From assembly GCA_017465565.1 (NCBI GenBank), contig JAFTWA010000012.1, positions 1 to 64,000 on the forward strand: DNA of 64,000 nt. Direction: 5' to 3'. Position 1 is the first letter of the stretch. Every line of letters starts with the position of its first letter. A model generated the notes under the pieces. The model searched no databases. It was not told where the DNA came from and was given only the letters and a program-made list of their open reading frames with translations. Below, piece by piece: positions 1-64,000 of the stretch. This DNA is from Tyzzerella sp. (GTDB lineage: Bacteria > Bacillota > Clostridia > Lachnospirales > Lachnospiraceae). The position numbers and the translations under genes are program-made.

Positions 1-74
1 GAACTGATGGATTCTTTATTCTGAATGATTTTCTCTACCCATTGTATTTTTTCTTCTGGAGAAATTTTACCCAT
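1..74 (-). CDS. N-terminus of a helix-rich protein, possibly a transposase OrfA (partial)
   Basis: A start codon at 74 reads off the left edge and gives MGKISPEEKIQWVEKIIQNK and a few more residues. A strong AAGGGGG ribosome-binding site lies eight bases upstream. The short charged helical start resembles the first helix of helix-turn-helix transposase OrfA proteins of the IS3 family, but only 24 residues are visible. The preceding A/T-rich leader could be the left end of such an element. The reading frame is well supported by its ribosome-binding site; the family is a guess. Confidence 0.4.
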   Translation of the reverse strand, partial: MGKISPEEKIQWVEKIIQNKESIS

Positions 75-144
75 AGAAAATGCCCCCTTCCAGATAAACA
101 GTTTTATTTTTTTAACTGTCTACCTAAAAGGGAGCATATCAGTT
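1..144 (-). mobile_element. Possible left end of an IS3-like insertion sequence (partial)
   Basis: Read on the minus strand, the sequence from about 144 down to the start codon at 74 runs TGATATGCTCCCTTTTAGGT, then AGACAGTT and an A-run, then the coding start. A terminal sequence with TG at its tip about 70 bp ahead of an OrfA-like start is the architecture of an IS3-family left end. The second terminal repeat and any target duplication lie outside the window, so this is inference only. Confidence 0.25.
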
Positions 145-174
145 AGAGTTTTAACCTATTGGGGTCATATGATT

Positions 175-1542
175 TTATTTTAATAGAATATAATAATAAT
201 TTCCAACCATATAATACCTTGAATCGAAGGAAATGGAATATCCTTTTTGGCGGATATATCTCTGTAAATTGGAGAAATCCGAATATATTTGTTTACTTAT
301 ATAATCCTGTAAATCACTGGATTGATTTCCTGCATACACACATAAATAGCTCTCATCAGTTTCTGCCAAGTAATCGATAACCGCTTCATAATTAACCGGC
401 GGTGCTTCCGTACTCTCAATGTAAAGTGCAAAATAACGATAAGGAGCATGTTCCGTTGAAGTACACGAAGGAACATGTAAATTCGTTGAATCAGCATTAT
501 GGTCTTTCGACATCTCTGACTCTGTCAAATTGAAATATTGATAGCAATGCAGTCCATCCTGAGCTGAATCATCCCACGTAGCGTCAAGCATATACCATTT
601 CGAATCCAACTGGATGGCATTCCACATATGGGACCCACCTGAAGCCGTTCCACTGACTGAGGTTACATTTATACCAACACAATAACACAAGTATTGAAGA
701 AGCTCAGCATACCCTTCACAAACAGCCAGGTTTTTACATGCCGCACCATATGCACCAAAAGAATGAGATACTACATTTGACGAATTGCTTAACAGCGCTG
801 CCGTATTCTTATCATAAGTGACCGTATCTTGAATGTAATCATAAATGAGTTTCTCCTTCTCAACAGCTGTGACACCTGCTGGAATGTTACCCAAAATCTC
901 CGAAACTCTATTATTAAACTCACTAATCTGTCCGCTTATTTTTGAGCGGTCAGCTGCAACAACCAGGTTCCCTTTTTCATCGTATTTATCTTCTATAGAG
1001 CCATCCGTATAAATCAACACAACGTTCTGTACTGTTTGTTTACGCGAATCATAGGTATAGACATAGCCTTTTGTAAGGTAAAATAATTGTGGATTATCCG
1101 CTATTACGGCCTGATATATGTTATTAATCACATCAGCTGTACATCTGTATGTGGACAAATCAACCACTGTGTTCCCCGACTTTGCCGACTCGCAAATCAC
1201 TTGATACACCTGTTTTGCAACAGTTGACAAAAACGAATACTGATAATAATTTTTCTCATCAATCGCTGTATGAGATGTATTAATTTCAACCTTCGCACTG
1301 ATTTGAGGCACATCTGCCTCTTCTACTTTTTCAAGTTCTACGGTTTCATAGGAATCATAGCCAGAAACCGGATTCCCTTCTGGTTTGCTTGGTTTTATTT
1401 CACTCACTTGTGCCTGTGTGCTTTCTGGCTCCACTACTGCTTCGCTAACAGGCTCCTCTGTTGTGACTTCTTCTGCTTTTTTGCACCCAGAAAAACAAAT
1501 TGCCGTAAATGCAAATATCAACCCTAAAATGATGCGTCTCAT
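175..1542 (-). CDS. Lipoprotein with transglutaminase-like domain
   Basis: The 455-residue protein opens with a lipoprotein signal peptide; the lipobox ends at Cys20 (ICFSGC). An acidic, Ser/Pro/Glu-rich linker runs to about residue 80. The C-terminal half carries a transglutaminase/cysteine-protease-like triad: Cys275 in NLAVCEGYAE, His305 in GGSHMWNAI and Asp320 in KWYMLDATWDD. Such proteins are membrane-anchored on the outer face and usually hydrolyse or cross-link peptides. The substrate cannot be deduced. It lies 46 bp downstream of degV on the same strand and may share its transcript. The start is supported by AAGGAAG upstream. Confidence 0.8.
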   Translation of the reverse strand: MRRIILGLIFAFTAICFSGCKKAEEVTTEEPVSEAVVEPESTQAQVSEIKPSKPEGNPVSGYDSYETVELEKVEEADVPQISAKVEINTSHTAIDEKNYYQYSFLSTVAKQVYQVICESAKSGNTVVDLSTYRCTADVINNIYQAVIADNPQLFYLTKGYVYTYDSRKQTVQNVVLIYTDGSIEDKYDEKGNLVVAADRSKISGQISEFNNRVSEILGNIPAGVTAVEKEKLIYDYIQDTVTYDKNTAALLSNSSNVVSHSFGAYGAACKNLAVCEGYAELLQYLCYCVGINVTSVSGTASGGSHMWNAIQLDSKWYMLDATWDDSAQDGLHCYQYFNLTESEMSKDHNADSTNLHVPSCTSTEHAPYRYFALYIESTEAPPVNYEAVIDYLAETDESYLCVYAGNQSSDLQDYISKQIYSDFSNLQRYIRQKGYSISFDSRYYMVGNYYYILLK

Positions 1543-1588
1543 TGGAATTCTTCCTTTCTATTTGCTTACACATCATTATACTATTATT

Positions 1589-2446
1589 CTACGGTTCTGA
1601 AAACCCTGCAATTCCAAATGCTGCCGGTCCACCATGTGTTGTAATAACACCCGCAGCCTGAACCCACTCTATTTTTCCAAAGCCACATTCTGTTGCTGCC
1701 TGCTTCACACTATTCTTCACTTCGTCAGATAAACCGATAGTATATACAAACCATAAACTCTCATTTCTATCAAGCTTATAATTTTCCGCATACTCTTTAA
1801 TCATCTGTGCTGCAACCTTTACCATTTTCCCACGGTATTTCTTTGTTGCAACTAATTTTCCATCAAGAATCTCAATACATGGATGTAAGCTTAAAATACT
1901 AGCTCCTAAAAATGCCACGTTACTTACACGTCCGCCTGCGCGTAAAAACTGTAGGTTGTCAGGCAGGAAACACATATTTGCACGTGCGATTAATCCACTC
2001 ACAGTATCTACCGCTTCTTCAATCGTCATATCTGGCTTTTCTTTTAAGATTTGGGCCATCTTTACAACTACATTGGCTTGTCCTACAGAAACCTGCTTTG
2101 TGTCAATTGCAGTCACATAATCCCGGTCTTCTGAAGCAATAATTGCACTTTGATAAGAACAAGTTGTAACAGCTGAGTATGCTAAATACAAGATATGAGC
2201 TTCTGGCCATTTCTCATGAATCTCATCAAACTTTTTCATAAAGTCTTCTGGTGTGCTTCCACTTGTCTTTGGAAGTCTCCCTGTACTTTTGTAGTAGTCA
2301 ACTATCTTTTCTACCGAAAAGGTCGCATCGTCTAATGTTTCATTATCAAAAGAAACATGCATTGGTACAATTTCAATACCGTACTTAACGGCAAGTTCTG
2401 GTGTAATGTCAGAGCCAGTTTCGGCAACAAGAATAATAGGTTTCAT
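1589..2446 (-). CDS. DegV family fatty-acid-binding protein
   Basis: The 285-residue protein has the DegV/EDD layout: an N-terminal ETGSDITPELAVKYGIEIVP segment, a TSGSTPEDF loop that contacts the bound acyl chain, and a central DTKQVSVGQ segment. Members of this family bind a long-chain fatty acid in the cytoplasm and, in many Firmicutes, act as the FakB partner of the FakA fatty-acid kinase. No fakA gene is visible here, so that role is inference. GGAG eight bases before the ATG and a clean promoter upstream support the start. Confidence 0.88.
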   Translation of the reverse strand: MKPIILVAETGSDITPELAVKYGIEIVPMHVSFDNETLDDATFSVEKIVDYYKSTGRLPKTSGSTPEDFMKKFDEIHEKWPEAHILYLAYSAVTTCSYQSAIIASEDRDYVTAIDTKQVSVGQANVVVKMAQILKEKPDMTIEEAVDTVSGLIARANMCFLPDNLQFLRAGGRVSNVAFLGASILSLHPCIEILDGKLVATKKYRGKMVKVAAQMIKEYAENYKLDRNESLWFVYTIGLSDEVKNSVKQAATECGFGKIEWVQAAGVITTHGGPAAFGIAGFSEP

Positions 2447-2480
2447 AAATATATCTCCATTTCATTTAATATCTCCTAAA

Positions 2481-2509
2481 ATTCTATCTCGTTTTTATTA
2501 CTACGTCAA
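2481..2509 (-). promoter_or_regulatory. Sigma-A promoter of degV
   Basis: On the minus strand TTGACG (2504-2509) and TAGAAT (2481-2486) are separated by exactly 17 bases, about 35 bp ahead of the degV ATG. The match to the housekeeping consensus is strong. Confidence 0.7.
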
Positions 2510-2519
2510 GGAGTTTTCA

Positions 2520-2894
2520 TTATCTTTTAATAGTCTTCACACCAAACGCAAAGTAAATAATGTGGAATGCCCATACACAGGCTAGAGCAATTCTGCCCAC
2601 AGGAACATTTTTCATCATAATAAAACCGATAGACATCAGTACTGTAACTGTTACCATAACACGAATTTTTGTTGGCCAGTTCATCCCTCTGCCTTGCACA
2701 TAGCTTTCAAGATTATTCTTATATAGTTTCGTATTTATAAACCAATTATGTAATTTTTCAGAACTTTTTGCAAAACATACTGTCGCAAGAAGCAAAAAAG
2801 GGAATGCTGGTAATAATGGAACGACAGCTCCCACTGCACCAAGTCCTACGCCAATACAGCCGAGGACAATATAAGCTATTTTCTTAATTTTCAT
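2520..2894 (-). CDS. DUF454 (YbaN-like) small membrane protein
   Basis: A 124-residue membrane protein with the DUF454/YbaN signature: a first helix ending in GVGLGAVGAVVPLLPAFPFL, the central SSEKLHNWFINTKLYKNNL segment, and two further helices near the C-terminus. The family has no established biochemical role. The start is placed at the ATG at 2894 because GGAG sits upstream; it overlaps the end of the preceding Cys-rich gene by 11 bases, so the two are translationally coupled. It is the last gene of the CydDC-like operon, and its co-transcription with a putative cytochrome is the best clue to its job. Confidence 0.8.
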   Translation of the reverse strand: MKIKKIAYIVLGCIGVGLGAVGAVVPLLPAFPFLLLATVCFAKSSEKLHNWFINTKLYKNNLESYVQGRGMNWPTKIRVMVTVTVLMSIGFIMMKNVPVGRIALACVWAFHIIYFAFGVKTIKR

Positions 2895-3234
2895 TTTCTT
2901 TCTCCAATCGTTTTTTCTCTTTTTTTGATTCAATCACATGACGAATTGCAGTTATCGGATGGGAAAATATCATTCTCGGTCCTGAAAAACACATAACTTT
3001 GCGGATTTTTTCTCTCATATCGGGTTTATAGCAATGAACCTTGCAGTTCGAACAAAACGTTTTTGTCTCCATAAAAGGGCATTTATCGCTTCGCATTCTT
3101 GCATAAGCATCAAGCTTGGCACATTCTTCACAAAGACCATTCCTGCCGCCATGCTGTTTCTTGCAATAAAGGGCTATCATCTGCGACACGAGTTCTTTTT
3201 CCTTTTCACGTTTAGTTTCTACACATTTCCCCAT
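2884..3234 (-). CDS. Nitrous oxide-stimulated promoter family Cys-rich protein
   Basis: A 116-residue soluble protein matching the small family called nitrous oxide-stimulated promoter. It is rich in cysteines: Cys and CEEC clusters in the first third, KCPFMETKTFCSNCKVHCYK in the middle, and CFSGPRMIF later. The spacing suggests an Fe-S or metal site, although the ligands are unproven. The ATG at 3234 is chosen over an in-frame TTG because GGAGG lies eight bases upstream. The start shares a TGATG overlap with the stop of the CydC-like gene, indicating translational coupling. Function is unknown. Confidence 0.75.
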   Translation of the reverse strand: MGKCVETKREKEKELVSQMIALYCKKQHGGRNGLCEECAKLDAYARMRSDKCPFMETKTFCSNCKVHCYKPDMREKIRKVMCFSGPRMIFSHPITAIRHVIESKKEKKRLEKENEN

Positions 3235-4892
3235 CAACTCATCCTCCCGTGTTCAACAGAGTAAACCTTATCTACAATACGCATTGTCGACTGACGATGC
3301 GACACAAGTACCACTGTTTTATTTTCTCTTTCTTCTTTTAAGGATTTCAAAATAACTGCTTCATTCAAACTGTCTAAATTGCTAGTCGGTTCATCCAAAA
3401 GCATGAATGGTGCATCATGAAGGAAGGCTCTGGCAAGACCAATTCTCTGTCTCTCACCACCGGAAAGTGTGTCTCCAAGTTCTCCTACAGGTGTATCATA
3501 GCCATTCGGAAGAGTCATAATGAAATCATGAATGGAGGCCTTTTTACAAGCCGCCACAATCTCTTCATCCGTTGCATTTAAGTTTGCAATGCGAAGGTTG
3601 TTTCGGATACTATCGTGGAATAAATGTGTTTCCTGGGTAACAAAGCTTTCCATATCGCGAAGATTTGCTGTATTAATCTCATCAACATTTACATTTGAAA
3701 GCTTTACACTTCCCTTTTGTACATTCCAAAAGCGCATCAAAAGCTTTAGCAATGTTGACTTTCCGCTCCCGCTTCTGCCCACAATACCAATAACAGAACT
3801 CTTTGGAATTGCCACAGACACGTTGTCAAGAATTGTCTCTTTCCCGTATGCAAAGATTACGTTTTTGATTGTTGCCCCATCAAAATCGATATCTTTTTTA
3901 CCCTTGATTTCTTCTACTACCGGCTTTTCCTCCAGAATGTCTAAAACACGATTTCCCGCAGCAAATGTATTTTGTAAAGTGCTTCCGAGATTAGCCAAGG
4001 CAACCACTGGACCAAAAGAACTCATAAGAGCAATCGTCGGAATCAGTACACCGGTAAATTCTACCTGGCCACTCTGATATAGCATTGCAGATACAAATAA
4101 CATTGCAAGGTCAAAAATCAAAATCACAGTATTCGTAACTGCCTGGTTTCGCCCTGCAGTACGTTTCATTCTTCTTTCATCTTCTGAAAGCGCATCCGTC
4201 TGCTCATTCATTTCCTTCAGTCTTTTCATTCCCTGACCGTATTGCAATGTTTCGCCAAGTCCCCGGAGACTGTCTAATACAAAACCTGAAAGGTCACCTG
4301 ATTTTGTACGGAATCTTATTCCGTCATCACCGCTGAATTTTGAAGTAAGCATCGGAATAATCACTCCGACAGTAAAATAAGCCACAAATGCAATCGTTCC
4401 AAGCAATACATTATGACGTCCTATAAATAGGCACATGATTGTCGAAAACAAGAACGCTATCGCAATTGGAGAGATGGTATGCGCATAAAATACTTCTAAC
4501 AATTCAATATCTGATGTGATGACCGATATCAAATTCCCTTTATCCTTCCCCTCCAACTTTGCAGGACAAAGCTTTCGCAATGCCTGAAACACTTTATCTC
4601 GAATAAGTGCCAGAAGTTTAAAAGCAATAAAATGATTACAGGCTTGCTCCGCATATCGAAGCACACCTCGAACAAGTGCAAAAACACATACCGAAACAAA
4701 TAACAGCGTTAAAGTAAATGGGGTAGAAATCCCAATCAATTCCGCTACCGCGTATCCACCAAATATGGTAATAAAAGACGCCGCAAGATGACCAATCAGT
4801 CCCATAATAATTGCCAGAACCATGAATCCTGCAAGCGGTTTCACAAGACCGATAAGTTTCATCATAACCGTAAATCCACTGCGTTTTCTCAT
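3234..4892 (-). CDS. cydC: CydC-like ABC transporter, fused permease and ATPase
   Basis: The 552-residue half-transporter has an N-terminal six-helix exporter domain (about residues 15-300) and a C-terminal ATPase with Walker A GRSGSGKST, signature LSGGERQR and Walker B FMLLDEPTSNLD. Order and length fit CydC, which with CydD forms a heterodimer. In E. coli that complex exports cysteine and glutathione, binds heme and is needed for cytochrome assembly. It overlaps the CydD-like stop codon by four bases. A heterodimeric exporter-fold importer of the YbtPQ/IrtAB kind is an alternative; the membrane-domain pattern of the partner favours CydDC. Confidence 0.78.
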   Translation of the reverse strand: MRKRSGFTVMMKLIGLVKPLAGFMVLAIIMGLIGHLAASFITIFGGYAVAELIGISTPFTLTLLFVSVCVFALVRGVLRYAEQACNHFIAFKLLALIRDKVFQALRKLCPAKLEGKDKGNLISVITSDIELLEVFYAHTISPIAIAFLFSTIMCLFIGRHNVLLGTIAFVAYFTVGVIIPMLTSKFSGDDGIRFRTKSGDLSGFVLDSLRGLGETLQYGQGMKRLKEMNEQTDALSEDERRMKRTAGRNQAVTNTVILIFDLAMLFVSAMLYQSGQVEFTGVLIPTIALMSSFGPVVALANLGSTLQNTFAAGNRVLDILEEKPVVEEIKGKKDIDFDGATIKNVIFAYGKETILDNVSVAIPKSSVIGIVGRSGSGKSTLLKLLMRFWNVQKGSVKLSNVNVDEINTANLRDMESFVTQETHLFHDSIRNNLRIANLNATDEEIVAACKKASIHDFIMTLPNGYDTPVGELGDTLSGGERQRIGLARAFLHDAPFMLLDEPTSNLDSLNEAVILKSLKEERENKTVVLVSHRQSTMRIVDKVYSVEHGRMS

Positions 4893-6628
4893 AGCTGCTC
4901 ACCGTCCTTTCCAAGGTTCTCAAGCGCTTGCTGTGCATTCCAAAGCTTCGCATATGTACCATCGTTGCCTAGCAGTTCTTTATGTGTTCCACTTTCTGCA
5001 ACCGCACCTTTATCCATTACATAAATTCGGTCAGACTTTGTAACATTCGCAAGGCGATGAGAAATCAGGATAACCGTCTTGCTTTTTGCAAGTGCATGTA
5101 TTTCACGCATGATGTCATTTTCACTTTCCACATCAATGTTAGAAGTCGCCTCATCAAAAATATAGACTGGACTGTCGTGAAGCAATGCTCTCGCTAAGGC
5201 AAGTCTCTGACATTGCCCGCCGGAAAGATTAGAAGCCTTTTCATGAAGCTTTGTTTCCAGCCCATTTTCACTTCTCAAAAATGCCGCAAGATTCACTCGC
5301 TCAAGCACTTCCCAAAGTTCGTTATCTGCAGCATTCGGATTTCCCATGAGCAGATTGTCTCTTACTGTTCCTTTGAACAAATAACTTTGGTGACTGATAT
5401 AAGTGAAGTTCTCCATTAAACTTGCTTCTGAAATTTCAGCCAATTCTTTATCTCCAACTTTTACAGAGCCGCTATATCCTTTGTTTCTCCCCATAAGTAT
5501 TGCTGAAACAGTAGATTTACCACAGCCACTCTCACCAACGATAGATGTGAAGCTACCCATTGGAAACGTCATGTTGATGCCATGTAAAATTTCACGGTCT
5601 TCTTTATAAGAGAAATGCAGATTATCGCAAACCATCGTACAATCCTTTGAAACTACTTCTGTTTTCTGCTCTGGTTCTGGCAAATCTAAAAACCGGAAGA
5701 TCTTATCACTCGCAGCCATACCATTCATTGCAATATGGAAAAAGGACCCTAAAAGCCGCATTGGAATAAAGAAATCTGCGGAAAGCAAAATAATCAATAA
5801 AGCGCCTGCAAGTGATACATTTCCCACTCTATATTGAGTTGCTGCCATAATCACACCAAGGGCTGCACCACCGTACGCAATCAAATCCATAATGGTAATA
5901 GAATTGAGCTGCATTGTTAACACCTTCATGGTAATCTTACGGAACTTCTCAGATTCTTCGTTCATTTCTTTATGTTTGAAATCGTCTGCCTGATAGATTT
6001 TCAAAGTGGTTAATCCTTGTAAATTTTCAAGAAAAGTATCTCCGAGAGCCGTATACTGTCCCCAATATTTTGACAACAGTTTTTTTGCCCATCTCTGCAC
6101 TGCCACTATAGACACCGGAATCAATGGTACACAAACAAGCAGTACAATGGCACTTGGGGAATTCACAAAACTCAAGAGAATAAAAAGCGTGAACGGTGCC
6201 AGCATCGCATAGAAAAACTGCGGAAGGTACGCTCCAAAATAGGTTTCCAGCTGGTCAACTCCTTCTACAGCAACCTGAACAATCTCCGAGGTTTTCACTT
6301 TTTCGTTATAAGCAGTACCAAGTCGTAAAAGTTTTTTGTAAATCATTTCTCGCAAAGTCTTTTTTACCGCTTTGGAAGAAAGATAACCCATTTTGCCTGC
6401 ACCTACTGTACACAGGAAGCGCACTATCACTGCCGCCAATGCAATACTGAGAGTTGTCATAATATCTTTTGTCTCAGCTGGCTGTTCAATCATTTTTGCT
6501 AAAAGTACTGTAATGCTGGACATCATGGAAATGTTGGCGACAAGAGAAATCCATTGCAATATTACGTTTCCTGCTATGTATTTTTTACTTTCGCTAACGG
6601 TTCCAATGAGCCGTTTGTTAATCATCAT
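4889..6628 (-). CDS. cydD: CydD-like ABC transporter, fused permease and ATPase
   Basis: The 579-residue protein carries a transmembrane exporter domain followed by an ATPase with Walker A GESGCGKST, signature LSGGQCQR and Walker B VYIFDEATSNID. Segments such as EGVDQLETYFGAYLPQFF, VCVPLIPVSIV and FIPMRLLGSFFHIAMNG align by eye with CydD rather than with generic multidrug exporters. It should pair with the product of the overlapping downstream gene. AGGAGGGG precedes the start, which has two adjacent ATGs. No cytochrome bd genes are seen nearby, so the transported species (thiol, heme or siderophore) is open. Confidence 0.78.
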   Translation of the reverse strand: MMINKRLIGTVSESKKYIAGNVILQWISLVANISMMSSITVLLAKMIEQPAETKDIMTTLSIALAAVIVRFLCTVGAGKMGYLSSKAVKKTLREMIYKKLLRLGTAYNEKVKTSEIVQVAVEGVDQLETYFGAYLPQFFYAMLAPFTLFILLSFVNSPSAIVLLVCVPLIPVSIVAVQRWAKKLLSKYWGQYTALGDTFLENLQGLTTLKIYQADDFKHKEMNEESEKFRKITMKVLTMQLNSITIMDLIAYGGAALGVIMAATQYRVGNVSLAGALLIILLSADFFIPMRLLGSFFHIAMNGMAASDKIFRFLDLPEPEQKTEVVSKDCTMVCDNLHFSYKEDREILHGINMTFPMGSFTSIVGESGCGKSTVSAILMGRNKGYSGSVKVGDKELAEISEASLMENFTYISHQSYLFKGTVRDNLLMGNPNAADNELWEVLERVNLAAFLRSENGLETKLHEKASNLSGGQCQRLALARALLHDSPVYIFDEATSNIDVESENDIMREIHALAKSKTVILISHRLANVTKSDRIYVMDKGAVAESGTHKELLGNDGTYAKLWNAQQALENLGKDGEQL

Positions 6629-6647
6629 ATATTTCCCCTCCTGTTCA

Positions 6648-6962
6648 TTAAGCCTTTTTCAATCGGCGATGATATATAAAAATGTGAATGGCAAGCGCAT
6701 ATACTGAGCCAATCGAAATCACCTTATGTAAAGCCAGAATCAAAGGTATTTCGTCAAATATCATGCCAAACAGACCGCTGAAAAATGCGAGAACTACAAG
6801 TCCCAGAAAAAGATAACTTCGACTTTTCAGTCGTTTACGATGGATAATTGTATGTACAATACAGAGTAATAAAAAAATAACTGATGCTAATTTGTGGATA
6901 TGGATTCCAGTTAACGGCACCAGATTGGTAATAATAAAGCTAATCAAAAGTAAATAATTCAT
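6648..6962 (-). CDS. Four-helix membrane protein, putative minimal diheme b-type cytochrome (DUF4405-like)
   Basis: The 104-residue protein has four predicted membrane helices (about 3-20, 23-41, 50-68 and 76-97). Histidines occur as His23/His37 in helix 2 and His79/His93 in helix 4, each pair separated by 13 residues. This is the same spacing and helix placement as the two bis-histidine hemes of cytochrome b. The overall look fits the DUF4405/cytochrome b561-like group. It is the first gene of the operon, 19 bp ahead of cydD. Heme binding is inferred from the pattern, not shown. Confidence 0.65.
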   Translation of the reverse strand: MNYLLLISFIITNLVPLTGIHIHKLASVIFLLLCIVHTIIHRKRLKSRSYLFLGLVVLAFFSGLFGMIFDEIPLILALHKVISIGSVYALAIHIFIYHRRLKKA

Positions 6963-6988
6963 TTCTGCGTTCTCCTTGTATAACTTTA

Positions 6989-7004
6989 GTTAGTCATTGC
7001 TAAC
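6989..7004 (-). promoter_or_regulatory. Palindromic operator candidate at the start of the CydDC-like operon
   Basis: GTTAG-TCATTG-CTAAC is an inverted repeat just downstream of the -10 box of the operon promoter, covering the expected transcription start. Similar TTAG/CTAA palindromes are bound by DtxR/MntR/IdeR-type metal regulators, so iron or manganese control is a reasonable inference. No regulator gene is adjacent. Confidence 0.45.
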
Positions 7005-7011
7005 CTTTGAA

Positions 7012-7040
7012 ATTATAAAAATAATTTATAACTTTGTCAA
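7012..7040 (-). promoter_or_regulatory. Consensus promoter of the cytochrome b-like/CydDC operon
   Basis: On the minus strand a perfect TTGACA (7035-7040) is followed after 17 bases by a perfect TATAAT (7012-7017). A full consensus promoter is expected to be very strong, which makes repression at the adjacent palindrome plausible. Confidence 0.8.
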
Positions 7041-7090
7041 GACTTATTTCGACCGGAATCAAAGAAGATTTTCCCAGGAAAAATAAAGTA

Positions 7091-7119
7091 TTGATTTTCA
7101 CTTTTCCATTGTTTATACT
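7091..7119 (+). promoter_or_regulatory. Promoter of the Cys-rich/surface-protein pair
   Basis: TTGATT (7091-7096) and TATACT (7114-7119) with a 17-base spacer lie 22 bp ahead of the ATG at 7142. The region between this and the opposing promoter at 7012-7040 is divergent, with no other gene. Confidence 0.65.
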
Positions 7120-7141
7120 GAATAAAAAGGAGAAATTTATC

Positions 7142-7483
7142 ATGATAGAACAATTATTAAAACAACCTGGTTTTATTTATGAAATAGAGGGAAGATATTA
7201 TTTCTTGGGAAAATGGATTTGCAAGGAATGTACTGACACCAATGCTAACGACTGTGCTTTCATGTACAACATGTGTCGTCGCAGCAAGGAAGAACCAGAT
7301 ACAAATATGTATTTCCAAAAAATTCGTGCATACTGTGATTTTGCCCTTGAAATTCCATATAACCCTGCAAAGATTCGCGAGGATTTATCATCTATTTTGG
7401 CAGGCTTATCTGAGACAGCCAGTAAATCCTTAGAAAAACAGATTCAAAATTTCTCAGAAGACCTTGAAAAATATTGTAATTAG
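7142..7483 (+). CDS. Cysteine-rich protein of unknown function
   Basis: A 113-residue soluble protein that I do not recognise. Residues 25-60 hold a cluster CKEC, DCAFMYNMC and, further on, AYCDF, suggestive of metal binding or disulfides. The C-terminal third is predicted helical and ends in Cys-Asn. The ATG at 7142 is chosen over a longer frame because AAGGAG precedes it by about nine bases and because a good promoter ends at 7119, inside the longer frame. It is followed 41 bp later by a sortase-anchored surface protein and probably shares its transcript. Confidence 0.6.
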   Translation: MIEQLLKQPGFIYEIEGRYYFLGKWICKECTDTNANDCAFMYNMCRRSKEEPDTNMYFQKIRAYCDFALEIPYNPAKIREDLSSILAGLSETASKSLEKQIQNFSEDLEKYCN

Positions 7484-7524
7484 AAACAATCAATAAAATG
7501 AAGAAAAGAAAGGAGAGATTCGAT

Positions 7525-8943
7525 ATGAAAAAATTATTTCGTATGATTCTTATTTTATGTTTTTTAGTTTCAGCAACTCTGATTGTATCAGCTGAGGATA
7601 CATCTTCTGTTAAATTAAATTTAGAAAATGGTGATATTGATATCACACCGACAGGCTATACACAAGGCGGCGGACAAGAGGTGGCTTTTACTGGTGATTA
7701 TGTAATCACTGGGTCACTTACTTATGATACACCACTTCAAATCGTGAATAATTCAGGCGAAGAAGCAACATTTGATATCACATTAAATAATGCTAAAATC
7801 GTCGGGGACATGGATTGCACTGCATTTCGTATTGATGGGAATAGCCCCGTTGTTCTGAATCTCACTATTGAAGGTGTATGCGAAATTAACGCAGACAATC
7901 ATTCAGCGATTAAAGTTGGTAATAATTCGTCTGTTACAGTCAATATAACAACCGCAGAGAATGCAAAACTTACATTAACAAGAAGAGATTCTGATGGTTC
8001 TAGACCTGAAGTTTATGATACTGATGGCAGGGGAAATCTTGATTTGCTCACCGTAAAAATTGATGATGTAATTCCATATAATTATAATAATAAACCATTT
8101 GTTACACATACTCACCAATTTGGAACATATGAACCAGATAATGGTACTGCTACCTGTAAAGAGGACGGAACAAAAAGCGCAACCTGTAGCGAATGTAACG
8201 GTCTCCACACTATCACCGATGAAGGCAGCAAGAAACATATTTTTGAAACAGGCGTCTGTCCTTTCTGCGGTCTCCACGGTGCAGACCTTCAACAAGAAGG
8301 TATTACCTGGCTCAAATATGAGATGAATGACTCAACAACATGGTTTGGAATTGATAACAGCAATGATGAATTTGAAGAAGGCAGTCATTTCTGGATTGAA
8401 TGGATAAATCCTGAAAATCAAACTTCTTATAATGCTTATTGGAATCAACTGGATACAAAGCATAAAGATAACATTGAAAATAATAACTATAAGTTATTCC
8501 AGATTGGTGTAACAAAAAAAGACGGAACGGAATATACAATTTTAGATGAAGGCAAGTCAGCATCGCTCTATGTTCAAACAGCAGATGATTGGGACAAAGA
8601 TGATCTAAAAGCTGCATACATTTCAAACGGTGCTGACGAAGATGTATTTCTGGAAGTTATCGATAACTTAGAATATACAGATGGCAAAGCACAATTTGCA
8701 AAGCTTACCTTAAAACATTTTTCACCATATATCATATATGACGAACTAACAGCAGATGAAGAAAAAACTGACACTTCAATCCTTCCAGAAGATGTTCCAA
8801 CTGGCGACTCTGGTAAAGGCGCTACAGGTGTTCCAAAAACAGGAGATACTTCTTCTCTCGTACTGATGGGTCTTTTCGGTATTTCTTGTGCAGTCATTGT
8901 TTATACAACCAAGCAATCTTTCAAAAGAACACACAGACAATAG
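7525..8943 (+). CDS. Sortase-anchored surface protein with VPKTG sorting signal
   Basis: The 472-residue protein has a Sec signal peptide ending near SAE, a beta-rich N-terminal region (about 35-180) resembling carbohydrate-binding or beta-helix domains, and a HTHQFGTYEPDNGTATCKED segment with paired Cys (CSEC, CPFC) at about 195-255. A further beta domain follows. At the C-terminus are VPKTGD, a hydrophobic helix and a basic tail KQSFKRTHRQ. VPKTG is a variant LPXTG motif for sortase attachment to peptidoglycan. The ATG at 7525 follows AAAGGAGAG. No sortase is in the window. Ligand unknown. Confidence 0.82.
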   Translation: MKKLFRMILILCFLVSATLIVSAEDTSSVKLNLENGDIDITPTGYTQGGGQEVAFTGDYVITGSLTYDTPLQIVNNSGEEATFDITLNNAKIVGDMDCTAFRIDGNSPVVLNLTIEGVCEINADNHSAIKVGNNSSVTVNITTAENAKLTLTRRDSDGSRPEVYDTDGRGNLDLLTVKIDDVIPYNYNNKPFVTHTHQFGTYEPDNGTATCKEDGTKSATCSECNGLHTITDEGSKKHIFETGVCPFCGLHGADLQQEGITWLKYEMNDSTTWFGIDNSNDEFEEGSHFWIEWINPENQTSYNAYWNQLDTKHKDNIENNNYKLFQIGVTKKDGTEYTILDEGKSASLYVQTADDWDKDDLKAAYISNGADEDVFLEVIDNLEYTDGKAQFAKLTLKHFSPYIIYDELTADEEKTDTSILPEDVPTGDSGKGATGVPKTGDTSSLVLMGLFGISCAVIVYTTKQSFKRTHRQ

Positions 8944-8971
8944 TTTGTGTAAGAGAAGAATAATACGTATA

Positions 8972-9015
8972 AAGACACCCTGTGGTTTTCAAATCCCACA
9001 GAGTGTCTTGTTTTA
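8972..9015. terminator. Bidirectional terminator between the surface protein and aconitase X genes
   Basis: AAGACACCCTGTGG (8972-8985) and CCCACAGAGTGTCTT (8995-9009) form a long stem followed by GTTTTAT on the plus strand. It lies between two convergent genes, and on the minus strand the stem is followed by a shorter T-tract. Confidence 0.75.
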
Positions 9016-9026
9016 TGTTATATACT

Positions 9027-9473
9027 TTACTCTACTTCAACAACACCATTCTCTTTAATCGTAATTTTCATTCCATCCTTCACATATTTAAGGAACTCAT
9101 CGCCAAGAGAATCTACAACAGGCATTGTAACTCTATCCACCCAAACGTCAGCCAAAACTGCACCAGCTGCTGCGAGGGAATCAATATGATTTGCAAACAA
9201 CATACATGCAGGATTCTTTTCCAAAGCACACGCACAGTAAAGTACAAGTCCACCAGTTGTTGAACCGATTGTCTGAGGCAGACAAAGAGCTTTTCCAATA
9301 AGAGCTTTCCCGTGCAGTTCCTCATTGTTTTGGTCGCCACATTTTACTTCTTTATCCCCAAACTGCAATGCCATTTGAAGAGATGCCAATGTATTAAATC
9401 CTTGCGTAGTCACAACAGCCTCTGCTGTTACCTGACCAGGTGTAATTACTCTTCCCTGAAACTGTTTCATCAC
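9027..9473 (-). CDS. Aconitase X small subunit (swivel domain, DUF126)
   Basis: The 148-residue protein matches the DUF126/aconitase X swivelling domain: the GRVITPGQVTAEAVVTTQGF start, the IGKALCLPQTIGSTTGGLVL core that contributes an active-site loop, and a C-terminal beta domain. It overlaps the stop of the large-subunit gene, indicating stoichiometric synthesis. In separated bacterial AcnX enzymes the two subunits form one dehydratase. Characterised AcnX members dehydrate cis-3-hydroxyproline (bacteria) or mevalonate 5-phosphate (archaea). The substrate here is not known. Confidence 0.85.
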   Translation of the reverse strand: MMKQFQGRVITPGQVTAEAVVTTQGFNTLASLQMALQFGDKEVKCGDQNNEELHGKALIGKALCLPQTIGSTTGGLVLYCACALEKNPACMLFANHIDSLAAAGAVLADVWVDRVTMPVVDSLGDEFLKYVKDGMKITIKENGVVEVE

Positions 9474-10747
9474 TATTTACCTCCCTTCGTAATCGCGCTG
9501 AGTATCTCATCATCCGTATAATATCTTGCACTTGTGTATGTACGAAGTTTGTTAGACGAAGTGATGACTGGCATCGTCTTGCAAAGCGGATTGTTCATAT
9601 ACATAAGTGGGCAAATATAGGATGTAATAACACCAGTAGCCTTAAGTCGTGCGGCATACTCTGTCTTTTCAAAGGTTTCCAGTACACCTGGAGCTGCAGT
9701 AAGTACTGTAGGAATCACAACTTTCTTCTTTCCACTTTCTTTCAATCCCTTTTCAATCTTATCAGTCCAATCCTTAAGTTGCTCCATTGAAAGATGAGGG
9801 CATCCTACGAAGCAAAGCTTTGGAGCTGCATTCGGGTTCTTCCAGATAACTGGGTAACTCTTCTTTACCCGCTCTAATTCTGCGTCATCAATAATATATT
9901 CTTTTGCACCTTCAGCGATTAAGTTTTTGCCAAGTTCCACTGCTTCAGGAGTAAGATTCGCAATATGATAAAGTCCTACTGCACCATTAGACGCTGTTGC
10001 TGCGCCAAAGTCTTTCAGGTATGCTTTTGCAGAGTCGTTTAACTCGCTGCCAATCCACTTATCAAGTCCAATAACATAAGGAACGTCTTCCATGACCTTC
10101 ATACCGATTGCTGAGCCAAGAAGCTGTGCTTCTGGTTTCTTTGTTGTCTGTACTTTCACTACCCAAGTAGCTTTTCTGCCTTCGTCTGTAAGAAGTCCGA
10201 AATATGGAACATAACCCACAATAGAACCCATAATGTCAATGATACCTGAATTACGGTTACATCTTGCACCAAGCACGGAGTTGGCGTAAACTACTGCACT
10301 TGATTCTGCCCAAGAGAGCACGTCTCCCTTTTCCGGTACATTACCTACTTCATCCATATAACAGGTACAACTGAATGCATTCTTATCCATAAGACCAAGT
10401 TTTTCAAGCTGCTCCTCATAGAAGTCCTGTTTTGTGTACATAAATTTATTGAACACTAGGTTCTGCAAGAAATTGGCAGGTACATTTTTATCAATAGGAC
10501 GCGGGTCTACTGAAAATTTCTGTCCTGAAGCAACGCCTGCATCCAAAATCTGCTGCATGAGGTCGTACACTGGTGACATTACCTTAAGTCCAAATGATGT
10601 TACAAGATGATTGTATTTTGATGTAATTGGAACAAGCTTTTCTGCTTCAAATGCTTCTCCGTACATCACTAATGTTTTCATTACTTTTGCAAGTGTTTCC
10701 CCTTTTTCGCCATCGAGAATCGCTTGTTGTTCTTTTGTCAATAACAT
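9473..10747 (-). CDS. Aconitase X large (catalytic) subunit, DUF521
   Basis: The 424-residue protein is the catalytic part of an aconitase X dehydratase. It begins with the typical MLLTKEQQAILDGEKGETLAKVM, includes a VYANSVLGARCNRNSG segment equivalent to the cluster or substrate region of AcnX, and has LCFVGCPHLSMEQL near residue 305. Cysteines at the expected positions could hold an Fe-S cluster. It lies 21 bp downstream of the flavin reductase gene and overlaps the small subunit. A hydroxyproline dehydratase is a plausible role because bacterial homologues act on cis-3-hydroxy-L-proline, but that is inference. Confidence 0.85.
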   Translation of the reverse strand: MLLTKEQQAILDGEKGETLAKVMKTLVMYGEAFEAEKLVPITSKYNHLVTSFGLKVMSPVYDLMQQILDAGVASGQKFSVDPRPIDKNVPANFLQNLVFNKFMYTKQDFYEEQLEKLGLMDKNAFSCTCYMDEVGNVPEKGDVLSWAESSAVVYANSVLGARCNRNSGIIDIMGSIVGYVPYFGLLTDEGRKATWVVKVQTTKKPEAQLLGSAIGMKVMEDVPYVIGLDKWIGSELNDSAKAYLKDFGAATASNGAVGLYHIANLTPEAVELGKNLIAEGAKEYIIDDAELERVKKSYPVIWKNPNAAPKLCFVGCPHLSMEQLKDWTDKIEKGLKESGKKKVVIPTVLTAAPGVLETFEKTEYAARLKATGVITSYICPLMYMNNPLCKTMPVITSSNKLRTYTSARYYTDDEILSAITKGGK

Positions 10748-10768
10748 ATTTTCTCTCTCCTTATCAAA

Positions 10769-12829
10769 TTAGAGTTTCATACATACGTCCCATGCGCCCC
10801 AAATAACAGTTCTAAGGTTACCCACCTTAGAAGCGTCACCAATCACATGAATGTGACTTCCTTTTGGCGCAACAGGTGCTGGATTGTAACCAACTGACAG
10901 AATTACAGAATCGGCTGGGATTTCAAAAGTCTTTCCTTCCTTATCTTTCACTGTAACTGATTTTTCTCCAATTTCACACAAACCGGTTTCTAAGTGTACC
11001 GGAACCTTGTTTGTCTCGAAGAAATCACGGAGATAGCTTGTATTTGCAAGGCAGATTCCTTTTGTCGTAATAAGGTCGTCCTGCATTTCTACGATTGCTG
11101 GCTTTTTGCCCAAGAGGTAAAGTTCATATGCAATTTCACAGCCTGTGAGTCCGCCACCGATTACTACCACATGTTCGCCAACACTCTTCTTCCCAAGGAG
11201 ATAATCAACTGCTTCAATTGCAGTTTCCGCTCCCTTTACAGGAATTCTCTTTGCCACAGCACCTGTAGCAACGATAACTTCATCAGCATCAAGCGTTGTA
11301 ACGTCCTTGATTTCTGTGTTCATATTTACTTCAATTGGATATTTTGCAAGTTCACGGATATACCAGGCAATGAGTGCACGGTCCTTTTCTTTGAAAGAAG
11401 GTGCTGCAGCAGCGATAAATACGCCGCCAAGCTTGTCACTCTTTTCATAAAGACTTACCTTATGTCCGCGCTTTGCACAGACAATCGCTGCTTCCATTCC
11501 ACCGATACCGCCACCGATAATCGCAATCTTTTTCTCTTTCTTTGCAGGTTTAATATAATATTTCTTTGACTGCATTGTCTCAGGATTAAGCGCACAACGA
11601 GCAAGTCCCATGGTATCTGTCAGGTCCTGTGTATTTGCATGTCCTTTAGATGATGAGAAGTTGAAACAGCCACTATGACAGCAGATACAAGGTTTGATAT
11701 CGTCGATTCTATCCTCAATCATCTTCGTAATCCATTCAGGATCTGTAAGGAATTGACGCGCAATACCCACACCATCAATTTTACCTTCTGCAACGGCCTT
11801 TGCCCCTACCTCTGGATCCATTCTTCCTGCACAAACTACAGGAATGTCAACAAACTTTTTGATATGCGCAACATCATCCAGGTTACAGTTTTCAGGCATA
11901 TACATCGGTGGATGTGCCCAGTACCAAGAATCATATGTACCGTTATCTGCATTCAGCATATCGTATCCCATATCTTGAAGATACTTGGCAGCCTTTTCAG
12001 ATTCCTCCATGTTTCTTCCCACTTCCACATATTCTTCACCAGGCATCGCACCTTTACAGAATCCCTTCATCTTAGACTCTACTGAATAGCGAAGTGAAAC
12101 AGGGTAATCTTCTCCACATGCCTCTTTGATTGCCTTTACAACCTCTGCTGCAAAGCGATAACGGTTTTCAAAGCTGCCACCGTATTCGTCGGTACGTTTA
12201 TTAAAGAATTCCATTGAAAACTGGTCTAAGAGATACCCTTCATGCACAGCGTGAACTTCAACACCATCAACTCCCGCTTCCTTACAAAGCTTTGCAGTTT
12301 TCGCAAATGCTTCTATAATTTCATGAATCTGCTCCACTGTCATCTCAGGGCAGATAATATCATGCGCCCAGCGTGAAGGCTGTTCACTAGGGCTCGCAAG
12401 CTCATGAGAAGTATCAATCACTGGCTTTATGAGCGCTCTAGTAATTTTATTTTTATGAAGTGGAGCCACAAGCTCTGTGATAGCCCATGAACGGCCCATA
12501 CCAGCTGTTAACTGAATAAACAGCTTTGCACCTGTTTTATGAATCTCATCCATAAACTCTTTCAGTTCTTCAAACATTTTTGGATTTTGCCAAAGCCATT
12601 TTCCCCAGAAAGTATCACGCAGTGGCGCAATACCAGGGATGATAAGACCTACGTTGTTGTTTGCCCTTTCCAAGAAAAGCTTCGCTGCTTCCTTATCAAA
12701 ATGACAACCTCCAAGTTCAAACCATCCAAACAAGGATGTGCCGCCCATTGGACACATAACAATGCGGTTTTTAATCTCTACGTTGCCTACTTTCCATGGA
12801 GAAAATAATGATTCATATTTTTTGTCCAT
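10769..12829 (-). CDS. Old-Yellow-Enzyme/FAD reductase of the 2,4-dienoyl-CoA reductase family
   Basis: The 686-residue protein has an N-terminal FMN-binding TIM barrel (about 1-370), a [4Fe-4S] segment CICCHSGC with a fourth Cys after LAR, and C-terminal FAD and NAD(P) Rossmann folds (IIGGGIGGMEAA near 440, VIGGGLTGCEIAYEL near 560). This is the plan of 2,4-dienoyl-CoA reductase and trimethylamine dehydrogenase. It should reduce an activated double bond. The ATG at 12829 follows GAAAGGAAAA. Being first in an operon with aconitase X, it probably reduces the dehydration product or a related enoate or imine; the substrate is not visible. Confidence 0.82.
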   Translation of the reverse strand: MDKKYESLFSPWKVGNVEIKNRIVMCPMGGTSLFGWFELGGCHFDKEAAKLFLERANNNVGLIIPGIAPLRDTFWGKWLWQNPKMFEELKEFMDEIHKTGAKLFIQLTAGMGRSWAITELVAPLHKNKITRALIKPVIDTSHELASPSEQPSRWAHDIICPEMTVEQIHEIIEAFAKTAKLCKEAGVDGVEVHAVHEGYLLDQFSMEFFNKRTDEYGGSFENRYRFAAEVVKAIKEACGEDYPVSLRYSVESKMKGFCKGAMPGEEYVEVGRNMEESEKAAKYLQDMGYDMLNADNGTYDSWYWAHPPMYMPENCNLDDVAHIKKFVDIPVVCAGRMDPEVGAKAVAEGKIDGVGIARQFLTDPEWITKMIEDRIDDIKPCICCHSGCFNFSSSKGHANTQDLTDTMGLARCALNPETMQSKKYYIKPAKKEKKIAIIGGGIGGMEAAIVCAKRGHKVSLYEKSDKLGGVFIAAAAPSFKEKDRALIAWYIRELAKYPIEVNMNTEIKDVTTLDADEVIVATGAVAKRIPVKGAETAIEAVDYLLGKKSVGEHVVVIGGGLTGCEIAYELYLLGKKPAIVEMQDDLITTKGICLANTSYLRDFFETNKVPVHLETGLCEIGEKSVTVKDKEGKTFEIPADSVILSVGYNPAPVAPKGSHIHVIGDASKVGNLRTVIWGAWDVCMKL

Positions 12830-12855
12830 TTGTATTTTTCCTTTCATTTGTAATA

Positions 12856-12884
12856 TTTAAAAATAACATTTTCAGATATGTCAA
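12856..12884 (-). promoter_or_regulatory. Promoter of the flavin reductase/aconitase X operon
   Basis: A perfect TTGACA (12879-12884) on the minus strand is followed after 17 bases by TTTAAA (12856-12861), a moderate -10. It lies about 27 bp ahead of the ATG, so the operon is probably transcribed separately from spoIVB. Confidence 0.5.
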
Positions 12885-12922
12885 GTATATCAGAGAGTCG
12901 TTGATTCGTCAACTTGCCTGAT

Positions 12923-13987
12923 TTATCCATCTGCATTCATCATATCTTCAATAAATATCCCGTACCCTCTCGTTGGGTCATTTACAAGAACATGCGTTAC
13001 AGCACCTACAATCTTTCCATGTTGAAGTATCGGACTCCCCGACATTCCCTGCACAATACCTCCTGTTAGTTCTAGAAGTTCTTCATCCACAATTTCGATT
13101 ATGATTCCTTTATTTTCATCTCTGGTAAAATAATCTACGTTCTTAATCTTGATATCATATTCTTTCACTTCTCCATCCACCGCACATCTTATCACCGCAG
13201 CGCCTAACTCTATCTCCCGTTTTTCACATATCTCCATTGCCTCCTGTTCTTCAAACAGAGCATCTACATTCTTTATTGTTCCATAAATTCCACATTCTGT
13301 ATTGTCCTCTATTGTTCCAAGTATGTTATGACGATTATAGATAATAATCCCCTCTAATCCTCCGGGCGTGCCCTTCTCACCTTTCTGAATTCCTATAATA
13401 TTTGTCACATATACAGTGCCATTTTCTATCTCTAATAGTTCCTCTGTGTCTGTATCGTGAATTCCATGTCCTAAAGCGCCAAACTCGCCACTTGATGTCA
13501 AATAAGTAATTGTTCCAAGTCCCTGCACGCTGTCTCTCACCCAGATTCCAAGCTTATATTCATTTGTATCCACTTCCACCGAATTCATTTTTACATCGAT
13601 GTATTCTTCTTCGCGTCGAATGCTAAGAACTACTTCCCTGGAATCCAGCCTTCCAACTGCCTGTATCAAATCATTCTTACTATTTACTTCTTCCCCATTA
13701 ATTCCAACGATATAGTCTCCCGATTTTACCAGATTTTTGGCAGGCGCATATTCTGTTCCATCCATCCCCTCGATACTGTCTGTATCAAGCACCAGCACTC
13801 CATCGGTTTCCATATAAATTCCGATGGGCATGCCTCCAGGAATCAACAAAGTACTATCTACTCCCCTTGTACTGACCTCCTGTCTTTTTTCTTCATCCTG
13901 CAATTCTTCTATACCTAAGTTCGTTCCTAAAATAGTAGCTAAAAGTACTAAAATAATTAAAATCCGCCGATACCAAATCTTTCGCAT
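12923..13987 (-). CDS. spoIVB: SpoIVB serine peptidase of the sigma-K checkpoint
   Basis: The 354-residue protein has an N-terminal membrane anchor (about 7-25), a PDZ domain (about 55-130) and a SpoIVB peptidase domain. His174 lies in FGALGHGIHD and the nucleophile Ser in GMSGSPI (316-318), with Asp301 upstream. In Bacillus SpoIVB is made in the forespore and signals across the intermembrane space to activate SpoIVFB and pro-sigma-K. A CATTATA motif at 14017-14023 on the minus strand resembles a sigma-F/G -10, although no convincing -35 was seen. The recN terminator lies upstream. The usual downstream neighbour spo0A is absent. Confidence 0.93.
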   Translation of the reverse strand: MRKIWYRRILIILVLLATILGTNLGIEELQDEEKRQEVSTRGVDSTLLIPGGMPIGIYMETDGVLVLDTDSIEGMDGTEYAPAKNLVKSGDYIVGINGEEVNSKNDLIQAVGRLDSREVVLSIRREEEYIDVKMNSVEVDTNEYKLGIWVRDSVQGLGTITYLTSSGEFGALGHGIHDTDTEELLEIENGTVYVTNIIGIQKGEKGTPGGLEGIIIYNRHNILGTIEDNTECGIYGTIKNVDALFEEQEAMEICEKREIELGAAVIRCAVDGEVKEYDIKIKNVDYFTRDENKGIIIEIVDEELLELTGGIVQGMSGSPILQHGKIVGAVTHVLVNDPTRGYGIFIEDMMNADG

Positions 13988-14033
13988 TCCACATCCTCCT
14001 TATTAATTCATCTTTTTATAATGCCCATTTACG

Positions 14034-14066
14034 AAAAAAACAGACACGTTTTTTCGTGTCTGTTTT
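14034..14066. terminator. Terminator downstream of recN
   Basis: A stem AACAGACACG/CGTGTCTGTT around a T6 loop is followed by T-runs on both strands. It separates recN from spoIVB, consistent with forespore-specific expression of spoIVB. Confidence 0.8.
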
Positions 14067-14098
14067 AGTATGTGGAATATTTATTTTTTGAATCTGTT

Positions 14099-15772
14099 TT
14101 ATTTTGTGCTCTTTGCCAATTGTTTCATCTCTGCTGCACTCTGCATTACTTTATCTGTAATCTCTGCACCGCCAAGGATGCGGGCAAGTTCTAAGATTTC
14201 GCCTTCTTTATCAAGTAATGAAATCATGGTTTTTGTCTTGCCATCTACGACTTTCTTTTCAATTGCATAATGTGCATCTGCCATAGCTGCAATCTGGGCA
14301 AGATGTGTGATGCAGATAACCTGATGGTTTTTTCCAATCACTGCCATTTTTTCAGAAACCTTCTGGGCAGTTCTTCCACTGATTCCCACATCAATTTCGT
14401 CAAAAATCAAAGTTTCAATCTGGTCTTTTTCTGCCATAACGGTCTTGATTGCCAGCATGATACGGGAAAGTTCTCCACCGGAAGCCACATCGCCAAGTGC
14501 TCTTACTGCCTCACCTGGATTCATGGAAATCATAAATTCCACTTCATCTGTTCCAGTCGCAGTAAAATGTTCTAATTCAGTAAAAACCATTTCAAATTTC
14601 ACATCCAGGAAATTCAAATCAAGAAGTCCCGATTTGATTGCTTCTGTGAGCTCTTTTGCTGCTTCTTTACGAAGTGCCGACAGTTTGTCCGACGTCTTTT
14701 TCACAGAAAGCTCTGCTTCCTGCAGATTTTTTCGAAGTGTTTCCAAGTAGACATCATAATCCTGAAGTTTTATTAGTGTCTCTTCTTTCTCTGCACAGTA
14801 TGCAAGAATTTCTTCTATGCTATTTCCATATTTTGATTTCAAACGATTGATTTCGTTTAAACGAGTTTCAATCTCATAAAATTCTTCTTCGGAAAATTCA
14901 AATGACTCACTATAATCCGAAAGTTCACGATTAAAATCATTTAATAAGCTGTCCACTTCTGATAGCTGATTGTATAATTCATTCGCATGCTCGTCGTAGC
15001 GCGATGCCTCTTGAAGGCAGAAAATAGCCCGACTCAAACAATCACTTGCATTTACATTGGACCTTGCAGTATAACCATAGGCCTCTTCTAAGCTGCCGGT
15101 AATCTTCTTGCCGTTTACCATACGACGGTACTGCTCTTCTAATATCTCATCTTCCCGCTCTTTTAGATTTGCATTCTGAATTTCGTTAATTTCAAATTCC
15201 AGAAAGCTCATTTCTTTGTTGCGTTCCTTTTCATCCAGATTCACTTCCTGCAGCTCTTCTTTGTATTTTTTATACACATGATAAGCGTCAAAAGTCTCCT
15301 CTTTGACATCTTTGATTTTATCCTTTGCAAATTCATCCAGAATTGTCAAATGATTCTTTTTATATAACAAAGACTGATGTTCATGCTGTCCGTGAATATC
15401 AATCAAAATTCCCGCTGCTTCTTTTAGCTGTGAAATGGAAACGCTCTCTCCATTAATCTTGCTCACACTTCGCTTTCCAATCAGTTTTCTGCTGAGTGTT
15501 ACAACGCCGTCTTCTGGATATACATCTATGTCTTTCAACATCTGAATCTGCGATTCATTTTCCACAAAGAATGTCAATTCCACATATCCAGATTCCTCCT
15601 CATTGCGCAGCAGTTCCGAAGAATATCTTCCTCCCAATGCAAGATTAATAGAGCCAAGAATGATTGATTTCCCGGCTCCAGTTTCTCCTGTCAAAATGTT
15701 AAGTCCATTTTTTAATTCTACTTCCATCTCGTCAATCAGGGCGAGATTCTTTACATATAGATTGTGTAACAT
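14099..15772 (-). CDS. recN: DNA repair protein RecN
   Basis: The 557-residue SMC-like ATPase shows Walker A GETGAGKSII near residue 30, long coiled coils in the middle (about 150-370), the signature SGGELSRIMLAIK and Walker B LIFDEIDVGISG near the C-terminus. RecN acts at double-strand breaks ahead of recombination. It follows argR by 33 bp, the conserved Firmicutes order argR-recN-spoIVB. Confidence 0.96.
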   Translation of the reverse strand: MLHNLYVKNLALIDEMEVELKNGLNILTGETGAGKSIILGSINLALGGRYSSELLRNEEESGYVELTFFVENESQIQMLKDIDVYPEDGVVTLSRKLIGKRSVSKINGESVSISQLKEAAGILIDIHGQHEHQSLLYKKNHLTILDEFAKDKIKDVKEETFDAYHVYKKYKEELQEVNLDEKERNKEMSFLEFEINEIQNANLKEREDEILEEQYRRMVNGKKITGSLEEAYGYTARSNVNASDCLSRAIFCLQEASRYDEHANELYNQLSEVDSLLNDFNRELSDYSESFEFSEEEFYEIETRLNEINRLKSKYGNSIEEILAYCAEKEETLIKLQDYDVYLETLRKNLQEAELSVKKTSDKLSALRKEAAKELTEAIKSGLLDLNFLDVKFEMVFTELEHFTATGTDEVEFMISMNPGEAVRALGDVASGGELSRIMLAIKTVMAEKDQIETLIFDEIDVGISGRTAQKVSEKMAVIGKNHQVICITHLAQIAAMADAHYAIEKKVVDGKTKTMISLLDKEGEILELARILGGAEITDKVMQSAAEMKQLAKSTK

Positions 15773-15805
15773 CTTTTATCTCCTAGTTACTCTCTTTGGC
15801 TAATC

Positions 15806-16255
15806 TTAGAGTACGAACTTCCGTATTTTCTCCATGACAACTGATGTTTCCTCTACGGTACGTATTGCGCACATAATGGTATCGTCCCCAGCGATACATC
15901 CCACTACTTCATTCCAATGCATTTCATCGATTGCAGCGGCAACTGCCATAGCCATTCCTGATACCGTTTTAATCACAAGAATATTCATAGCCATATCCAT
16001 AGAAACAAATCCGTCCTTCATAATACGGATATATTTATCCCGAAGGGCATTTTCAGTTGCTTTGAGGACAACATATTTTTGGCGTCCTCCATCTGTCTGC
16101 ACCTTCGTCAATTTCAAATCGCGAATATCTCTGGAAATGGTTGCCTGCGTAATTTGAAATCCTTCTGCTTTCAGCTTATCCGCCAATTCTTCCTGTGTCT
16201 CAATATGATATTTATTCACCAACTCTACAATCTTAGCATGTCTGTTTACTTTCAT
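15806..16255 (-). CDS. argR: Arginine repressor ArgR
   Basis: The 149-residue protein has an N-terminal winged helix (KIVELVNKYHIETQEELADK, then ITQATISRDIRDLKL) that binds ARG boxes, and a C-terminal hexamerisation and arginine-binding domain with VGCIAGDDTIMCAIRT. ArgR senses arginine and controls its synthesis and breakdown. Its place between nadK and recN is the conserved Clostridia/Bacilli arrangement. It begins two bases after nadK ends. Confidence 0.95.
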   Translation of the reverse strand: MKVNRHAKIVELVNKYHIETQEELADKLKAEGFQITQATISRDIRDLKLTKVQTDGGRQKYVVLKATENALRDKYIRIMKDGFVSMDMAMNILVIKTVSGMAMAVAAAIDEMHWNEVVGCIAGDDTIMCAIRTVEETSVVMEKIRKFVL

Positions 16256-16257
16256 TT

Positions 16258-17070
16258 TTAGTTCCCTTCCATCTTCTTTCTTAGTATTTCCAAGAAACTA
16301 ACCTTGCTTAGTTTTAAAAGCTTTGTTGTATGCTCCGCTTTTTGAATTACAACCTTATCCCCTGTATGAACTTCGATATTTCGTTCTCCATCGAAAGAGA
16401 TTCCGGCTTCCTCAATTCTGCCATCTCTTCCTTCTCCGATTTCGAGAACAATTTCATCCTCCGCCGAAAGCACAATGCTGCTCGTATTTAATGCGTGAGA
16501 ACAAATCGGTGTAATGACAATCATAGCCGCTGTTGGCTCGACAATTGGTCCGCCAGCAGAGAGGTTGTATGCGGTAGAACCGGTCGGTGTGGAAATAATA
16601 ATCCCATCTGCACGATATGTGTTTAAAAGTTCTCCATTTACATAGATATTAAACTGAATAATACGAAGTGCACCGGTTCTGGATAACACAATATCATTTA
16701 ATGCAATGTCTTCCAGTTTGCCATTTACCGTACCTCTTAGCATCATTCTTTCTTCCACCTGTATCTCTCCAGCAATGAGACGGTCGATGCTCTCTTCAAT
16801 GCTGCTAACCTCCACCTCTGCCAAATAACCAAGTGTTCCCATATTTATGCCAAGAAGCGGAATATCCTGTGAACGGAGTTCCCTTGCCGCACGGATAATT
16901 GTTCCATCTCCGCCAAGTACCAGAACACAATCTATAGTTTCAGGCACTTCCTGCCCTTCCACCGCCAGAATGCACTCTTTCCCTTTGCTCTCTATGTAGT
17001 TTTTAATGCGATAGGTTGTCTCAAGCGATTTATCCTTCACTTGATTTGTAATTACGTAAAATCGATTCAT
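16258..17070 (-). CDS. nadK: NAD kinase
   Basis: The 270-residue enzyme phosphorylates NAD to NADP. It has the LGGDGTIIRAAREL nucleotide loop at about 52-65, the family block YRADGIIISTPTGSTAYNLS and the following AGGPIV near 155-180. Length fits the family. It lies 14 bp after tlyA in a tightly packed operon. Confidence 0.95.
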   Translation of the reverse strand: MNRFYVITNQVKDKSLETTYRIKNYIESKGKECILAVEGQEVPETIDCVLVLGGDGTIIRAARELRSQDIPLLGINMGTLGYLAEVEVSSIEESIDRLIAGEIQVEERMMLRGTVNGKLEDIALNDIVLSRTGALRIIQFNIYVNGELLNTYRADGIIISTPTGSTAYNLSAGGPIVEPTAAMIVITPICSHALNTSSIVLSAEDEIVLEIGEGRDGRIEEAGISFDGERNIEVHTGDKVVIQKAEHTTKLLKLSKVSFLEILRKKMEGN

Positions 17071-17084
17071 GTCATATCCTCTAG

Positions 17085-17894
17085 TTATTTCGCTAATGCT
17101 GCAAATGCCTTCTCTACAATATCCTTCCAGTCAATATCAACCGCTTCTAAAGTCCCCACTTCTTCGGTCTTCTGCAAATGCACCAAATACTCGATATTTC
17201 CTTCCGGCCCTTTAATTGGCGAGAAATCCAGATTTAATACTTTAAATCCGATAGAAACAGCGTAGGATAATACAAGTTCAAGCACTTCTACATGTGTACT
17301 CTTTTCACGCACTACACCTTTTTTACCGACTTTTTCGCGTCCCGCCTCAAACTGTGGTTTAATCAAGGCAACAATCTGCCCATCCTCCTTCAGATAATTG
17401 CGGATTGGCAGAAGTACTTTCGTAAGCGAAATAAAAGAGACATCAATGGATGAAAAATCAATACTTTCTCCAAGGTCTTCTGGCGTAACATAACGGATAT
17501 TTGTCTTTTCCATACATACTACACGTTCATCATTGCGAAGCTTCCATGCAAGCTGTCCTCTTCCAACATCGATTGCAAACACTTTTCTTGCTCCATTTTG
17601 AAGCATGCAGTCTGTAAATCCGCCTGTCGAAGAACCCACATCCGTACAAACCTTGTCCTTAAGCTCCACGTCAAAGTTTGCCACAGCCTTTTCTAATTTA
17701 AGTCCGCCGCGGCTTACATATGGAAGGGTTTGCCCTTTAATTTCGATTTGCACTTCGTCGGAAAATGTAGAACCAGCCTTATCTTCTCTCTGCCCCTCCA
17801 CAAAAACATTTCCAGACATAATAATTGCTTTTGCCTTTTCTCTGGATTCCACCAGATTTCTTTTTACTAGTAATACGTCTAAACGTTCTTTCAT
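17085..17894 (-). CDS. tlyA: TlyA family 2'-O-methyltransferase
   Basis: The 269-residue protein starts with an S4 RNA-binding domain (ERLDVLLVKRNLVESREKAK, then AIIMSGNVFVEGQ) followed by an FtsJ-like methyltransferase fold with the SAM loop DVGSSTGGFTDCML. Characterised TlyA enzymes methylate ribose positions in 16S and 23S rRNA; older annotations call it hemolysin A. It begins one base after the dxs stop codon, in the conserved dxs-tlyA-nadK order. Confidence 0.92.
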   Translation of the reverse strand: MKERLDVLLVKRNLVESREKAKAIIMSGNVFVEGQREDKAGSTFSDEVQIEIKGQTLPYVSRGGLKLEKAVANFDVELKDKVCTDVGSSTGGFTDCMLQNGARKVFAIDVGRGQLAWKLRNDERVVCMEKTNIRYVTPEDLGESIDFSSIDVSFISLTKVLLPIRNYLKEDGQIVALIKPQFEAGREKVGKKGVVREKSTHVEVLELVLSYAVSIGFKVLNLDFSPIKGPEGNIEYLVHLQKTEEVGTLEAVDIDWKDIVEKAFAALAK

Positions 17895-17895
17895 C

Positions 17896-19755
17896 TTATC
17901 TCCTATATTGCTCTATTTTTTCCACAATAGAATCTGCATCCAGGCCAATCACTTTTCGAAGCTGCCCGATGCTTCCATGTTCGATAAATTTATCTGGAAT
18001 ACCGTTTATGAAAACATCTACATCCAGTTTTTCTTCTGCAACATAATCTCTTACGCTTGCTCCATAACCTCCAGAAATCACTCCATCTTCAATGGTTACA
18101 AATAGCTTATGGTTCTGCGCCAATTCACAAAGCACGTCCGTATCCATCGGTTTTACAAAACGGCTATTGATTAAACTGCATTGATATCCCTTATCTTTCA
18201 AGGCTCTCCATACCTCTTCCGCCGTTTCCATCATATGTCCTAATGACAAAATAGCAATCTCTGACTCTTTATAAATAATCTCACTCTTGCCGTGTGAAAC
18301 CGGCTCTCTGAATTCTGCCAAACCTTCATATACAGTTCCTCTCGGGTAGCGGATTGCAACTGGTCCGGTATGTGCTACTGCAAACTCCATCATATCCGCA
18401 AACTCAAAACGGTTCTTTGGTGATAGAATCGTCATATTCGGAATGTGATTTAGGTATGCTATGTCATATACACCCTGATGTGTCTCACCGTCATTTCCAA
18501 CAAGACCGGCACGGTCGATGGCGAAAATCACTGGCAGATTCTGCATACATACATCATGTACAATCTGGTCATAGCCTCTCTGTAAAAATGCAGAATAGAC
18601 TGCAAAAACCGGTTTTAGCCCTGCTGCTGCAAGTCCTGCTGCAAAAGTAACTGCATGCTCTTCTGCGATTCCCACGTCAAAAAATCTTTCTGGATATTTT
18701 TCCTGAAATTTGCAGAGTCCAGTGCCATCCTTCATAGCTGCTGTAATCGCCGTAAGTCTTGGTTCCTTTTCCCCTAACCCAGACATAATATCTGCAAAAA
18801 CATCTGTATAAGAATCTTTTTCCTTTACAGCCAATGCCTTTCCTGTCTCTAAATCAAATGGACCAACTCCATGGAATTTTGCAGGAAATTGTTCCGCAGG
18901 AGCATACCCTTTTCCCTTTTTTGTCAACACATGAATCATTACTGCATGATTCATTCTCTGCGCTTCTTTGAATGTACGATATAAACTTTTCAAATCATGT
19001 CCATCCACAGGACCAAGGTAGGTAATACCCATGTCCTCAAACAACATTCCTGGAACCAAAAGTCTCTTGATACTATTCTTAGTCTTCCGAATGTTATTTA
19101 CAATATTTTCTCCTACGATTGGGACTTTATTTAAAGAGTTTACCACTCCTTTTTTCAAATCATTATAAAATTCTGCAGTGCGTATACTATTGAGGTAAGC
19201 CGGCACGCCACCCACATTTTCTGAAATGGACATATTATTATCGTTCAGCACAATAATATAATTGCTCTTCAAATTGGCGGCATTATTCAGTGCTTCGTAC
19301 GCCATTCCGCCAGTAAGAGACCCGTCTCCAATCACCGACACCACCCGGTAATCCTCGCCCAGAATCTCACGCGCTTCCACGTATCCAAGTCCTGCTGAAA
19401 TGGAAGTAGTGCTGTGGCCTGTATCGAAGGAATCACAGTTACTTTCATTTCTTTTTGGGAAGCCGCTCATACCGCCATACTGGCGAAGCTCATCAAAGCC
19501 TTCTTTTCTGCCAGTCAAAATCTTGTGCGTATATGCCTGGTGTCCCACATCCCAAATCATCTTATCCTTCGGAAGTGAAAAAGCAAGATGCATTGCCATC
19601 GTGAGCTCCACCACTCCCAGATTGGAAGCAAGATGGCCTCCTGTTTTGCTCACCTTTTCCACGAGAAACTCTCGAATTTCTGCTGCCAAAACATCTAATT
19701 CGTCCCATTTTAACTTTTTAATGTCATTTGGTTTTTGAATTCGCTCCAACATCAT
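17896..19755 (-). CDS. dxs: 1-deoxy-D-xylulose-5-phosphate synthase
   Basis: The 619-residue transketolase-fold enzyme condenses pyruvate and glyceraldehyde-3-phosphate, the first step of the MEP isoprenoid pathway. The TPP-binding block GDGSLTGGMAYEALNNAANL, the HDVCMQNLPVIFAIDRAG segment and the C-terminal domain are all present. Length is typical. It sits directly after the prenyl synthase gene, linking entry into the pathway with chain elongation. Two adjacent ATGs are possible starts. Confidence 0.96.
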   Translation of the reverse strand: MMLERIQKPNDIKKLKWDELDVLAAEIREFLVEKVSKTGGHLASNLGVVELTMAMHLAFSLPKDKMIWDVGHQAYTHKILTGRKEGFDELRQYGGMSGFPKRNESNCDSFDTGHSTTSISAGLGYVEAREILGEDYRVVSVIGDGSLTGGMAYEALNNAANLKSNYIIVLNDNNMSISENVGGVPAYLNSIRTAEFYNDLKKGVVNSLNKVPIVGENIVNNIRKTKNSIKRLLVPGMLFEDMGITYLGPVDGHDLKSLYRTFKEAQRMNHAVMIHVLTKKGKGYAPAEQFPAKFHGVGPFDLETGKALAVKEKDSYTDVFADIMSGLGEKEPRLTAITAAMKDGTGLCKFQEKYPERFFDVGIAEEHAVTFAAGLAAAGLKPVFAVYSAFLQRGYDQIVHDVCMQNLPVIFAIDRAGLVGNDGETHQGVYDIAYLNHIPNMTILSPKNRFEFADMMEFAVAHTGPVAIRYPRGTVYEGLAEFREPVSHGKSEIIYKESEIAILSLGHMMETAEEVWRALKDKGYQCSLINSRFVKPMDTDVLCELAQNHKLFVTIEDGVISGGYGASVRDYVAEEKLDVDVFINGIPDKFIEHGSIGQLRKVIGLDADSIVEKIEQYRR

Positions 19756-19769
19756 AAAAGAGCACCTCT

Positions 19770-20660
19770 CTATTTTTCTCTGTGAATCAGAGACTTCAAA
19801 AGTTCTTCTAAAAACATGTCTTCGGTTTCAAAACAATGTAATAATTCAATCGCTTCCATCGAAATTACTTCTACATATTCTTTTGCCTTTTCAAGTCCCA
19901 CGAGTGTCACATATGTAGTCTTTTCGTTTTTCTCGTCACTTAAGATTGGTTTTCCAAGCACCTCTGCCGTACTTGTCACATCCAGAATATCATCCTGAAT
20001 CTGGAACGCGATTCCTACATTTTTCGCAATCTTTTCTACAGTTTTAACTGCTTCCCCGCCTGCGCCTGCCAGAATTGCACCAATCATCATAGCGCTCTCA
20101 ATCAAAGCACTTGTCTTTAATTCATAAATAAAATCTAATACTTCTTTGGAAACTGCCTTTCCTGCACTTTCCACATCCACAACCTGACCGCCAATCATGC
20201 CATAGATGCCAGCTTTCCCTGAAAGCACCTGAAGAGCTTTCCCAATCTCCAGACTTTTCTCCGGATACATGGTAAATGCCTTCGCTGCAGTCTCAAATGC
20301 ATAGTTTAAAAGGGCATCCCCCGCAAGGATTCCCATGGCTTCGCCATAAACCACATGCGTGGTCTTTCTTCCTCTGCGGTATTCATCGTTATCCATGGCT
20401 GGAAGGTCATCATGCACAAGAGAATAGGTGTGAATCATCTCAAGAGCTGCCATAAATGGCTCCACAACCTTATTATCTCCGCCAAACAAACGATAGGTTT
20501 CCTGCATCAGCATTGGACGAAGTCTTTTGCCGCCTGCCATAACGCTGTATTCCATGGCTTCCATGATTAATTTTTGATGTCCTTCTTGTGCCGGAAGATA
20601 TTTTTTCAAAATTTCTTCGATTTCATGCACTTTTTTTGCCTGTTCATCTTTAAAACTCAT
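19770..20660 (-). CDS. ispA: Polyprenyl (farnesyl) diphosphate synthase
   Basis: The 296-residue trans-prenyltransferase carries the first aspartate-rich motif in LVHDDLPAMDND and the second in FQIQDDILD. It condenses IPP with allylic diphosphates, making farnesyl or geranylgeranyl diphosphate; the exact length cannot be told from sequence by eye. The ATG at 20660 is preferred over that at 20678 because GGTGA lies seven bases upstream. Either start overlaps or abuts xseB, so the two are coupled. Confidence 0.92.
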   Translation of the reverse strand: MSFKDEQAKKVHEIEEILKKYLPAQEGHQKLIMEAMEYSVMAGGKRLRPMLMQETYRLFGGDNKVVEPFMAALEMIHTYSLVHDDLPAMDNDEYRRGRKTTHVVYGEAMGILAGDALLNYAFETAAKAFTMYPEKSLEIGKALQVLSGKAGIYGMIGGQVVDVESAGKAVSKEVLDFIYELKTSALIESAMMIGAILAGAGGEAVKTVEKIAKNVGIAFQIQDDILDVTSTAEVLGKPILSDEKNEKTTYVTLVGLEKAKEYVEVISMEAIELLHCFETEDMFLEELLKSLIHREK

Positions 20661-20856
20661 GCTGTTCACCATTCTCATCTAAAATCATCATCTTTTTCTC
20701 AACAGTATCAATCTTTTCATTGCAGACCTTTAACAAATCCATGCCTTTATGGTATAACTGAAAAGATTCCTCCAGGGAAACATTCTCTCCCTCCAGCTTC
20801 TTCACCACTTCATCTAACTCTTTAAATACTGTTTCCAGTGTTTGCTCTGTCACCAT
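20650..20856 (-). CDS. xseB: Exodeoxyribonuclease VII small subunit
   Basis: The 68-residue protein has the XseB pattern: ETVFKELDEVVKKLEGENVS, LEESFQLYHKGMDLLK and an acidic tail. It partners XseA in single-strand-specific exonuclease VII. It overlaps the end of xseA by 35 bases. AAGGAGG is unusually close to the ATG, so the following GTG codon may also be used. Confidence 0.93.
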   Translation of the reverse strand: MVTEQTLETVFKELDEVVKKLEGENVSLEESFQLYHKGMDLLKVCNEKIDTVEKKMMILDENGEQHEF

Positions 20857-22057
20857 AATCCTCCTTCATAGTATCTTCCACTTTCGCTTTTACGATACCA
20901 TCTGTCATATAGATTGTCAGTTTATCATTCTTCTTTACACTTTCAATGCTTTTTACGACCTTTCCTTCTTCCGAAGCCACATAAGAAAATCCTTGATTTA
21001 GCTTCTGAAGTGGCGAAAGTCCTTTCATTCGCTCAATGCGAATCGCAAGCATCTGTTTCGCCAAATCTATTTTCTTTTCCATCACATTTCGCAGTCTTTG
21101 CTCAAATTCTACAAGCAGCTGTTGCTGCTCGCGTAATTTGTTTCTCGGATGCAGGTAATTCAACTTCAAACGATAACGCTCTAATTTCATGCGCTCCAAT
21201 TGTAATTTTTGATAAAGCACTCTCTTCAATTTCAAACGCTGCTCTTCCAGAAAATTCTCTACTGCCTGATATTCATACACTGCCAGCTCCGCTGCCGCTG
21301 AAGGGGTCGGTGCCCTCATGTCTGCCACATAATCTGCTATCGTCGTATCTGTCTCATGTCCAACTGCCGAAATAATAGGAACCCTGCAATGAAAAATTGC
21401 TCTGGCAACTGCCTCTTCATTGAATGCCCAAAGGTCTTCGATAGAGCCACCGCCACGCCCAACAATAATAATGTCGACGCCCTCTTTTTCCAGCATCTCG
21501 ATACCTTTCACAATACTGGCTGCCGCTCCGTCGCCCTGCACCAACGCAGGATACAGAATGAGCTGTACATACGGATTCCTTCTCGCAGAAATATTCATAA
21601 TATCCCGAATTGCCGCCCCGGTCGGAGCTGTTACAATCCCGATTTTCTTTGCAAATTTTGGAATTGGCTGCTTATATTCCGACGCAAACATTCCCATCTC
21701 GCTGAGTTCTTTTTTGAGCGCCTCAAATTTCTCATATAAAAGACCGGCACCGTCCAGTATGATTTCTTTTGCATACAACTGATACTTACCGTCTCTCTCA
21801 TATGTGGTCACATTTCCCAGTGCAATTACCTGCTGCCCATCCTGCATGCGAAATGCCAGGCCACTCCGGCTGCCTGCAAACATAATACATGCAATAGAAC
21901 CAGACTCATCCTTCAGCGAAAAATAGATATGTCCCGATGTGTGATATTTGCAGTTGGAAACCTCACCCTTTATATAAATACGATTCAGCATAAAATCTTG
22001 GGTAAACATATTTTTAATATATGCATTCACCTGTTTTACTGAATAAACATTACGCAT
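20822..22057 (-). CDS. xseA: Exodeoxyribonuclease VII large subunit
   Basis: The 411-residue protein has an N-terminal OB fold (YSVKQVNAYIKNMF, then IYIKGEVSNCKYHTSGHIYF), the catalytic region with GRGGGSIEDLWAFNEE and AVGHETDTTIADYVADMRAPTPSAAAEL split around residues 185-240, and C-terminal coiled coil. It degrades single-stranded DNA with XseB. The ATG at 22057 is chosen because AGGAG sits seven bases upstream; it begins inside the last codons of nusB. Confidence 0.96.
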   Translation of the reverse strand: MRNVYSVKQVNAYIKNMFTQDFMLNRIYIKGEVSNCKYHTSGHIYFSLKDESGSIACIMFAGSRSGLAFRMQDGQQVIALGNVTTYERDGKYQLYAKEIILDGAGLLYEKFEALKKELSEMGMFASEYKQPIPKFAKKIGIVTAPTGAAIRDIMNISARRNPYVQLILYPALVQGDGAAASIVKGIEMLEKEGVDIIIVGRGGGSIEDLWAFNEEAVARAIFHCRVPIISAVGHETDTTIADYVADMRAPTPSAAAELAVYEYQAVENFLEEQRLKLKRVLYQKLQLERMKLERYRLKLNYLHPRNKLREQQQLLVEFEQRLRNVMEKKIDLAKQMLAIRIERMKGLSPLQKLNQGFSYVASEEGKVVKSIESVKKNDKLTIYMTDGIVKAKVEDTMKEDYGDRANTGNSI

Positions 22058-22067
22058 CTTACAACTC

Positions 22068-22466
22068 CTACTTTGCAACCTTTGCTAAAATACCATTTAC
22101 AAATGAAGGACCATCGTCACTGCTATACTTCTTTGCAAGCTCAACTGCCTCATTGATAGCAACACTTGTTGGAACATCCTCATCCCATTTCACTTCGTAA
22201 GCAGCAAGTCTTAAAATCGTAAGATCGACACGGTTCATACGAGATGTCTTCCATCCCTCTGAAACCCCATTTAGGAGCGCATCAATCTCATCCTGCTTTT
22301 CTTTGATTGCTCTGTATTTATTCAAAATATAATTCTGATTTTCTTCTGAAATCTCATCGAGTAATTCAAAGTAGAGACATTCCTGTTCCTTCATCTCTTC
22401 TTCACTATTAAATTCAATGCGGAATAACATTCTAAAAATGTGTTCTCTAAGTTCGGATCTACTCAT
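22068..22466 (-). CDS. nusB: Transcription antitermination factor NusB
   Basis: The 132-residue all-helical protein binds boxA RNA with NusE (S10) in rRNA antitermination. It begins MSRSELREHIFRMLFRIEFN and ends with the conserved DVPTSVAINEAVELAKKYSS and GPSFVNGILAKVA. The ATG at 22466 is used because GAGG lies seven bases upstream. It is the first gene of the long operon running to recN. Confidence 0.95.
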   Translation of the reverse strand: MSRSELREHIFRMLFRIEFNSEEEMKEQECLYFELLDEISEENQNYILNKYRAIKEKQDEIDALLNGVSEGWKTSRMNRVDLTILRLAAYEVKWDEDVPTSVAINEAVELAKKYSSDDGPSFVNGILAKVAK

Positions 22467-22516
22467 TTTTCTACCTCTTATTCTTTGTTTTTGCACGTTC
22501 CCGCGCATTATGCTTT

Positions 22517-22545
22517 ATTATACTACATACACGAATTTCTTGCAA
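22517..22545 (-). promoter_or_regulatory. Promoter of the nusB-to-recN operon
   Basis: TTGCAA (22540-22545) and a perfect TATAAT (22517-22522) on the minus strand are 17 bases apart, about 50 bp ahead of nusB and immediately after the asp23 terminator. The tightly spaced genes downstream suggest one transcript to the terminator at 14034. Confidence 0.75.
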
Positions 22546-22550
22546 ACAGA

Positions 22551-22579
22551 AAAGGAAGGGTTTTACCATCCCTTCCTTT
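22551..22579 (-). terminator. Terminator of the Asp23-family gene
   Basis: AAAGGAAGGG/CCCTTCCTTT form a 10-bp perfect stem with a nine-base loop. On the minus strand it is followed by TTTTCTGTTT. Confidence 0.75.
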
Positions 22580-22615
22580 ACATACACATACTTATTCTTT
22601 TCCAAGCATCCAAAA

Positions 22616-22993
22616 TTATGCTTCCACTTCTACTCCTGCAACACGGATATTTACATCTGCAACAGTAAGTCCTGTCATGTTTTCAACAGTAGTTTTTACT
22701 TTATTTTGAATCTTTTCAGAAACATCCATGATGTTGTAGCCATATTTCAAAGTTACAGTGATAACGATTGTCACAACGTCTTCTAAAACGTCAACCTTTA
22801 CACCCTTTGATAAGATTTTCTTTCCTAATTTGCTAATCATTTCGCGGTTTTCTCTTCCTGCTAAAGAAGCAATTCCTTCAATCTCCATTGCTGCAATTCC
22901 TGCAATGACAGCAATCGCTTCATCTGCAACTACCACTTCACCCTGATTATCATTCATGTTTATTGTATAAATGTTTCTTTCGTCTTTTCCCAT
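22616..22993 (-). CDS. Asp23/Gls24 family envelope stress protein
   Basis: A 125-residue Asp23/Gls24 protein: GEVVVADEAIAVIAGIAAME, then IEGIASLAG at the start and a TVENMTGLTVADVNIRVAGV C-terminus. Such proteins assemble on the inner face of the membrane and affect envelope homeostasis. The ATG at 22993 follows a perfect AGGAGG and is preferred to much longer frames that run into prfC. It has its own promoter and terminator, so it is monocistronic. Confidence 0.9.
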   Translation of the reverse strand: MGKDERNIYTINMNDNQGEVVVADEAIAVIAGIAAMEIEGIASLAGRENREMISKLGKKILSKGVKVDVLEDVVTIVITVTLKYGYNIMDVSEKIQNKVKTTVENMTGLTVADVNIRVAGVEVEA

Positions 22994-23030
22994 GTTAAAA
23001 AACCTCCTAGATTGGTTTGCTACTTCTACC

Positions 23031-23059
23031 ATTATAACAAATTTATACACATTTGCCAA
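23031..23059 (-). promoter_or_regulatory. Promoter of the Asp23-family gene
   Basis: TTGGCA (23054-23059) and a perfect TATAAT (23031-23036) on the minus strand with a 17-base spacer, just beyond the prfC stop codon. Confidence 0.75.
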
Positions 23060-23066
23060 TAGAAAT

Positions 23067-24659
23067 TTACGAGCGGCCAAACTCTGATAAGATGAGTCCC
23101 TCATTACGTTCCAATGTCATTCTTACACTCCAGCTATTCACAAATAACAACAACGGTCTGTCTTTCAGGTCTTTAATCTTCTTCATATCAGATGTTCCAA
23201 CCAGTTTATCTAAATTAATATCCGTATTTTCAATCCAGCGAATATGTTCATATGGAAGTGGGTCTAAGCGGATTTCCACATTATATTCGCTTTCCAGACG
23301 GTATTTGAGCACATCAAACTGAAGCACACCAACTACACCCACAATAATCTCTTCCATACCAGTGTTGTATTCCTGGAAAATCTGAATCGCACCCTCCTGG
23401 GCAATCTGGTTAATACCTTTTACAAACTGCTTACGTTTCATCGTATCAATCTGACGCACTCTCGCAAAATGCTCTGGTGCAAAGGTAGGAATCCCCTCAT
23501 ATACGAACTTATTCGGAGATGTTGTGAGCGTATCCCCAATCGAGAAAATGCCCGGGTCAAACACCCCAATCACATCGCCTGCATATGCTTTTTCAATCAT
23601 CTTTCTCTCGCTTGCCATCATTTGCTGTGGCTGTGAGAGGCGAACCTTTTTACCACCCTGGATATGGAACACGTCCATGCCGGCTTCAAATTCACCAGAA
23701 CAAATTCTCATAAATGCAATTCTGTCCCGGTGTGCCTTATTCATATTCGCCTGAATTTTAAATACAAATGCTGAGAAGTCCTTTTCTTCCATTGGGTCGA
23801 TGCTTCCCTGGTCAGACATTCTAGGAAGTGGTGAAGTTGTCATCTGAAGGAAATGCTGTAAAAATGTCTCTACACCAAAGTTTGTGAGAGCAGAGCCGAA
23901 AAATACCGGTGACAATTCCCCTTTGCTTACCAATTCCTGATCAAAATCTGCACTGGCACCATCCAAAAGTTCGATTTCATCTAAAAGCTGTGCTTTCTGG
24001 TCTTCACTGATTAATGTATCCACTTCTGGGTTATCTAATGCAATTTTTCTTACTTCTCCCATGGAAGTTCCCTTTTTTGTATCTGAGAACAGCTCGATCT
24101 CGCTGTGTTCACGGTCAAATACTCCGCGGAAATCCTTTCCGCAGCCGATTGGCCAGTTGATTGGGCAGGTTGCAATTCCAAGTTCCTTTTCGATATCATC
24201 TAAAAGTTCAAATGTATCACGCGCTTCACGGTCCATCTTATTAATAAACGTAAAGATTGGAATATGACGCATAACGCATACTTTAAATAGCTTTCTTGTC
24301 TGCGCTTCTACACCCTTTGAAGCATCAATCACCATTACCGCTGAGTCCGCAGCCATCAGAGTACGGTATGTATCCTCTGAGAAATCCTGGTGTCCAGGTG
24401 TATCCAGAATATTGATGCAATATCCATCATAATTAAATTGGAGTACCGAAGAAGTAACCGAAATACCTCTCTCCTTTTCAATCTCCATCCAGTCTGAAAC
24501 AGCGTGCTTTGCAGTCGCCTTTCCTTTTACAGAACCAGCCTGGTTAATGGCTCCTCCATATAATAAAAACTTTTCTGTTAATGTTGTCTTTCCCGCATCC
24601 GGATGGGAAATAATTGCAAATGTTCTTCTCTTTTTAATCTCATTTGTAATTTGTGACAT
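23067..24659 (-). CDS. prfC: Peptide chain release factor 3
   Basis: The 530-residue translational GTPase shows G1 SHPDAGKTTLTEKFLLYGGA, G3 DTPGHQDFSEDTYR and G4 FINKMDRE, followed by the RF3-specific C-terminal domains. RF3 recycles RF1/RF2 from the ribosome after peptide release. Length matches the family. It lies between spoIIIAH and asp23 with its own promoter. Confidence 0.95.
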   Translation of the reverse strand: MSQITNEIKKRRTFAIISHPDAGKTTLTEKFLLYGGAINQAGSVKGKATAKHAVSDWMEIEKERGISVTSSVLQFNYDGYCINILDTPGHQDFSEDTYRTLMAADSAVMVIDASKGVEAQTRKLFKVCVMRHIPIFTFINKMDREARDTFELLDDIEKELGIATCPINWPIGCGKDFRGVFDREHSEIELFSDTKKGTSMGEVRKIALDNPEVDTLISEDQKAQLLDEIELLDGASADFDQELVSKGELSPVFFGSALTNFGVETFLQHFLQMTTSPLPRMSDQGSIDPMEEKDFSAFVFKIQANMNKAHRDRIAFMRICSGEFEAGMDVFHIQGGKKVRLSQPQQMMASERKMIEKAYAGDVIGVFDPGIFSIGDTLTTSPNKFVYEGIPTFAPEHFARVRQIDTMKRKQFVKGINQIAQEGAIQIFQEYNTGMEEIIVGVVGVLQFDVLKYRLESEYNVEIRLDPLPYEHIRWIENTDINLDKLVGTSDMKKIKDLKDRPLLLFVNSWSVRMTLERNEGLILSEFGRS

Positions 24660-24703
24660 AATATTCTCCTAATTCTACTAATTAAACCTATGCATACTAA
24701 CTT

Positions 24704-24732
24704 AGTCTATCACATCTATTGTTTCTCTGCAA
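24704..24732 (-). promoter_or_regulatory. Promoter of prfC
   Basis: TTGCAG (24727-24732) and TAGACT (24704-24709) on the minus strand are 17 bases apart, between the spoIIIAH stop and the prfC start. This would separate vegetative prfC from the sporulation operon. Confidence 0.55.
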
Positions 24733-24739
24733 ATAAATT

Positions 24740-25321
24740 CTACTCATGCATTGGATTAATTACAATATTTTCCGGTGCAATTCCCGTTTGTCTTGTCACA
24801 ATATCCTCAATCTGGGCGCGATTCGCATCCGTAAGCTCCTCGCTGTTTACCACAATGTCAGCTCCATTTTCTGTGAGCGTCACAACCGCTTCTGAAAATC
24901 CCTTCGTGAGCAGCATGGTTTCCACAGAAGCTTCCTGTTCTGCAATCTTTGTCATTGCAATCATCTCAGTCACTGCTGCCTGCTTCTGCTCTTCGGTCAA
25001 ATTTTCATTGTCAATAATTTCCATTAGAGTTTCTTTGTTTTGTGCACGTACCTGTTCTCTCGTTACCTTGGCATCCGCCACAATGCTGCTTCCATTGGTA
25101 AGCACCGCTTCACCAGGTGTTTCTTCCACATTCGGTATGTCTCCCGTATCCTCCACGTCCTCCAGACTGATATCCAAAAGTTCCTGGTTTGCCAGTTCAT
25201 TATCCGCCTCCGCAGAATCCTCTCCGAATAACCGGCCTGAAAAGTTTAGGTAGCCTGCCACTGCAATCATTAGTGCAAGTGCTGTAATCATAATTTGGTT
25301 TTTCTTAAACAAACGTTTCAA
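24740..25321 (-). CDS. spoIIIAH: Stage III sporulation protein AH
   Basis: The 193-residue protein has one N-terminal membrane helix (about 10-28), an acidic linker and a C-terminal ring-forming domain (about 80-193, ending GIAPENIVINPMHE). In Bacillus SpoIIIAH in the mother cell binds SpoIIQ of the forespore to build the feeding-tube channel. The start is TTG at 25321, with AGGAGG seven bases upstream; no ATG is suitably placed. It is the last spoIIIA gene. Confidence 0.93.
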   Translation of the reverse strand: MKRLFKKNQIMITALALMIAVAGYLNFSGRLFGEDSAEADNELANQELLDISLEDVEDTGDIPNVEETPGEAVLTNGSSIVADAKVTREQVRAQNKETLMEIIDNENLTEEQKQAAVTEMIAMTKIAEQEASVETMLLTKGFSEAVVTLTENGADIVVNSEELTDANRAQIEDIVTRQTGIAPENIVINPMHE

Positions 25322-25332
25322 AATAACTCCTC

Positions 25333-25677
25333 CTAATTGGTTTGATTTCCTCTAATCACCTTAATTTTATGCGAGTCCACATCAAATAATGCTTGTACGA
25401 CTTCCGTAATATTCTTCACTACAACTGCATTCCCACCTCCATCTGCAATAACTACTACGCCTTCTATTTCATCCGACTTTCGAAATGTAATCATGACGCT
25501 CACATTTCCAACGCCCTCCATTTTCTCCAGGACATTTTTCAAACGCAATTCCTCATCTGTCGCTGCACTTTCTTCTGGCTCTGCAGTCGATTTTGTTGGA
25601 ATCGCGATTACGACCAGAAGAATTCCTATTAAAAGTACGATAAGCCACTGATTTTTCTTTGGCATAAGTTCCTTCAT
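25333..25677 (-). CDS. spoIIIAG: Stage III sporulation protein AG, short form
   Basis: The 114-residue protein has one membrane helix (about 12-28) and a ring-building domain with NVLEKMEGVGNVSVMITFRK, GNAVVVKNITEVVQALFD and a VKIRGNQTN-like end. It is about half the length of Bacillus SpoIIIAG (229 residues), which forms a large ring in the intermembrane space. The ATG at 25677 follows GGAG by six bases and sits one base after the spoIIIAF stop. Confidence 0.88.
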   Translation of the reverse strand: MKELMPKKNQWLIVLLIGILLVVIAIPTKSTAEPEESAATDEELRLKNVLEKMEGVGNVSVMITFRKSDEIEGVVVIADGGGNAVVVKNITEVVQALFDVDSHKIKVIRGNQTN

Positions 25678-25678
25678 T

Positions 25679-25921
25679 TTATTCTCCAAATATAGTCACC
25701 TCTTCTATTTCTTCCAGCCTCTTCTGATATTCTTCTCCTGGGAAATCGCTCATGCCAAAAATTTTGAAAATAGGTCCAGAAAGCATCAGAATCAGAATCA
25801 GACCAATAAAAAACCGAATATATTTCTTATAACTTTCTCCCGGAATCATGTGCATGACCGCTACCACAATTACCAGATAAAAGGCTATATTTTCTATCCA
25901 CTGATATATATATTCCAGCAT
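25679..25921 (-). CDS. spoIIIAF: Stage III sporulation protein AF, short form
   Basis: An 80-residue protein with two membrane helices, the second being IRFFIGLILILMLSGPIF, the SpoIIIAF hallmark. The ATG at 25921 is chosen for the AGGAGG eight bases ahead. Bacillus SpoIIIAF is about 206 residues, so here the C-terminal soluble domain after helix 2 is almost absent. It lies four bases after spoIIIAE. Confidence 0.85.
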   Translation of the reverse strand: MLEYIYQWIENIAFYLVIVVAVMHMIPGESYKKYIRFFIGLILILMLSGPIFKIFGMSDFPGEEYQKRLEEIEEVTIFGE

Positions 25922-25925
25922 TCCT

Positions 25926-27101
25926 CTAACCTCCTGATGTGGATGCCACCACCGCAATTGTCAACAAAAACAGTACACTTGTCGTCAATATAATTTTCAA
26001 AAGCATTTTACTTCCATCTGCCATGCTTCCCACGCAGTTTACCATCCGTTTATCTGAAATTGGCTGAATGAGAGCTGTAATCAGCTGATACATGAGCGCC
26101 GTGACTGCCATCTGTACAATCGGTGTAAGGCAGATTACGAGGCAAACAACCATACCTGCCACCCCGATTCCATTTTTGATTAAAACAGCTGTGCCAAGCA
26201 CCACCTCTGTCACGCCGCCAATGGCATCTCCAATCAGCGGAATGGATTCCCCGCCTCTGGTTAAAACACTTCTCTTTACGGAGTCAATCGCAGGACTAAG
26301 AAGCCCCTGTATCACGTTCAGCCCTACTACACCTGCAAGGAGGGTTTTTAGCGACCAGGATACAATTGTTTCCAAGAGCTCCGCAAACTTGGATAAATGG
26401 ATTTCTGTAGATAATTCACTTAAAATACGAATCACCATATATATCTGTGTAATTGGCAGAAGAAAACTCAAAATCAAAAGCTCAATGATATAAATTAATA
26501 TCAGTACAATATGATAAAAGGACACGGAGGTCGCACTTCCTGTGGCTAAAGCTACCGCGAGAAAATAAACAGGTCCTAGAACCTCCATAAAACCAGTCAG
26601 CTGCTCAATATTTTCCGAGGCAGATGTGACCAGGATCCGGAAATTATTCAGGCAAATCGTAATCAGCAGCATATAAAGCATGGAAAAACTAATTTCTGCA
26701 ACCTGCGTACTTTTAAACATCCCCGAAAAATTTGCAAACAGGGCCGCAACAATTACAATCAACAGAATATGAATGATGCCAGAGCGGCTTGCCCGCATTT
26801 CATAGGAAATCTGGTCTGAAATCATATCTAAGATTAAATTTAAGGAAAACTCTACCTCACCACTGATTAATCCGATAACGGTATCTTTAAAATTCAATTT
26901 TTCGTCCGGGAAGATTTCTTTCATCATGTCTTCAATTTCGGAAAAATCAAACTGCTCCATCCACTCTGTCTGAAGCTCTTCCTGGGACTCCTCCGACTGT
27001 ACCTCATTTGCCTGTGTTTCTGCCGCCTCCACTTCTGTCATCTGCACCATTATCGTAAAAAAGAGATACCCTATAGCCAGCAATATTTTTAGTTTTCTCA
27101 T
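25926..27101 (-). CDS. spoIIIAE: Stage III sporulation protein AE
   Basis: The 391-residue polytopic membrane protein has a signal-like N-terminus, an acidic segment (about 30-75) and about eight helices with GVVGLNVIQGLLSPAIDSVK and RGGESIPLIGDAIGG, typical of SpoIIIAE. It is the largest membrane component of the mother-cell side of the SpoIIIA-SpoIIQ complex. Start and preceding stop overlap by four bases. Confidence 0.94.
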   Translation of the reverse strand: MRKLKILLAIGYLFFTIMVQMTEVEAAETQANEVQSEESQEELQTEWMEQFDFSEIEDMMKEIFPDEKLNFKDTVIGLISGEVEFSLNLILDMISDQISYEMRASRSGIIHILLIVIVAALFANFSGMFKSTQVAEISFSMLYMLLITICLNNFRILVTSASENIEQLTGFMEVLGPVYFLAVALATGSATSVSFYHIVLILIYIIELLILSFLLPITQIYMVIRILSELSTEIHLSKFAELLETIVSWSLKTLLAGVVGLNVIQGLLSPAIDSVKRSVLTRGGESIPLIGDAIGGVTEVVLGTAVLIKNGIGVAGMVVCLVICLTPIVQMAVTALMYQLITALIQPISDKRMVNCVGSMADGSKMLLKIILTTSVLFLLTIAVVASTSGG

Positions 27102-27484
27102 GTCAGGAACTCCTGAATGGTCTTAAGAAGCGTCAGCAGAATCGGCATACTGAGAACCAGAATCGTAATTTTTGCAAACATCTCAATCTGTGTTGCTATG
27201 GTCTGATAGCCTGCATCCTTACATATTCCAGAAGAAAATTCCGCCAAATAAGTGATTCCAAGCATTTTCAAAAGAGTTCCAATATACGTCATATCAATTT
27301 GTATATATTCCCCGATTTCCCGGACCGTAAGAACCAAGGTTTCTAAATGCCCAAGGATGCTAAAGAAAACCAAGATGCTGATGCCTATGCATATGTAGAC
27401 CGCCGCCTCTGCCTTTGCCTGCTTTAACTGAATTGCAAGTAATACTCCGACAACACCTAGAATTCCAATCTGAATAATACTCAT
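27098..27484 (-). CDS. spoIIIAD: Stage III sporulation protein AD
   Basis: A 128-residue protein with four membrane helices, including YLAEFSSGICKDAGYQTIAT and QIEMFAKITILV, the conserved SpoIIIAD block. It works with SpoIIIAC as a small membrane subunit of the channel. It begins ten bases after spoIIIAC. Confidence 0.94.
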   Translation of the reverse strand: MSIIQIGILGVVGVLLAIQLKQAKAEAAVYICIGISILVFFSILGHLETLVLTVREIGEYIQIDMTYIGTLLKMLGITYLAEFSSGICKDAGYQTIATQIEMFAKITILVLSMPILLTLLKTIQEFLT

Positions 27485-27494
27485 GCTTCACCTC

Positions 27495-27689
27495 TTATAG
27501 TTCAAACAAACGCTGTATTTCCTCAAACAGCTCATATATGTATGGAAGAATCCAGAACAGAACCAGAATGAGCCCCGCAAAGCTTGTGAGAAAGGCTTGT
27601 TCTTCGCGTCCACTATGCTTTAAAACCTGACTTAAGATCGATACTAATATTCCCACTGCTGCAATTTTAAAAATCAGATTAATCTCCAT
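27495..27689 (-). CDS. spoIIIAC: Stage III sporulation protein AC
   Basis: The 64-residue protein has two membrane helices and the conserved LSQVLKHSGREEQAFLTSFA loop between them. Length is typical for SpoIIIAC. It lies between spoIIIAB and spoIIIAD in the usual order. Confidence 0.95.
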   Translation of the reverse strand: MEINLIFKIAAVGILVSILSQVLKHSGREEQAFLTSFAGLILVLFWILPYIYELFEEIQRLFEL

Positions 27690-27702
27690 GTCTCCTCCTA
27701 AA

Positions 27703-28203
27703 TTAGAGCAATAGAATCACGAGAAAAATACCTCCCATAATCCCCATGCTCTGGCATAATTTCCTTTTGGTTTGATATTCCTCTCGTGTGTTTTTGATAT
27801 TGTATTCAAGCTGTTCAATGTATAAACCAATGCTTTCGATGTACTCTAGGTTTTTGCCTAAGTTTTTCAGTTCTTCCTTCTCCTCTTTTTTCAAATAGGT
27901 GTTGCCTAAAGCCTGCTCTATAGAGTCACACCAGATTTCATAGAATGTGCCTGTCCCTTTTTCTTCTAGACTTTTACATAAACCTGTTATCCACGCTCCT
28001 AATTCTCCTTGTGTTTTCTTTCCTATTTTTCGGAACACTTCTGCAAAAGGAGCTCTTGTGTACTGTAATTCGCTTTTCAATAATACAAATAGTTGTTTTA
28101 GTTCTTCGAGTTCCTTCAGATGACTCTTCAGTTCCAAGCCTTTACAGATTCCCATTCCACTACAAGCGAAAAAAACCAACACACATCCAATTAACTTTTG
28201 CAT
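27703..28203 (-). CDS. spoIIIAB: Stage III sporulation protein AB
   Basis: The 166-residue protein has an N-terminal helix, a helical body with QLFVLLKSELQYTRAPFAEV and a hydrophobic C-terminal anchor (SMGIMGGIFLVILLL). This is the SpoIIIAB architecture, distantly related to GspF-type platform proteins. Its start overlaps the end of spoIIIAA by 13 bases. Confidence 0.94.
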   Translation of the reverse strand: MQKLIGCVLVFFACSGMGICKGLELKSHLKELEELKQLFVLLKSELQYTRAPFAEVFRKIGKKTQGELGAWITGLCKSLEEKGTGTFYEIWCDSIEQALGNTYLKKEEKEELKNLGKNLEYIESIGLYIEQLEYNIKNTREEYQTKRKLCQSMGIMGGIFLVILLL

Positions 28204-29120
28204 GATTTCACTTCCTTATAAATAAGACTGCCCCGCTCATCATAGATTCCTGCAACTTCACCCACATGTTCACCATTGTGGAGGACAATGTACCTTTTAA
28301 AGCAATGCTCTTTTACAAGCTGCTCAAATAGCGGTTTCTTACGAATCTCTTCCATAGACTCCCCATGCACAGTCACCAACATCTTCACACCGCAATGCAT
28401 GGCGTATTTCATGGTTTCGACTTCTTCCATGCCTCCAATCTCATCCACTGCAATTACCTGCGGAGACATGGAGCGTATCAACATTAGCATTCCCTCCACT
28501 TTAGGACAGCCATCCAGCACATCCGTCCGCATTCCCACATTATTCTGTGGAATTCCCTGATAACATCCTGCCAGTTCCGAACGTTCATCGACTACTCCAA
28601 CCGAACAACCTTTCAATAATTTGTTTCCATCTGAAATCTGTCGTACCAAATCCCTTAGAATTGTTGTTTTTCCACAACGTGGCGGCGAAATAATTAATGT
28701 ATGACAGACCTGTTTATTTTGTACTATGTAAGGCAGAATCGAATCTGCGCAATGTAGTATTTCATGAGATATCCTAATGTTTACAGAAGAAATATTTTTC
28801 AAATTCTTCACTTGTCCATTTGCAACCAGCACTTGTCCAGCCATTCCCACACGATGTCCTCCTTCTATTGTGATAAACCCTTGGCGCAATTCATTTTCAT
28901 ACGCATAAAGAGAATAATTGCTGACATACTCTATGATTTCCATCAGCTCCTTTCGCTCTATACTAATTGGCAGTATTATTTCTTCGCTCTTATAAACTGC
29001 AACAACTGGCTGTCCTATCCGCAAACGTATTTCCTGTAGCTGAGACCAATCCAGATGTGCCTTTTCTATTGCTTCTTGTATATTTCTTGTAAGTATTTGC
29101 TTGATGTTCTCACATCTCAT
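28191..29120 (-). CDS. spoIIIAA: Stage III sporulation protein AA, secretion-type ATPase
   Basis: The 309-residue AAA/GspE-like ATPase has Walker A ISPPRCGKTTILRDLVRQ near residue 145 and a Walker B region VIAVDEIGGMEEVETMKYA. It energises the SpoIIIA-SpoIIQ channel during engulfment. It is the first gene of the operon, preceded by GAGGTGAGG and a sigma-E-like promoter. Confidence 0.95.
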   Translation of the reverse strand: MRCENIKQILTRNIQEAIEKAHLDWSQLQEIRLRIGQPVVAVYKSEEIILPISIERKELMEIIEYVSNYSLYAYENELRQGFITIEGGHRVGMAGQVLVANGQVKNLKNISSVNIRISHEILHCADSILPYIVQNKQVCHTLIISPPRCGKTTILRDLVRQISDGNKLLKGCSVGVVDERSELAGCYQGIPQNNVGMRTDVLDGCPKVEGMLMLIRSMSPQVIAVDEIGGMEEVETMKYAMHCGVKMLVTVHGESMEEIRKKPLFEQLVKEHCFKRYIVLHNGEHVGEVAGIYDERGSLIYKEVKSCKS

Positions 29121-29138
29121 CTCCTCACCTCTTTACAC

Positions 29139-29166
29139 AATATATGTACAAGTTATGGAAATATGC
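29139..29166 (-). promoter_or_regulatory. Possible sigma-E promoter of the spoIIIA operon
   Basis: On the minus strand GCATA (29162-29166) and CATATATT (29139-29146) are 15 bases apart, resembling the sigma-E -35 and -10 elements. The inferred start would leave a leader of only about a dozen bases containing the ribosome-binding site. Mother-cell sigma-E control of spoIIIA is established in Bacillus. Confidence 0.35.
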
Positions 29167-29204
29167 AAAAAAACAGAGAGCAAAATGTTCCTTCATTTGC
29201 TCTC
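29167..29204 (-). terminator. Terminator of the lyxose isomerase operon
   Basis: GAGAGCAAA (29176-29184) and TTTGCTCTC (29196-29204) form a nine-base perfect stem. On the minus strand it is followed by a run of seven T's, ending transcription before spoIIIAA. Confidence 0.8.
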
Positions 29205-29235
29205 CTTCATTTCACATATTCAATTACAATCTAAT

Positions 29236-29913
29236 TTATTCTGCCACTGGATATTCGTTGCAAAGCAGACGATATGGTGCTTCGTCTTCTTCAATCTTCG
29301 GAAATCTTCCAACTGGCTCATAGAATCTGTTATCCGTGTTATCATCATTGCACATTGACACTTCTCCAATGAGTACATCCCCTGTGCCTTCTTTGATATC
29401 AAAATCATGATATTGATGCGGCCACAATGTGATGCTTTCACCTGGATGTAATTCTACACCCGTACCTGCTGGCACATAATAAGAGCGGCCATCCATATTC
29501 ACTAATACATCTGTATCGCCAAGTTCCCCATTATCATCATTGTACACATGAATAATAAGTACACCGCCGCCACGGTTGATAATATCCTCTGATTTATTCC
29601 AGTGGAAATGCATTGGTGAATGCTGTCCTTCTTTTAACATAAGGAGCTTTTCAGCATAAACTTTTTTGTATTTTGGATTATGCTGATTTCCATTTCGGAG
29701 TGTGATAAGGGCAAATCCCACCTTGTCAAAATCGCCAAGACCATAGTCTGTTATATCCCATCCAAGCATGTTGTCGCGGATTTCATCATATTCATGTCCT
29801 TTGTCGTTCCATTCTTCTGGTGTCCAGTTACAGAATGGCGGCAGGTTAAAGCCGTTTTCCTTAATTAATTTTTCCATATCTTTGATACATTGATTTACCT
29901 TTGATCTTTTCAT
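29236..29913 (-). CDS. D-lyxose (D-mannose) ketol-isomerase, cupin type
   Basis: A 225-residue protein of the D-lyxose isomerase family (formerly DUF1498). The cupin core includes the metal ligands in HSPMHFHWNKSEDIINRGGG and LWPHQYHDF. Members interconvert D-lyxose and D-xylulose, and D-mannose and D-fructose. It follows a PfkB sugar kinase by about 27 bp, suggesting isomerisation feeding phosphorylation. The ATG at 29913 is used; a GTG just upstream is better spaced from GAGG and could be the true start. Confidence 0.83.
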   Translation of the reverse strand: MKRSKVNQCIKDMEKLIKENGFNLPPFCNWTPEEWNDKGHEYDEIRDNMLGWDITDYGLGDFDKVGFALITLRNGNQHNPKYKKVYAEKLLMLKEGQHSPMHFHWNKSEDIINRGGGVLIIHVYNDDNGELGDTDVLVNMDGRSYYVPAGTGVELHPGESITLWPHQYHDFDIKEGTGDVLIGEVSMCNDDNTDNRFYEPVGRFPKIEEDEAPYRLLCNEYPVAE

Positions 29914-29940
29914 CACTTATTCATCCTCTCTCAATAAATA

Positions 29941-30888
29941 TTATAAACGTGCTGCAATCTCTTCTGGAGTTGGCATGGCTGGTATTGCGCCACGTCGTTC
30001 TACGCAGATGCTTGCCACTGCATTTCCGAAATTCGCGAATGCAGCTGCCTCTATTAAGGATACTTTTTCTGGTTTCATCTTGGTCTCCAACAACATATAT
30101 AAAAATCCACCCCAGAAGGAATCACCTGCACCTGTGGTGTCAACCATATTGGCTTTATAGCCTGGTACTGTCATAGTCCCTTCCTTCGTACATACAAGAG
30201 CACCTTCTGCTCCAAGTGTAACTGCCACGATTTTGACGCCCATGTCAATCAGCTTCTTAGCCGCTCCTTCTGGCTCTTTTATCCCTGTCAAAAGTTCCGT
30301 TTCCTCATCCGAAATTTTCATCACATCCACGTAGGAAATCACAGAACGCATGCCTTCAATGGCAGCCTCTTTGCTATCCCAAAGTGGCGCACGATAATTT
30401 GGATCATAAGAAATAATACATCCCTTTTCTTTTGCGATATCAAGTGCTTTAAATGTGGCGCTCTTCGCAGGCTCTGCTGTGAGCGACAGAGAACCAAGAT
30501 GGAAAATCTTACTGTCTGCGATAATGTCTGCTCTCACTTCTTCTGGTGTAAGGCAAGTGTCTGCTCCCGGCTTACGCGCAAATGAAAAGCTTCTTTCTCC
30601 CGAATCAGATAAGGCAACGAATGCCAATGTTGTAAATACGTTATCATCTTCAATTACACCGTCCACACAGATTTGGTTTTCTTCTAAAACAGATTTCAAG
30701 AATGCTCCGTGCATATCTTTCCCGATTTTTCCGATAAATGCTGTCTTCTTGCCACATTTACTGAGACATGTCAACACATTTGCAGGTGCGCCGCCTGGAT
30801 TCTGTTCAAACACATTCTGTCCTGCCGGTGATTTTCCACATGGCGTGAAATCAATTAAAATCTCTCCTAATGCTGTTACGTCAAACAT
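29941..30888 (-). CDS. PfkB family sugar kinase, probable fructokinase
   Basis: The 315-residue ribokinase-fold enzyme has the N-terminal signature GGAPANVLTCLSKCGKKTAF and IGKIGKDMHG, and the C-terminal catalytic motif VDTTGAGDSFWGGF with the Asp base. The substrate is most likely fructose given the close match to bacterial fructokinases and the neighbouring mannose/lyxose isomerase. It is first in its operon, divergent from an AraC regulator. AAGGAG precedes the start. Confidence 0.85.
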   Translation of the reverse strand: MFDVTALGEILIDFTPCGKSPAGQNVFEQNPGGAPANVLTCLSKCGKKTAFIGKIGKDMHGAFLKSVLEENQICVDGVIEDDNVFTTLAFVALSDSGERSFSFARKPGADTCLTPEEVRADIIADSKIFHLGSLSLTAEPAKSATFKALDIAKEKGCIISYDPNYRAPLWDSKEAAIEGMRSVISYVDVMKISDEETELLTGIKEPEGAAKKLIDMGVKIVAVTLGAEGALVCTKEGTMTVPGYKANMVDTTGAGDSFWGGFLYMLLETKMKPEKVSLIEAAAFANFGNAVASICVERRGAIPAMPTPEEIAARL

Positions 30889-30925
30889 AATTGTCTCCTT
30901 CCGTTTCCTATGTATGTTGATATTT

Positions 30926-30954
30926 ATTTTAGCTTATGATACAATTTCTAACAA
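30926..30954 (-). promoter_or_regulatory. Promoter of the sugar kinase-isomerase operon
   Basis: TTGTTA (30949-30954) and TAAAAT (30926-30931) on the minus strand, 17 bases apart, in the 144-bp gap shared with the divergent AraC-family gene. That gap is the likely binding region of the regulator, but no clear repeat was identified in it. Confidence 0.6.
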
Positions 30955-31032
30955 TGTATTTATTAACTGCTTATTTATATTTTCTTACTATTTTTGTTTT
31001 TAGTTAGGATTATATTATTTGGAGGTTTTTTC

Positions 31033-31806
31033 ATGGAAGTGCTTTATTGTGGATATGATTTCCCTCACGAAAAGGGAGAATTCTGTTTGCGAAATATTTT
31101 TTCTTTTTATTTTATCAGCTGCTTTTCAACACCCTTCCTGTATGAAGTAGGTGGAAATTTTTATAAAGGTAATCCTGGCGACTTTCTTATTACTCCTCCA
31201 GGATGTACTGTGTACCACGGTCCACAGAACAAGGACGAGGCCTTCGCTAACGACTGGATTTACGTGATGGGCGAGGATATTGAAGAATTGCTTCGCAAAT
31301 ATCCTCTGCCACAGAATACTGCCTTTAATATTGATAATTCAAATATTCTGAAAAACTGCATTAAGAAAATCAAGGATGAATTAATGTTCAAAAAAACAGG
31401 ATATGAAGAAATCATATCCTGCTGTCTGACTGACACAATCATTAACATACACCGCCTCTATCAGCGCCAGCATCACTCTGACGCTTCCTTTTCGCGCATT
31501 GAATCTGCCCGTGAGATATTTTTGCGCAACCTCGAAAGAGACTGGACGCTGCAAGAAATGGCTGACCTTAGCGGATATTCTGTCAGCCGCTTCTCTACGC
31601 TGTACACAAGAAGATTCGGACATTCTCCAAAGGCAGACCTCATTGATAATCGCATTGAATTAGCGAAACAAATGCTGAAATACAGCGAGCTATCCATTAC
31701 TGAGATTGCAAAACGCTGCGGGTTTCAATCGATTTATTACTTTTCGAAGTATTTTAAAGCAAATGTCGGTATAGCGCCCAGCGAGTATGCAAAGGATGTA
31801 GAATAA
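31033..31806 (+). CDS. AraC family transcriptional regulator
   Basis: The 257-residue protein has an N-terminal cupin-like ligand domain (ending about residue 130) with GDFLITPPGCTVYHG, and a C-terminal double helix-turn-helix: WTLQEMADLSGYSVSRFSTL and ITEIAKRCGFQSIYYFSKYF, the AraC signature. It is divergent from the kinase-isomerase operon and probably controls it in response to a sugar. The ATG at 31033 follows a perfect GGAGG. Confidence 0.88.
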   Translation: MEVLYCGYDFPHEKGEFCLRNIFSFYFISCFSTPFLYEVGGNFYKGNPGDFLITPPGCTVYHGPQNKDEAFANDWIYVMGEDIEELLRKYPLPQNTAFNIDNSNILKNCIKKIKDELMFKKTGYEEIISCCLTDTIINIHRLYQRQHHSDASFSRIESAREIFLRNLERDWTLQEMADLSGYSVSRFSTLYTRRFGHSPKADLIDNRIELAKQMLKYSELSITEIAKRCGFQSIYYFSKYFKANVGIAPSEYAKDVE

Positions 31807-31831
31807 AAGACGCAGCCGAAACTGCGTCTTT
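31806..31831. terminator. Bidirectional terminator between the AraC gene and pnp
   Basis: AAAGACGCAG (31806-31815) and CTGCGTCTTT (31822-31831) form a perfect 10-bp stem with a six-base loop between two convergent genes. Confidence 0.75.
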
Positions 31832-31841
31832 CCTAGTTATC

Positions 31842-33932
31842 TTATTCTTCCACAACGTCTTTCATTGAGAAGCTGATTCTTCCCATCTTATCTTTTCCAA
31901 GACAAACAACTTTTACTTTGTCTCCTAAAGTAAGGACGTCTTCTACGCGGTTGACTCTTTCTTTTGAAATCTTAGAAATGTGAACCATTCCTTCTTTTCC
32001 TGGTGCAAATTCGATGAATGCGCCGAATTCTTTGATGCTGATTACTTTACCTTCGAATACCATACCAGCTTCGAATTCTGTAACGATTACAGCAATCATC
32101 TTCATAGCTTCTTCCATCTTTTCTGCGTCTACGCCGCAAATTGATACTGCACCTTCGTCTGTGATATCAATCTTAACGCCTGTTTGTTCAATGATAGCGT
32201 TGATTGTCTTACCACGTTGTCCAACAACATCACCGATCTTAGCTGGATCGATTTGCATTTGACGAATCTTTGGAGCATATTGTCCAACTTCTGGACGTGG
32301 CTCTGCGATTGTTTTTGACATAACTTCATCTAAGATGTATGTTCTTGCTTTCTTTGTGCAGGCGATTGCTTCTTCGATGATTGGTCTTGTTAAACCGTGA
32401 ATCTTAATATCCATCTGGATAGCTGTAATACCTTTGTGTGTACCAGCTACCTTGAAGTCCATGTCGCCGAAGAAATCTTCGAGACCTTGGATATCTGTTA
32501 ATACTAAATAGTCATCATCTGTATCGCCTGTTACAAGACCTGCTGAGATACCTGCAACTGCTGCTTTGATTGGAACACCAGCAGCCATAAGTGACATACT
32601 TGATGCACAGATACTAGCCTGTGATGTAGAACCATTTGATTCAAATGTTTCTGATACTGTACGGATTGCATATGGGAATTCCGCTTCACTTGGAAGTACT
32701 GGAACCAATGCTCTCTCAGCCAATGCACCGTGACCGATTTCACGACGTCCTGGTCCTCTTGATGGTTTTGTTTCACCTACTGAGTATGCAGGGAAGTTGT
32801 AGTGATGCATATATCTCTTTGATGTTTCTGCTTCATCTAAACCATCTAATTTTTGAGCCTCTGATAAAGGTCCAAGTGTTGTTACTGTACAGATTTGAGT
32901 TTGTCCACGTGTGAACATTGCGCTGCCGTGAACTCTTGGGATAATATCTGTTTCAGCAGCAAGTGGTCTGATTTGATCAATTGCTCTTCCGTCTGGACGT
33001 TTGTGGTCTTTTAAGATCATCTTACGAACAGTCTTCTTTTCGTATTGATAAATTGCTTCGCCTAATACTGCTAACCATTCTTCGTTTTCCGCAAATGCTT
33101 CTTCTAATTTTGCTGTGATTTGACGGATGTTTTCTTCTCTTACTTGTTTTTCATCTGTAAAAACTGCCACTTCCATTTCTTCTGGAGTAACAATTTCTTT
33201 CATTGCTGCAAATAATTCTTCTGGAACTGCACAGCTTGTGTAAGCGTGTTTTTCTTTTCCACATTCAGCAACGATTGTGTCGATGAATTTGATTACTTCC
33301 TGGTTTACTTCGTGAGCCGCGAAAATAGCTTCAATCATTTTTGCTTCTGGAACTTCATTAGCACCAGCTTCAATCATAATTACTTTTTCTCTTGTAGAAG
33401 CAACTGTAAGTTGTAAATCAGATACTGCTCTTTGAGCTGCATTTGGGTTAAATACAAATTCTCCATCGATTAAACCAACCTGTGTTGTAGATGTTGGACC
33501 GTCGAATGGGATATCTGAAATTGCTACTGCAATTGCTGAACCTAACATTGCTGTAAGTTCTGGTGTACAGTCTGGGTCAACTGCCATTACCATGTTATTT
33601 AATGTAACATCGTTTCTGTAATCTTTTGGGAACAATGGTCTCATTGGTCTGTCGATTACACGTGATGTAAGGATTGCATTTTCAGATGCTTTACCTTCTC
33701 TTTTGTTAAATCCTCCTGGGATTTTACCTACTGCGTATAATTTTTCTTCATATTCTACGCTTAATGGGAAGAAATCGATTCCTTCACGTGGCTTTTCAGA
33801 AGCTGTGGCTGTTGATAATACTACTGTTTCACCGTAGTGCATAAGAACTGCACCGTTTGCCTGAGCTGCTACTCTGCCAATATCTGCGCGAAGAGTTCTT
33901 CCAGCTAATTGCATTTCAAACTTTTTAAACAT
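31842..33932 (-). CDS. pnp: Polynucleotide phosphorylase
   Basis: The 696-residue enzyme contains two RNase PH domains (first about 1-210, second about 300-540) with FFPLSVEYEEKLYAVGKIPG and GPGRREIGHGALAERAL, followed by a KH domain (RQMQIDPAKIGDVVGQRGKT) and an S1 domain at the C-terminus. It degrades RNA 3' to 5' with phosphate. It has its own promoter and a structured 118-base leader. Confidence 0.96.
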   Translation of the reverse strand: MFKKFEMQLAGRTLRADIGRVAAQANGAVLMHYGETVVLSTATASEKPREGIDFFPLSVEYEEKLYAVGKIPGGFNKREGKASENAILTSRVIDRPMRPLFPKDYRNDVTLNNMVMAVDPDCTPELTAMLGSAIAVAISDIPFDGPTSTTQVGLIDGEFVFNPNAAQRAVSDLQLTVASTREKVIMIEAGANEVPEAKMIEAIFAAHEVNQEVIKFIDTIVAECGKEKHAYTSCAVPEELFAAMKEIVTPEEMEVAVFTDEKQVREENIRQITAKLEEAFAENEEWLAVLGEAIYQYEKKTVRKMILKDHKRPDGRAIDQIRPLAAETDIIPRVHGSAMFTRGQTQICTVTTLGPLSEAQKLDGLDEAETSKRYMHHYNFPAYSVGETKPSRGPGRREIGHGALAERALVPVLPSEAEFPYAIRTVSETFESNGSTSQASICASSMSLMAAGVPIKAAVAGISAGLVTGDTDDDYLVLTDIQGLEDFFGDMDFKVAGTHKGITAIQMDIKIHGLTRPIIEEAIACTKKARTYILDEVMSKTIAEPRPEVGQYAPKIRQMQIDPAKIGDVVGQRGKTINAIIEQTGVKIDITDEGAVSICGVDAEKMEEAMKMIAVIVTEFEAGMVFEGKVISIKEFGAFIEFAPGKEGMVHISKISKERVNRVEDVLTLGDKVKVVCLGKDKMGRISFSMKDVVEE

Positions 33933-33976
33933 ATTTTTTCTCCTTTATTAGTCGTTGGACAATTTATTCCGAAACA

Positions 33977-34021
33977 ACTGAAAAATATACTTATGTGATT
34001 GATGTAAATATACTTTTCAGT
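33977..34021 (-). promoter_or_regulatory. Stem-loop in the pnp leader RNA
   Basis: ACTGAAAAATATA (33977-33989) and TATACTTTTCAGT (34009-34021) pair over 13 positions with one mismatch. It lies between the predicted transcription start (about 34050) and the pnp ATG. In E. coli a leader stem of pnp is cut by RNase III and lets PNPase repress its own mRNA; a similar role here is inference. Confidence 0.5.
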
Positions 34022-34056
34022 GGTCTCGGTTCTTTCCATTGCCCACAATCTTGTAT

Positions 34057-34085
34057 ATTATATCACACTTATTTTTTTCTTGCAA
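34057..34085 (-). promoter_or_regulatory. Promoter of pnp
   Basis: TTGCAA (34080-34085) and a perfect TATAAT (34057-34062) on the minus strand with a 17-base spacer. Confidence 0.75.
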
Positions 34086-34097
34086 TTACGAAGTTAA

Positions 34098-34424
34098 TTA
34101 TCTATTAATTTTTTTCATTCTTTTTAATATAGACTGCCAATTCATTCGGTCTTTTAAGACTCTGATAATCGTGACCGTCATATTATCTACGACATAAAAT
34201 ATAAGATATGTCCCCTGTGGCTTATAATAAATATCTAAGCCTTCTATAGTGAAACCTGTATTTTTATATGCTTTTGGAAAAATTTTGAGTTCTTGAATTG
34301 CTTTTTTGATATTACTTGAAAAGTTTTCTGCGTATTCGCGATATTGAAATGCATTTAGAATATGTTTTTTAGTAGATGCAACGTCATGAATCGCATCTTT
34401 TGAGATAACTATTTTATAATCCAT
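34098..34424 (-). CDS. RelE/ParE superfamily toxin
   Basis: A 108-residue protein with the RelE/ParE fold pattern: an N-terminal MDYKIVISKDAIHDVASTKK strand-helix, a central AIQELKIFPKAYKN and C-terminal strands TYLIFYVVDNMTVTIIRVLK. Such toxins cut mRNA at the ribosome or poison gyrase; the family branch cannot be fixed by eye. It begins four bases after the small antitoxin gene. The ATG at 34424 is chosen since the longer frame starts inside the antitoxin and lacks a ribosome-binding site; translation probably depends on coupling. Confidence 0.75.
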   Translation of the reverse strand: MDYKIVISKDAIHDVASTKKHILNAFQYREYAENFSSNIKKAIQELKIFPKAYKNTGFTIEGLDIYYKPQGTYLIFYVVDNMTVTIIRVLKDRMNWQSILKRMKKINR

Positions 34425-34428
34425 AGGC

Positions 34429-34599
34429 TTAAATCTTATCAATCTCACCCCATGCTTCTTCAATAGTATACACATCGCCGTTCTTCATACTTTGTATTCC
34501 CTTTTTCAACTCCGTATATAATGTATGTAAAGCATTTGCTTCCGAACTTTCAAATTCAGAAATATATCTTTTATCAGTGCTTTGTGTTACTAACGTCAT
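34429..34599 (-). CDS. Small antitoxin partner of the RelE/ParE toxin
   Basis: A 56-residue open frame directly upstream of the toxin, beginning MTLVTQSTDKRYISEFESSE and ending EEAWGEIDKI. AAGGG lies about 11 bases before the ATG. The final EAWGEID is reminiscent of the toxin-binding tail of RelB/DUF-type antitoxins. No DNA-binding domain is evident; at 56 residues it is short for an antitoxin. The position upstream of and coupled to a toxin gene is the main support. Confidence 0.65.
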   Translation of the reverse strand: MTLVTQSTDKRYISEFESSEANALHTLYTELKKGIQSMKNGDVYTIEEAWGEIDKI

Positions 34600-34628
34600 T
34601 ATTTCACATCCCTTCTATTTAGTATGTA

Positions 34629-34674
34629 AGAAGGGTACAGACTAGCTATACCCTTCTCTTTTACTATGATTCAA
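34629..34674 (-). promoter_or_regulatory. Possible promoter/operator of the toxin-antitoxin pair
   Basis: On the minus strand TTGAAT (34669-34674) and TATAGC (34645-34650) are 18 bases apart. The inverted repeat AGAAGGGTA/TACCCTTCT (34629-34637 and 34649-34657) overlaps this -10, and another AGAAGGG lies near the antitoxin start. This could be an autoregulatory operator, or a weak terminator of pyk; there is no strong T-run. Confidence 0.4.
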
Positions 34675-34734
34675 TTATAAGAAAAAACTTTTTTCTTTTC
34701 AATATTCTCCTGAGATTTTTTTCTTATTTTTTCC

Positions 34735-36180
34735 TTAATCCACAACCACAATTCTCATCATATTGCTCATTCCTTCACGTGCATTTTTAATTACTGGCGA
34801 AGGGATACCAGATGTCAATACTACAATATCGCCTGAATCTACAAGCTGTTTTGCTTTTGCAAGATTGATTGCATCATCACAGATATCTTCTGTTGTTTCC
34901 AACGGAATAGACTTCACTGGATATACTCCGCGGTAAATCTGCATTCTGCGAAGTGCGGTTTCATTTGGAGTAACGCCGACAATCATTGCCTCTGGTCTGA
35001 ATTTTGATACTACTCTCGCTGTCACACCAGATGCTGTTGGCGTAATAATACACTTCGCATTTAAACTTGCTGCTGTCGCCACTGATGAATATCCGATTGC
35101 ACTTGAAATACTCTTTTTGCGGTTAGCCTGCGCTTTTTCAAGTAATGTAGCATAATCCAAATGTTTTTCGGTTGTTTCCACAATGTGAACCATCATCTGA
35201 AGTGCTTCCAGTGGATATTTTCCCTGTGCTGTTTCCCCAGATAACATTACCGCATCCGTTCCATCGTATACAGCGTTTGCAACGTCTGTTACTTCCGCTC
35301 TTGTTGGTCTTGGATTGCGCATCATAGAATCCAGCATCTGTGTAGCTGTAATTACTGGTTTGTAGTTATCATTGCATTTTTGAATCAGCATTTTTTGCAA
35401 ATATGGAACTTCCTCTGCCGGAATCTCTACACCAAGGTCACCTCGTGCAACCATGATGCCGTCTGCGCAGTGAATAATTTCGTCAATATTTTTAATACCT
35501 TCTGCATTTTCAATTTTCGCAATAACCGGAAGATATGGCGCACCACACTCTTTTAATAATGCTTTGATTGCAAGCACACCTTCTGCCGAGCGAACGAATG
35601 ATGCCGCAATAAAATCAACACCCTGTTCTACGCCAAAAATAATATCCTTACGGTCCTTTTCTGTGATAGCCGGAAGTCTTACTGGTACATTCGGTACGTT
35701 TACACCTTTACGCTGTCCAAGTTCTCCACCATTGATTACCTTACAAATAATCTCTGCACCTACAATGTTCTTTACCTCTAACTCAATCAGACCATCATCA
35801 ATTAAGATCTTCTTACCTACTTCCACGTCTTCTGCAAGTCCGTCATAAGTAATGGAAACTTTCGTATTATCCCCTTCCATTTCCTCTGTGGTAAGTGTAA
35901 ACATCTGCCCCGCTTCTAAAGTCACTTTATTTCCATCTTTTAATAATCCTGTACGGATTTCTGGTCCTTTTGTGTCAAGTAAAATGGCAACTGGTCTTCC
36001 AATCTCCTCGCGGACTGCTTTTAATAAATCCATTCTGGATTTCTGTTCTTCATGGTCTCCATGGGAGAAGTTGAAACGGGCAATATCCATGCCATTTTCT
36101 ACTAATTTCTTCATCAGTTCTCTATCATTTGTATTTGGTCCCATGGTACAAACGATTTTTGTTTTTTTCATTTTATTCAT
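34735..36180 (-). CDS. pyk: Pyruvate kinase
   Basis: The 481-residue enzyme converts phosphoenolpyruvate and ADP to pyruvate and ATP. The N-terminus has KIVCTMGPNTNDRELMKKLV, substrate residues lie in ILLDTKGPEIRTGLL, and the signature block ATQMLDSMMRNPRPTRAEVT is present. It lacks the extra C-terminal PEP-utiliser-like domain found in some Firmicutes enzymes. It follows the rhomboid-like gene by 20 bp and is probably co-transcribed. Confidence 0.95.
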   Translation of the reverse strand: MNKMKKTKIVCTMGPNTNDRELMKKLVENGMDIARFNFSHGDHEEQKSRMDLLKAVREEIGRPVAILLDTKGPEIRTGLLKDGNKVTLEAGQMFTLTTEEMEGDNTKVSITYDGLAEDVEVGKKILIDDGLIELEVKNIVGAEIICKVINGGELGQRKGVNVPNVPVRLPAITEKDRKDIIFGVEQGVDFIAASFVRSAEGVLAIKALLKECGAPYLPVIAKIENAEGIKNIDEIIHCADGIMVARGDLGVEIPAEEVPYLQKMLIQKCNDNYKPVITATQMLDSMMRNPRPTRAEVTDVANAVYDGTDAVMLSGETAQGKYPLEALQMMVHIVETTEKHLDYATLLEKAQANRKKSISSAIGYSSVATAASLNAKCIITPTASGVTARVVSKFRPEAMIVGVTPNETALRRMQIYRGVYPVKSIPLETTEDICDDAINLAKAKQLVDSGDIVVLTSGIPSPVIKNAREGMSNMMRIVVVD

Positions 36181-36200
36181 TTACATTACCTTTCTAGTCT

Positions 36201-37073
36201 CTATTTAATATGTTCATGTGTAAATAAATGGTCCTGACAATATTCGTAATTGCCATTACACTTTGAGCAATAGCGGAATTCCAGAGTAGCATCATCTAAT
36301 TCTGTGCGTCCACACACTGCGCAGCGGTGCTTTGCACCATCTGCATATTGCTCCTGATTTCTGATTCCTTCATTCACTTCTTTATGATAAGTATGTCTTC
36401 TTTTCACTTCTTTTGGTGAAAATCTTCTCATATTTCTTGATGAAAGATAGAATATTAAGAAATTGAGGAGTGAAACAAAAGCAGCTAACGCATTTGCCTG
36501 ATAAAACCATCCACCTAAAACATTTCCACCGTACGCTGGCAGGAATGCCTGCAATATAGTATATCCGAAATACGCACCATCAATCCATGCCAGATATTTT
36601 ACCTTAATCGGAAGAATTCCAAAAAGCAGGAACTGGTGGTTTGGATACAGCGCTGCATAAGCAAAAAACAGGGACATATTTAGATAGTAGGTTCCAACTG
36701 GCAGCGATACCTTTAGAACGAAATACATGAGCATAGCTGCTATAATGTGGAATAATACGCCTGTAAAAAAGTATAAATTAAAGCGGAATGTTCCCCATGC
36801 ATATTCTAACTCCCGCCCTATCATATAATACAGATATAAGGTAAAAATCATAAACCAAATGCTTGATGATGGCGGCTGAATAATAAAAGTAATCAGTCTC
36901 CACACCTGACCGTGTAAAATTGCATAGGCATTCAAGCTTAAATATTGCATATAAAAACTCGGTGCGAATATATCTAACACAAAACCGACCGCATATAATA
37001 TGATTATATAATACATCAGATTCGGAATTGCATATTTTCCAAATTTGCGTTCCAGTTTATTCATCCAATCCAT
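36201..37073 (-). CDS. Rhomboid-like membrane protein with C-terminal zinc ribbon, catalytic motif missing
   Basis: A 290-residue protein with about six membrane helices resembling the rhomboid fold (YAILHGQVWRLITFIIQPPS, a rhomboid-like loop) and a C-terminal zinc ribbon HRCAVCGRTEL, then YCSKCNGN. The active-site motif GxSG is not found where expected (the helix reads YLNMSLFFAYAALYP), and the later catalytic His position reads YQANALAAF. It is probably not a protease. The ATG at 37073 follows GAGGAG. It shares an operon with pyk. Confidence 0.7.
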   Translation of the reverse strand: MDWMNKLERKFGKYAIPNLMYYIIILYAVGFVLDIFAPSFYMQYLSLNAYAILHGQVWRLITFIIQPPSSSIWFMIFTLYLYYMIGRELEYAWGTFRFNLYFFTGVLFHIIAAMLMYFVLKVSLPVGTYYLNMSLFFAYAALYPNHQFLLFGILPIKVKYLAWIDGAYFGYTILQAFLPAYGGNVLGGWFYQANALAAFVSLLNFLIFYLSSRNMRRFSPKEVKRRHTYHKEVNEGIRNQEQYADGAKHRCAVCGRTELDDATLEFRYCSKCNGNYEYCQDHLFTHEHIK

Positions 37074-37107
37074 AGACTCATCTCCTCTAATACTTTGCAA
37101 TGTAGTC

Positions 37108-37136
37108 ATTTTATCCTTAGTATTTCTCTTTGTCAA
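37108..37136 (-). promoter_or_regulatory. Promoter of the rhomboid-like gene and pyk
   Basis: A perfect TTGACA (37131-37136) and TAAAAT (37108-37113) on the minus strand are 17 bases apart. Confidence 0.75.
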
Positions 37137-37189
37137 TCATCGTTATTTAATTCATGTTGAAACCTTTACCGAATTTATGCTTTTTTTAT

Positions 37190-37218
37190 TTGTCTTTTCC
37201 ATAAAATAGGCGTAAAAT
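37190..37218 (+). promoter_or_regulatory. Promoter of the giant CoA-enzyme activase gene
   Basis: TTGTCT (37190-37195) and TAAAAT (37213-37218) with a 17-base spacer, about 70 bp ahead of the ATG. Confidence 0.65.
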
Positions 37219-37288
37219 ATATTCTGGTAGTTTCTGTAACTACATATCCTAGTAATCGAAAGACAAATTTTTTAGAAGGAGTACATAT

Positions 37289-40200
37289 ATGAATAAAAAA
37301 AGTCAATATACTTTGGGAATCGATATTGGTTCAACCACTGTGAAAATAGCAATTCTTGACGAAGAAAATGACGTATTATTCTCCGACTATGAGCGACATT
37401 TTGCAAATATACAGGAAACTCTTTCAGACCTATTAGGCCGCGCGATTTATAAGCTTGGTGCAATTCATGTTTCGCCAATGATTACCGGCTCTGGCGGTCT
37501 GACGCTCGCAAAGCATCTTGGTGTTCCTTTTGTGCAGGAGGTAATCGCTGTTTCTACTGCACTGGAAGACTATGCGCCGCAGACAGATGTTGCCATCGAG
37601 CTTGGTGGTGAAGATGCGAAAATCATCTACTTTGAAGGCGGTAACGTGGAACAGCGTATGAATGGTATCTGCGCCGGCGGCACAGGTTCTTTCATTGACC
37701 AGATGGCTTCCTTACTTCAGACAGACGCAACTGGCCTCAATGAATACGCAAAGAACTACAAGGCGCTTTATTCTATTGCAGCCCGCTGTGGTGTGTTCGC
37801 CAAGACAGATATTCAGCCATTAATTAATGAAGGGGCTTCCAAGGAAGACCTTGCCGCTTCCATTTTCCAGGCAGTGGTAAATCAGACAATTAGTGGTCTG
37901 GCCTGCGGAAAGCCAATCCGCGGACACGTTACTTTCCTTGGCGGACCGCTTCACTTTTTATCGGAGCTTCGCGCAGCATTTATCCGCACACTGAAATTAG
38001 ATGATGAGCACGCAATTATGCCTACAAATTCGCATTTATTTGCGGCAATAGGCTCTGCACTCAACTCAAAGAAGGACTTGGATATTTCTCTTCGTGCAAT
38101 GCAGAATCAGCTTGCAAACCATATTGAGATGGATTTTGAAGTAGAACGTCTGGAACCGCTCTTTGCTTCGGAAGCAGATTATAAGGAGTTTGTGGACCGC
38201 CATGCAAAGCATCAGGTGCCGGTCAAAGACCTTGCTACATATAAAGGAAAAGCTTTCCTTGGAATCGACGCTGGTTCTACCACAACAAAGGCTGCTTTAG
38301 TCGGTGAAGATGGCACACTTTTATATTCGTTCTATCACGGCAACGACGGTGACCCGCTTGGAACTACGATTACTGCAATCAAAGAAATTTATAGCAGGCT
38401 GCCTGAAGGCGTAACCATCGCACATTCCTGCTCAACAGGATATGGCGAAGCCTTAATCAAAGCTGCGCTTCTCTTGGACGAAGGCGAAGTTGAGACCGTG
38501 TCTCACTACTACGCTGCTTCTTTCTTTGAACCAGAGGTAGACTGTATCCTGGACATCGGTGGTCAGGACATGAAATGTATCAAAATCAAGAATCAGACTG
38601 TTGACAGCGTACAATTAAACGAAGCCTGCTCTTCAGGATGTGGTTCTTTCATCGAAACCTTTGCAAAATCATTGAATTATAGCGTAGAGGATTTTGCCCA
38701 TGAAGCCTTGTTTGCAAATCATCCAATCGATTTAGGAACAAGATGTACCGTATTCATGAACTCTAAGGTAAAGCAGGCTCAGAAAGAAGGGGCTTCTGTA
38801 GCCGATATTTCGGCAGGTCTCGCTTATTCTGTAATTAAGAATGCATTATTTAAAGTAATCAAGGTTTCTGACGCATCTGAGCTTGGAAAGCGTATCGTTG
38901 TACAGGGTGGTACTTTCTACAACAACGCTGTTCTCCGCAGCTTTGAGAAAATTGCAAACTGCCAGGCTGTAAGACCTGACATTGCTGGTATTATGGGTGC
39001 TTTTGGTGCCGCATTAATTGCCAGAGAACGCTATCGCGATGGCAAAGAAACAACCATGCTTTCTATCGAAGATATTGAAAACATGGAATATACTACAAGC
39101 ATGACAAAATGTAAGGGCTGTACAAATAACTGCCGTCTTACAATTAATAAATTCAGCGGTGGACGCCGCTTCATCACTGGTAACCGCTGTGAACGTGGTC
39201 TTGGAAAAGAAAAGACAGATAACGGTATGCCAAACTTATTTGAATATAAGATGCAGCGTTACTTTGGATACGAGCCACTCTCCGAAGACAAAGCTCCCCG
39301 AGGGGTTGTTGGTATTCCTCGTGTACTTAATATGTATGAAAATTATCCATTCTGGTTTACCTTTTTTACAAATCTGGGCTTCCGCGTGGTGTTGTCACCG
39401 GCGTCGAACCGCAAGATTTATGAGCTTGGTATCGAATCCATTCCAAGTGAATCAGAATGCTATCCAGCCAAATTGGCTCACGGCCATGTAGAATGGCTGA
39501 TTCGCCAAGGAATTAACTTCATCTTCTACCCATGTATTCCATATGAGCGCAAGGAATTTGAAGATGCAGACAATCACTACAACTGTCCAATCGTTACTTC
39601 ATATCCAGAAAATATTAAGAATAACATGGACGAAATCATAAATGGCACTGTAAACTTCAAGAAACCATTTATGTCATTTAAGAGCGAAGAGACCATCGCA
39701 AGCAGCTTAATTCCAGAATTGTCAGAAGAATTTGGAATTCCTGCGGATGAAATAAAGAAGGCTGTTCATCTCGCATGGGAAGAACTTGCTGCCTGCCGTG
39801 AAGATATCAGACGCAAAGGTGAAGAAACCATTAAGCTTTTGGATGAAACCGGAAAACGTGGTATCGTCCTTGCCGGTCGTCCTTATCATGTGGACCCAGA
39901 AATTCATCACGGTATTCCAGAGTTGATTAACTCTTACGGGCTTGCCGTGCTTACCGAAGATTCTATTTCACATTTGAATCCGGTAGAACGTCCGTTAATC
40001 GTTCTCGACCAATGGATGTACCACTCAAGACTTTATGCAGCGGCAAACTATGTAAAGACCAGAGATAACCTGGATTTGATTCAATTAAACTCATTTGGCT
40101 GTGGTGTGGACGCTGTCACAACAGATGCCGTGGCTGATATTTTAACAAAATCAGGAAAGATTTATACATCCTTAAAGATTGATGAGGTAAATAACCTTGG

Positions 40201-41536
40201 TGCTGCAAGAATCCGTATCCGTTCTCTTCTTTCTGCTATCCGTGTACGTGAAGAGCAAAAAATTGAACGTGAGATCAAACCTTCTTCCATCACAAAGGTT
40301 TCATTTACTGAGGAGATGAGAAAGGATTACACCATTCTCTGCCCACAAATGTCACCAATACACTTTGAACTCTTGGAACCTGTATTCCACACAGAGGGCT
40401 ATAACCTTGTTGTGTTGGAAAATGACAACAAGAACGCTGTAAATGTTGGTCTAAAATATGTAAACAATGATGCCTGCTATCCTTCTCTTATGGTTGTTGG
40501 ACAGATTATGGATGCCGTTCTCTCTGGAAAGTATGATACAGACAAACTTGCTATCATCATGACTCAGACAGGTGGCGGCTGCCGTGCTTCTAACTATGTT
40601 GGATTCATCCGCCGTGCTCTTGAAAAAACTGGTCATTCACACATCCCAGTTATTTCACTGAATTTAAGCGGTTTGGAAGGTAACCCAGGCTTCAAGCTCA
40701 CAGTTCCGCTTATCATGAAAATTGTGTATGGCGCAGCTTTAGGAGATATTTTCATGCGCTGTGTTTATCGCACAAGACCATATGAGGCAACTCCTGGTGC
40801 AGCAAATGCACTTCACAAGGAATGGAAGGAAAAATGTATTGCCTTTTTATCAAAGAAACATCCTAGGAGAAGTGAATTCAAGAGACTTTGCAAAGAAATC
40901 ATTGAAGACTTTGACAGACTTCCAATGTTAGATATTAAGAAACCACGTGTAGGTGTGGTTGGAGAAATCTTAGTAAAATTTGCTCCTGCTGCCAACAATT
41001 ATCTGGTTGAATTATTAGAACAGGAAGGTGCCGAAGCCGTCGTACCTGACCTTATTGACTTCTTCTTATACTGTTTCTACAACAGTAACTTCAAGGCTGA
41101 CCAGCTTGGTATGAGCAAAAAGACAAAGTTCATCTGCAATATCGGTATTAAGGCAGTCGAATGGTTACGTGCGCCTGCCACAAAAGCCTTTAAGGCAAGT
41201 AAGCACTTCGACGCACCAGCGGATATCAAGAATCTTGCAGACATGGCAAAAGAAATTGTTTCCCTTGGAAACCAGACTGGTGAAGGATGGTTCTTAACGG
41301 GAGAAATGCTAGAGCTTATACATAACGGCGCACCGAATATCGTATGTACACAGCCATTTGCCTGCTTACCAAACCACGTAGTTGGTAAGGGCGTTATCAA
41401 AGAACTTCGAAGACGTCATCCTGAAGCAAATATCGTGGCAATCGACTACGACCCAGGGGCAAGTGAGGTAAATCAATTGAACCGAATTAAATTAATGCTT
41501 TCGACGGCGAATAAACGCTTAGAAACACAAAAATAA
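37289..41536 (+). CDS. Giant 2-hydroxyacyl-CoA dehydratase activase-like protein (two ASKHA ATPase domains plus DUF2229)
   Basis: The 1415-residue protein carries two BadF/BcrAD ATPase domains: [17 protein letters not shown] near residue 9 with [12 protein letters not shown], and [18 protein letters not shown] near 325 with [24 protein letters not shown] cysteine cluster lies near 606, then a DUF2229 region and a long dehydratase-component-like C-terminus. Activases of this family hydrolyse ATP to push an electron from an Fe-S cluster into a dehydratase. No dehydratase subunits are adjacent. AGAAGGAG precedes the ATG. Single gene with its own promoter and terminators; substrate unknown. Confidence 0.88.
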
Positions 41537-41593
41537 ATATGACAGGCATGCCTTGGTGACTTTGGACCTTATTCATCTCGTCAAGACCTGTCT

Positions 41594-41627
41594 GGTCCAA
41601 AAATCGAGATGATTTTGGACCTTTTTG
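41594..41627 (+). terminator. First terminator hairpin after the activase gene
   Basis: GGTCCAAAAATC (41594-41605) and GATTTTGGACC (41611-41621) pair with one bulged A and are followed by TTTTTG. An upstream TTTGGACC (41561-41568) and CATCTCG (41574-41580) can pair with the same sequences and would disrupt this stem. Confidence 0.7.
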
Positions 41628-41644
41628 CGGTTTCCAAACAAATC

Positions 41645-41686
41645 TGGACCTGTGGAATAAAATATATTCCACAGGTCCAATTTTTA
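41645..41686 (+). terminator. Second terminator hairpin after the activase gene
   Basis: TGGACCTGTGGAATA (41645-41659) and TATTCCACAGGTCCA (41665-41679) form a perfect 15-bp stem with a five-base loop and are followed by ATTTTTAG. It repeats the GGACC/GGTCC core of the first hairpin. Confidence 0.8.
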
Positions 41687-41739
41687 GCTACTTTTTGGAT
41701 ATAAAATTTTAAATATTATGTATCAATTCCATGCTAAAA

Positions 41740-44418
41740 TCACTTTGTATGGTTATAATAAACGATCATATCTCCACTGAGTTCTTCGAATCCTGGTGCG
41801 TAGGTACAAGCCCCATACCACTTATATCCCACATACTGTAGTTTTCCAACGAGCGGTGTTTTTCGGTAAGTATAATCCTGCAATTCAAAACCAAAGCCCT
41901 CATTCCATTTAACAGAAAGATTTTCTGTCTCAGACTTTTCTACTCCATTTTCATCTGCAATAAATCCTCTTATATTGGTGACATAAGTTTCATACTTTTC
42001 ATTTGTATTCTCAAACTTAATCCCCCAGCTATCCCGGGTTCCAACGTCGCCTGCAATCGTTTGCTCTTTCCAACTCTCATCATTACAATAACCTGCGCAC
42101 ACTACAATCCATGTTTCATCATTCGCATTGTAGAATATCATTGGCTCCATCATTTCTACACCACTCACATAAATGTCAGGATATTCTGAACCATATGTTT
42201 CAAATTTAAAGATTCCACACGACTCTAACTCTTCAAGCGCTACCCCCTCTTCTTCATACATCGAAAATGCATACGCTTCTATGAGACCGTCAATCTCTTC
42301 TTTGGAGTGCTGATTTGTCGCTTCATAGCTCAAATCTTTTTTCTCCTTGAAATCTATTTTTTCTTCTGATGCCATATATTCTGCTGATTGACTCTCTGCT
42401 TCAGAAACTTCTATGTATGCATCACTTTTCAGGAAAGTCTCTTCTGTTTCCATAGCAGTGAGTTCCTCTACCATTTCTCCATCCCAGTAAATTCTTACTT
42501 TGTAAGCTGCTGGATAACTCACTTCAAGGTCTGTAGGTTCAAAACTGGTTCCTCCACCCGAGCTAAGCTTATTATCTCCATTTGAATCAACGGAAGAACT
42601 TCCCCAGCTTTCACCAGTTGTACTGCTTCCCGAGCTATTTCCATCCAGCGAAACTTTGTCAAATTCCACTTCTTCATCAATAGAATCAACACGAATACTC
42701 TGCATTCCAAAGTTTTCCTTTGGAACATTTCCGTTCTCATCCTCTGTATAGGAATATTCTCGAAAATCCCATAAATGTGCATAAGCAAATTCAGCATCTA
42801 CTTTCACCGAATCATCAACTGATGTTCCACCAAAAAAACTATACTGGCTGTTCTGAATTGTATTATCAACATAATAATAAGAGCGCAGACCAATCTTTAC
42901 TGTCCCTGTTTCACCTGTTGCCATATATTGCTTCAGATATGGAACACCACTTCCAGGATAATTAGAATCTTCTAGAGAATGCAAGGCCTCAATTCTCTCG
43001 CCCCGCTCTTCCACTACCCATGCATCCTCATATTTAACTGCAACTGGTATAATAAGGCACGCACCGTCTGCCACAGTACAATACTCGCCATTTTCATTAT
43101 CAAATCCACTTACATTGAACGCCAGATAAGCTTCGTAGTAATCCTTCTGAATTTTCTCAAGATTATAGACTCTGTAATTATCTGGATATACAAGATAAGT
43201 AAATTCCGAACCTGGATTCAGATAACAGGTCTGGTTACCACTCTCATTATTTTTCAACATTTCCTCCGCCAAAATTTCGTGTTTCGTGAGCGAAGATGCA
43301 GTTGCAATATAGAGCCCATTTTCTAGCATTAATCCCTTCGCATAGGTATCCAGCGCACCAGCCACAGTCGTGCATCGATTCAGCCTCACCTTCGCCATCG
43401 CATATTCCAGTTCTTCCGCATTTGCAATCATATAGTCTTCTTTATCGTATGCATAAATATTTCCTTGCAGTGCTGGAAACAGTAAAACTATCCCAATGCA
43501 AACGGATACCAATGCCATCCCTTTTGGATATTTCTTAAACCTTACAATTGCCGCTATTCTTCTGGAAATATTCTTCCCTCCATTGGAAATAGAACTCGTT
43601 CCAGGTACTCTGGCATATTTCTCGTTTGCCATCTCAAGCAGAATTACACCATATGCTCTGCGCTCCTCTCCCTGCAAACGCTCTAATACACGCTGGTCAC
43701 ATAAGGATTCCATATCATTTTCTATACGGTTAAATACATATTGTAAAAATGGGTTACACCAGTGAAGGCTTCTCAAAACACACCATGCCAAACTCTGCAG
43801 TTCGTCATGATATTTCAAATGTAACAATTCATGAAGTATTACTTTTTCGTCCACATCCTTATCTGCCGGCAACGCTAAAACCGGCTTTATTCCGCCACAC
43901 ACAAAGGCGGACGACAATCCCTTTATCACAACTGCTTTACACGTCTTTAAACCGTATTTTTCACATACAAAATTTATTTTATTTTGCAGCTCGGTTACAG
44001 GTTCGCTCCCTTTATTCAGCAGTATCCGAAGTCTCATATAAGAAGTCAAATACCAGACCAAAGACACCAAAATTCCAATTGCATAGATTACAAAAAGCCA
44101 ATCCGTTATACTCTCTGGTTTTCCTTCCACGATTGGAACAATGTGCTGCATTCTGGCCGGAACATATACTTCTGAATAATTAGAAACCAACTGTTTCTCC
44201 ACATAGCCTTTTACTGCTTCCACCCACACAGGTATTGGCAACAGCAACGATTTTTGTAAAGAAACTGGTAACAGCATGCGGATTGCTAAGATACTCCAAA
44301 CACCATACTGCCACCGTGGCGAGAGTTTATCATCTAATAACGTCTTTATCAGCAAAAGCATTCCTGCAATCAATGTAACCGACAATGTTTGTATTAGAAA
44401 TCCCCAAATATTTGTCAT
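41740..44418 (-). CDS. BlaR1-like M56 family membrane metallopeptidase sensor, 892 residues
   Basis: The N-terminal third is an M56/BlaR1 membrane protease: four helices around the zinc motif VILHELLHLKYHDEL (about residue 192) and the downstream RIENDMESLCDQRVLE. A fourth or fifth helix near 300-318 leads to an extracellular domain of about 570 residues, which is not penicillin-binding-like. It ends TYAPGFEELSGDMIVYYNHT. BlaR1-type proteins sense a signal outside and trigger cleavage of a BlaI repressor. It overlaps the preceding membrane-protein gene by four bases. A shorter paralogue is encoded 1 kb upstream. Confidence 0.85.
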   Translation of the reverse strand: MTNIWGFLIQTLSVTLIAGMLLLIKTLLDDKLSPRWQYGVWSILAIRMLLPVSLQKSLLLPIPVWVEAVKGYVEKQLVSNYSEVYVPARMQHIVPIVEGKPESITDWLFVIYAIGILVSLVWYLTSYMRLRILLNKGSEPVTELQNKINFVCEKYGLKTCKAVVIKGLSSAFVCGGIKPVLALPADKDVDEKVILHELLHLKYHDELQSLAWCVLRSLHWCNPFLQYVFNRIENDMESLCDQRVLERLQGEERRAYGVILLEMANEKYARVPGTSSISNGGKNISRRIAAIVRFKKYPKGMALVSVCIGIVLLFPALQGNIYAYDKEDYMIANAEELEYAMAKVRLNRCTTVAGALDTYAKGLMLENGLYIATASSLTKHEILAEEMLKNNESGNQTCYLNPGSEFTYLVYPDNYRVYNLEKIQKDYYEAYLAFNVSGFDNENGEYCTVADGACLIIPVAVKYEDAWVVEERGERIEALHSLEDSNYPGSGVPYLKQYMATGETGTVKIGLRSYYYVDNTIQNSQYSFFGGTSVDDSVKVDAEFAYAHLWDFREYSYTEDENGNVPKENFGMQSIRVDSIDEEVEFDKVSLDGNSSGSSTTGESWGSSSVDSNGDNKLSSGGGTSFEPTDLEVSYPAAYKVRIYWDGEMVEELTAMETEETFLKSDAYIEVSEAESQSAEYMASEEKIDFKEKKDLSYEATNQHSKEEIDGLIEAYAFSMYEEEGVALEELESCGIFKFETYGSEYPDIYVSGVEMMEPMIFYNANDETWIVVCAGYCNDESWKEQTIAGDVGTRDSWGIKFENTNEKYETYVTNIRGFIADENGVEKSETENLSVKWNEGFGFELQDYTYRKTPLVGKLQYVGYKWYGACTYAPGFEELSGDMIVYYNHTK

Positions 44419-44990
44419 ACGACCACCTCATCTTGTGTTTCAGCCTCTATATGTTCTAACTTTGTCTGCAATTCATTCTTAAATGAAAATAATACCTTAC
44501 AAATCCATATTGTCACAACAAAGAAAATGATTAACAATGCGTATATCACGAAATTTTCTATTTCCAGACTTGTAATGATTGCGAAAAACGTAGTCAAAAT
44601 CGTCTTCACTGTCCGCAAATTCAATAGCATCTTTTCCTGCGGGCACTCATACTTGTGTGCTATGCCCGCAAGATTAGTAAGCAGTTGAAAATGGAAATAC
44701 AGGGAAATCGCGCTCGCAATGATACTAACAGCTCCTAAATTGAAATAGCTGTTTAAAAATCCTTTATTCATCCACGAAACCATCTCTATGGCTGTTAAGA
44801 TAGTGCCTAGCGGTTTCAAAAGCTTTGCCGATTCTTCTTCTTCCCCAATAGCCGAAAGTGCAGATATAAACAAAAGATAACCTGCCCAGTTTGGTAAAAT
44901 GTCCAAGGTATTCAAGTTAAAGTCCAGATGTAATAATATGTATCCCCAGGCTATTTTTGAAATTGCCTTACATAGCTCTCTTGGTTTCAT
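44415..44990 (-). CDS. Polytopic membrane protein of unknown function
   Basis: A 191-residue protein with about five membrane helices (near 10-30, 35-50, 75-100, 125-145 and 148-168) and a charged C-terminal tail ending EAETQDEVVV. I do not recognise the family. It is sandwiched by overlapping start and stop codons between the two M56 sensor genes, so it is translated with them and probably belongs to the same sensing complex. No conserved catalytic motif is visible. Confidence 0.65.
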   Translation of the reverse strand: MKPRELCKAISKIAWGYILLHLDFNLNTLDILPNWAGYLLFISALSAIGEEEESAKLLKPLGTILTAIEMVSWMNKGFLNSYFNLGAVSIIASAISLYFHFQLLTNLAGIAHKYECPQEKMLLNLRTVKTILTTFFAIITSLEIENFVIYALLIIFFVVTIWICKVLFSFKNELQTKLEHIEAETQDEVVV

Positions 44991-46987
44991 TTTGCATACA
45001 CCTCCTCAAGTAATAATTCTTCCACGACCTCTCCATCCCAGTAAATCTGTGCTTTATATGCCACAGGAAGTCCTTCCAATATTTTGTCAAAATACAAATC
45101 TCCAGTTTCACTCAGGCCATTCAAGGTATTCTCTTCATTATTTGCGGCTTTCATTATCCAAGTAAATCCTTCCGAATCATGCCCTACTCCGCTTAAGTTC
45201 TTCCAATCCCGAAAATCAACTTTCTCATCCAAAGAACTCATCTCTGCAATCTGGATACCGACATATTCTTCTGGCGAATTTCCTTCTGCATCAGCAGTGT
45301 AGGTATATTCAACTTCATATTGTGGCCTCTCATCTTCAAATTCAGCATCCAAATCAAGACTGTCACCTAAATTGCTTGAGCGGGCACTTGCCCTGAATTT
45401 TCCAATGTGATGCTCCGTCTGTACTTTAATCTTTATTGTTCCTCTCTCTCCAGTTGCTGCAAACTCAGCCTTTTCCGGTATCAAATCGGTATATTCATAC
45501 AATGACAAACTCTCACTAAAGGTTAACACAATGCGTTCGCCCTTCTCTTCCACAATCCATCCATCTTCGTACCAGACTGACACAGGAACTAACACGTATC
45601 CTCCACGAGATGGATCTTCTTCCATTTCTGTCGGCCACGGAGTACCATCTTCTTTTAACAGACTATAGATGCTGAATCTCAGATACGCAAGATAACTTCC
45701 ATCTTCGCATTTTCTTATATTATAAATTCCGTATCCAGCCCCATCTGTCAAATATTCTAATTCTGCTCCGCTATATAAATAATTTGCTCTCCATCCATCC
45801 TCTTCTGCGTACTGACGCATGGTTGCTTCCAATTCATCATGCTTATCATATGGGGATGCAATCGCGATATAAAGTCCATTTTCGTATGCAAGCCCTTTAG
45901 CATAAGTATCCAACGCTCCTGCCATTGTGCTGCATCTATCTAGTCTCGCATATGCCATTGATTCATCAAGTTCATAAAGTGGTCCTGGATGGTAAGGATT
46001 CCAATATGCACTATATTCTCTGCGTCCTGAGCCAAACAGCGCGAAAACCATGATTATAATCACACAACAAACGGAAACAAGTGCCATACCTTCTGGATAC
46101 TTTTTAAATCGCACAATAGAAGTAATTCTTCTAGTGATATTTTTTCCACCATTAGAAATCGAGCTTGTTCCTGGAACTCTGGCATACTTTTCATTTGCCA
46201 TATCCAGTAGAATAATGCCATAATCACGGCGTTCTCCTCCTTCTAACCGCTCCAGCACTCTTTGGTCGCACAGCGCTTCCATATCGTTTTCAATACGGTA
46301 AAACACATACTGTAACAAAGGATTGCACCAGTGAAGACATCTCAACATGCACCAACCTGCACTTTGCAGTTCATCATGGTATTTCAGATGCAATAACTCA
46401 TGCAAAATCACTTTTTCATCCACTTCTCTATCAGCAGGCAAAACTAATGTAGGCTGCAAACCACCGCACACAAAAGCTGATGGTAAACCGTCAATCATAA
46501 TCGTCTTACATGTCTTTAATTCATATTTTTCACAGACATTTTGTATTTTTATTTTGAGTTCATCTGAAATCGATGTCCCACGGCGGAGTACCCTTCTCAA
46601 CTTCAAATAAGAAATTAAGTACCACAAAACCGAGATTACCATCCCGACTATGTAAACCACAAAAATCCAATCTGTAACACTGCTTGGTGTACCAGCCATA
46701 ATAGGTATAATGTGCTTCACCTTCGCCGGCACATATATTTCGGTAAATGCCGAAGTCAACTGCTTTTCTACCATTGCTTTTGCCATTTCCAACCATACTG
46801 GAATCGGCAATACAATATGGCGGGTAATATTTACAGGAAGCAAAATTCTCGCTGCCAGGACTGCCCATACTCCATATTGCCAGCGCGGCGAAAGCTTATC
46901 CTGCAGCATCCATTTTACAAATAAAATGCAGACTGCTATAAGCGTGACTGAAAGTGTCTGATTCAAAAAGCTCCAAATATTAGTCAT
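44987..46987 (-). CDS. BlaR1-like M56 family membrane metallopeptidase sensor, 666 residues
   Basis: A paralogue of the 892-residue protein with a nearly identical N-terminal half: the zinc motif VILHELLHLKYHDEL near 195, RIENDMEALCDQRVLERLEG and then SSISNGGKNITRRI. The extracellular part (about 315-666) is shorter and more divergent and ends KAQIYWDGEVVEELL. Similar AQIYWDG/VRIYWDGE segments in both show that the sensor domains also duplicated. It follows the BlaI-type repressor gene by three bases. Confidence 0.85.
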   Translation of the reverse strand: MTNIWSFLNQTLSVTLIAVCILFVKWMLQDKLSPRWQYGVWAVLAARILLPVNITRHIVLPIPVWLEMAKAMVEKQLTSAFTEIYVPAKVKHIIPIMAGTPSSVTDWIFVVYIVGMVISVLWYLISYLKLRRVLRRGTSISDELKIKIQNVCEKYELKTCKTIMIDGLPSAFVCGGLQPTLVLPADREVDEKVILHELLHLKYHDELQSAGWCMLRCLHWCNPLLQYVFYRIENDMEALCDQRVLERLEGGERRDYGIILLDMANEKYARVPGTSSISNGGKNITRRITSIVRFKKYPEGMALVSVCCVIIIMVFALFGSGRREYSAYWNPYHPGPLYELDESMAYARLDRCSTMAGALDTYAKGLAYENGLYIAIASPYDKHDELEATMRQYAEEDGWRANYLYSGAELEYLTDGAGYGIYNIRKCEDGSYLAYLRFSIYSLLKEDGTPWPTEMEEDPSRGGYVLVPVSVWYEDGWIVEEKGERIVLTFSESLSLYEYTDLIPEKAEFAATGERGTIKIKVQTEHHIGKFRASARSSNLGDSLDLDAEFEDERPQYEVEYTYTADAEGNSPEEYVGIQIAEMSSLDEKVDFRDWKNLSGVGHDSEGFTWIMKAANNEENTLNGLSETGDLYFDKILEGLPVAYKAQIYWDGEVVEELLLEEVYAK

Positions 46988-46990
46988 AGG

Positions 46991-47350
46991 CTACACCTCC
47001 ATCTCGTCCAGCATTTGGCGCAGTCTTTTCACCTCTTTCTGCGATATTGATGATTCTTTTAAAAATGCGGCAATCAAATCTCCTGTTGCCCCTCCATAAA
47101 CCTTTGTGAGTAGTTCTTCTCTTTCATGTTGTGCGCATTCTTCCCGGGATACGGCCGCAGCATAAGGCTTTTCCTGAGTCCTATCAATAGAAACCAGTCC
47201 TTTACTCTCCATACGTGTCAGATAGGTATGAACCGTATTCTTGCTCCAGCCATTTATAGGCGCAAGGGCTTTCGTAATCTCACCAAATGCTAATCTATCT
47301 TCTGACCATAGAATTTCCAATACACTCCATTCCGCTTCTGTAAGCTTCAT
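46991..47350 (-). CDS. BlaI/MecI/CopY family repressor
   Basis: The 119-residue winged-helix protein begins MKLTEAEWSVLEILWSEDRL, has the recognition region WSKNTVHTYLTRMESKGLVS and a C-terminal dimerisation segment with the RLRQMLDEMEV end, as in BlaI. BlaI-type repressors are inactivated by cleavage when the M56 partner is triggered. It is the first gene of the operon and lies under an exceptionally clean palindromic operator. Confidence 0.92.
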   Translation of the reverse strand: MKLTEAEWSVLEILWSEDRLAFGEITKALAPINGWSKNTVHTYLTRMESKGLVSIDRTQEKPYAAAVSREECAQHEREELLTKVYGGATGDLIAAFLKESSISQKEVKRLRQMLDEMEV

Positions 47351-47383
47351 ATCTATCCCTCCTGTACTATTTCATTTTCATTT

Positions 47384-47425
47384 GTTCTACAACTGTAGTA
47401 TACTATTATACTACAGTTGTAGAAC
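47384..47425. promoter_or_regulatory. Perfect inverted-repeat operator of the BlaI-type repressor
   Basis: GTTCTACAACTGTAGTATA (47384-47402) and its exact complement TATACTACAGTTGTAGAAC (47407-47425) are separated by CTAT. Each arm contains TACAnnTGTA-like dyads (CTACAACTGTAG and CTACAGTTGTAG), the known core of BlaI/MecI sites, so two repressor dimers could bind. Confidence 0.85.
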
Positions 47426-47436
47426 ACTTTTGTCAA
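47408..47436 (-). promoter_or_regulatory. Promoter of the BlaI-M56 operon inside the operator
   Basis: A perfect TTGACA (47431-47436) on the minus strand is followed after 17 bases by TAGTAT (47408-47413), which lies in the operator; TATAAT with a longer spacer overlaps it. Binding of the repressor would block it. Confidence 0.65.
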
Positions 47437-47485
47437 GTGTATACTCTCCATTTATCAGAAAATTTCAAATTTTCTATTTTTTTAA

Positions 47486-47515
47486 GCGACAAATTCCGAC
47501 ACATTGTGTTATAAT
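47486..47515 (+). promoter_or_regulatory. Possible promoter of the zinc-ribbon membrane protein gene
   Basis: GCGACA (47486-47491) and a perfect TATAAT (47510-47515) with an 18-base spacer, about 30 bp before the ATG. The -35 is weak. Confidence 0.45.
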
Positions 47516-47545
47516 TAATAAAAATTCTTCGAGGGGGAAATTTTT

Positions 47546-48478
47546 ATGGTAAAGGAAAAATTACGTGCGAAAATTTTAGATGGGTCATTACAGGATTATA
47601 AAACTTATCTCGCTGGCTGCTATCGTGGCTATCACATCGTCATCGAATTCAGACAGCCATATTACATAGTCACAATCAATGCCTCATCTACAAATGATGC
47701 CAATAATGAAATGCTAAGAGAATTCTTAGCACAACACAAAGGAACAGTAAAAAAACTTGCAAAAGCTGAGGCAAATACTCACAAAGTATCACTTTCTGTT
47801 GCAGCCCCAAATTTGCAAAAAAATCTTCCTGATGTTTTAAACAATTCTATTGCTCCAATCATTAACTATTTGGTAAATGGAAATTATACATCAGGCTGTG
47901 AAAACTGTGGAGATACCATGCAGCAGCTCCACTGCTATGAAATCAATGGACTTCACCACTATATTTGTGACACATGCGCTAAAGAAATCGAGGCTTCTTT
48001 ACAAGAAAAGCAAGTAAATATCAAAATGCAGAAAAGCCAGTTTATTCCTGGACTTATCGGCGCTTTCCTCGGTTCACTCCTTGGCGCCGCCCTGTGGATT
48101 CTGATTTACCGCCTTGGTTACATTGCAGGACTTGCAGGTGCAGTTACTGCTATCTGCGCGCTAAAAGGATACGAAATGTTCGGAAAACATCTGGATAAGA
48201 AGGGTGTTATCTGTTCTGTAATCATTATGGTTGCCATGATTTTCTTTGCAAATAAAATCGCTTGGTCATGGGAAGCATTTGATGCACTGAAAGATTACGG
48301 CTACACATTCTCTAACTGCTTCCGCTATTTAGGTGATATTCTGGAGGCAAGCGGTTTGACTGGAAGCTACTATGGCGATCTGGGAATCGGATATTTCTTG
48401 ACACTTATCTGTAGTATCGGAAATATTATCAATGCATTTAAAACAAGTGCTGGCAGTTATTCAATGAAAAAGATGTAA
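47546..48478 (+). CDS. Membrane protein with a CxxC zinc ribbon, unknown function
   Basis: A 310-residue protein that I cannot assign. Residues 1-100 are a soluble domain with alternating strands and no known motif. A zinc-ribbon-like pair CENCGD and, 20 residues later, CDTCAKEIE lies near 117-150. About three or four membrane helices follow (near 175-215, 228-243 and 275-300). It has its own promoter and terminator, and GAGGGGG precedes the ATG. Gene neighbours do not suggest a role. Confidence 0.75.
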   Translation: MVKEKLRAKILDGSLQDYKTYLAGCYRGYHIVIEFRQPYYIVTINASSTNDANNEMLREFLAQHKGTVKKLAKAEANTHKVSLSVAAPNLQKNLPDVLNNSIAPIINYLVNGNYTSGCENCGDTMQQLHCYEINGLHHYICDTCAKEIEASLQEKQVNIKMQKSQFIPGLIGAFLGSLLGAALWILIYRLGYIAGLAGAVTAICALKGYEMFGKHLDKKGVICSVIIMVAMIFFANKIAWSWEAFDALKDYGYTFSNCFRYLGDILEASGLTGSYYGDLGIGYFLTLICSIGNIINAFKTSAGSYSMKKM

Positions 48479-48508
48479 GTTTCAACCTCTGTTAACAAGA
48501 CAAAAAAG

Positions 48509-48554
48509 TCCATGTAGTGGCACTTTGATATGCCATTACATGGATTTCTTTTTT
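48509..48554. terminator. Bidirectional terminator between the zinc-ribbon protein and cyclophilin genes
   Basis: TCCATGTAGTGGCA (48509-48522) and TGCCATTACATGGA (48531-48544) pair over 14 positions with one wobble, followed by TTTCTTTTTT. An A-run lies on the other side. Confidence 0.8.
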
Positions 48555-49167
48555 ATACCCAATCAATTACCGCATCAATTTCTTTTTCCCCAGCCAAATA
48601 TTCTTCTGTTGGCTGTTTTGTCTTTGGCGGTTCATATTCGACCCCAAAAGTTTCCACCCATACTCGCTTCATGCGCTGCGGTGTCTTCGGTGTGTAGAAT
48701 TTAATCGTGCCATTTACTAGTCTTTCATTACATGGAGTCTCGTTAATGCAGTCAACCACATCGAATCCTCCAACCACTTTCCCGATTACAGGGAAATTAT
48801 TGTCTAATCGTTTGTGGTCTCCTGTCATAATAAAGAACTGAGAACCTGCAGAAATATTGCTGTTTCCGCCACATCCCGCCATTCCTACATAATATTTTTC
48901 AAAGGATGGCTGTGGAACTGTATAACCACTTTCTAAATATTCACCGTCAATGATATAGTCGCAGCCTTCTTCATAGATTCCAGGACGTTTATCACAGTCT
49001 GTCTGAAGCACAAAGTCTTTTACCACACGATAAAAGATTCTGCCATTGTACCAGCCCTTATTTACAAGCCAAATGATTGAACATACTGAGTTATAAGTAA
49101 TGTCTGGAAATAATTCAATATCTATGATACCGCCCGCTTCCATTTCGATATGTAATATTGGATTCAT
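48553..49167 (-). CDS. Cyclophilin-type peptidyl-prolyl cis-trans isomerase
   Basis: The 204-residue protein has the cyclophilin core: FYRVVKDFVLQTDC near residue 55, GGNSNISAGSQFFIMTGDHK near 120 and NNFPVIGKVVGGFDVVDCIN. It speeds proline isomerisation in protein folding. No signal peptide is visible, so it is cytoplasmic. Single gene; AAAGGAG precedes the ATG. Confidence 0.9.
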   Translation of the reverse strand: MNPILHIEMEAGGIIDIELFPDITYNSVCSIIWLVNKGWYNGRIFYRVVKDFVLQTDCDKRPGIYEEGCDYIIDGEYLESGYTVPQPSFEKYYVGMAGCGGNSNISAGSQFFIMTGDHKRLDNNFPVIGKVVGGFDVVDCINETPCNERLVNGTIKFYTPKTPQRMKRVWVETFGVEYEPPKTKQPTEEYLAGEKEIDAVIDWV

Positions 49168-49362
49168 TTTATTTTTTCTCCTTTAATCTTTTGAATATTT
49201 TATAACTATAATACAACATTTCATTGTTTTTTCATAGATTACGTGTTAAATTAAATCTTAATACAAGAATTATATTAATATTCAGAATTTCTTTTTTGAA
49301 ACATATCAACTTTCAAGGCGTTTCAGCCAAATAATTCAAACCAATTAATTTCATATGAAAGC

Positions 49363-49398
49363 GCGTGATGCTTATGAGTGTCTTTTCACGCCCTTTTT
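49363..49398 (+). terminator. Orphan terminator-like hairpin ahead of hicA
   Basis: GCGTGA (49363-49368) and TCACGC (49386-49391) form a short GC-rich stem, followed by CC and TTTTT. No plus-strand coding gene precedes it. The roughly 190 bp between the cyclophilin start and this hairpin show no coding frame. Confidence 0.4.
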
Positions 49399-49407
49399 AA
49401 CATTTTG

Positions 49408-49436
49408 TTGACAAGTGATACTATATATAATACTAT
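49408..49436 (+). promoter_or_regulatory. Promoter of the HicAB module
   Basis: A perfect TTGACA (49408-49413) and TACTAT (49431-49436) are 17 bases apart. An alternative -10, TATAAT, lies at 49426-49431. The start would be so close to hicA that its leader is very short. Confidence 0.7.
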
Positions 49437-49452
49437 TAAGGGGGAATAAATA

Positions 49453-49626
49453 TTGCCAAACATAAGAAAAATACTTGTAAGACAAAAAGGAAGCCATAAA
49501 CAATATCTTAATGCCGAAACTGGCGAACTTACTACAATCAAGCAAGAAAATCCGTTAAAAAAAGTTTATATAATGGATATTCTCAACAGACTTACACAAT
49601 ATGAAGGGAGTAAAAAATGGAAGTAA
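49453..49626 (+). CDS. hicA: HicA-like mRNA interferase toxin, short, TTG start
   Basis: A 57-residue frame that starts only at TTG (49453), preceded by AAGGGGG eight bases upstream; a stop codon lies two codons further upstream in frame. The centre reads VRQKGSHKQYLNAETGELTT, containing the GSH motif with the catalytic His of HicA, and the C-terminus NPLKKVYIMDILNRL matches the HicA helix. The GSH motif is at residue 13, about ten residues earlier than usual, so helix 1 is shortened or absent. It overlaps hicB by ten bases. Activity is uncertain. Confidence 0.7.
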   Translation: MPNIRKILVRQKGSHKQYLNAETGELTTIKQENPLKKVYIMDILNRLTQYEGSKKWK

Positions 49627-49961
49627 AAGATTATATGAAACTACCATATACAAGGTTAGTACAAGAAATGAATGATGAGAGCGGTCATTATTTTTACGGA
49701 AGAATTCTAGAATTAGATGGGTGCCAAACAACAGCAGATACCTTGACTGAATTATATTCAAATTTAAATGAAATCATGGAAAGCTATTTGGAAATTAAAA
49801 TTGAAAACAATTTAGCAATACCAATACCAGCAACAGCCGATAAATACAGTGGGAAATTTGTGGTAAGATTGCCAAAAACACTACATCAAAGATTAGCAAT
49901 CGAAGCTCACAAAGAGGGCGTAAGCCTGAATCAATTAGCTTTATATAAACTAGCACTTTAA
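49617..49961 (+). CDS. hicB: HicB family antitoxin
   Basis: The 114-residue protein has an N-terminal degenerate RNase H fold (YTRLVQEMNDESGHYFYGRI, then LDGCQTTADTLTELYSNLNE), the HicB fold, and a C-terminal ribbon-helix-helix domain GKFVVRLPKTLHQRLAIEAH. It neutralises HicA and represses the operon. Its start lies inside the end of hicA; AAGGGAG precedes it. Confidence 0.88.
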   Translation: MEVKDYMKLPYTRLVQEMNDESGHYFYGRILELDGCQTTADTLTELYSNLNEIMESYLEIKIENNLAIPIPATADKYSGKFVVRLPKTLHQRLAIEAHKEGVSLNQLALYKLAL

Positions 49962-49971
49962 TTCTATGCAA

Positions 49972-50028
49972 AAAGGAGGGTGTCCCAAAAGTCTTTTCAA
50001 AATTTAGACTTTTGGGACACCCTCCTTT
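49972..50028. terminator. Perfect 23-bp palindromic terminator between hicB and gpsA-like genes
   Basis: The arms 49972-49994 and 50006-50028 (AAAGGAGGGTGTCCCAAAAG and three more bases) are exact complements around an 11-base loop, with A and T tracts at the outer edges. It serves two convergent genes. The unusual length also fits a small palindromic repeat element. Confidence 0.75.
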
Positions 50029-50057
50029 AAAACAATATCGATATTCTTTCGAAGCAA

Positions 50058-51110
50058 TTACACTTCGTATGTAAATGTAAATTCTTCCCATGGAAGGTTT
50101 ACTGGTTTCTTTTGACAGATGATTTCATCTACATGCATAAGAAGTGGGAAATCCTTTACATCAACAACACCTCTCTTAGCAGCAGCTTTGATTGCACGAG
50201 CAACACGTTCTGCTACTACAAGCGATTCTAATGTTACACCGTTTAATTCTGCTTTTGCTTTGTCGATGTTTAATCCACGACCAAGCAAGATACCAACAAG
50301 TCTTGTACGTCCACCATATACTGTTACGTAAAGGTCTCCGTATCCAACTGTCATATTTTCAAGCGTAGCTGTTCCTTGGTATTCGAAAAGTCTGTACATT
50401 TCTTTTACAGCTTGTCCGAAGATAGCAGCTTGTGAGTTAAAGTGTAATTCACTATCAAGACCAAATTCCTTTTGGTTTAAACCGATTGTTAATGCAATAC
50501 CGAGAGCATAACCATTCTTTAATGCTACTGCACTTTCAATACCTGTTACGTCTGTTGAAAGACTGATGTGATAGTAAGAAGTTGTCATCACTTCCTTCAT
50601 CATTTTTAATGTTTCCAAATCGCGTCCACAGAAAGCAACTTCTGTTTGATCGTGGAATACTAATTCGTAACTTGTACATGGTCCACCAATTGCATTGATT
50701 GAAAGGTTTTTACCCATTTCTCTGCATTTTGCTTCCCAAACGTCTGGGTATGTAAGTAATTTACCTTCTTCTGTGTCTACAAGACCTTTTGTTACACTGA
50801 GTACTGGAATTTCTTCTGGTACTAATGGAAGGATTACATCACCAAACCAATCAACACCAAAGCTTGAAACACCACCAATGATAAATGTAGAACCTGCGAT
50901 TGCTTCTTCTACTTCTTCGATTTGATAATATTTAAGACCTGCTGGGAATGGTCTGTCAAATTTAAGATGTTTGTCAGTTGCGCGACAAGCATCGATAATT
51001 TCTCTATCTAAATGTGTACCTACTAAACGAACTTCGTGTCCATTTTCTCTTGCTGGGAATGCTAATGCAGAACCCATCATACCTGCTCCAATAATTGTTA
51101 CAATTGCCAT
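50058..51110 (-). CDS. gpsA: Divergent NAD(P)-dependent glycerol-3-phosphate dehydrogenase-like protein
   Basis: The 350-residue protein has an N-terminal Rossmann fold IIGAGMMGSALAFPARENGH and the GpsA-type helical domain with AVALKNGYALGIALTIGL carrying the conserved Lys. The family reduces dihydroxyacetone phosphate to glycerol 3-phosphate for lipid synthesis. Some standard GpsA blocks are altered (GGPCTSYELVF where GPSFA is usual), so it could act on another phosphorylated polyol. The ATG at 51110 follows AAGGAG and is preferred over a start 20 codons upstream. Confidence 0.75.
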   Translation of the reverse strand: MAIVTIIGAGMMGSALAFPARENGHEVRLVGTHLDREIIDACRATDKHLKFDRPFPAGLKYYQIEEVEEAIAGSTFIIGGVSSFGVDWFGDVILPLVPEEIPVLSVTKGLVDTEEGKLLTYPDVWEAKCREMGKNLSINAIGGPCTSYELVFHDQTEVAFCGRDLETLKMMKEVMTTSYYHISLSTDVTGIESAVALKNGYALGIALTIGLNQKEFGLDSELHFNSQAAIFGQAVKEMYRLFEYQGTATLENMTVGYGDLYVTVYGGRTRLVGILLGRGLNIDKAKAELNGVTLESLVVAERVARAIKAAAKRGVVDVKDFPLLMHVDEIICQKKPVNLPWEEFTFTYEV

Positions 51111-51153
51111 GATTCTTTTCTCCTTTTGTTTGTCAATGATACATGTGTGGTCG

Positions 51154-51182
51154 CCTCGTCTATCGAACAATCATAGACGAGG
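51154..51182. other. Hairpin between the GH106-like gene and the gpsA-like gene
   Basis: CCTCGTCTAT (51154-51163) and ATAGACGAGG (51173-51182) are perfect complements. On the minus strand, the transcribed direction of both neighbours, no T-run follows, so it is more likely a processing or weak termination site. T-rich sequence follows on the plus strand. Confidence 0.4.
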
Positions 51183-51229
51183 TTTCTCTTTATTTATTTA
51201 CTTATTTTAAACCTTTCTGCAAATCACTT

Positions 51230-54055
51230 TTATAGAAATTTCACAAATGAATACTGCTTGCTTTCCCTATCGCATTCTCCGTCTTTATAACGCAAAACAA
51301 AATCAAACATTTGTGGCGCTGCCAAATCCGGTTCTGGATCTGGGCCATAATGATGTGGACCAAGCAAATTTCGATTTCCCGAATATACTGTTATTTGAGC
51401 TACATTATCTCCCTTTTTCACATAGTTACTAATATCTGGTGCGTCCTCAAAATATTTTTTTTCTACAGAAATTCCATTCACCTTCACATACGCCAAGTGT
51501 GAATTTTGTGGTAATTTCAGTCTACAAGGCAGTCCATCACTTTTAAATTGAACATTAAAAGTCATGCAACCTGCAAAAAAAGGATATCCATCCTTCACAG
51601 TATCTGTCACGATTTCTGTTCTCTTATCGATGTAGAAGTTGCCATCATTAAAATAAATTCCTTTTTCCATATCAACAACATACTCATCTTCTGAATATAC
51701 GGCAAAGTCACCTTGCAAATAGCAAGCTTCAATCGTTGTATTATACACAAGACAATTACGCAAACTTTCTGTTACACCTTCACCAAATAATGCGTAATAT
51801 ACATTTTCGCTTTCCCAAAAATGAATTTTGATTACAACTTCATTTTTTCCTACCTTACACCAAGGAGTAATATCCGCTTTTCCTATTCTCTTTTCAAAAT
51901 CAGATATTCCGTCGAATTTCATTTCAACTCCGTTGATAGTGCAACTCAAATTATTCATATCTTCTGTCAGGAAGCTTATTTTTTCAGGTATTGTTTTTAC
52001 AAAAAAGGAGTATTTTAGCCACAAATCCCCCTCATATCTCATTTCCAAAAGGTCATTGAATACTTTTGTAAAACTACACTCTTCACTAAATTTCAAGCCA
52101 TCGTATGACACACAAATTCTATCAAGTGTCATATAATTATCACTGGTTTCTACCATTTCCATAGATGTAGGAAGTAAGATTTCTTCAAGCATCTTTTCTT
52201 CAGGCACAATCTCTTGTGAATAATAAAGAATCTTACTCTGTCCTGGTCTGAATGTCATAGTGCTTGGTTGTTGATAAAAGCTATCCCTTTCAATATCATA
52301 TCCTTTGAAAGATTGGAAGTCTCCTTTAAATGTCACTGTATAGTTTTCCTTTTCACTAACATTTACCACATAAATAAAACGATTACCCTTGGCATCCTTA
52401 TGTAAAGTCGATAGAATCTCTGTATCTGTCTTGTTTATCATGTAATCTTGTGTCGCGCGTATATCTTCTATCGTGGTATTGTTTTCAAATGAATATTTGT
52501 AAGGTTCTCCTTCCAAATAATTTGGAACACCATTCATAAATAACATTTTCCCACCACATCTATAGAACACTTTGAATAACTCGTGATTTTTTCTCGATAT
52601 AGTCTCTGTCTTTGGAAATACGATAGTATCATAAGCACATTGTCCAACCTGTAAAATTCCATTTTGGCTTGTTCCATGTTTTTCCAAAATAGTTTCATCA
52701 ATAATATGGTACGGAACATTCATTTTCGATAACATCGAGATTGTGTTTTCATAAGACTCTTCCAACTCTGTCTCTGCAGTATAATCATCATGTTTATAGT
52801 AAAAGTACTTACTTCGTATAGGACAGAACACAGCTACTCGCACGATTTCGTCACTTTCTCCTAATAAACAACCTAGCTTTGTAAAATACTCATTAAATGT
52901 TTTTATATCTTTTCTCACCCATGGTGTTACTGGAGAAAAATGCATCGGATAGTCACGCTTTCTCTGACCCGTTTCAGAATAAGGAAGTAAATGATGACAT
53001 AGCAAATTTACACCGCACACATATTGAAGTTCTGCAATTCGTTTCAATTCAGCTGGGGTACTGTTCCATCCACATCCTGCAAATGTTTCTGTAATCACAC
53101 GTTTTTTTCCTAATTGTCTTGCAACAGAGGAAACTTGTTTTGCAGCAACTGGTGACGATAAAGATTTACGCAACTTATCAATGCCAGGAATATGTTCATA
53201 TTCATAAAATGGCATAATTCCTGCACAACCTCTCATTTGCCCAGCCAATGAAGACTCTTCATAATAATGTCCTGTAAGCCTCACACCATTATTATCACAC
53301 CATTCATATATGTTTTTTGCAAATGCTGACAGCATCAATTCCTGCATACACATCCAATACTTATAACGAAATGCTCTATATCCATTCTTTTCGACAAACA
53401 TATGGCCTAGACCATCTAAGAGATCTTCCCCATACTTTTCCCTGTAATACACAGGCAAAACACGGGTATATGGATGCTGCCATCTTTGGTACTGTGGTTC
53501 GTCCGTAAAAAATCCCGCTGTTAATTTACTAAATTCTTCACCAAGCTCACATTTGTATCGTTCATGAGTTTCTATGATAAATTGGTCTACTACTTCCTTG
53601 TTCAAAATATCTGCAGTTGATACCGATATATGTTCATAAACATTTAGACATTTCCCTAGAACTTCTTCTGGTTTTCTCACACGAATAAGATTTTCACCAC
53701 TAATATCATAAGAGACCAATGCATTCTCATCATAATCACCAATAAAATATGTCAAATATCTGTCCCTGTTTGACTCTTGTTCTAATAGTTTTCCTCCAAC
53801 AAACCCGCTTGGCCATCCATTTTCATCATATGCCCATGCGCTCATTCCAAGTTCTTTCGCTTCCTCACAACATGCTCTTATACAGTGAAACCACTCTTCA
53901 CTTAGATATTCAATACTCAGTCCTCCTCTGGCATGCATAAAAAAACCACCAAACCCAACATCATTCATCCATCTGATTTGTTCTATTAATTCTTTTTCTT
54001 CAAGTTTATCGTTCCAGCTCCAAAATGGAATTGGCCTATAATCTTTATCTGTCAT
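51230..54055 (-). CDS. GH106-like alpha-L-rhamnosidase
   Basis: The 941-residue protein starts with the GH106-type block RPIPFWSWNDKLEEKELIEQ, GFGGFFMHARGGLSIEYLSE and AYDENGWPSGFVGGKLL, and has a TIM-barrel core with GHYYEESSLAGQMRG, followed by beta-rich C-terminal domains. GH106 enzymes release L-rhamnose from complex glycans. No signal peptide is present, so it acts in the cytoplasm on imported substrate. It is the last gene of the long sugar operon, about 30 bp after the phosphoglucomutase gene. Confidence 0.75.
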   Translation of the reverse strand: MTDKDYRPIPFWSWNDKLEEKELIEQIRWMNDVGFGGFFMHARGGLSIEYLSEEWFHCIRACCEEAKELGMSAWAYDENGWPSGFVGGKLLEQESNRDRYLTYFIGDYDENALVSYDISGENLIRVRKPEEVLGKCLNVYEHISVSTADILNKEVVDQFIIETHERYKCELGEEFSKLTAGFFTDEPQYQRWQHPYTRVLPVYYREKYGEDLLDGLGHMFVEKNGYRAFRYKYWMCMQELMLSAFAKNIYEWCDNNGVRLTGHYYEESSLAGQMRGCAGIMPFYEYEHIPGIDKLRKSLSSPVAAKQVSSVARQLGKKRVITETFAGCGWNSTPAELKRIAELQYVCGVNLLCHHLLPYSETGQRKRDYPMHFSPVTPWVRKDIKTFNEYFTKLGCLLGESDEIVRVAVFCPIRSKYFYYKHDDYTAETELEESYENTISMLSKMNVPYHIIDETILEKHGTSQNGILQVGQCAYDTIVFPKTETISRKNHELFKVFYRCGGKMLFMNGVPNYLEGEPYKYSFENNTTIEDIRATQDYMINKTDTEILSTLHKDAKGNRFIYVVNVSEKENYTVTFKGDFQSFKGYDIERDSFYQQPSTMTFRPGQSKILYYSQEIVPEEKMLEEILLPTSMEMVETSDNYMTLDRICVSYDGLKFSEECSFTKVFNDLLEMRYEGDLWLKYSFFVKTIPEKISFLTEDMNNLSCTINGVEMKFDGISDFEKRIGKADITPWCKVGKNEVVIKIHFWESENVYYALFGEGVTESLRNCLVYNTTIEACYLQGDFAVYSEDEYVVDMEKGIYFNDGNFYIDKRTEIVTDTVKDGYPFFAGCMTFNVQFKSDGLPCRLKLPQNSHLAYVKVNGISVEKKYFEDAPDISNYVKKGDNVAQITVYSGNRNLLGPHHYGPDPEPDLAAPQMFDFVLRYKDGECDRESKQYSFVKFL

Positions 54056-54085
54056 TATTAACTAGTCTCCATTTCATAATTCGAT

Positions 54086-54733
54086 TTACTCCAATATAAC
54101 AAGTAAATCCTCAAATGTTGCTAAATTATATTCTGCTTTTCTGCTTGCAGTTGCATTTCCAATGGCTGCTGAATGCATACCGCCTGCAAGCGCCGCTTCT
54201 ATTCCTGCATCTGCATCTTCTACCACCAAACATTCTTGCGGTTGTAAACCCAAGAACTCTGCACCTTTTACAAATACTTCTGGATCTGGTTTTGAATTTG
54301 TAATATTGGTACCATCAGAAATAGCATCAAATTTTCCGAGCAAATTCACTCGCTCTAAAATATACTTTGCATTCTTCGAAGACGAACCAACAGCCAAGTG
54401 ATACCCTCTTCTTTTTAATTCATTTAATGTATCTCGAACACTATCTGTAACATCTGATGGTTGCATTTTTTCTAATAATTTTTTATAAATATCATTCTTC
54501 TTTTCAGCAAGCGCTACTTTTTCTCCTTTCGAAAGAGGTTCACCGTGATAATTACGAAGAATAATCTCTAACGACTCCATACGGCTCACACCTCGCAGGA
54601 GATTGTTGATTTCTTTATCAAAATATACTCCCATTTCATCCGCCGTGATTTTCCATGCTTCATAATGGAGTTCATCTGTAAATACGATTACGCCATCTAA
54701 ATCAAAAATAATACCCTTAATTTCTGGATTCAT
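54086..54733 (-). CDS. pgmB: Beta-phosphoglucomutase
   Basis: A 215-residue HAD-family mutase: the nucleophile motif IIFDLDGVIVFTDELHYEAW and a later VVEDADAGIEAALAGGM. It converts beta-glucose 1-phosphate to glucose 6-phosphate, normally after a disaccharide phosphorylase. No phosphorylase is recognised in the window, so the source of glucose 1-phosphate may lie in the upstream part of the operon. The ATG at 54733 follows GAGG; a TTG start eight codons upstream is less likely. Confidence 0.85.
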   Translation of the reverse strand: MNPEIKGIIFDLDGVIVFTDELHYEAWKITADEMGVYFDKEINNLLRGVSRMESLEIILRNYHGEPLSKGEKVALAEKKNDIYKKLLEKMQPSDVTDSVRDTLNELKRRGYHLAVGSSSKNAKYILERVNLLGKFDAISDGTNITNSKPDPEVFVKGAEFLGLQPQECLVVEDADAGIEAALAGGMHSAAIGNATASRKAEYNLATFEDLLVILE

Positions 54734-54782
54734 GATTTTTACCTCGTCTATATTCAAACTATGTTTATCTTATGATTTGTAT

Positions 54783-56447
54783 TTAACCAAGTCGTGCATC
54801 CCATTTTCCACAGAACGGATCAATTGGGCTCTTTCCGCGAAACTGGCTTTTTCCAATCAATTTATCTACCAAAACTTCCACCATATCGTCGTTGGAATTG
54901 TAACAATTAATATATGTCTTCACTCTCGGAATATCTAACAAATGATATGGATTTTCTAGAGACACAAAAATTGTCGGTATCTCTTCAATATTATGTGGAC
55001 ATTTGGCTCCCCATTCAATTCGAACTACAGTCTGATTGGAACGCGTCTTTAAATTAGCAACGTAAAGAATGTAAGCATACTTTTCTGCTCTTGGAATACC
55101 TGTTTCTGCACCAAAAATCTCTACATCGAATCCCTCTGCAATCAAACGCTCATACACAGCCTGACAAGGCTTTGTTTCAATTGGTTTCGGTTCTCCATAT
55201 CGATTTTCCAATGGAATAAACAAAATGCGTTTACCTGGTTTTAGTGGCAATACATCTTTTTGCTCTTTTACTAGTGTAATAGCTTTTTCCGCACATTCCT
55301 TTGCCCATTTCCTATGTTCACCACATCCAACTACTTTTCTTGCCTCTTCCACAGATGGCATCTTCGTAGACTTATGTAATCCAATAGCAGCTTTCAACGC
55401 TAACACTCGCATTGCTGCTTCTTCTAATCTCTGTTCTGATAGAATTCCTGTTTCTAATCCTTCTTTCATAAAACGAAAATCTTCTGCAGCAACTCTTGTG
55501 AATAAAAACATATCTGCTCCTGCCTCAATTGCATATGGCACTGCTCTATTTCTTGGCATGGCATTTGTAAATCCTGCCATCAACGTAGAATCTGTTACAA
55601 TAAGTCCATTGAATCCAAGCTTTTCACGAAGAAGTCCATTCATTAATTCTTTCGACAAGCTGCCCGGAAGAATTTCTTCATCCTTAAGATTTGGATTTAA
55701 TGCTTTACTATAAGCTGGCTGCATAATGTGTGCCGCCATAACAGACAATGCTCCAGCATCAATAGACGCTTTATATGCTTTTCCAAATGTCTCGTCCCAT
55801 TCTTCACAAGACATCATATTCAGGCTTGCAAGAAGATGCTGGTCTCTTTCATCCACTCCATCTCCTGGGAAATGCTTAATTGTCGCAGCAATTCCTTCCT
55901 CCTGAATTGTTTCTACAAAAATCTTTCCCATTCTCGCTACACGCTCTGGGTCTGAACCAAATGTTCTTGTATTTGTGATTGGATTGTGATATTCAAAATC
56001 GATATCAATCACTGGGGAATAGGTCCAATTAGCACCAACTGCTCTTGCTTCCCGCGCGCAGACTCTTGCCATCTTTCTTACCATTTCATCATCATCTGTG
56101 GCTGCAACGCCCATTGGCGACGCAAACGCTGTTCCCTCTTTAACGATTCCATTGCCACCTTTTTCCAAGTTCGCAACTACAAGGGCTGGTACGAATGCTC
56201 TATTTTGTATTTTTGTTGTGAACGCATGTGCCGTTTCTAATGACATTGCACGATAAAGAACTCCTCCCGGAATTCCGCCAAACGAATCTATCATTTCCGA
56301 AAACTCTGCATCGTTTCCTTCACGAATGTCCAGGCAAAAAAGCTGTGCGATTTTTTGGCTTGTTGCCATCTTTTGAAGCGTATTTTCTACCCAGAAAACT
56401 GCTTCTTCATCTAAATAAAAAGGCTTACTTTTCAAATTCATTTTCAT
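54783..56447 (-). CDS. GH3 family glycosidase, NagZ-like
   Basis: A 554-residue GH3 enzyme with the IKHFPGDGVDERDQHLLAS block near residue 190, similar to the loop of NagZ-type beta-N-acetylglucosaminidases (KHFPGHG...DxH), and the acidic nucleophile in GLIVTDSTLMAGF near 285. A second alpha/beta domain follows. No signal peptide. It may trim a beta-linked sugar from the imported oligosaccharide; beta-glucosidase or beta-N-acetylhexosaminidase cannot be told apart by eye. AGGGATGAGCG precedes the ATG. Confidence 0.82.
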   Translation of the reverse strand: MKMNLKSKPFYLDEEAVFWVENTLQKMATSQKIAQLFCLDIREGNDAEFSEMIDSFGGIPGGVLYRAMSLETAHAFTTKIQNRAFVPALVVANLEKGGNGIVKEGTAFASPMGVAATDDDEMVRKMARVCAREARAVGANWTYSPVIDIDFEYHNPITNTRTFGSDPERVARMGKIFVETIQEEGIAATIKHFPGDGVDERDQHLLASLNMMSCEEWDETFGKAYKASIDAGALSVMAAHIMQPAYSKALNPNLKDEEILPGSLSKELMNGLLREKLGFNGLIVTDSTLMAGFTNAMPRNRAVPYAIEAGADMFLFTRVAAEDFRFMKEGLETGILSEQRLEEAAMRVLALKAAIGLHKSTKMPSVEEARKVVGCGEHRKWAKECAEKAITLVKEQKDVLPLKPGKRILFIPLENRYGEPKPIETKPCQAVYERLIAEGFDVEIFGAETGIPRAEKYAYILYVANLKTRSNQTVVRIEWGAKCPHNIEEIPTIFVSLENPYHLLDIPRVKTYINCYNSNDDMVEVLVDKLIGKSQFRGKSPIDPFCGKWDARLG

Positions 56448-56458
56448 CGCTCATCCCT

Positions 56459-58543
56459 TTATAAGTGTTTTAATGCTTCTTTCATTACAACCAATGCATA
56501 AGAAGCAAATCCATGATCATAACTTCCTTTATGCTGCTTGTACTCCCAAAGAGTACCCGTATATTTTTCCATACTTCCAAAGAATCCTTCCACATCCTTT
56601 AGAACCAACTTGTATTCATTCATTTGAAGTAAGGCTTCCATACGAAGATATGCTCCGATAAACATATTCACAGGGAATATTTCTGGCATGACATCTTCTC
56701 GGTTTGGTGTGAATACCTCCGTAATCAAATGTTTCAAATATGCAAATTTTTCAGATAACAAATCAATGCCCCCAAATAGAACTGCATAATATTGACAAGC
56801 TTCCGAACTATCATCCAACAGAACAAGTTCTCCTGCTTCGTTTCGCACTGCATGATCTCTAAAATATCCATCTTTCAACGATTGCTGGACTGCTACTTTA
56901 CGAACTTCTTCGCATCTTCGCTTGCATTCGTCATCTTCATATAGATTCGCAATACATTCCAAAACTCTTGCATACAAGAAGTTCGTTGGATAGTTCACAT
57001 CCCATGTCCATTCATTGGCAACACTCCACTCTACAAAGTTCCAAGAAGGAAGTTTCTCAAGCAAACCATCTTCATTTTCATATTGCTTGAAGAAACCAAG
57101 GAGACCATAAATGCTTTCCTTAAAGTCTTCTTTTGCCTCTTCGTGCCCGCGTTTGCAAATATACTCTTCCACCTCTAAGATGTACCACATTGTCCATTGT
57201 GGAATGTAAGCCTGATGTTCCATTGCATCCGATGGATAACATTTTGGCAGCATTCCAGTTGGAAGTGCACCATCATTTTTATACAAGCGGTAGTTTTCTA
57301 AAAATGCATCTTCTACCATTGTCTTACCAGAAAGCGCATACTCTGTCTTTGCAGTAAAATACGAATCGCAAAGCCATCCTGCTCTTTCTCTGGAAGGACA
57401 GTCGAAATAAAGATCTACTGCATTATGTGCAAATGTTCGTACTGCAGCGGTATAAATGGCATCCAACACCTTGTTTCCACTATCAAGCAGTTCCACCTTG
57501 CTTGTATCAAATTCATATGTTTTCATTCCAAAGTTTTTTAAGTGAATACACCCACTTCGAACTGCAAGCATCACAAAGCGGAACGTATATGGTTCAAAAC
57601 TTTGAACAGTTCTGTCGTCTCCTTTTTCAAGGAAACATTCAATGACATTATGTACATTCATATTTTGGAAAGAAAAGGTTTCTCCTTCGAAATATTCACA
57701 GAAAGAAATAACAACATCACTTTCTTCCAAAGCTTCTAATGAAGCCTTCAGAAATCCGGCTTCCACTTTTCCAAAATCGAGAAGAACATATTCTCCTTCC
57801 TTAATAAAAACTGGCAGCGTTTCTACATCACTCGTTACTTTCTGCACAAGCCTTTGTGCCCAGCCAAATGGGTGATGTTCTATTTCATCCCACACATAAA
57901 AACCCCAATCCTCGGACATCTGCCAAGAATATTTCTGTTTTTTATATGGTAAACTCTCGTCAAATTCGTAGATTCCCCTATTTCGAATCTTGTTTAAATC
58001 GATATCTCTATATAAAGGATAAGGTGCCTTTCGTTCGATTACATTAGGGCTATTATCCACAATTTCAAATTCCACTTCACAAAGTTCCATGAAATTTTCA
58101 CTTCTATAATCCCAAATTTCTGTAAAATGCCTTTGTGCTGAATACCGCTCTACTTTTTTTACCTTTGTACTAGGCAAATATGCTTTGAAATCTTTACCTG
58201 TACTTATAAGCACATTTTCTCCACTTCGAATTTCTGCTATCAAACAAGAGGGTTGTCTTACCGTTGAAATGCTTTTGCAATAGTATCCAACAGCCTCAAT
58301 TCGAACTTTACATACTTCATTTTTGTTTGGTAACGAAACTACATCTTTCTTTACATATCCTTCTGCTGCTCTAGCAGGTCCAAAGCATAGAAACTTGTCA
58401 TTTACGTATACTCTATAAAAACAAGTCCCCGCAACATGTAATTCAGCAGAAGAAGTCTGGTCAAATGCCGTCTCAAACACAACAAACGTATTCATCTCCT
58501 TTGTTTTTCCCTTTGCCCATATCGGCTTTGCTTCTAAAAACAT
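56459..58543 (-). CDS. GH78-like alpha-L-rhamnosidase
   Basis: The 694-residue protein has N-terminal beta domains (FDQTSSAELHVAGTCFYRVY, then VNDKFLCFGPARA) and a six-hairpin (alpha/alpha)6 barrel with DLYFDCPSRERAGWLCDSYF near residue 380, the GH78 region that carries the general acid. GH78 enzymes hydrolyse alpha-L-rhamnosides of flavonoids or polysaccharides. The ATG at 58543 follows GAGGG; a longer frame into the upstream gene is rejected. No signal peptide, so cytoplasmic. Confidence 0.78.
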   Translation of the reverse strand: MFLEAKPIWAKGKTKEMNTFVVFETAFDQTSSAELHVAGTCFYRVYVNDKFLCFGPARAAEGYVKKDVVSLPNKNEVCKVRIEAVGYYCKSISTVRQPSCLIAEIRSGENVLISTGKDFKAYLPSTKVKKVERYSAQRHFTEIWDYRSENFMELCEVEFEIVDNSPNVIERKAPYPLYRDIDLNKIRNRGIYEFDESLPYKKQKYSWQMSEDWGFYVWDEIEHHPFGWAQRLVQKVTSDVETLPVFIKEGEYVLLDFGKVEAGFLKASLEALEESDVVISFCEYFEGETFSFQNMNVHNVIECFLEKGDDRTVQSFEPYTFRFVMLAVRSGCIHLKNFGMKTYEFDTSKVELLDSGNKVLDAIYTAAVRTFAHNAVDLYFDCPSRERAGWLCDSYFTAKTEYALSGKTMVEDAFLENYRLYKNDGALPTGMLPKCYPSDAMEHQAYIPQWTMWYILEVEEYICKRGHEEAKEDFKESIYGLLGFFKQYENEDGLLEKLPSWNFVEWSVANEWTWDVNYPTNFLYARVLECIANLYEDDECKRRCEEVRKVAVQQSLKDGYFRDHAVRNEAGELVLLDDSSEACQYYAVLFGGIDLLSEKFAYLKHLITEVFTPNREDVMPEIFPVNMFIGAYLRMEALLQMNEYKLVLKDVEGFFGSMEKYTGTLWEYKQHKGSYDHGFASYALVVMKEALKHL

Positions 58544-58554
58544 CTTATCCCTCA

Positions 58555-59397
58555 CTATAAAAACATATAATCTCCATAAGCGTGTGGGAATGATGCTTGT
58601 ACACCAAGTTCGTCCATCCACGCTCTTGTTTCCAATGTCTTCCACGGTCCTGAATCTTTTCCACCACCGTTATCATTTTCCCACAACCAATCTGGTGTGC
58701 AGTAAAGGCAGATTTTAGGCATTACCACTGAATAAAATTCCTTTGTAACACCTCTTTGCCCGTGATGAGCCATTTGTACAATATCTTGACGCAACTTATC
58801 ATGTGGACACATCTCTAACAATTTGTTTCCACCTTCTACAGCCAAATCCCCCAAAAATAAAACCGAACGTTTTGGGAAATGTACTAAAAAAGCGATTGTT
58901 GTATCATTAAAATCCTTGTATGTCTCATATCCGTCCAAATCATTCAAAACCTCAATAAAAAGGTCATCTACACAAATAATACTCTCTTTATTTAAAGTCT
59001 TTGGAACAATACCATATTGATTGATATACGAATAAAACTTTTCCAAATAACGTCCAAGTCTTTCGCTTTTGCTGCGAACCCATTCCAATGGTGGGAAACT
59101 AAAATACATTTCTCCAATTTCCATCTTTGGATTTTCGATATTTTCCATGATCCACAAAAGTCCTCCAAAATGATCATCATGTGCATGTGTAAAAATCCAT
59201 GTATCTACCCTTCCACCTACACTTTGAATCAACTCATAGAGATATTTTCCATCCTCGTCCTTTTGATAGTTCCCACTGTCAATCAAAATAATTTTTCCAT
59301 TTTGACTTTTGATCATATACAACATGGATTGAATATGACTACGATTTGCCACTTGAATCAATTGACCTCCACCAAGGCCTAAATCTACTATGTTCAT
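58555..59397 (-). CDS. Metallo-beta-lactamase-fold hydrolase
   Basis: A 280-residue protein with the dinuclear metal motif FTHAHDDHFGG (71-80), LFLGDLAVEG for the bridging Asp and MAHHGQRG for a further His. The arrangement resembles the ComEC C-terminal type. Substrate unknown; in a sugar operon it could act on a sugar lactone or a phosphate ester. It lies five bases after the isomerase gene and 11 bases before the GH78 gene. Confidence 0.78.
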   Translation of the reverse strand: MNIVDLGLGGGQLIQVANRSHIQSMLYMIKSQNGKIILIDSGNYQKDEDGKYLYELIQSVGGRVDTWIFTHAHDDHFGGLLWIMENIENPKMEIGEMYFSFPPLEWVRSKSERLGRYLEKFYSYINQYGIVPKTLNKESIICVDDLFIEVLNDLDGYETYKDFNDTTIAFLVHFPKRSVLFLGDLAVEGGNKLLEMCPHDKLRQDIVQMAHHGQRGVTKEFYSVVMPKICLYCTPDWLWENDNGGGKDSGPWKTLETRAWMDELGVQASFPHAYGDYMFL

Positions 59398-59402
59398 CTA
59401 AT

Positions 59403-60272
59403 TTATTTCCTTTCGCCAGAAGCTAATTCTGCTATATATTTTGCTTTTCGATAAAGCAGTTCTTCTTCTGCTTTTACCAACTCTAATGGCATTTGTTTTG
59501 GTGTGTGAAGTTCTAAATTAATGACTCCAGCATATCCTATTTCACAAAGTGATCTTCCAAACGATTCCCAATCAATGACCCCAGCAAATGGATGCGCATG
59601 AATGTCGTATTTTCCGTTATTATCGTGAATATGAAGTGTTTCCAAATATTCTTTTCCAATGAGACGAACATCATCTGCTGGTGACGACTTCATAATTGCA
59701 CTGTGTCCAGTGTCCAAACACACTTTAAAATAATCGCTGTTAATTAATTTCACAAACTCTAATACCTTTGCAGAAGAAGCTATACTAAGGTCTGGCATAG
59801 GCATATTTTCGAAGCAAATGATGACTCCATGCTCTTTTCCCACTTGTGTCAATCTTCCCATAAACTCCAAGTTCATATCCCACGTTTCTTTCGCATATCC
59901 TTCATCACTTCGTGTAAATGGCATAATTGGATGAATCACCATACGTTTGCTGCCCAATGCAGCTGTACCTTCAATAGAGCGACACATCTTATCAAAACGC
60001 TCTTCTCTATCTTCTTCTGTGATATCTTTTGGTGGATATCTCCATGGCCCATGTGTCTGGAAAATTTCTATACCAGCCTGTTTACACATTTCTGATTGTT
60101 CTTGTAAATACGAAATAAATTGGCTGTGTTTCTTTTGAAACAACTCTGTGTCAGTATTGATAAATTCCTGATAATCCATAGAACTATACCCTTGACATTT
60201 CATTCGATAAGTTCCCTCTGCAAAACCATACGGCTTTGTGTAATTAAATTCCCCGATTCCAATTCTTAACAT
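59403..60272 (-). CDS. Xylose isomerase-like TIM-barrel sugar isomerase/epimerase
   Basis: The 289-residue protein belongs to the AP-endonuclease-2/sugar isomerase family. Metal-site residues lie in ICFENMPMPD, VCLDTGHSAIM, TLHIHDNNG and VINLELHTP, in strand order. Enzymes of this group epimerise or isomerise sugars or inositols. It may convert the released sugar. It lies between the binding-protein gene and the metallo-hydrolase gene. Confidence 0.8.
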   Translation of the reverse strand: MLRIGIGEFNYTKPYGFAEGTYRMKCQGYSSMDYQEFINTDTELFQKKHSQFISYLQEQSEMCKQAGIEIFQTHGPWRYPPKDITEEDREERFDKMCRSIEGTAALGSKRMVIHPIMPFTRSDEGYAKETWDMNLEFMGRLTQVGKEHGVIICFENMPMPDLSIASSAKVLEFVKLINSDYFKVCLDTGHSAIMKSSPADDVRLIGKEYLETLHIHDNNGKYDIHAHPFAGVIDWESFGRSLCEIGYAGVINLELHTPKQMPLELVKAEEELLYRKAKYIAELASGERK

Positions 60273-60306
60273 GCTTCGGATCCTTTCTACGATTTAATCC
60301 CACCAA

Positions 60307-60340
60307 GCCGCTCACGTATAATCACTTATACGTAAGCGGC
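60307..60340 (-). other. Stem-loop immediately after the binding-protein gene
   Basis: GCCGCTCACGTATAA (60307-60321) and TTATACGTAAGCGGC (60326-60340) pair over 15 positions. The single mismatch on the plus strand is a U-G wobble in the minus-strand RNA, so the structure is intact in the transcribed strand. No T-run follows. It probably stabilises the upstream mRNA or attenuates the downstream genes. Confidence 0.6.
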
Positions 60341-60351
60341 CCATGTAATTG

Positions 60352-61938
60352 CTATTTATTTAAATCATCTAGTACTGCTCCTACCATAGACTCATATGTA
60401 GATAAGAAGGTGTTCCATTCTGATTTAATATCATTTTTGTTGTAGATTAATGTACCAATAGTACTTGTTGGTGATACGCTGAAGTTCCTATAACTATCTG
60501 TTGTCATCATCTCATAATCGTAATCAAGAGGAATCACCATTCCTGCGTTTCTTACATCATACAATTTTGTACATAATTCCACTTCATAGTCATATACACC
60601 TGGGCAATTTGAGCCTTTGTAGTACATTAAGTCGTCACCATACCCCCATACAAAGAAGAATCTTGAAGGAGAGACTTCAAATAAAGTTTCTGCTGAACCA
60701 ATCATTTCAATTGTTCCATCTTCCGCAAAATCCCAATGTTCTCCTTGAATACCAAGTGCACTACTGATTTCTCCTTCTGCCGTACAGAAATAGTCAATCA
60801 TATCAAGAATACGTACCATTGCTTCGTCCGAACAGTTTGCACTGAATCCAGAAATTAACCAGTAATTGTCATCTTCTCGTGTCATAACAGTTCCATCATC
60901 TGTTGCAATGGCTGCCATACCGTAGGTATCCCATAATTTTTGACGTTGTTCCATATCATTCGTTTCGTATCCATCGCTAAGAAGGATTTGGTCGATCATG
61001 TTTGAATATTCCCCAACTGCACCTGCATATAAACATGCTGGAATTTGTCCATACCAATAGTTTTGGAATTGAGCTAATAACCCTTCTGTAGTTAAGTTAG
61101 GATTTACATAACCTTCTGTTTTCCATGTTCTCATTTCTTCGATCACATCCAAATATTCATCTAATGCAGGTGTATATTTGTATCCGCTGCCATCGTTATA
61201 GAATGTAGGATAGTTGATTCCTTTTAACGATTGCATGAATGTTGTGAAAGAATCTAAGTTTGTTCCGAGATAGTTATTTGAGCAAAGACCTGCTGCTTCT
61301 ACTTTTTCAAAATACTCTAAAAGTTCTGATACTTTGATTACGCCGTCAGCACCAAGATTTTCCATGCCTACTTGTTTTGCCCAGTCTTTACGGTAATAAA
61401 CAGAAGTATGTCTTGTTACTGTTTCCATTTCTGCTAAATTACCAAATGTAGCATGTGGAATCATATAAAGTTGTCCATCTACTGTAAATAGCTCTTCTGC
61501 TCCTGAAGCTTCTACCATCTTTGCAAGATTTGGCCAAGTTTCTTTCCAATTTTCTGGAAGTGCCTTGATTGCTCCCATATTGGCATACTCTGTCACTTCA
61601 AGATGTGACATTTCATTCATCGTAAACATATCTGGAAGTGTATTCCCGTTAATCCACACTTGTGTAGAGCTGTCTGCTCCAGAGTTCGCCCATGCATCGA
61701 TTTCTACATTGAATTTTTCGCAGATATATTTGTAGAATTCATCTTCTTCCAAATCGTATCCCGCATCAGCATAATGTAAGCTGTAATATGTAGTACATGA
61801 GAATGCTACTTTTTCACTGTAGTCTCCAGCAGTCCCACTTCCATTTCCGCCATTATCCTTACCACAACCAACAAGTGACAACACCATAACGATTGCTAAC
61901 GATAATGTAAATACTCTTTTCATCCATACTTTTCTCAT
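60352..61938 (-). CDS. Sugar ABC transporter substrate-binding lipoprotein
   Basis: The 528-residue protein has a lipoprotein signal peptide with Cys25 in SLVGCGKD, then a mature type-2 binding-protein fold with many aromatic residues (YYSLHYADAGYDLEEDEFYK near 50), as in LipO/YtcQ-like oligosaccharide-binding proteins. It should capture the glycoside outside the cell and deliver it to the two permeases. GGAGG precedes the ATG by seven bases. No ATPase gene lies nearby, so a shared MsmX-type ATPase encoded elsewhere is expected. Confidence 0.88.
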   Translation of the reverse strand: MRKVWMKRVFTLSLAIVMVLSLVGCGKDNGGNGSGTAGDYSEKVAFSCTTYYSLHYADAGYDLEEDEFYKYICEKFNVEIDAWANSGADSSTQVWINGNTLPDMFTMNEMSHLEVTEYANMGAIKALPENWKETWPNLAKMVEASGAEELFTVDGQLYMIPHATFGNLAEMETVTRHTSVYYRKDWAKQVGMENLGADGVIKVSELLEYFEKVEAAGLCSNNYLGTNLDSFTTFMQSLKGINYPTFYNDGSGYKYTPALDEYLDVIEEMRTWKTEGYVNPNLTTEGLLAQFQNYWYGQIPACLYAGAVGEYSNMIDQILLSDGYETNDMEQRQKLWDTYGMAAIATDDGTVMTREDDNYWLISGFSANCSDEAMVRILDMIDYFCTAEGEISSALGIQGEHWDFAEDGTIEMIGSAETLFEVSPSRFFFVWGYGDDLMYYKGSNCPGVYDYEVELCTKLYDVRNAGMVIPLDYDYEMMTTDSYRNFSVSPTSTIGTLIYNKNDIKSEWNTFLSTYESMVGAVLDDLNK

Positions 61939-61962
61939 CTTTCTTCCTCCAATTCATGTTTT

Positions 61963-62856
61963 CTACATCTTTACCGAACCTACCATAATACCTTTTACAA
62001 AGTATTTTTGAATAAATGGATAAATCAACATAATTGGTAATACAACTGCAAAAACACTAGCCATTTGTACACCAATTGCAAATGTTTGTCCTGCTCCAAC
62101 GCTTCCTGTTTCTGCTTTTAAAATGTTGTTTGCACCCAAAATACTTCTCAAATAAACCTGTAATAGATTTTTATCCGAATCCGTTAATATGAGTGTTGGC
62201 CAATACCATCCATTCCAAAGGTCCACAAATGTAAATAAACTGTATGTAGCAATTACTGGTTTGTTCAGCGGTATCATTACTTTGAAAAATGTTTGAATCT
62301 GTGTTGCACCATCAATGAGCGCTGATTCTTCTAATTCCTTAGGAATTCCTTCAAACCCTTTCATAATGATAATTACATGACTCACCGAACAAAGCGTTAA
62401 CATAATTACACCAGTAAATGTATTGTTGAGATTTAAATTTTTAATATTCAAATATGTAGGAATTGTTCCTCCACTGAAAAACATCGCGCAAATGAAATAC
62501 ATAAACACAACACGCTTTCCTACAAACTTACGAGACAATGCATAAGCTGCCATTGTCATAACAACCATACCCAAAATTGTTCCAATGATGCTCACAATAA
62601 TTGTGTTCTTGTATGCTATAAGGAGTCCGCTTCCTCTAGCAAAAACACTAATATAATTTGCCCAAGTTAATTCTTTTGGCCACAATGAAAATGGTTGCTT
62701 AATATATGCTTCGTTTGTGCTTAGCGAGGTTACAATAATGCTCCAAAACGGAATCACTAGCACAAGAAATAAAATCGTCAAAGTCACAAATACAACAATA
62801 TCAAATGCATCTATTTTTCTCTTACGATTTGCATGACCATCATTTTTCTTTGCCAT
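61963..62856 (-). CDS. Sugar ABC transporter permease, MalG/YtcP type
   Basis: The 297-residue protein has six membrane helices and the ATPase-contact EAA motif ESALIDGATQIQTFFKVMIP near residue 190. The ending VKGIMVGSVKM is typical of the MalG/YtcP branch. Its start codon overlaps the stop of the preceding permease gene (TAATG), so the two are coupled. Confidence 0.9.
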   Translation of the reverse strand: MAKKNDGHANRKRKIDAFDIVVFVTLTILFLVLVIPFWSIIVTSLSTNEAYIKQPFSLWPKELTWANYISVFARGSGLLIAYKNTIIVSIIGTILGMVVMTMAAYALSRKFVGKRVVFMYFICAMFFSGGTIPTYLNIKNLNLNNTFTGVIMLTLCSVSHVIIIMKGFEGIPKELEESALIDGATQIQTFFKVMIPLNKPVIATYSLFTFVDLWNGWYWPTLILTDSDKNLLQVYLRSILGANNILKAETGSVGAGQTFAIGVQMASVFAVVLPIMLIYPFIQKYFVKGIMVGSVKM

Positions 62857-63869
62857 TATGCATTACCTCCCCTCTTTTTTAATACTTTTTTCGTGTTTAC
62901 ACGTTTTTCAAAGCTATACATCTGTTCCCCAGAAATAATTCCTGATAGTTTATTCGCAATCATAAGAAGAATAAATCCAATGACTGACTTAAATAGACCT
63001 ACCGCAGTAGAGAATCCATAATCAGGAAGTGCAAGAAACGTAATATCGTAAATATATGCATCCAAGATTTGCACAGAACTTGATACAACCGGATTTCTCA
63101 TATTGAAGATTTGATCAAATCCACCGCTTAATAATGTGGAAATCTTCATAATCAGTTGTAATGCAATAATCGGTTTCATGCCCGAAAGTGTAATGTGCCA
63201 GATTCGACGCAGACGTCCTGCCCCATCCATTTCCGCTGCTTCATAAAGCGTCGGATCAATCCCCGCTATAGTCGCCAGATACAGAATCGAACTCCATCCC
63301 ATTCCCTTCCAGTTAGCGGTCACAAAAATCAATGTTCGGAAAATTCCTGTATCGCTCAAAAAACTAATTGATTCTCCTCCTAATGATTGAATCACACTGT
63401 CAATTGGTCCATTTACTGCAAAAAGGTTATTAATCATACCTGCAATAATTACCCATGAAATAAAATGTGGGAATGTAAATACCGTTTGATATATCTTTTT
63501 CAATCTATTACCACGCATTTCTGAAAGCAAAATCGCTAAAACAATCGGTGGAACAAACTCAAAAATAATACGTTGTACACTCAAAATCACAGTGATTTTA
63601 ATAGATTCAATTGCCTGTGGAGTGGCAAAGAGACGCTCAAAATTCTTAAGTCCAATCCACTCTCCCGACCAAAGTGAACCGATCTTGTATTTCTTAAAAG
63701 CAAGAATGATTCCAGATGTCGGTATATAATGGAAGAATAATAACCATAAAATCATTGGTAATAACAGAAGATATATATATCTAGCCTGCCATAATTTCGT
63801 CCATATAGACGACTCTACTTTTGGGGCTAATACTGGCACTTCTTCCTGTTTTTTCTTTGTTTTTCTCAT
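62856..63869 (-). CDS. Sugar ABC transporter permease, LplB type
   Basis: The 337-residue protein has a basic N-terminus, six membrane helices and the EAA motif YEAAEMDGAGRLRRIWHITL near residue 215. It is the MalF-equivalent partner of the neighbouring permease. LplB-YtcP-LipO-type systems import complex plant or host oligosaccharides in Firmicutes. Confidence 0.9.
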   Translation of the reverse strand: MRKTKKKQEEVPVLAPKVESSIWTKLWQARYIYLLLLPMILWLLFFHYIPTSGIILAFKKYKIGSLWSGEWIGLKNFERLFATPQAIESIKITVILSVQRIIFEFVPPIVLAILLSEMRGNRLKKIYQTVFTFPHFISWVIIAGMINNLFAVNGPIDSVIQSLGGESISFLSDTGIFRTLIFVTANWKGMGWSSILYLATIAGIDPTLYEAAEMDGAGRLRRIWHITLSGMKPIIALQLIMKISTLLSGGFDQIFNMRNPVVSSSVQILDAYIYDITFLALPDYGFSTAVGLFKSVIGFILLMIANKLSGIISGEQMYSFEKRVNTKKVLKKRGGNA

Positions 63870-63874
63870 TTCAT

Positions 63875-64000
63875 TTACCCCTTAAACATTTCCTTGTGAT
63901 AAATCACAACAGCTTTTTCATCCTCAAACGCAAAACCATAAGTATCTTGTTCACAATATACGCCTTGACTATATTTTTCACCGAATGCATACTGTGCTTT
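63875..64000 (-). CDS. C-terminal end of an unidentified protein (partial)
   Basis: An open frame of 41 residues enters from the right edge and stops at 63875, five bases before the permease start. It ends QDTYGFAFEDEKAVVIYHKE and MFKG. The sequence is too short to identify. Its spacing shows that the sugar operon continues upstream. Confidence 0.6.
   Translation of the reverse strand, partial: KAQYAFGEKYSQGVYCEQDTYGFAFEDEKAVVIYHKEMFKG

Follow-up and report, generated by a model that had tools for sequence, protein, structure and literature searches.

What does a CydDC-like transporter move, and in which direction, in an anaerobe in which cytochrome bd genes are not seen? The substrate of CydDC is disputed, with thiols on one side and heme on the other, and both namings are visible in two sets of NCBIfam names. 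The window analysed here, a stretch of 64,000 nucleotides from Tyzzerella sp. (assembly GCA_017465565.1, contig JAFTWA010000012.1), raises this question through an operon in which a CydD/CydC-like pair is combined with three small proteins.

Layout of the operon and its small proteins

Five minus-strand open reading frames were confirmed between positions 2520 and 7040 from the ORF list, and the features are as follows.

7012..7040, minus strand: sigma-70 promoter TTGACA-N17-TATAAT, 12/12 match; the layout recurs at the operator sites of relatives
6989..7004, unstranded: palindrome GTTAG-N6-CTAAC, operator-like, at the position where transcription is expected to start
6648..6962, minus strand: four-helix protein of 104 aa, putatively a minimal b-type cytochrome for two hemes, with H23/H37 and H79/H93 (His spacing, hydrophobic segments)
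4889..6628, minus strand: CydD-like ABC subunit, permease and ATPase, 579 aa, axial heme ligand H298, equivalent to E. coli H312 (Pfam, NCBIfam, alignment)
3234..4892, minus strand: CydC-like ABC subunit, 552 aa, axial heme ligand H87, equivalent to E. coli H85, with Q83 and H138 replacing R81 and R136 (Pfam, NCBIfam, alignment)
2884..3237, minus strand: YgbA_NO family protein, 117 aa as ORF, likely start ATG at 3234 (Pfam, alignment)
2520..2933, minus strand: DUF454 (YbaN) membrane protein, 137 aa as ORF, likely start ATG at 2894 (Pfam, hydrophobic segments)

The frames overlap by 4 nt at cydD/cydC and again at cydC/ygbA, and the compact five-gene minus-strand unit with overlapping ends of a preliminary description is borne out by these overlaps and the ORF coordinates. 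The internal ATG is the more likely start both for ygbA, where it forms TGATG with the cydC stop, and for DUF454, where it lies inside the end of ygbA. The promoter scan as a whole returned 18 sites against 17.9 in shuffles, i.e. no excess, with the site at 7040–7012 matching at 12/12 positions; a second promoter-like site (10/12, 2509–2481) precedes the next gene, degV, and the operon is therefore taken to end at DUF454.

In the cytochrome b of bc complexes, His pairs 14 residues apart lie on hydrophobic helices. The 104-aa protein has the same arrangement, with four hydrophobic segments and two His pairs, each 14 apart, on the second and fourth of these (22–40 and 74–92, with H93 one residue past the peak window), and all four His are invariant in six aligned sequences (six of the seven known copies; that of locus L027, with a stop in the span, was omitted). 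It differs in its small size and in matching no Pfam or NCBIfam family over the cut-off and no PDB sequence.

YgbA (PF11756, 160.3 bits, cut-off 25) is probably cytosolic, as judged from its sequence, and contains seven Cys residues that are invariant in 52 aligned rows (51 of 77 clean sequences plus the window); against PDB sequences it gave just two chance-level matches. DUF454 scores 122.9 bits with PF04304 (cut-off 35.1). The two proteins are 40% and 32% identical to E. coli YgbA and YbaN, respectively, and four Cys residues are common to both YgbA proteins, whereas in E. coli the two genes are far apart and neither lies beside cydDC. According to passages of PMC2884951, E. coli ygbA is under NsrR and its function was still not known in 2007, whereas the window ygbA stands behind a different palindrome. 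A search of the open PMC literature for the nitrous oxide-stimulated promoter name turned up no apparently related work.

The ABC pair and its heme pocket

Both ABC subunits contain the Pfam ABC_membrane and ABC_tran domains, and their best NCBIfam models, TIGR02857 for CydD (401.8 bits, cut-off 435) and TIGR02868 for CydC (325.9 bits, cut-off 329.05), fall just below the curated cut-offs, which counts against a heme transporter of the CydDC kind; one relative in the family (genome G035, locus L191) passes that for CydC with 333.4 bits. As in E. coli CydDC, the pair would form a heterodimeric transporter with each permease fused to an ATPase, and the ATPase motif sets look complete in both window subunits.

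According to passages in PMC10374445 and PMC10691846, heme in E. coli CydDC is coordinated axially by CydC H85 and CydD H312, and the propionates lie on CydC R81 and R136. Conservation at these positions was followed in two samples: ygbA-anchored loci, chosen as the best 80 of 292 and so weighted towards close relatives, and a family set of 35 places in 26 genera from even draws of the class (391 and 196 genomes). In the ygbA-anchored relatives and the window, restricted to complete, stop-free rows with partial or interrupted ones omitted, H85 is His in 59/59 CydC rows and H312 in 58/58 CydD rows. In the even draw, H85 is kept in 29/30 rows and H312 at 34/34 places with cydD sequence, the window included; locus L203, the contig of which begins 280 nt before cydC, is outside the latter count. 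The single locus without H85 (L140) was kept in the sample and counts against a heme transporter, as does R77, a further propionate contact that is Arg in 59/59 close relatives and in only 23/30 evenly drawn rows.

The remaining pocket positions differ from E. coli. CydC position 81 is Gln and position 136 is His in 59/59 ygbA-anchored relatives including the window, compared with Arg81 in 22/22 canonical CydC rows (L169–L190) and, at position 136, Arg in 20 and Lys in 2. These 22 rows come from 26 places over the CydC cut-off, the other four being L191, a member of the family, and three places without a locus. H136 is not exclusive to the family, since an ABC row outside both groups (L196) also has His. 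Only CydC changes separate the family from the canonical group: a loss of the inner-leaflet heme-loading patch of CydD (R192, R210, Y311 and K314 differ from E. coli) was considered and rejected, because the same positions vary in 24 canonical CydD rows. In the tree, from which L180, L194, L120 and L192 were omitted as over-long, partial or duplicate, family CydC and canonical CydC each occupy one side of a branch with 100/100 support, and CydD and other ABC rows fall between them, a further point against membership of the CydDC kind; the deep order is unsure because the branches are long. The ABC pair thus forms its own clade, apart from canonical CydC.

The older CydDC assignment would make the pair an exporter of cysteine or glutathione that reduces ferric iron outside the cell for FeoB. 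This assignment survives in the name of the NCBIfam models, thiol reductant ABC exporter, and FeoA/FeoB lie near some loci, but such a function would leave the invariant His ligands unexplained, and GSH does not stimulate the CydDC ATPase according to passages in PMC10374445. We regard thiol export as very improbable, and the thiol role that the preliminary description had entertained found no support.

Recurrence, operator and genomic neighbours

Among the ygbA-anchored loci (best 80 of 292), cydC directly precedes ygbA in 69/80 and DUF454 follows in 62 of these 69, so the genes are linked beyond chance. The cytochrome-like gene is present in 6/80 of these loci (best 80 of 292), always after DUF454, and a search of the 196 class genomes gave one strong and two weak matches. 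A five-gene unit was therefore rejected, as the cytochrome-like gene is an infrequent addition and, in other loci, is found at the opposite end; the recurring core in Clostridia consists of four genes (CydD-like, CydC-like, YgbA and DUF454) rather than the five-gene order whose recurrence the preliminary description had proposed to check. The carriers of the unit include Acetatifactor muris (locus L017), a cultured commensal. YgbA itself is present at only 12/35 evenly drawn family places. Seven of the 35 carry none of the markers (marker set, ~5 kb flank), which counts against a heme transporter; an ABC pair alone among unrelated neighbours, the arrangement which that description had set against its own reading, fits these seven places. 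No relative was found in the viral collection.

The palindrome GTTAG-N6-CTAAC is the dominant upstream dyad in close relatives (31/58, shuffles at most 3), where it also occurs upstream of Feo, DtxR-family and DUF3793-flavodoxin genes. Flavodoxin is a marker of iron starvation. In the window's own genome there are five exact sites including that of the operon, one of the other four lying between a DtxR-family gene and a DUF3793-flavodoxin gene; the reversed control gives eight, so there is no enrichment, which counts against an operator. Also counting against it, only 6/35 evenly drawn places have the exact palindrome ahead of cydD or the cytochrome gene, and at one more, L214, it precedes a DtxR-family gene; an operator common to the DtxR, Feo and flavodoxin genes thus occurs in the own genome and among the ygbA-anchored loci and is rare in the even draw. 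With this reservation, we read GTTAG-N6-CTAAC as a putative iron-regulon operator, and we infer the identity and the metal of its DtxR-family repressor. Passages of PMC6311696 attribute iron regulation in Clostridioides difficile to Fur without naming DtxR, which counts against this reading. In searches of the open PMC literature we found no description of the operon or the palindrome, and nothing pairing DUF3793 with flavodoxin.

An iron-regulon-like operator, together with the FeoA/FeoB and FecCD genes that lie near some of the loci, would also suit import of another iron compound, such as a ferric siderophore or other metallophore. YbtPQ and IrtAB are exporter-fold importers of this kind. 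Such a substrate would not account for both axial heme ligands being kept although other pocket positions changed, and the substrate-specific proteins among the identified neighbours are the heme proteins IsdE, Shp and NEAT; we consider it unlikely.

IsdE or Shp lies within ~5 kb at 10/35 evenly drawn places, in 7 of the 26 genera; the ten places are not independent, three coming from one genus and two from another. The IsdE match at locus L209 is weak (33%). At locus L159 the genes are contiguous in the order shp-isdE-fecCD-ATPase-cydD-cydC-DUF454, and genome G169 carries canonical cydA-cydB-cydD-cydC and, on another contig, a family pair with NEAT, Shp and IsdE genes close by. The order at L159 resembles the Streptococcus pyogenes sia locus (shr-shp-siaABC-siaD-siaE-siaFGH), in which two putative ABC transporter genes, siaD and siaE, follow those for Shp and SiaABC, in passages of PMC6593403 within a table headed MtsR regulon; the sia locus differs in having ECF genes and in lacking YgbA and DUF454, and SiaD and SiaE are likened to the pair by gene order and description. 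Several counts point the other way: iron or heme markers occur in only 24/80 ygbA-anchored loci (best 80 of 292) and in 11/40 of those longer than 14 kb, and no IsdE over the cut-off was found in the own genome (88.6 of 298.65 bits) or at the window's own locus. A NEAT search of the own genome was silent, as were its controls, and it was therefore set aside.

The preliminary description had seen no cytochrome bd genes, and cydA was likewise not found in the window's own MAG (88.6% complete). The absence of cydAB was rejected as an informative sign, since cydA was found in just 1/391 class genomes, there with canonical CydDC; whether operon-bearing genomes lack cydAB, another check suggested in that description, is thus uninformative. 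Nor were ferrochelatase or AhbD detected over the cut-off in the same MAG.

These results bear on the direction of transport. E. coli CydDC, the closest characterised relative, is described in PMC10374445 and PMC13337084 as moving heme outward for cytochrome bd assembly, which counts against import, and with both axial ligands kept and apparently complete ATPase motifs the present pair could likewise export heme, either supplying heme proteins that face outward, for example the diheme cytochrome, or shedding excess heme from iron-starvation uptake. With ferrochelatase and AhbD undetected, however, no heme of the cell's own for export was found; cydA is present in just 1/391 class genomes, and a palindrome read as iron-repressed before Feo, flavodoxin and DtxR-family genes suits acquisition better than detoxification. 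Heme export therefore appears rather unlikely, and import the more likely direction.

A proposed role in heme acquisition

We propose, with somewhat better than even confidence, that a transporter of the CydDC kind, specified by the operon, moves heme and has been recruited to iron or heme acquisition within an iron-starvation regulon. The heme that is moved probably serves nutrition and not respiration, because the respiratory enzyme that canonical CydDC serves is mostly absent, the heme ligands are kept, the operon looks to be induced by iron scarcity and heme-uptake genes adjoin it in some relatives. The proposal starts from computed results: a gene unit that recurs, the palindrome, ligands that are conserved, a clade apart from canonical CydC and, in part of the relatives, heme or iron neighbours. 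From them we infer the substrate, which way it is transported and what YgbA, DUF454 and the cytochrome do. Unlike CydDC of E. coli, the pair comes from a genome in which no cydAB was found, and its operon also carries the YgbA and DUF454 genes, downstream of an iron-regulon-like palindrome.

In the proposed mechanism, an iron-sensing DtxR-family repressor would cover the transcription start by binding GTTAG-N6-CTAAC and would leave once iron runs short. The heterodimer of CydD- and CydC-like subunits would then clamp heme in a side pocket between CydC H87 and CydD H298 and drive its passage across the membrane with ATP, preferably as import or as hand-over from an external heme relay. DUF454 may be a small membrane partner, and the Cys-rich YgbA may handle the delivered iron or heme. 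The minimal diheme cytochrome b, an addition in this genome, could pass electrons across the membrane and so keep the heme iron reduced. Of the preliminary description, heme handling stands, through the axial ligands, the IsdE/Shp neighbours and the diheme His spacing of the small protein, as do iron among the possible roles, through the palindrome at Feo, DtxR-family and DUF3793-flavodoxin genes, and the lack of a detected cydA in the own genome; the five-gene order and the thiol role do not.

More tentatively, and with doubt outweighing confidence, the clade with Gln81 and His136 in CydC and retained CydC His85 and CydD His312 may be an iron-starvation-induced heme importer of anaerobes that mostly lack cytochrome bd, with no heme synthesis seen in the own genome, YgbA may be a cytosolic heme or iron handler, and GTTAG-N6-CTAAC may be an iron operator in part of the Clostridia, found named nowhere in our searches of the open PMC literature.

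In conclusion, a natural variant that keeps both heme ligands where the oxidase is mostly absent, partly beside heme-uptake genes, provides an independent argument for heme as the substrate of CydDC, and the two pocket types are open to comparison, even inside one genome. An iron operator is proposed for some gut anaerobes, and YgbA and DUF454, widespread families of unknown function, gain a testable link to the handling of iron and heme; if YgbA is truly a cytosolic heme or iron handler, its family would thereby acquire a physiological role.

Operon layout and recurrence of its parts

The ORF listing, the sequence and a promoter scan place five genes, preceded by a promoter and a palindrome, on the minus strand at 7040-2520, bearing out the compact five-gene unit of the preliminary description; the gene ends overlap or touch, and the sole gap, 19 nt, lies between genes 1 and 2. 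Compared with Pfam/NCBIfam, the products are, in order,

gene 1 (minus): 104-aa membrane protein
gene 2 (minus): CydD-like ABC subunit
gene 3 (minus): CydC-like ABC subunit
gene 4 (minus): YgbA_NO protein
gene 5 (minus): DUF454 protein

Both ABC subunits carry Walker A, signature, Walker B and H-loop motifs. The downstream degV (2446-1589) is not counted in the operon because a promoter-like site of its own precedes it.

Other loci in the window are

7498-8943 (plus): upstream of the operon on the opposite strand; C-terminal sortase-type signal, weak below-cut-off NCBIfam matches; preceded by a 149-aa ORF without family (7034-7483)
9027-10747 (minus) and 10769-12847 (minus): 148-aa and 424-aa ORFs (presumably small and large aconitase X subunits) directly after a 692-aa ORF (presumably an old-yellow-enzyme-type oxidoreductase); a possible catabolic unit
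41740-44418 and 44987-46987 (minus): two membrane proteins, presumably BlaR1/M56-like, that resemble each other in the N-terminal half and differ in their long C-terminal parts; between them lies the gene of a small membrane protein

A YgbA scan with one genome per species gave 292 relatives, of which the best 80 were kept; as this sample favours close relatives, even draws of the class were searched in addition. Among these best 80 of 292, cydC ends directly before ygbA in 69, and DUF454 then follows in 62 of the 69; one locus (L065) has the order ygbA-cydD-cydC-DUF454, and in six the cytochrome-like gene lies 3' of DUF454, not first. In the even draw, 26 of 391 genomes have YgbA, at 28 places in all; within 1.5 kb of these, cydC adjoins ygbA at 11 places and lies beyond DUF454 at one more, and DUF454 adjoins ygbA on either side at 12. 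With the window CydC as query (E up to 1e-90), window-type CydC was found in 34 of the 391 genomes, at 35 places in 26 genera, and about 5 kb of either flank was inspected where the contig allowed. cydD adjoins cydC at 34 of these places (the contig of L203 starts 280 nt before cydC); the neighbours include DUF454 at 23, YgbA at 12, IsdE or Shp at 10 and FecCD at nine, no marker of the set is near at seven, and the cytochrome-like gene occurs at one, the window itself. By these counts, the ABC pair is what stays constant, accompanied most often by DUF454, frequently by YgbA and rarely by the cytochrome, so that the five genes do not hold as a recurring order.

Seven cysteines are kept in 52 aligned YgbA rows, and E. 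coli YgbA (40% identical) has four of them (C53, C62, C65 and C69) as well as H68; YgbA probably binds a metal or an Fe-S cluster there. According to PMC2884951, an nsrR mutant of Salmonella shows increased ygbA, a gene for which no function was known in 2007. In Avibacterium under iron restriction, DUF454 was seen up-regulated (PMC7970244); PMC12282271 describes it as co-occurring with T11SS genes, themselves also near haem oxygenase and TonB domains.

A probable heme pocket specific to the clade

Two cryo-EM papers on E. coli CydDC locate heme between CydC H85 and CydD H312, and the first places the propionates near CydC R81 and R136, plus R77 in simulations. Read against the E. coli record, the family rows of the 80-locus set retain H85 and R77 in all 59 CydC rows (those of 58 loci plus the window) and H312 in all 58 CydD rows, with Gln81 (59/59) and His136 (59/59) at the other two positions. 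The even-draw CydC rows agree for H85 (29/30), Q81 (29/30) and H136 (30/30), with R77 in 23/30; one row, L140, has lost both H85 and Q81. Two further rows (L210 and L211) have the Q81/H85/H136 pocket, and more distant ones (L212-L214) keep H85 and H136, not Q81; CydD H312 is His at 34/34 places where cydD sequence was covered. Among canonical CydC rows that exceed the cut-off (L169-L190), R81 and H85 are present in 22/22 and position 136 is Arg (20) or Lys (2); canonical CydD has H312 in 24/24. Since Listeria, Lachnospira eligens and Fusobacterium homologues show Q/H/H too, the clade, on these records, extends beyond Clostridia. The Listeria homologue (L218 4281-7989) stands beside a gene annotated as an antibiotic biosynthesis monooxygenase, a label presumably often carried by IsdG-type heme-degrading enzymes; that gene had no NCBIfam match.

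In the tree, the 42 family rows form one clade and the 24 canonical CydC rows another (100/100 each); CydD and generic ABC rows fall between them on long branches, and the deep order was not read. The window pair would thus work like CydDC at the heme clamp, where the axial His pair is kept, yet it is not classed as CydDC, because its proteins fall narrowly under the cut-offs (a relative in G035 passes that of CydC) and the Arg pair, the clade membership and the cydAB association are all absent from the window-type pair.

In six aligned copies of the 104-aa protein, H21, H23, H37, H79, H93 and H98 are kept; H23/H37 map to hydrophobic segment 2 and H79/H93 to segment 4, within it or at its end, both pairs 14 apart, a spacing and placement that we take to be the diheme cytochrome b pattern. 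The protein matched no Pfam or NCBIfam family over cut-off and no PDB sequence.

A palindrome at the promoter

When every 5-mer dyad with a gap of 0-8 was counted in 58 regions upstream of cydD (57 relatives and the window), GTTAG-N6-CTAAC proved by far the commonest, in 31/58, compared with at most 3 in 20 shuffles; the next four dyads were shifts of itself. Exact copies number 113 across the 1.05 Mb of the 80 loci, against 3 and 0 for two permuted controls. These sites precede cydD, lone ygbA (often just upstream where cydC is absent, as in L054, L056, L057 and L059), FeoA, FeoB, DUF3793, flavodoxin, FecCD, DtxR-family genes and certain other ABC pairs. L008 has one ahead of an ORF without identity, which runs on into IsdE and FecCD. 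Two copies or more, inside Shp (L030) and in a like stretch (L006), are apparent chance matches in coding sequence. DUF3793 and flavodoxin genes stand together behind the palindrome in L025, L045, L058 and L083; the literature search found no paper on the two together.

Among 47 sites no more than 400 nt upstream of cydD (32 loci including the window), a promoter matching at least 9 of 12 lies close to or overlaps the palindrome at 26, and at 21 of these the -10 box begins 10-17 nt before it, whereas this layout test averaged 5.0, with a maximum of 10, over 200 shuffled-flank sets. This arrangement is the layout that a repressor sitting on the transcription start would have. A DtxR-family protein would be that repressor, with iron as the metal; for C. 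difficile, PMC6311696 describes iron control through Fur. Palindrome control is not common to the whole family, since in the even draw the exact site precedes cydD (in the window, the cytochrome gene) at only 6/35 places; it precedes a DtxR-family gene at one further place, L214.

The own-genome count alone proves nothing, as the exact palindrome occurs five times and its reversed control eight times. Inspection covered the four other palindrome sites, each of which is no more than 60 nt from the start of an ORF:

L083: DUF3793-flavodoxin, with a divergent DtxR-family gene
L084 848-1969 (minus): CobW-type GTPase carrying a long insert rich in His/Cys, exact palindrome 30 nt before
third site: ArsP_2 metal-exporter-like protein
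L085 1948-3406: 207-aa ORF without Pfam family, then an ABC permease, possibly a metal-linked transporter; exact palindrome 56 nt before

Heme and iron neighbours and the direction of transport

The units of relatives adjoin genes for a DtxR-family regulator (PF01325, PF02742), FecCD, IsdE, Shp/NEAT, FeoA, FeoB, DUF3793 and flavodoxin, families that were checked on examples; IsdE is over its cut-off in L030. At least one of DtxR, FeoA, FeoB, FecCD, DUF3793, IsdE and Shp occurs in 24 of the best 80 of 292 loci; of the 40 loci exceeding 14 kb, 11 have such a gene. The 10 IsdE/Shp places of the even draw represent seven genera (L209 on a weak IsdE match), against an estimated chance expectation for IsdE of about 0.2 of 35, assuming one IsdE locus per 2.5 Mb genome. 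In L159, shp-isdE-fecCD-ATPase-cydD-cydC-DUF454 run contiguously in one direction, an order reminiscent of the S. pyogenes sia locus, where, in a table under the MtsR regulon heading of PMC6593403, siaD and siaE (putative ABC transporters) follow siaABC. The most telling case is G169: one contig has a canonical cydA-cydB-cydD-cydC operon (L119), and a different contig carries the family pair (L161), with genes for NEAT, Shp and IsdE some kilobases away.

The own MAG (88.6% complete) yielded no cydA, no ferrochelatase and neither AhbD nor IsdE over cut-off. Heme export, as in E. coli, is the main rival explanation; the probably heme-dependent cytochrome in the operon, together with the lack of detected heme synthesis in the genome, argues for heme supplied from outside the cell, and we prefer import. 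The earlier proposal that the system may handle heme, thiols or iron is retained for heme and iron and sharpened: the pair would transport heme and have a pocket particular to its clade, under an iron-regulon-like operator in the window and related genomes.
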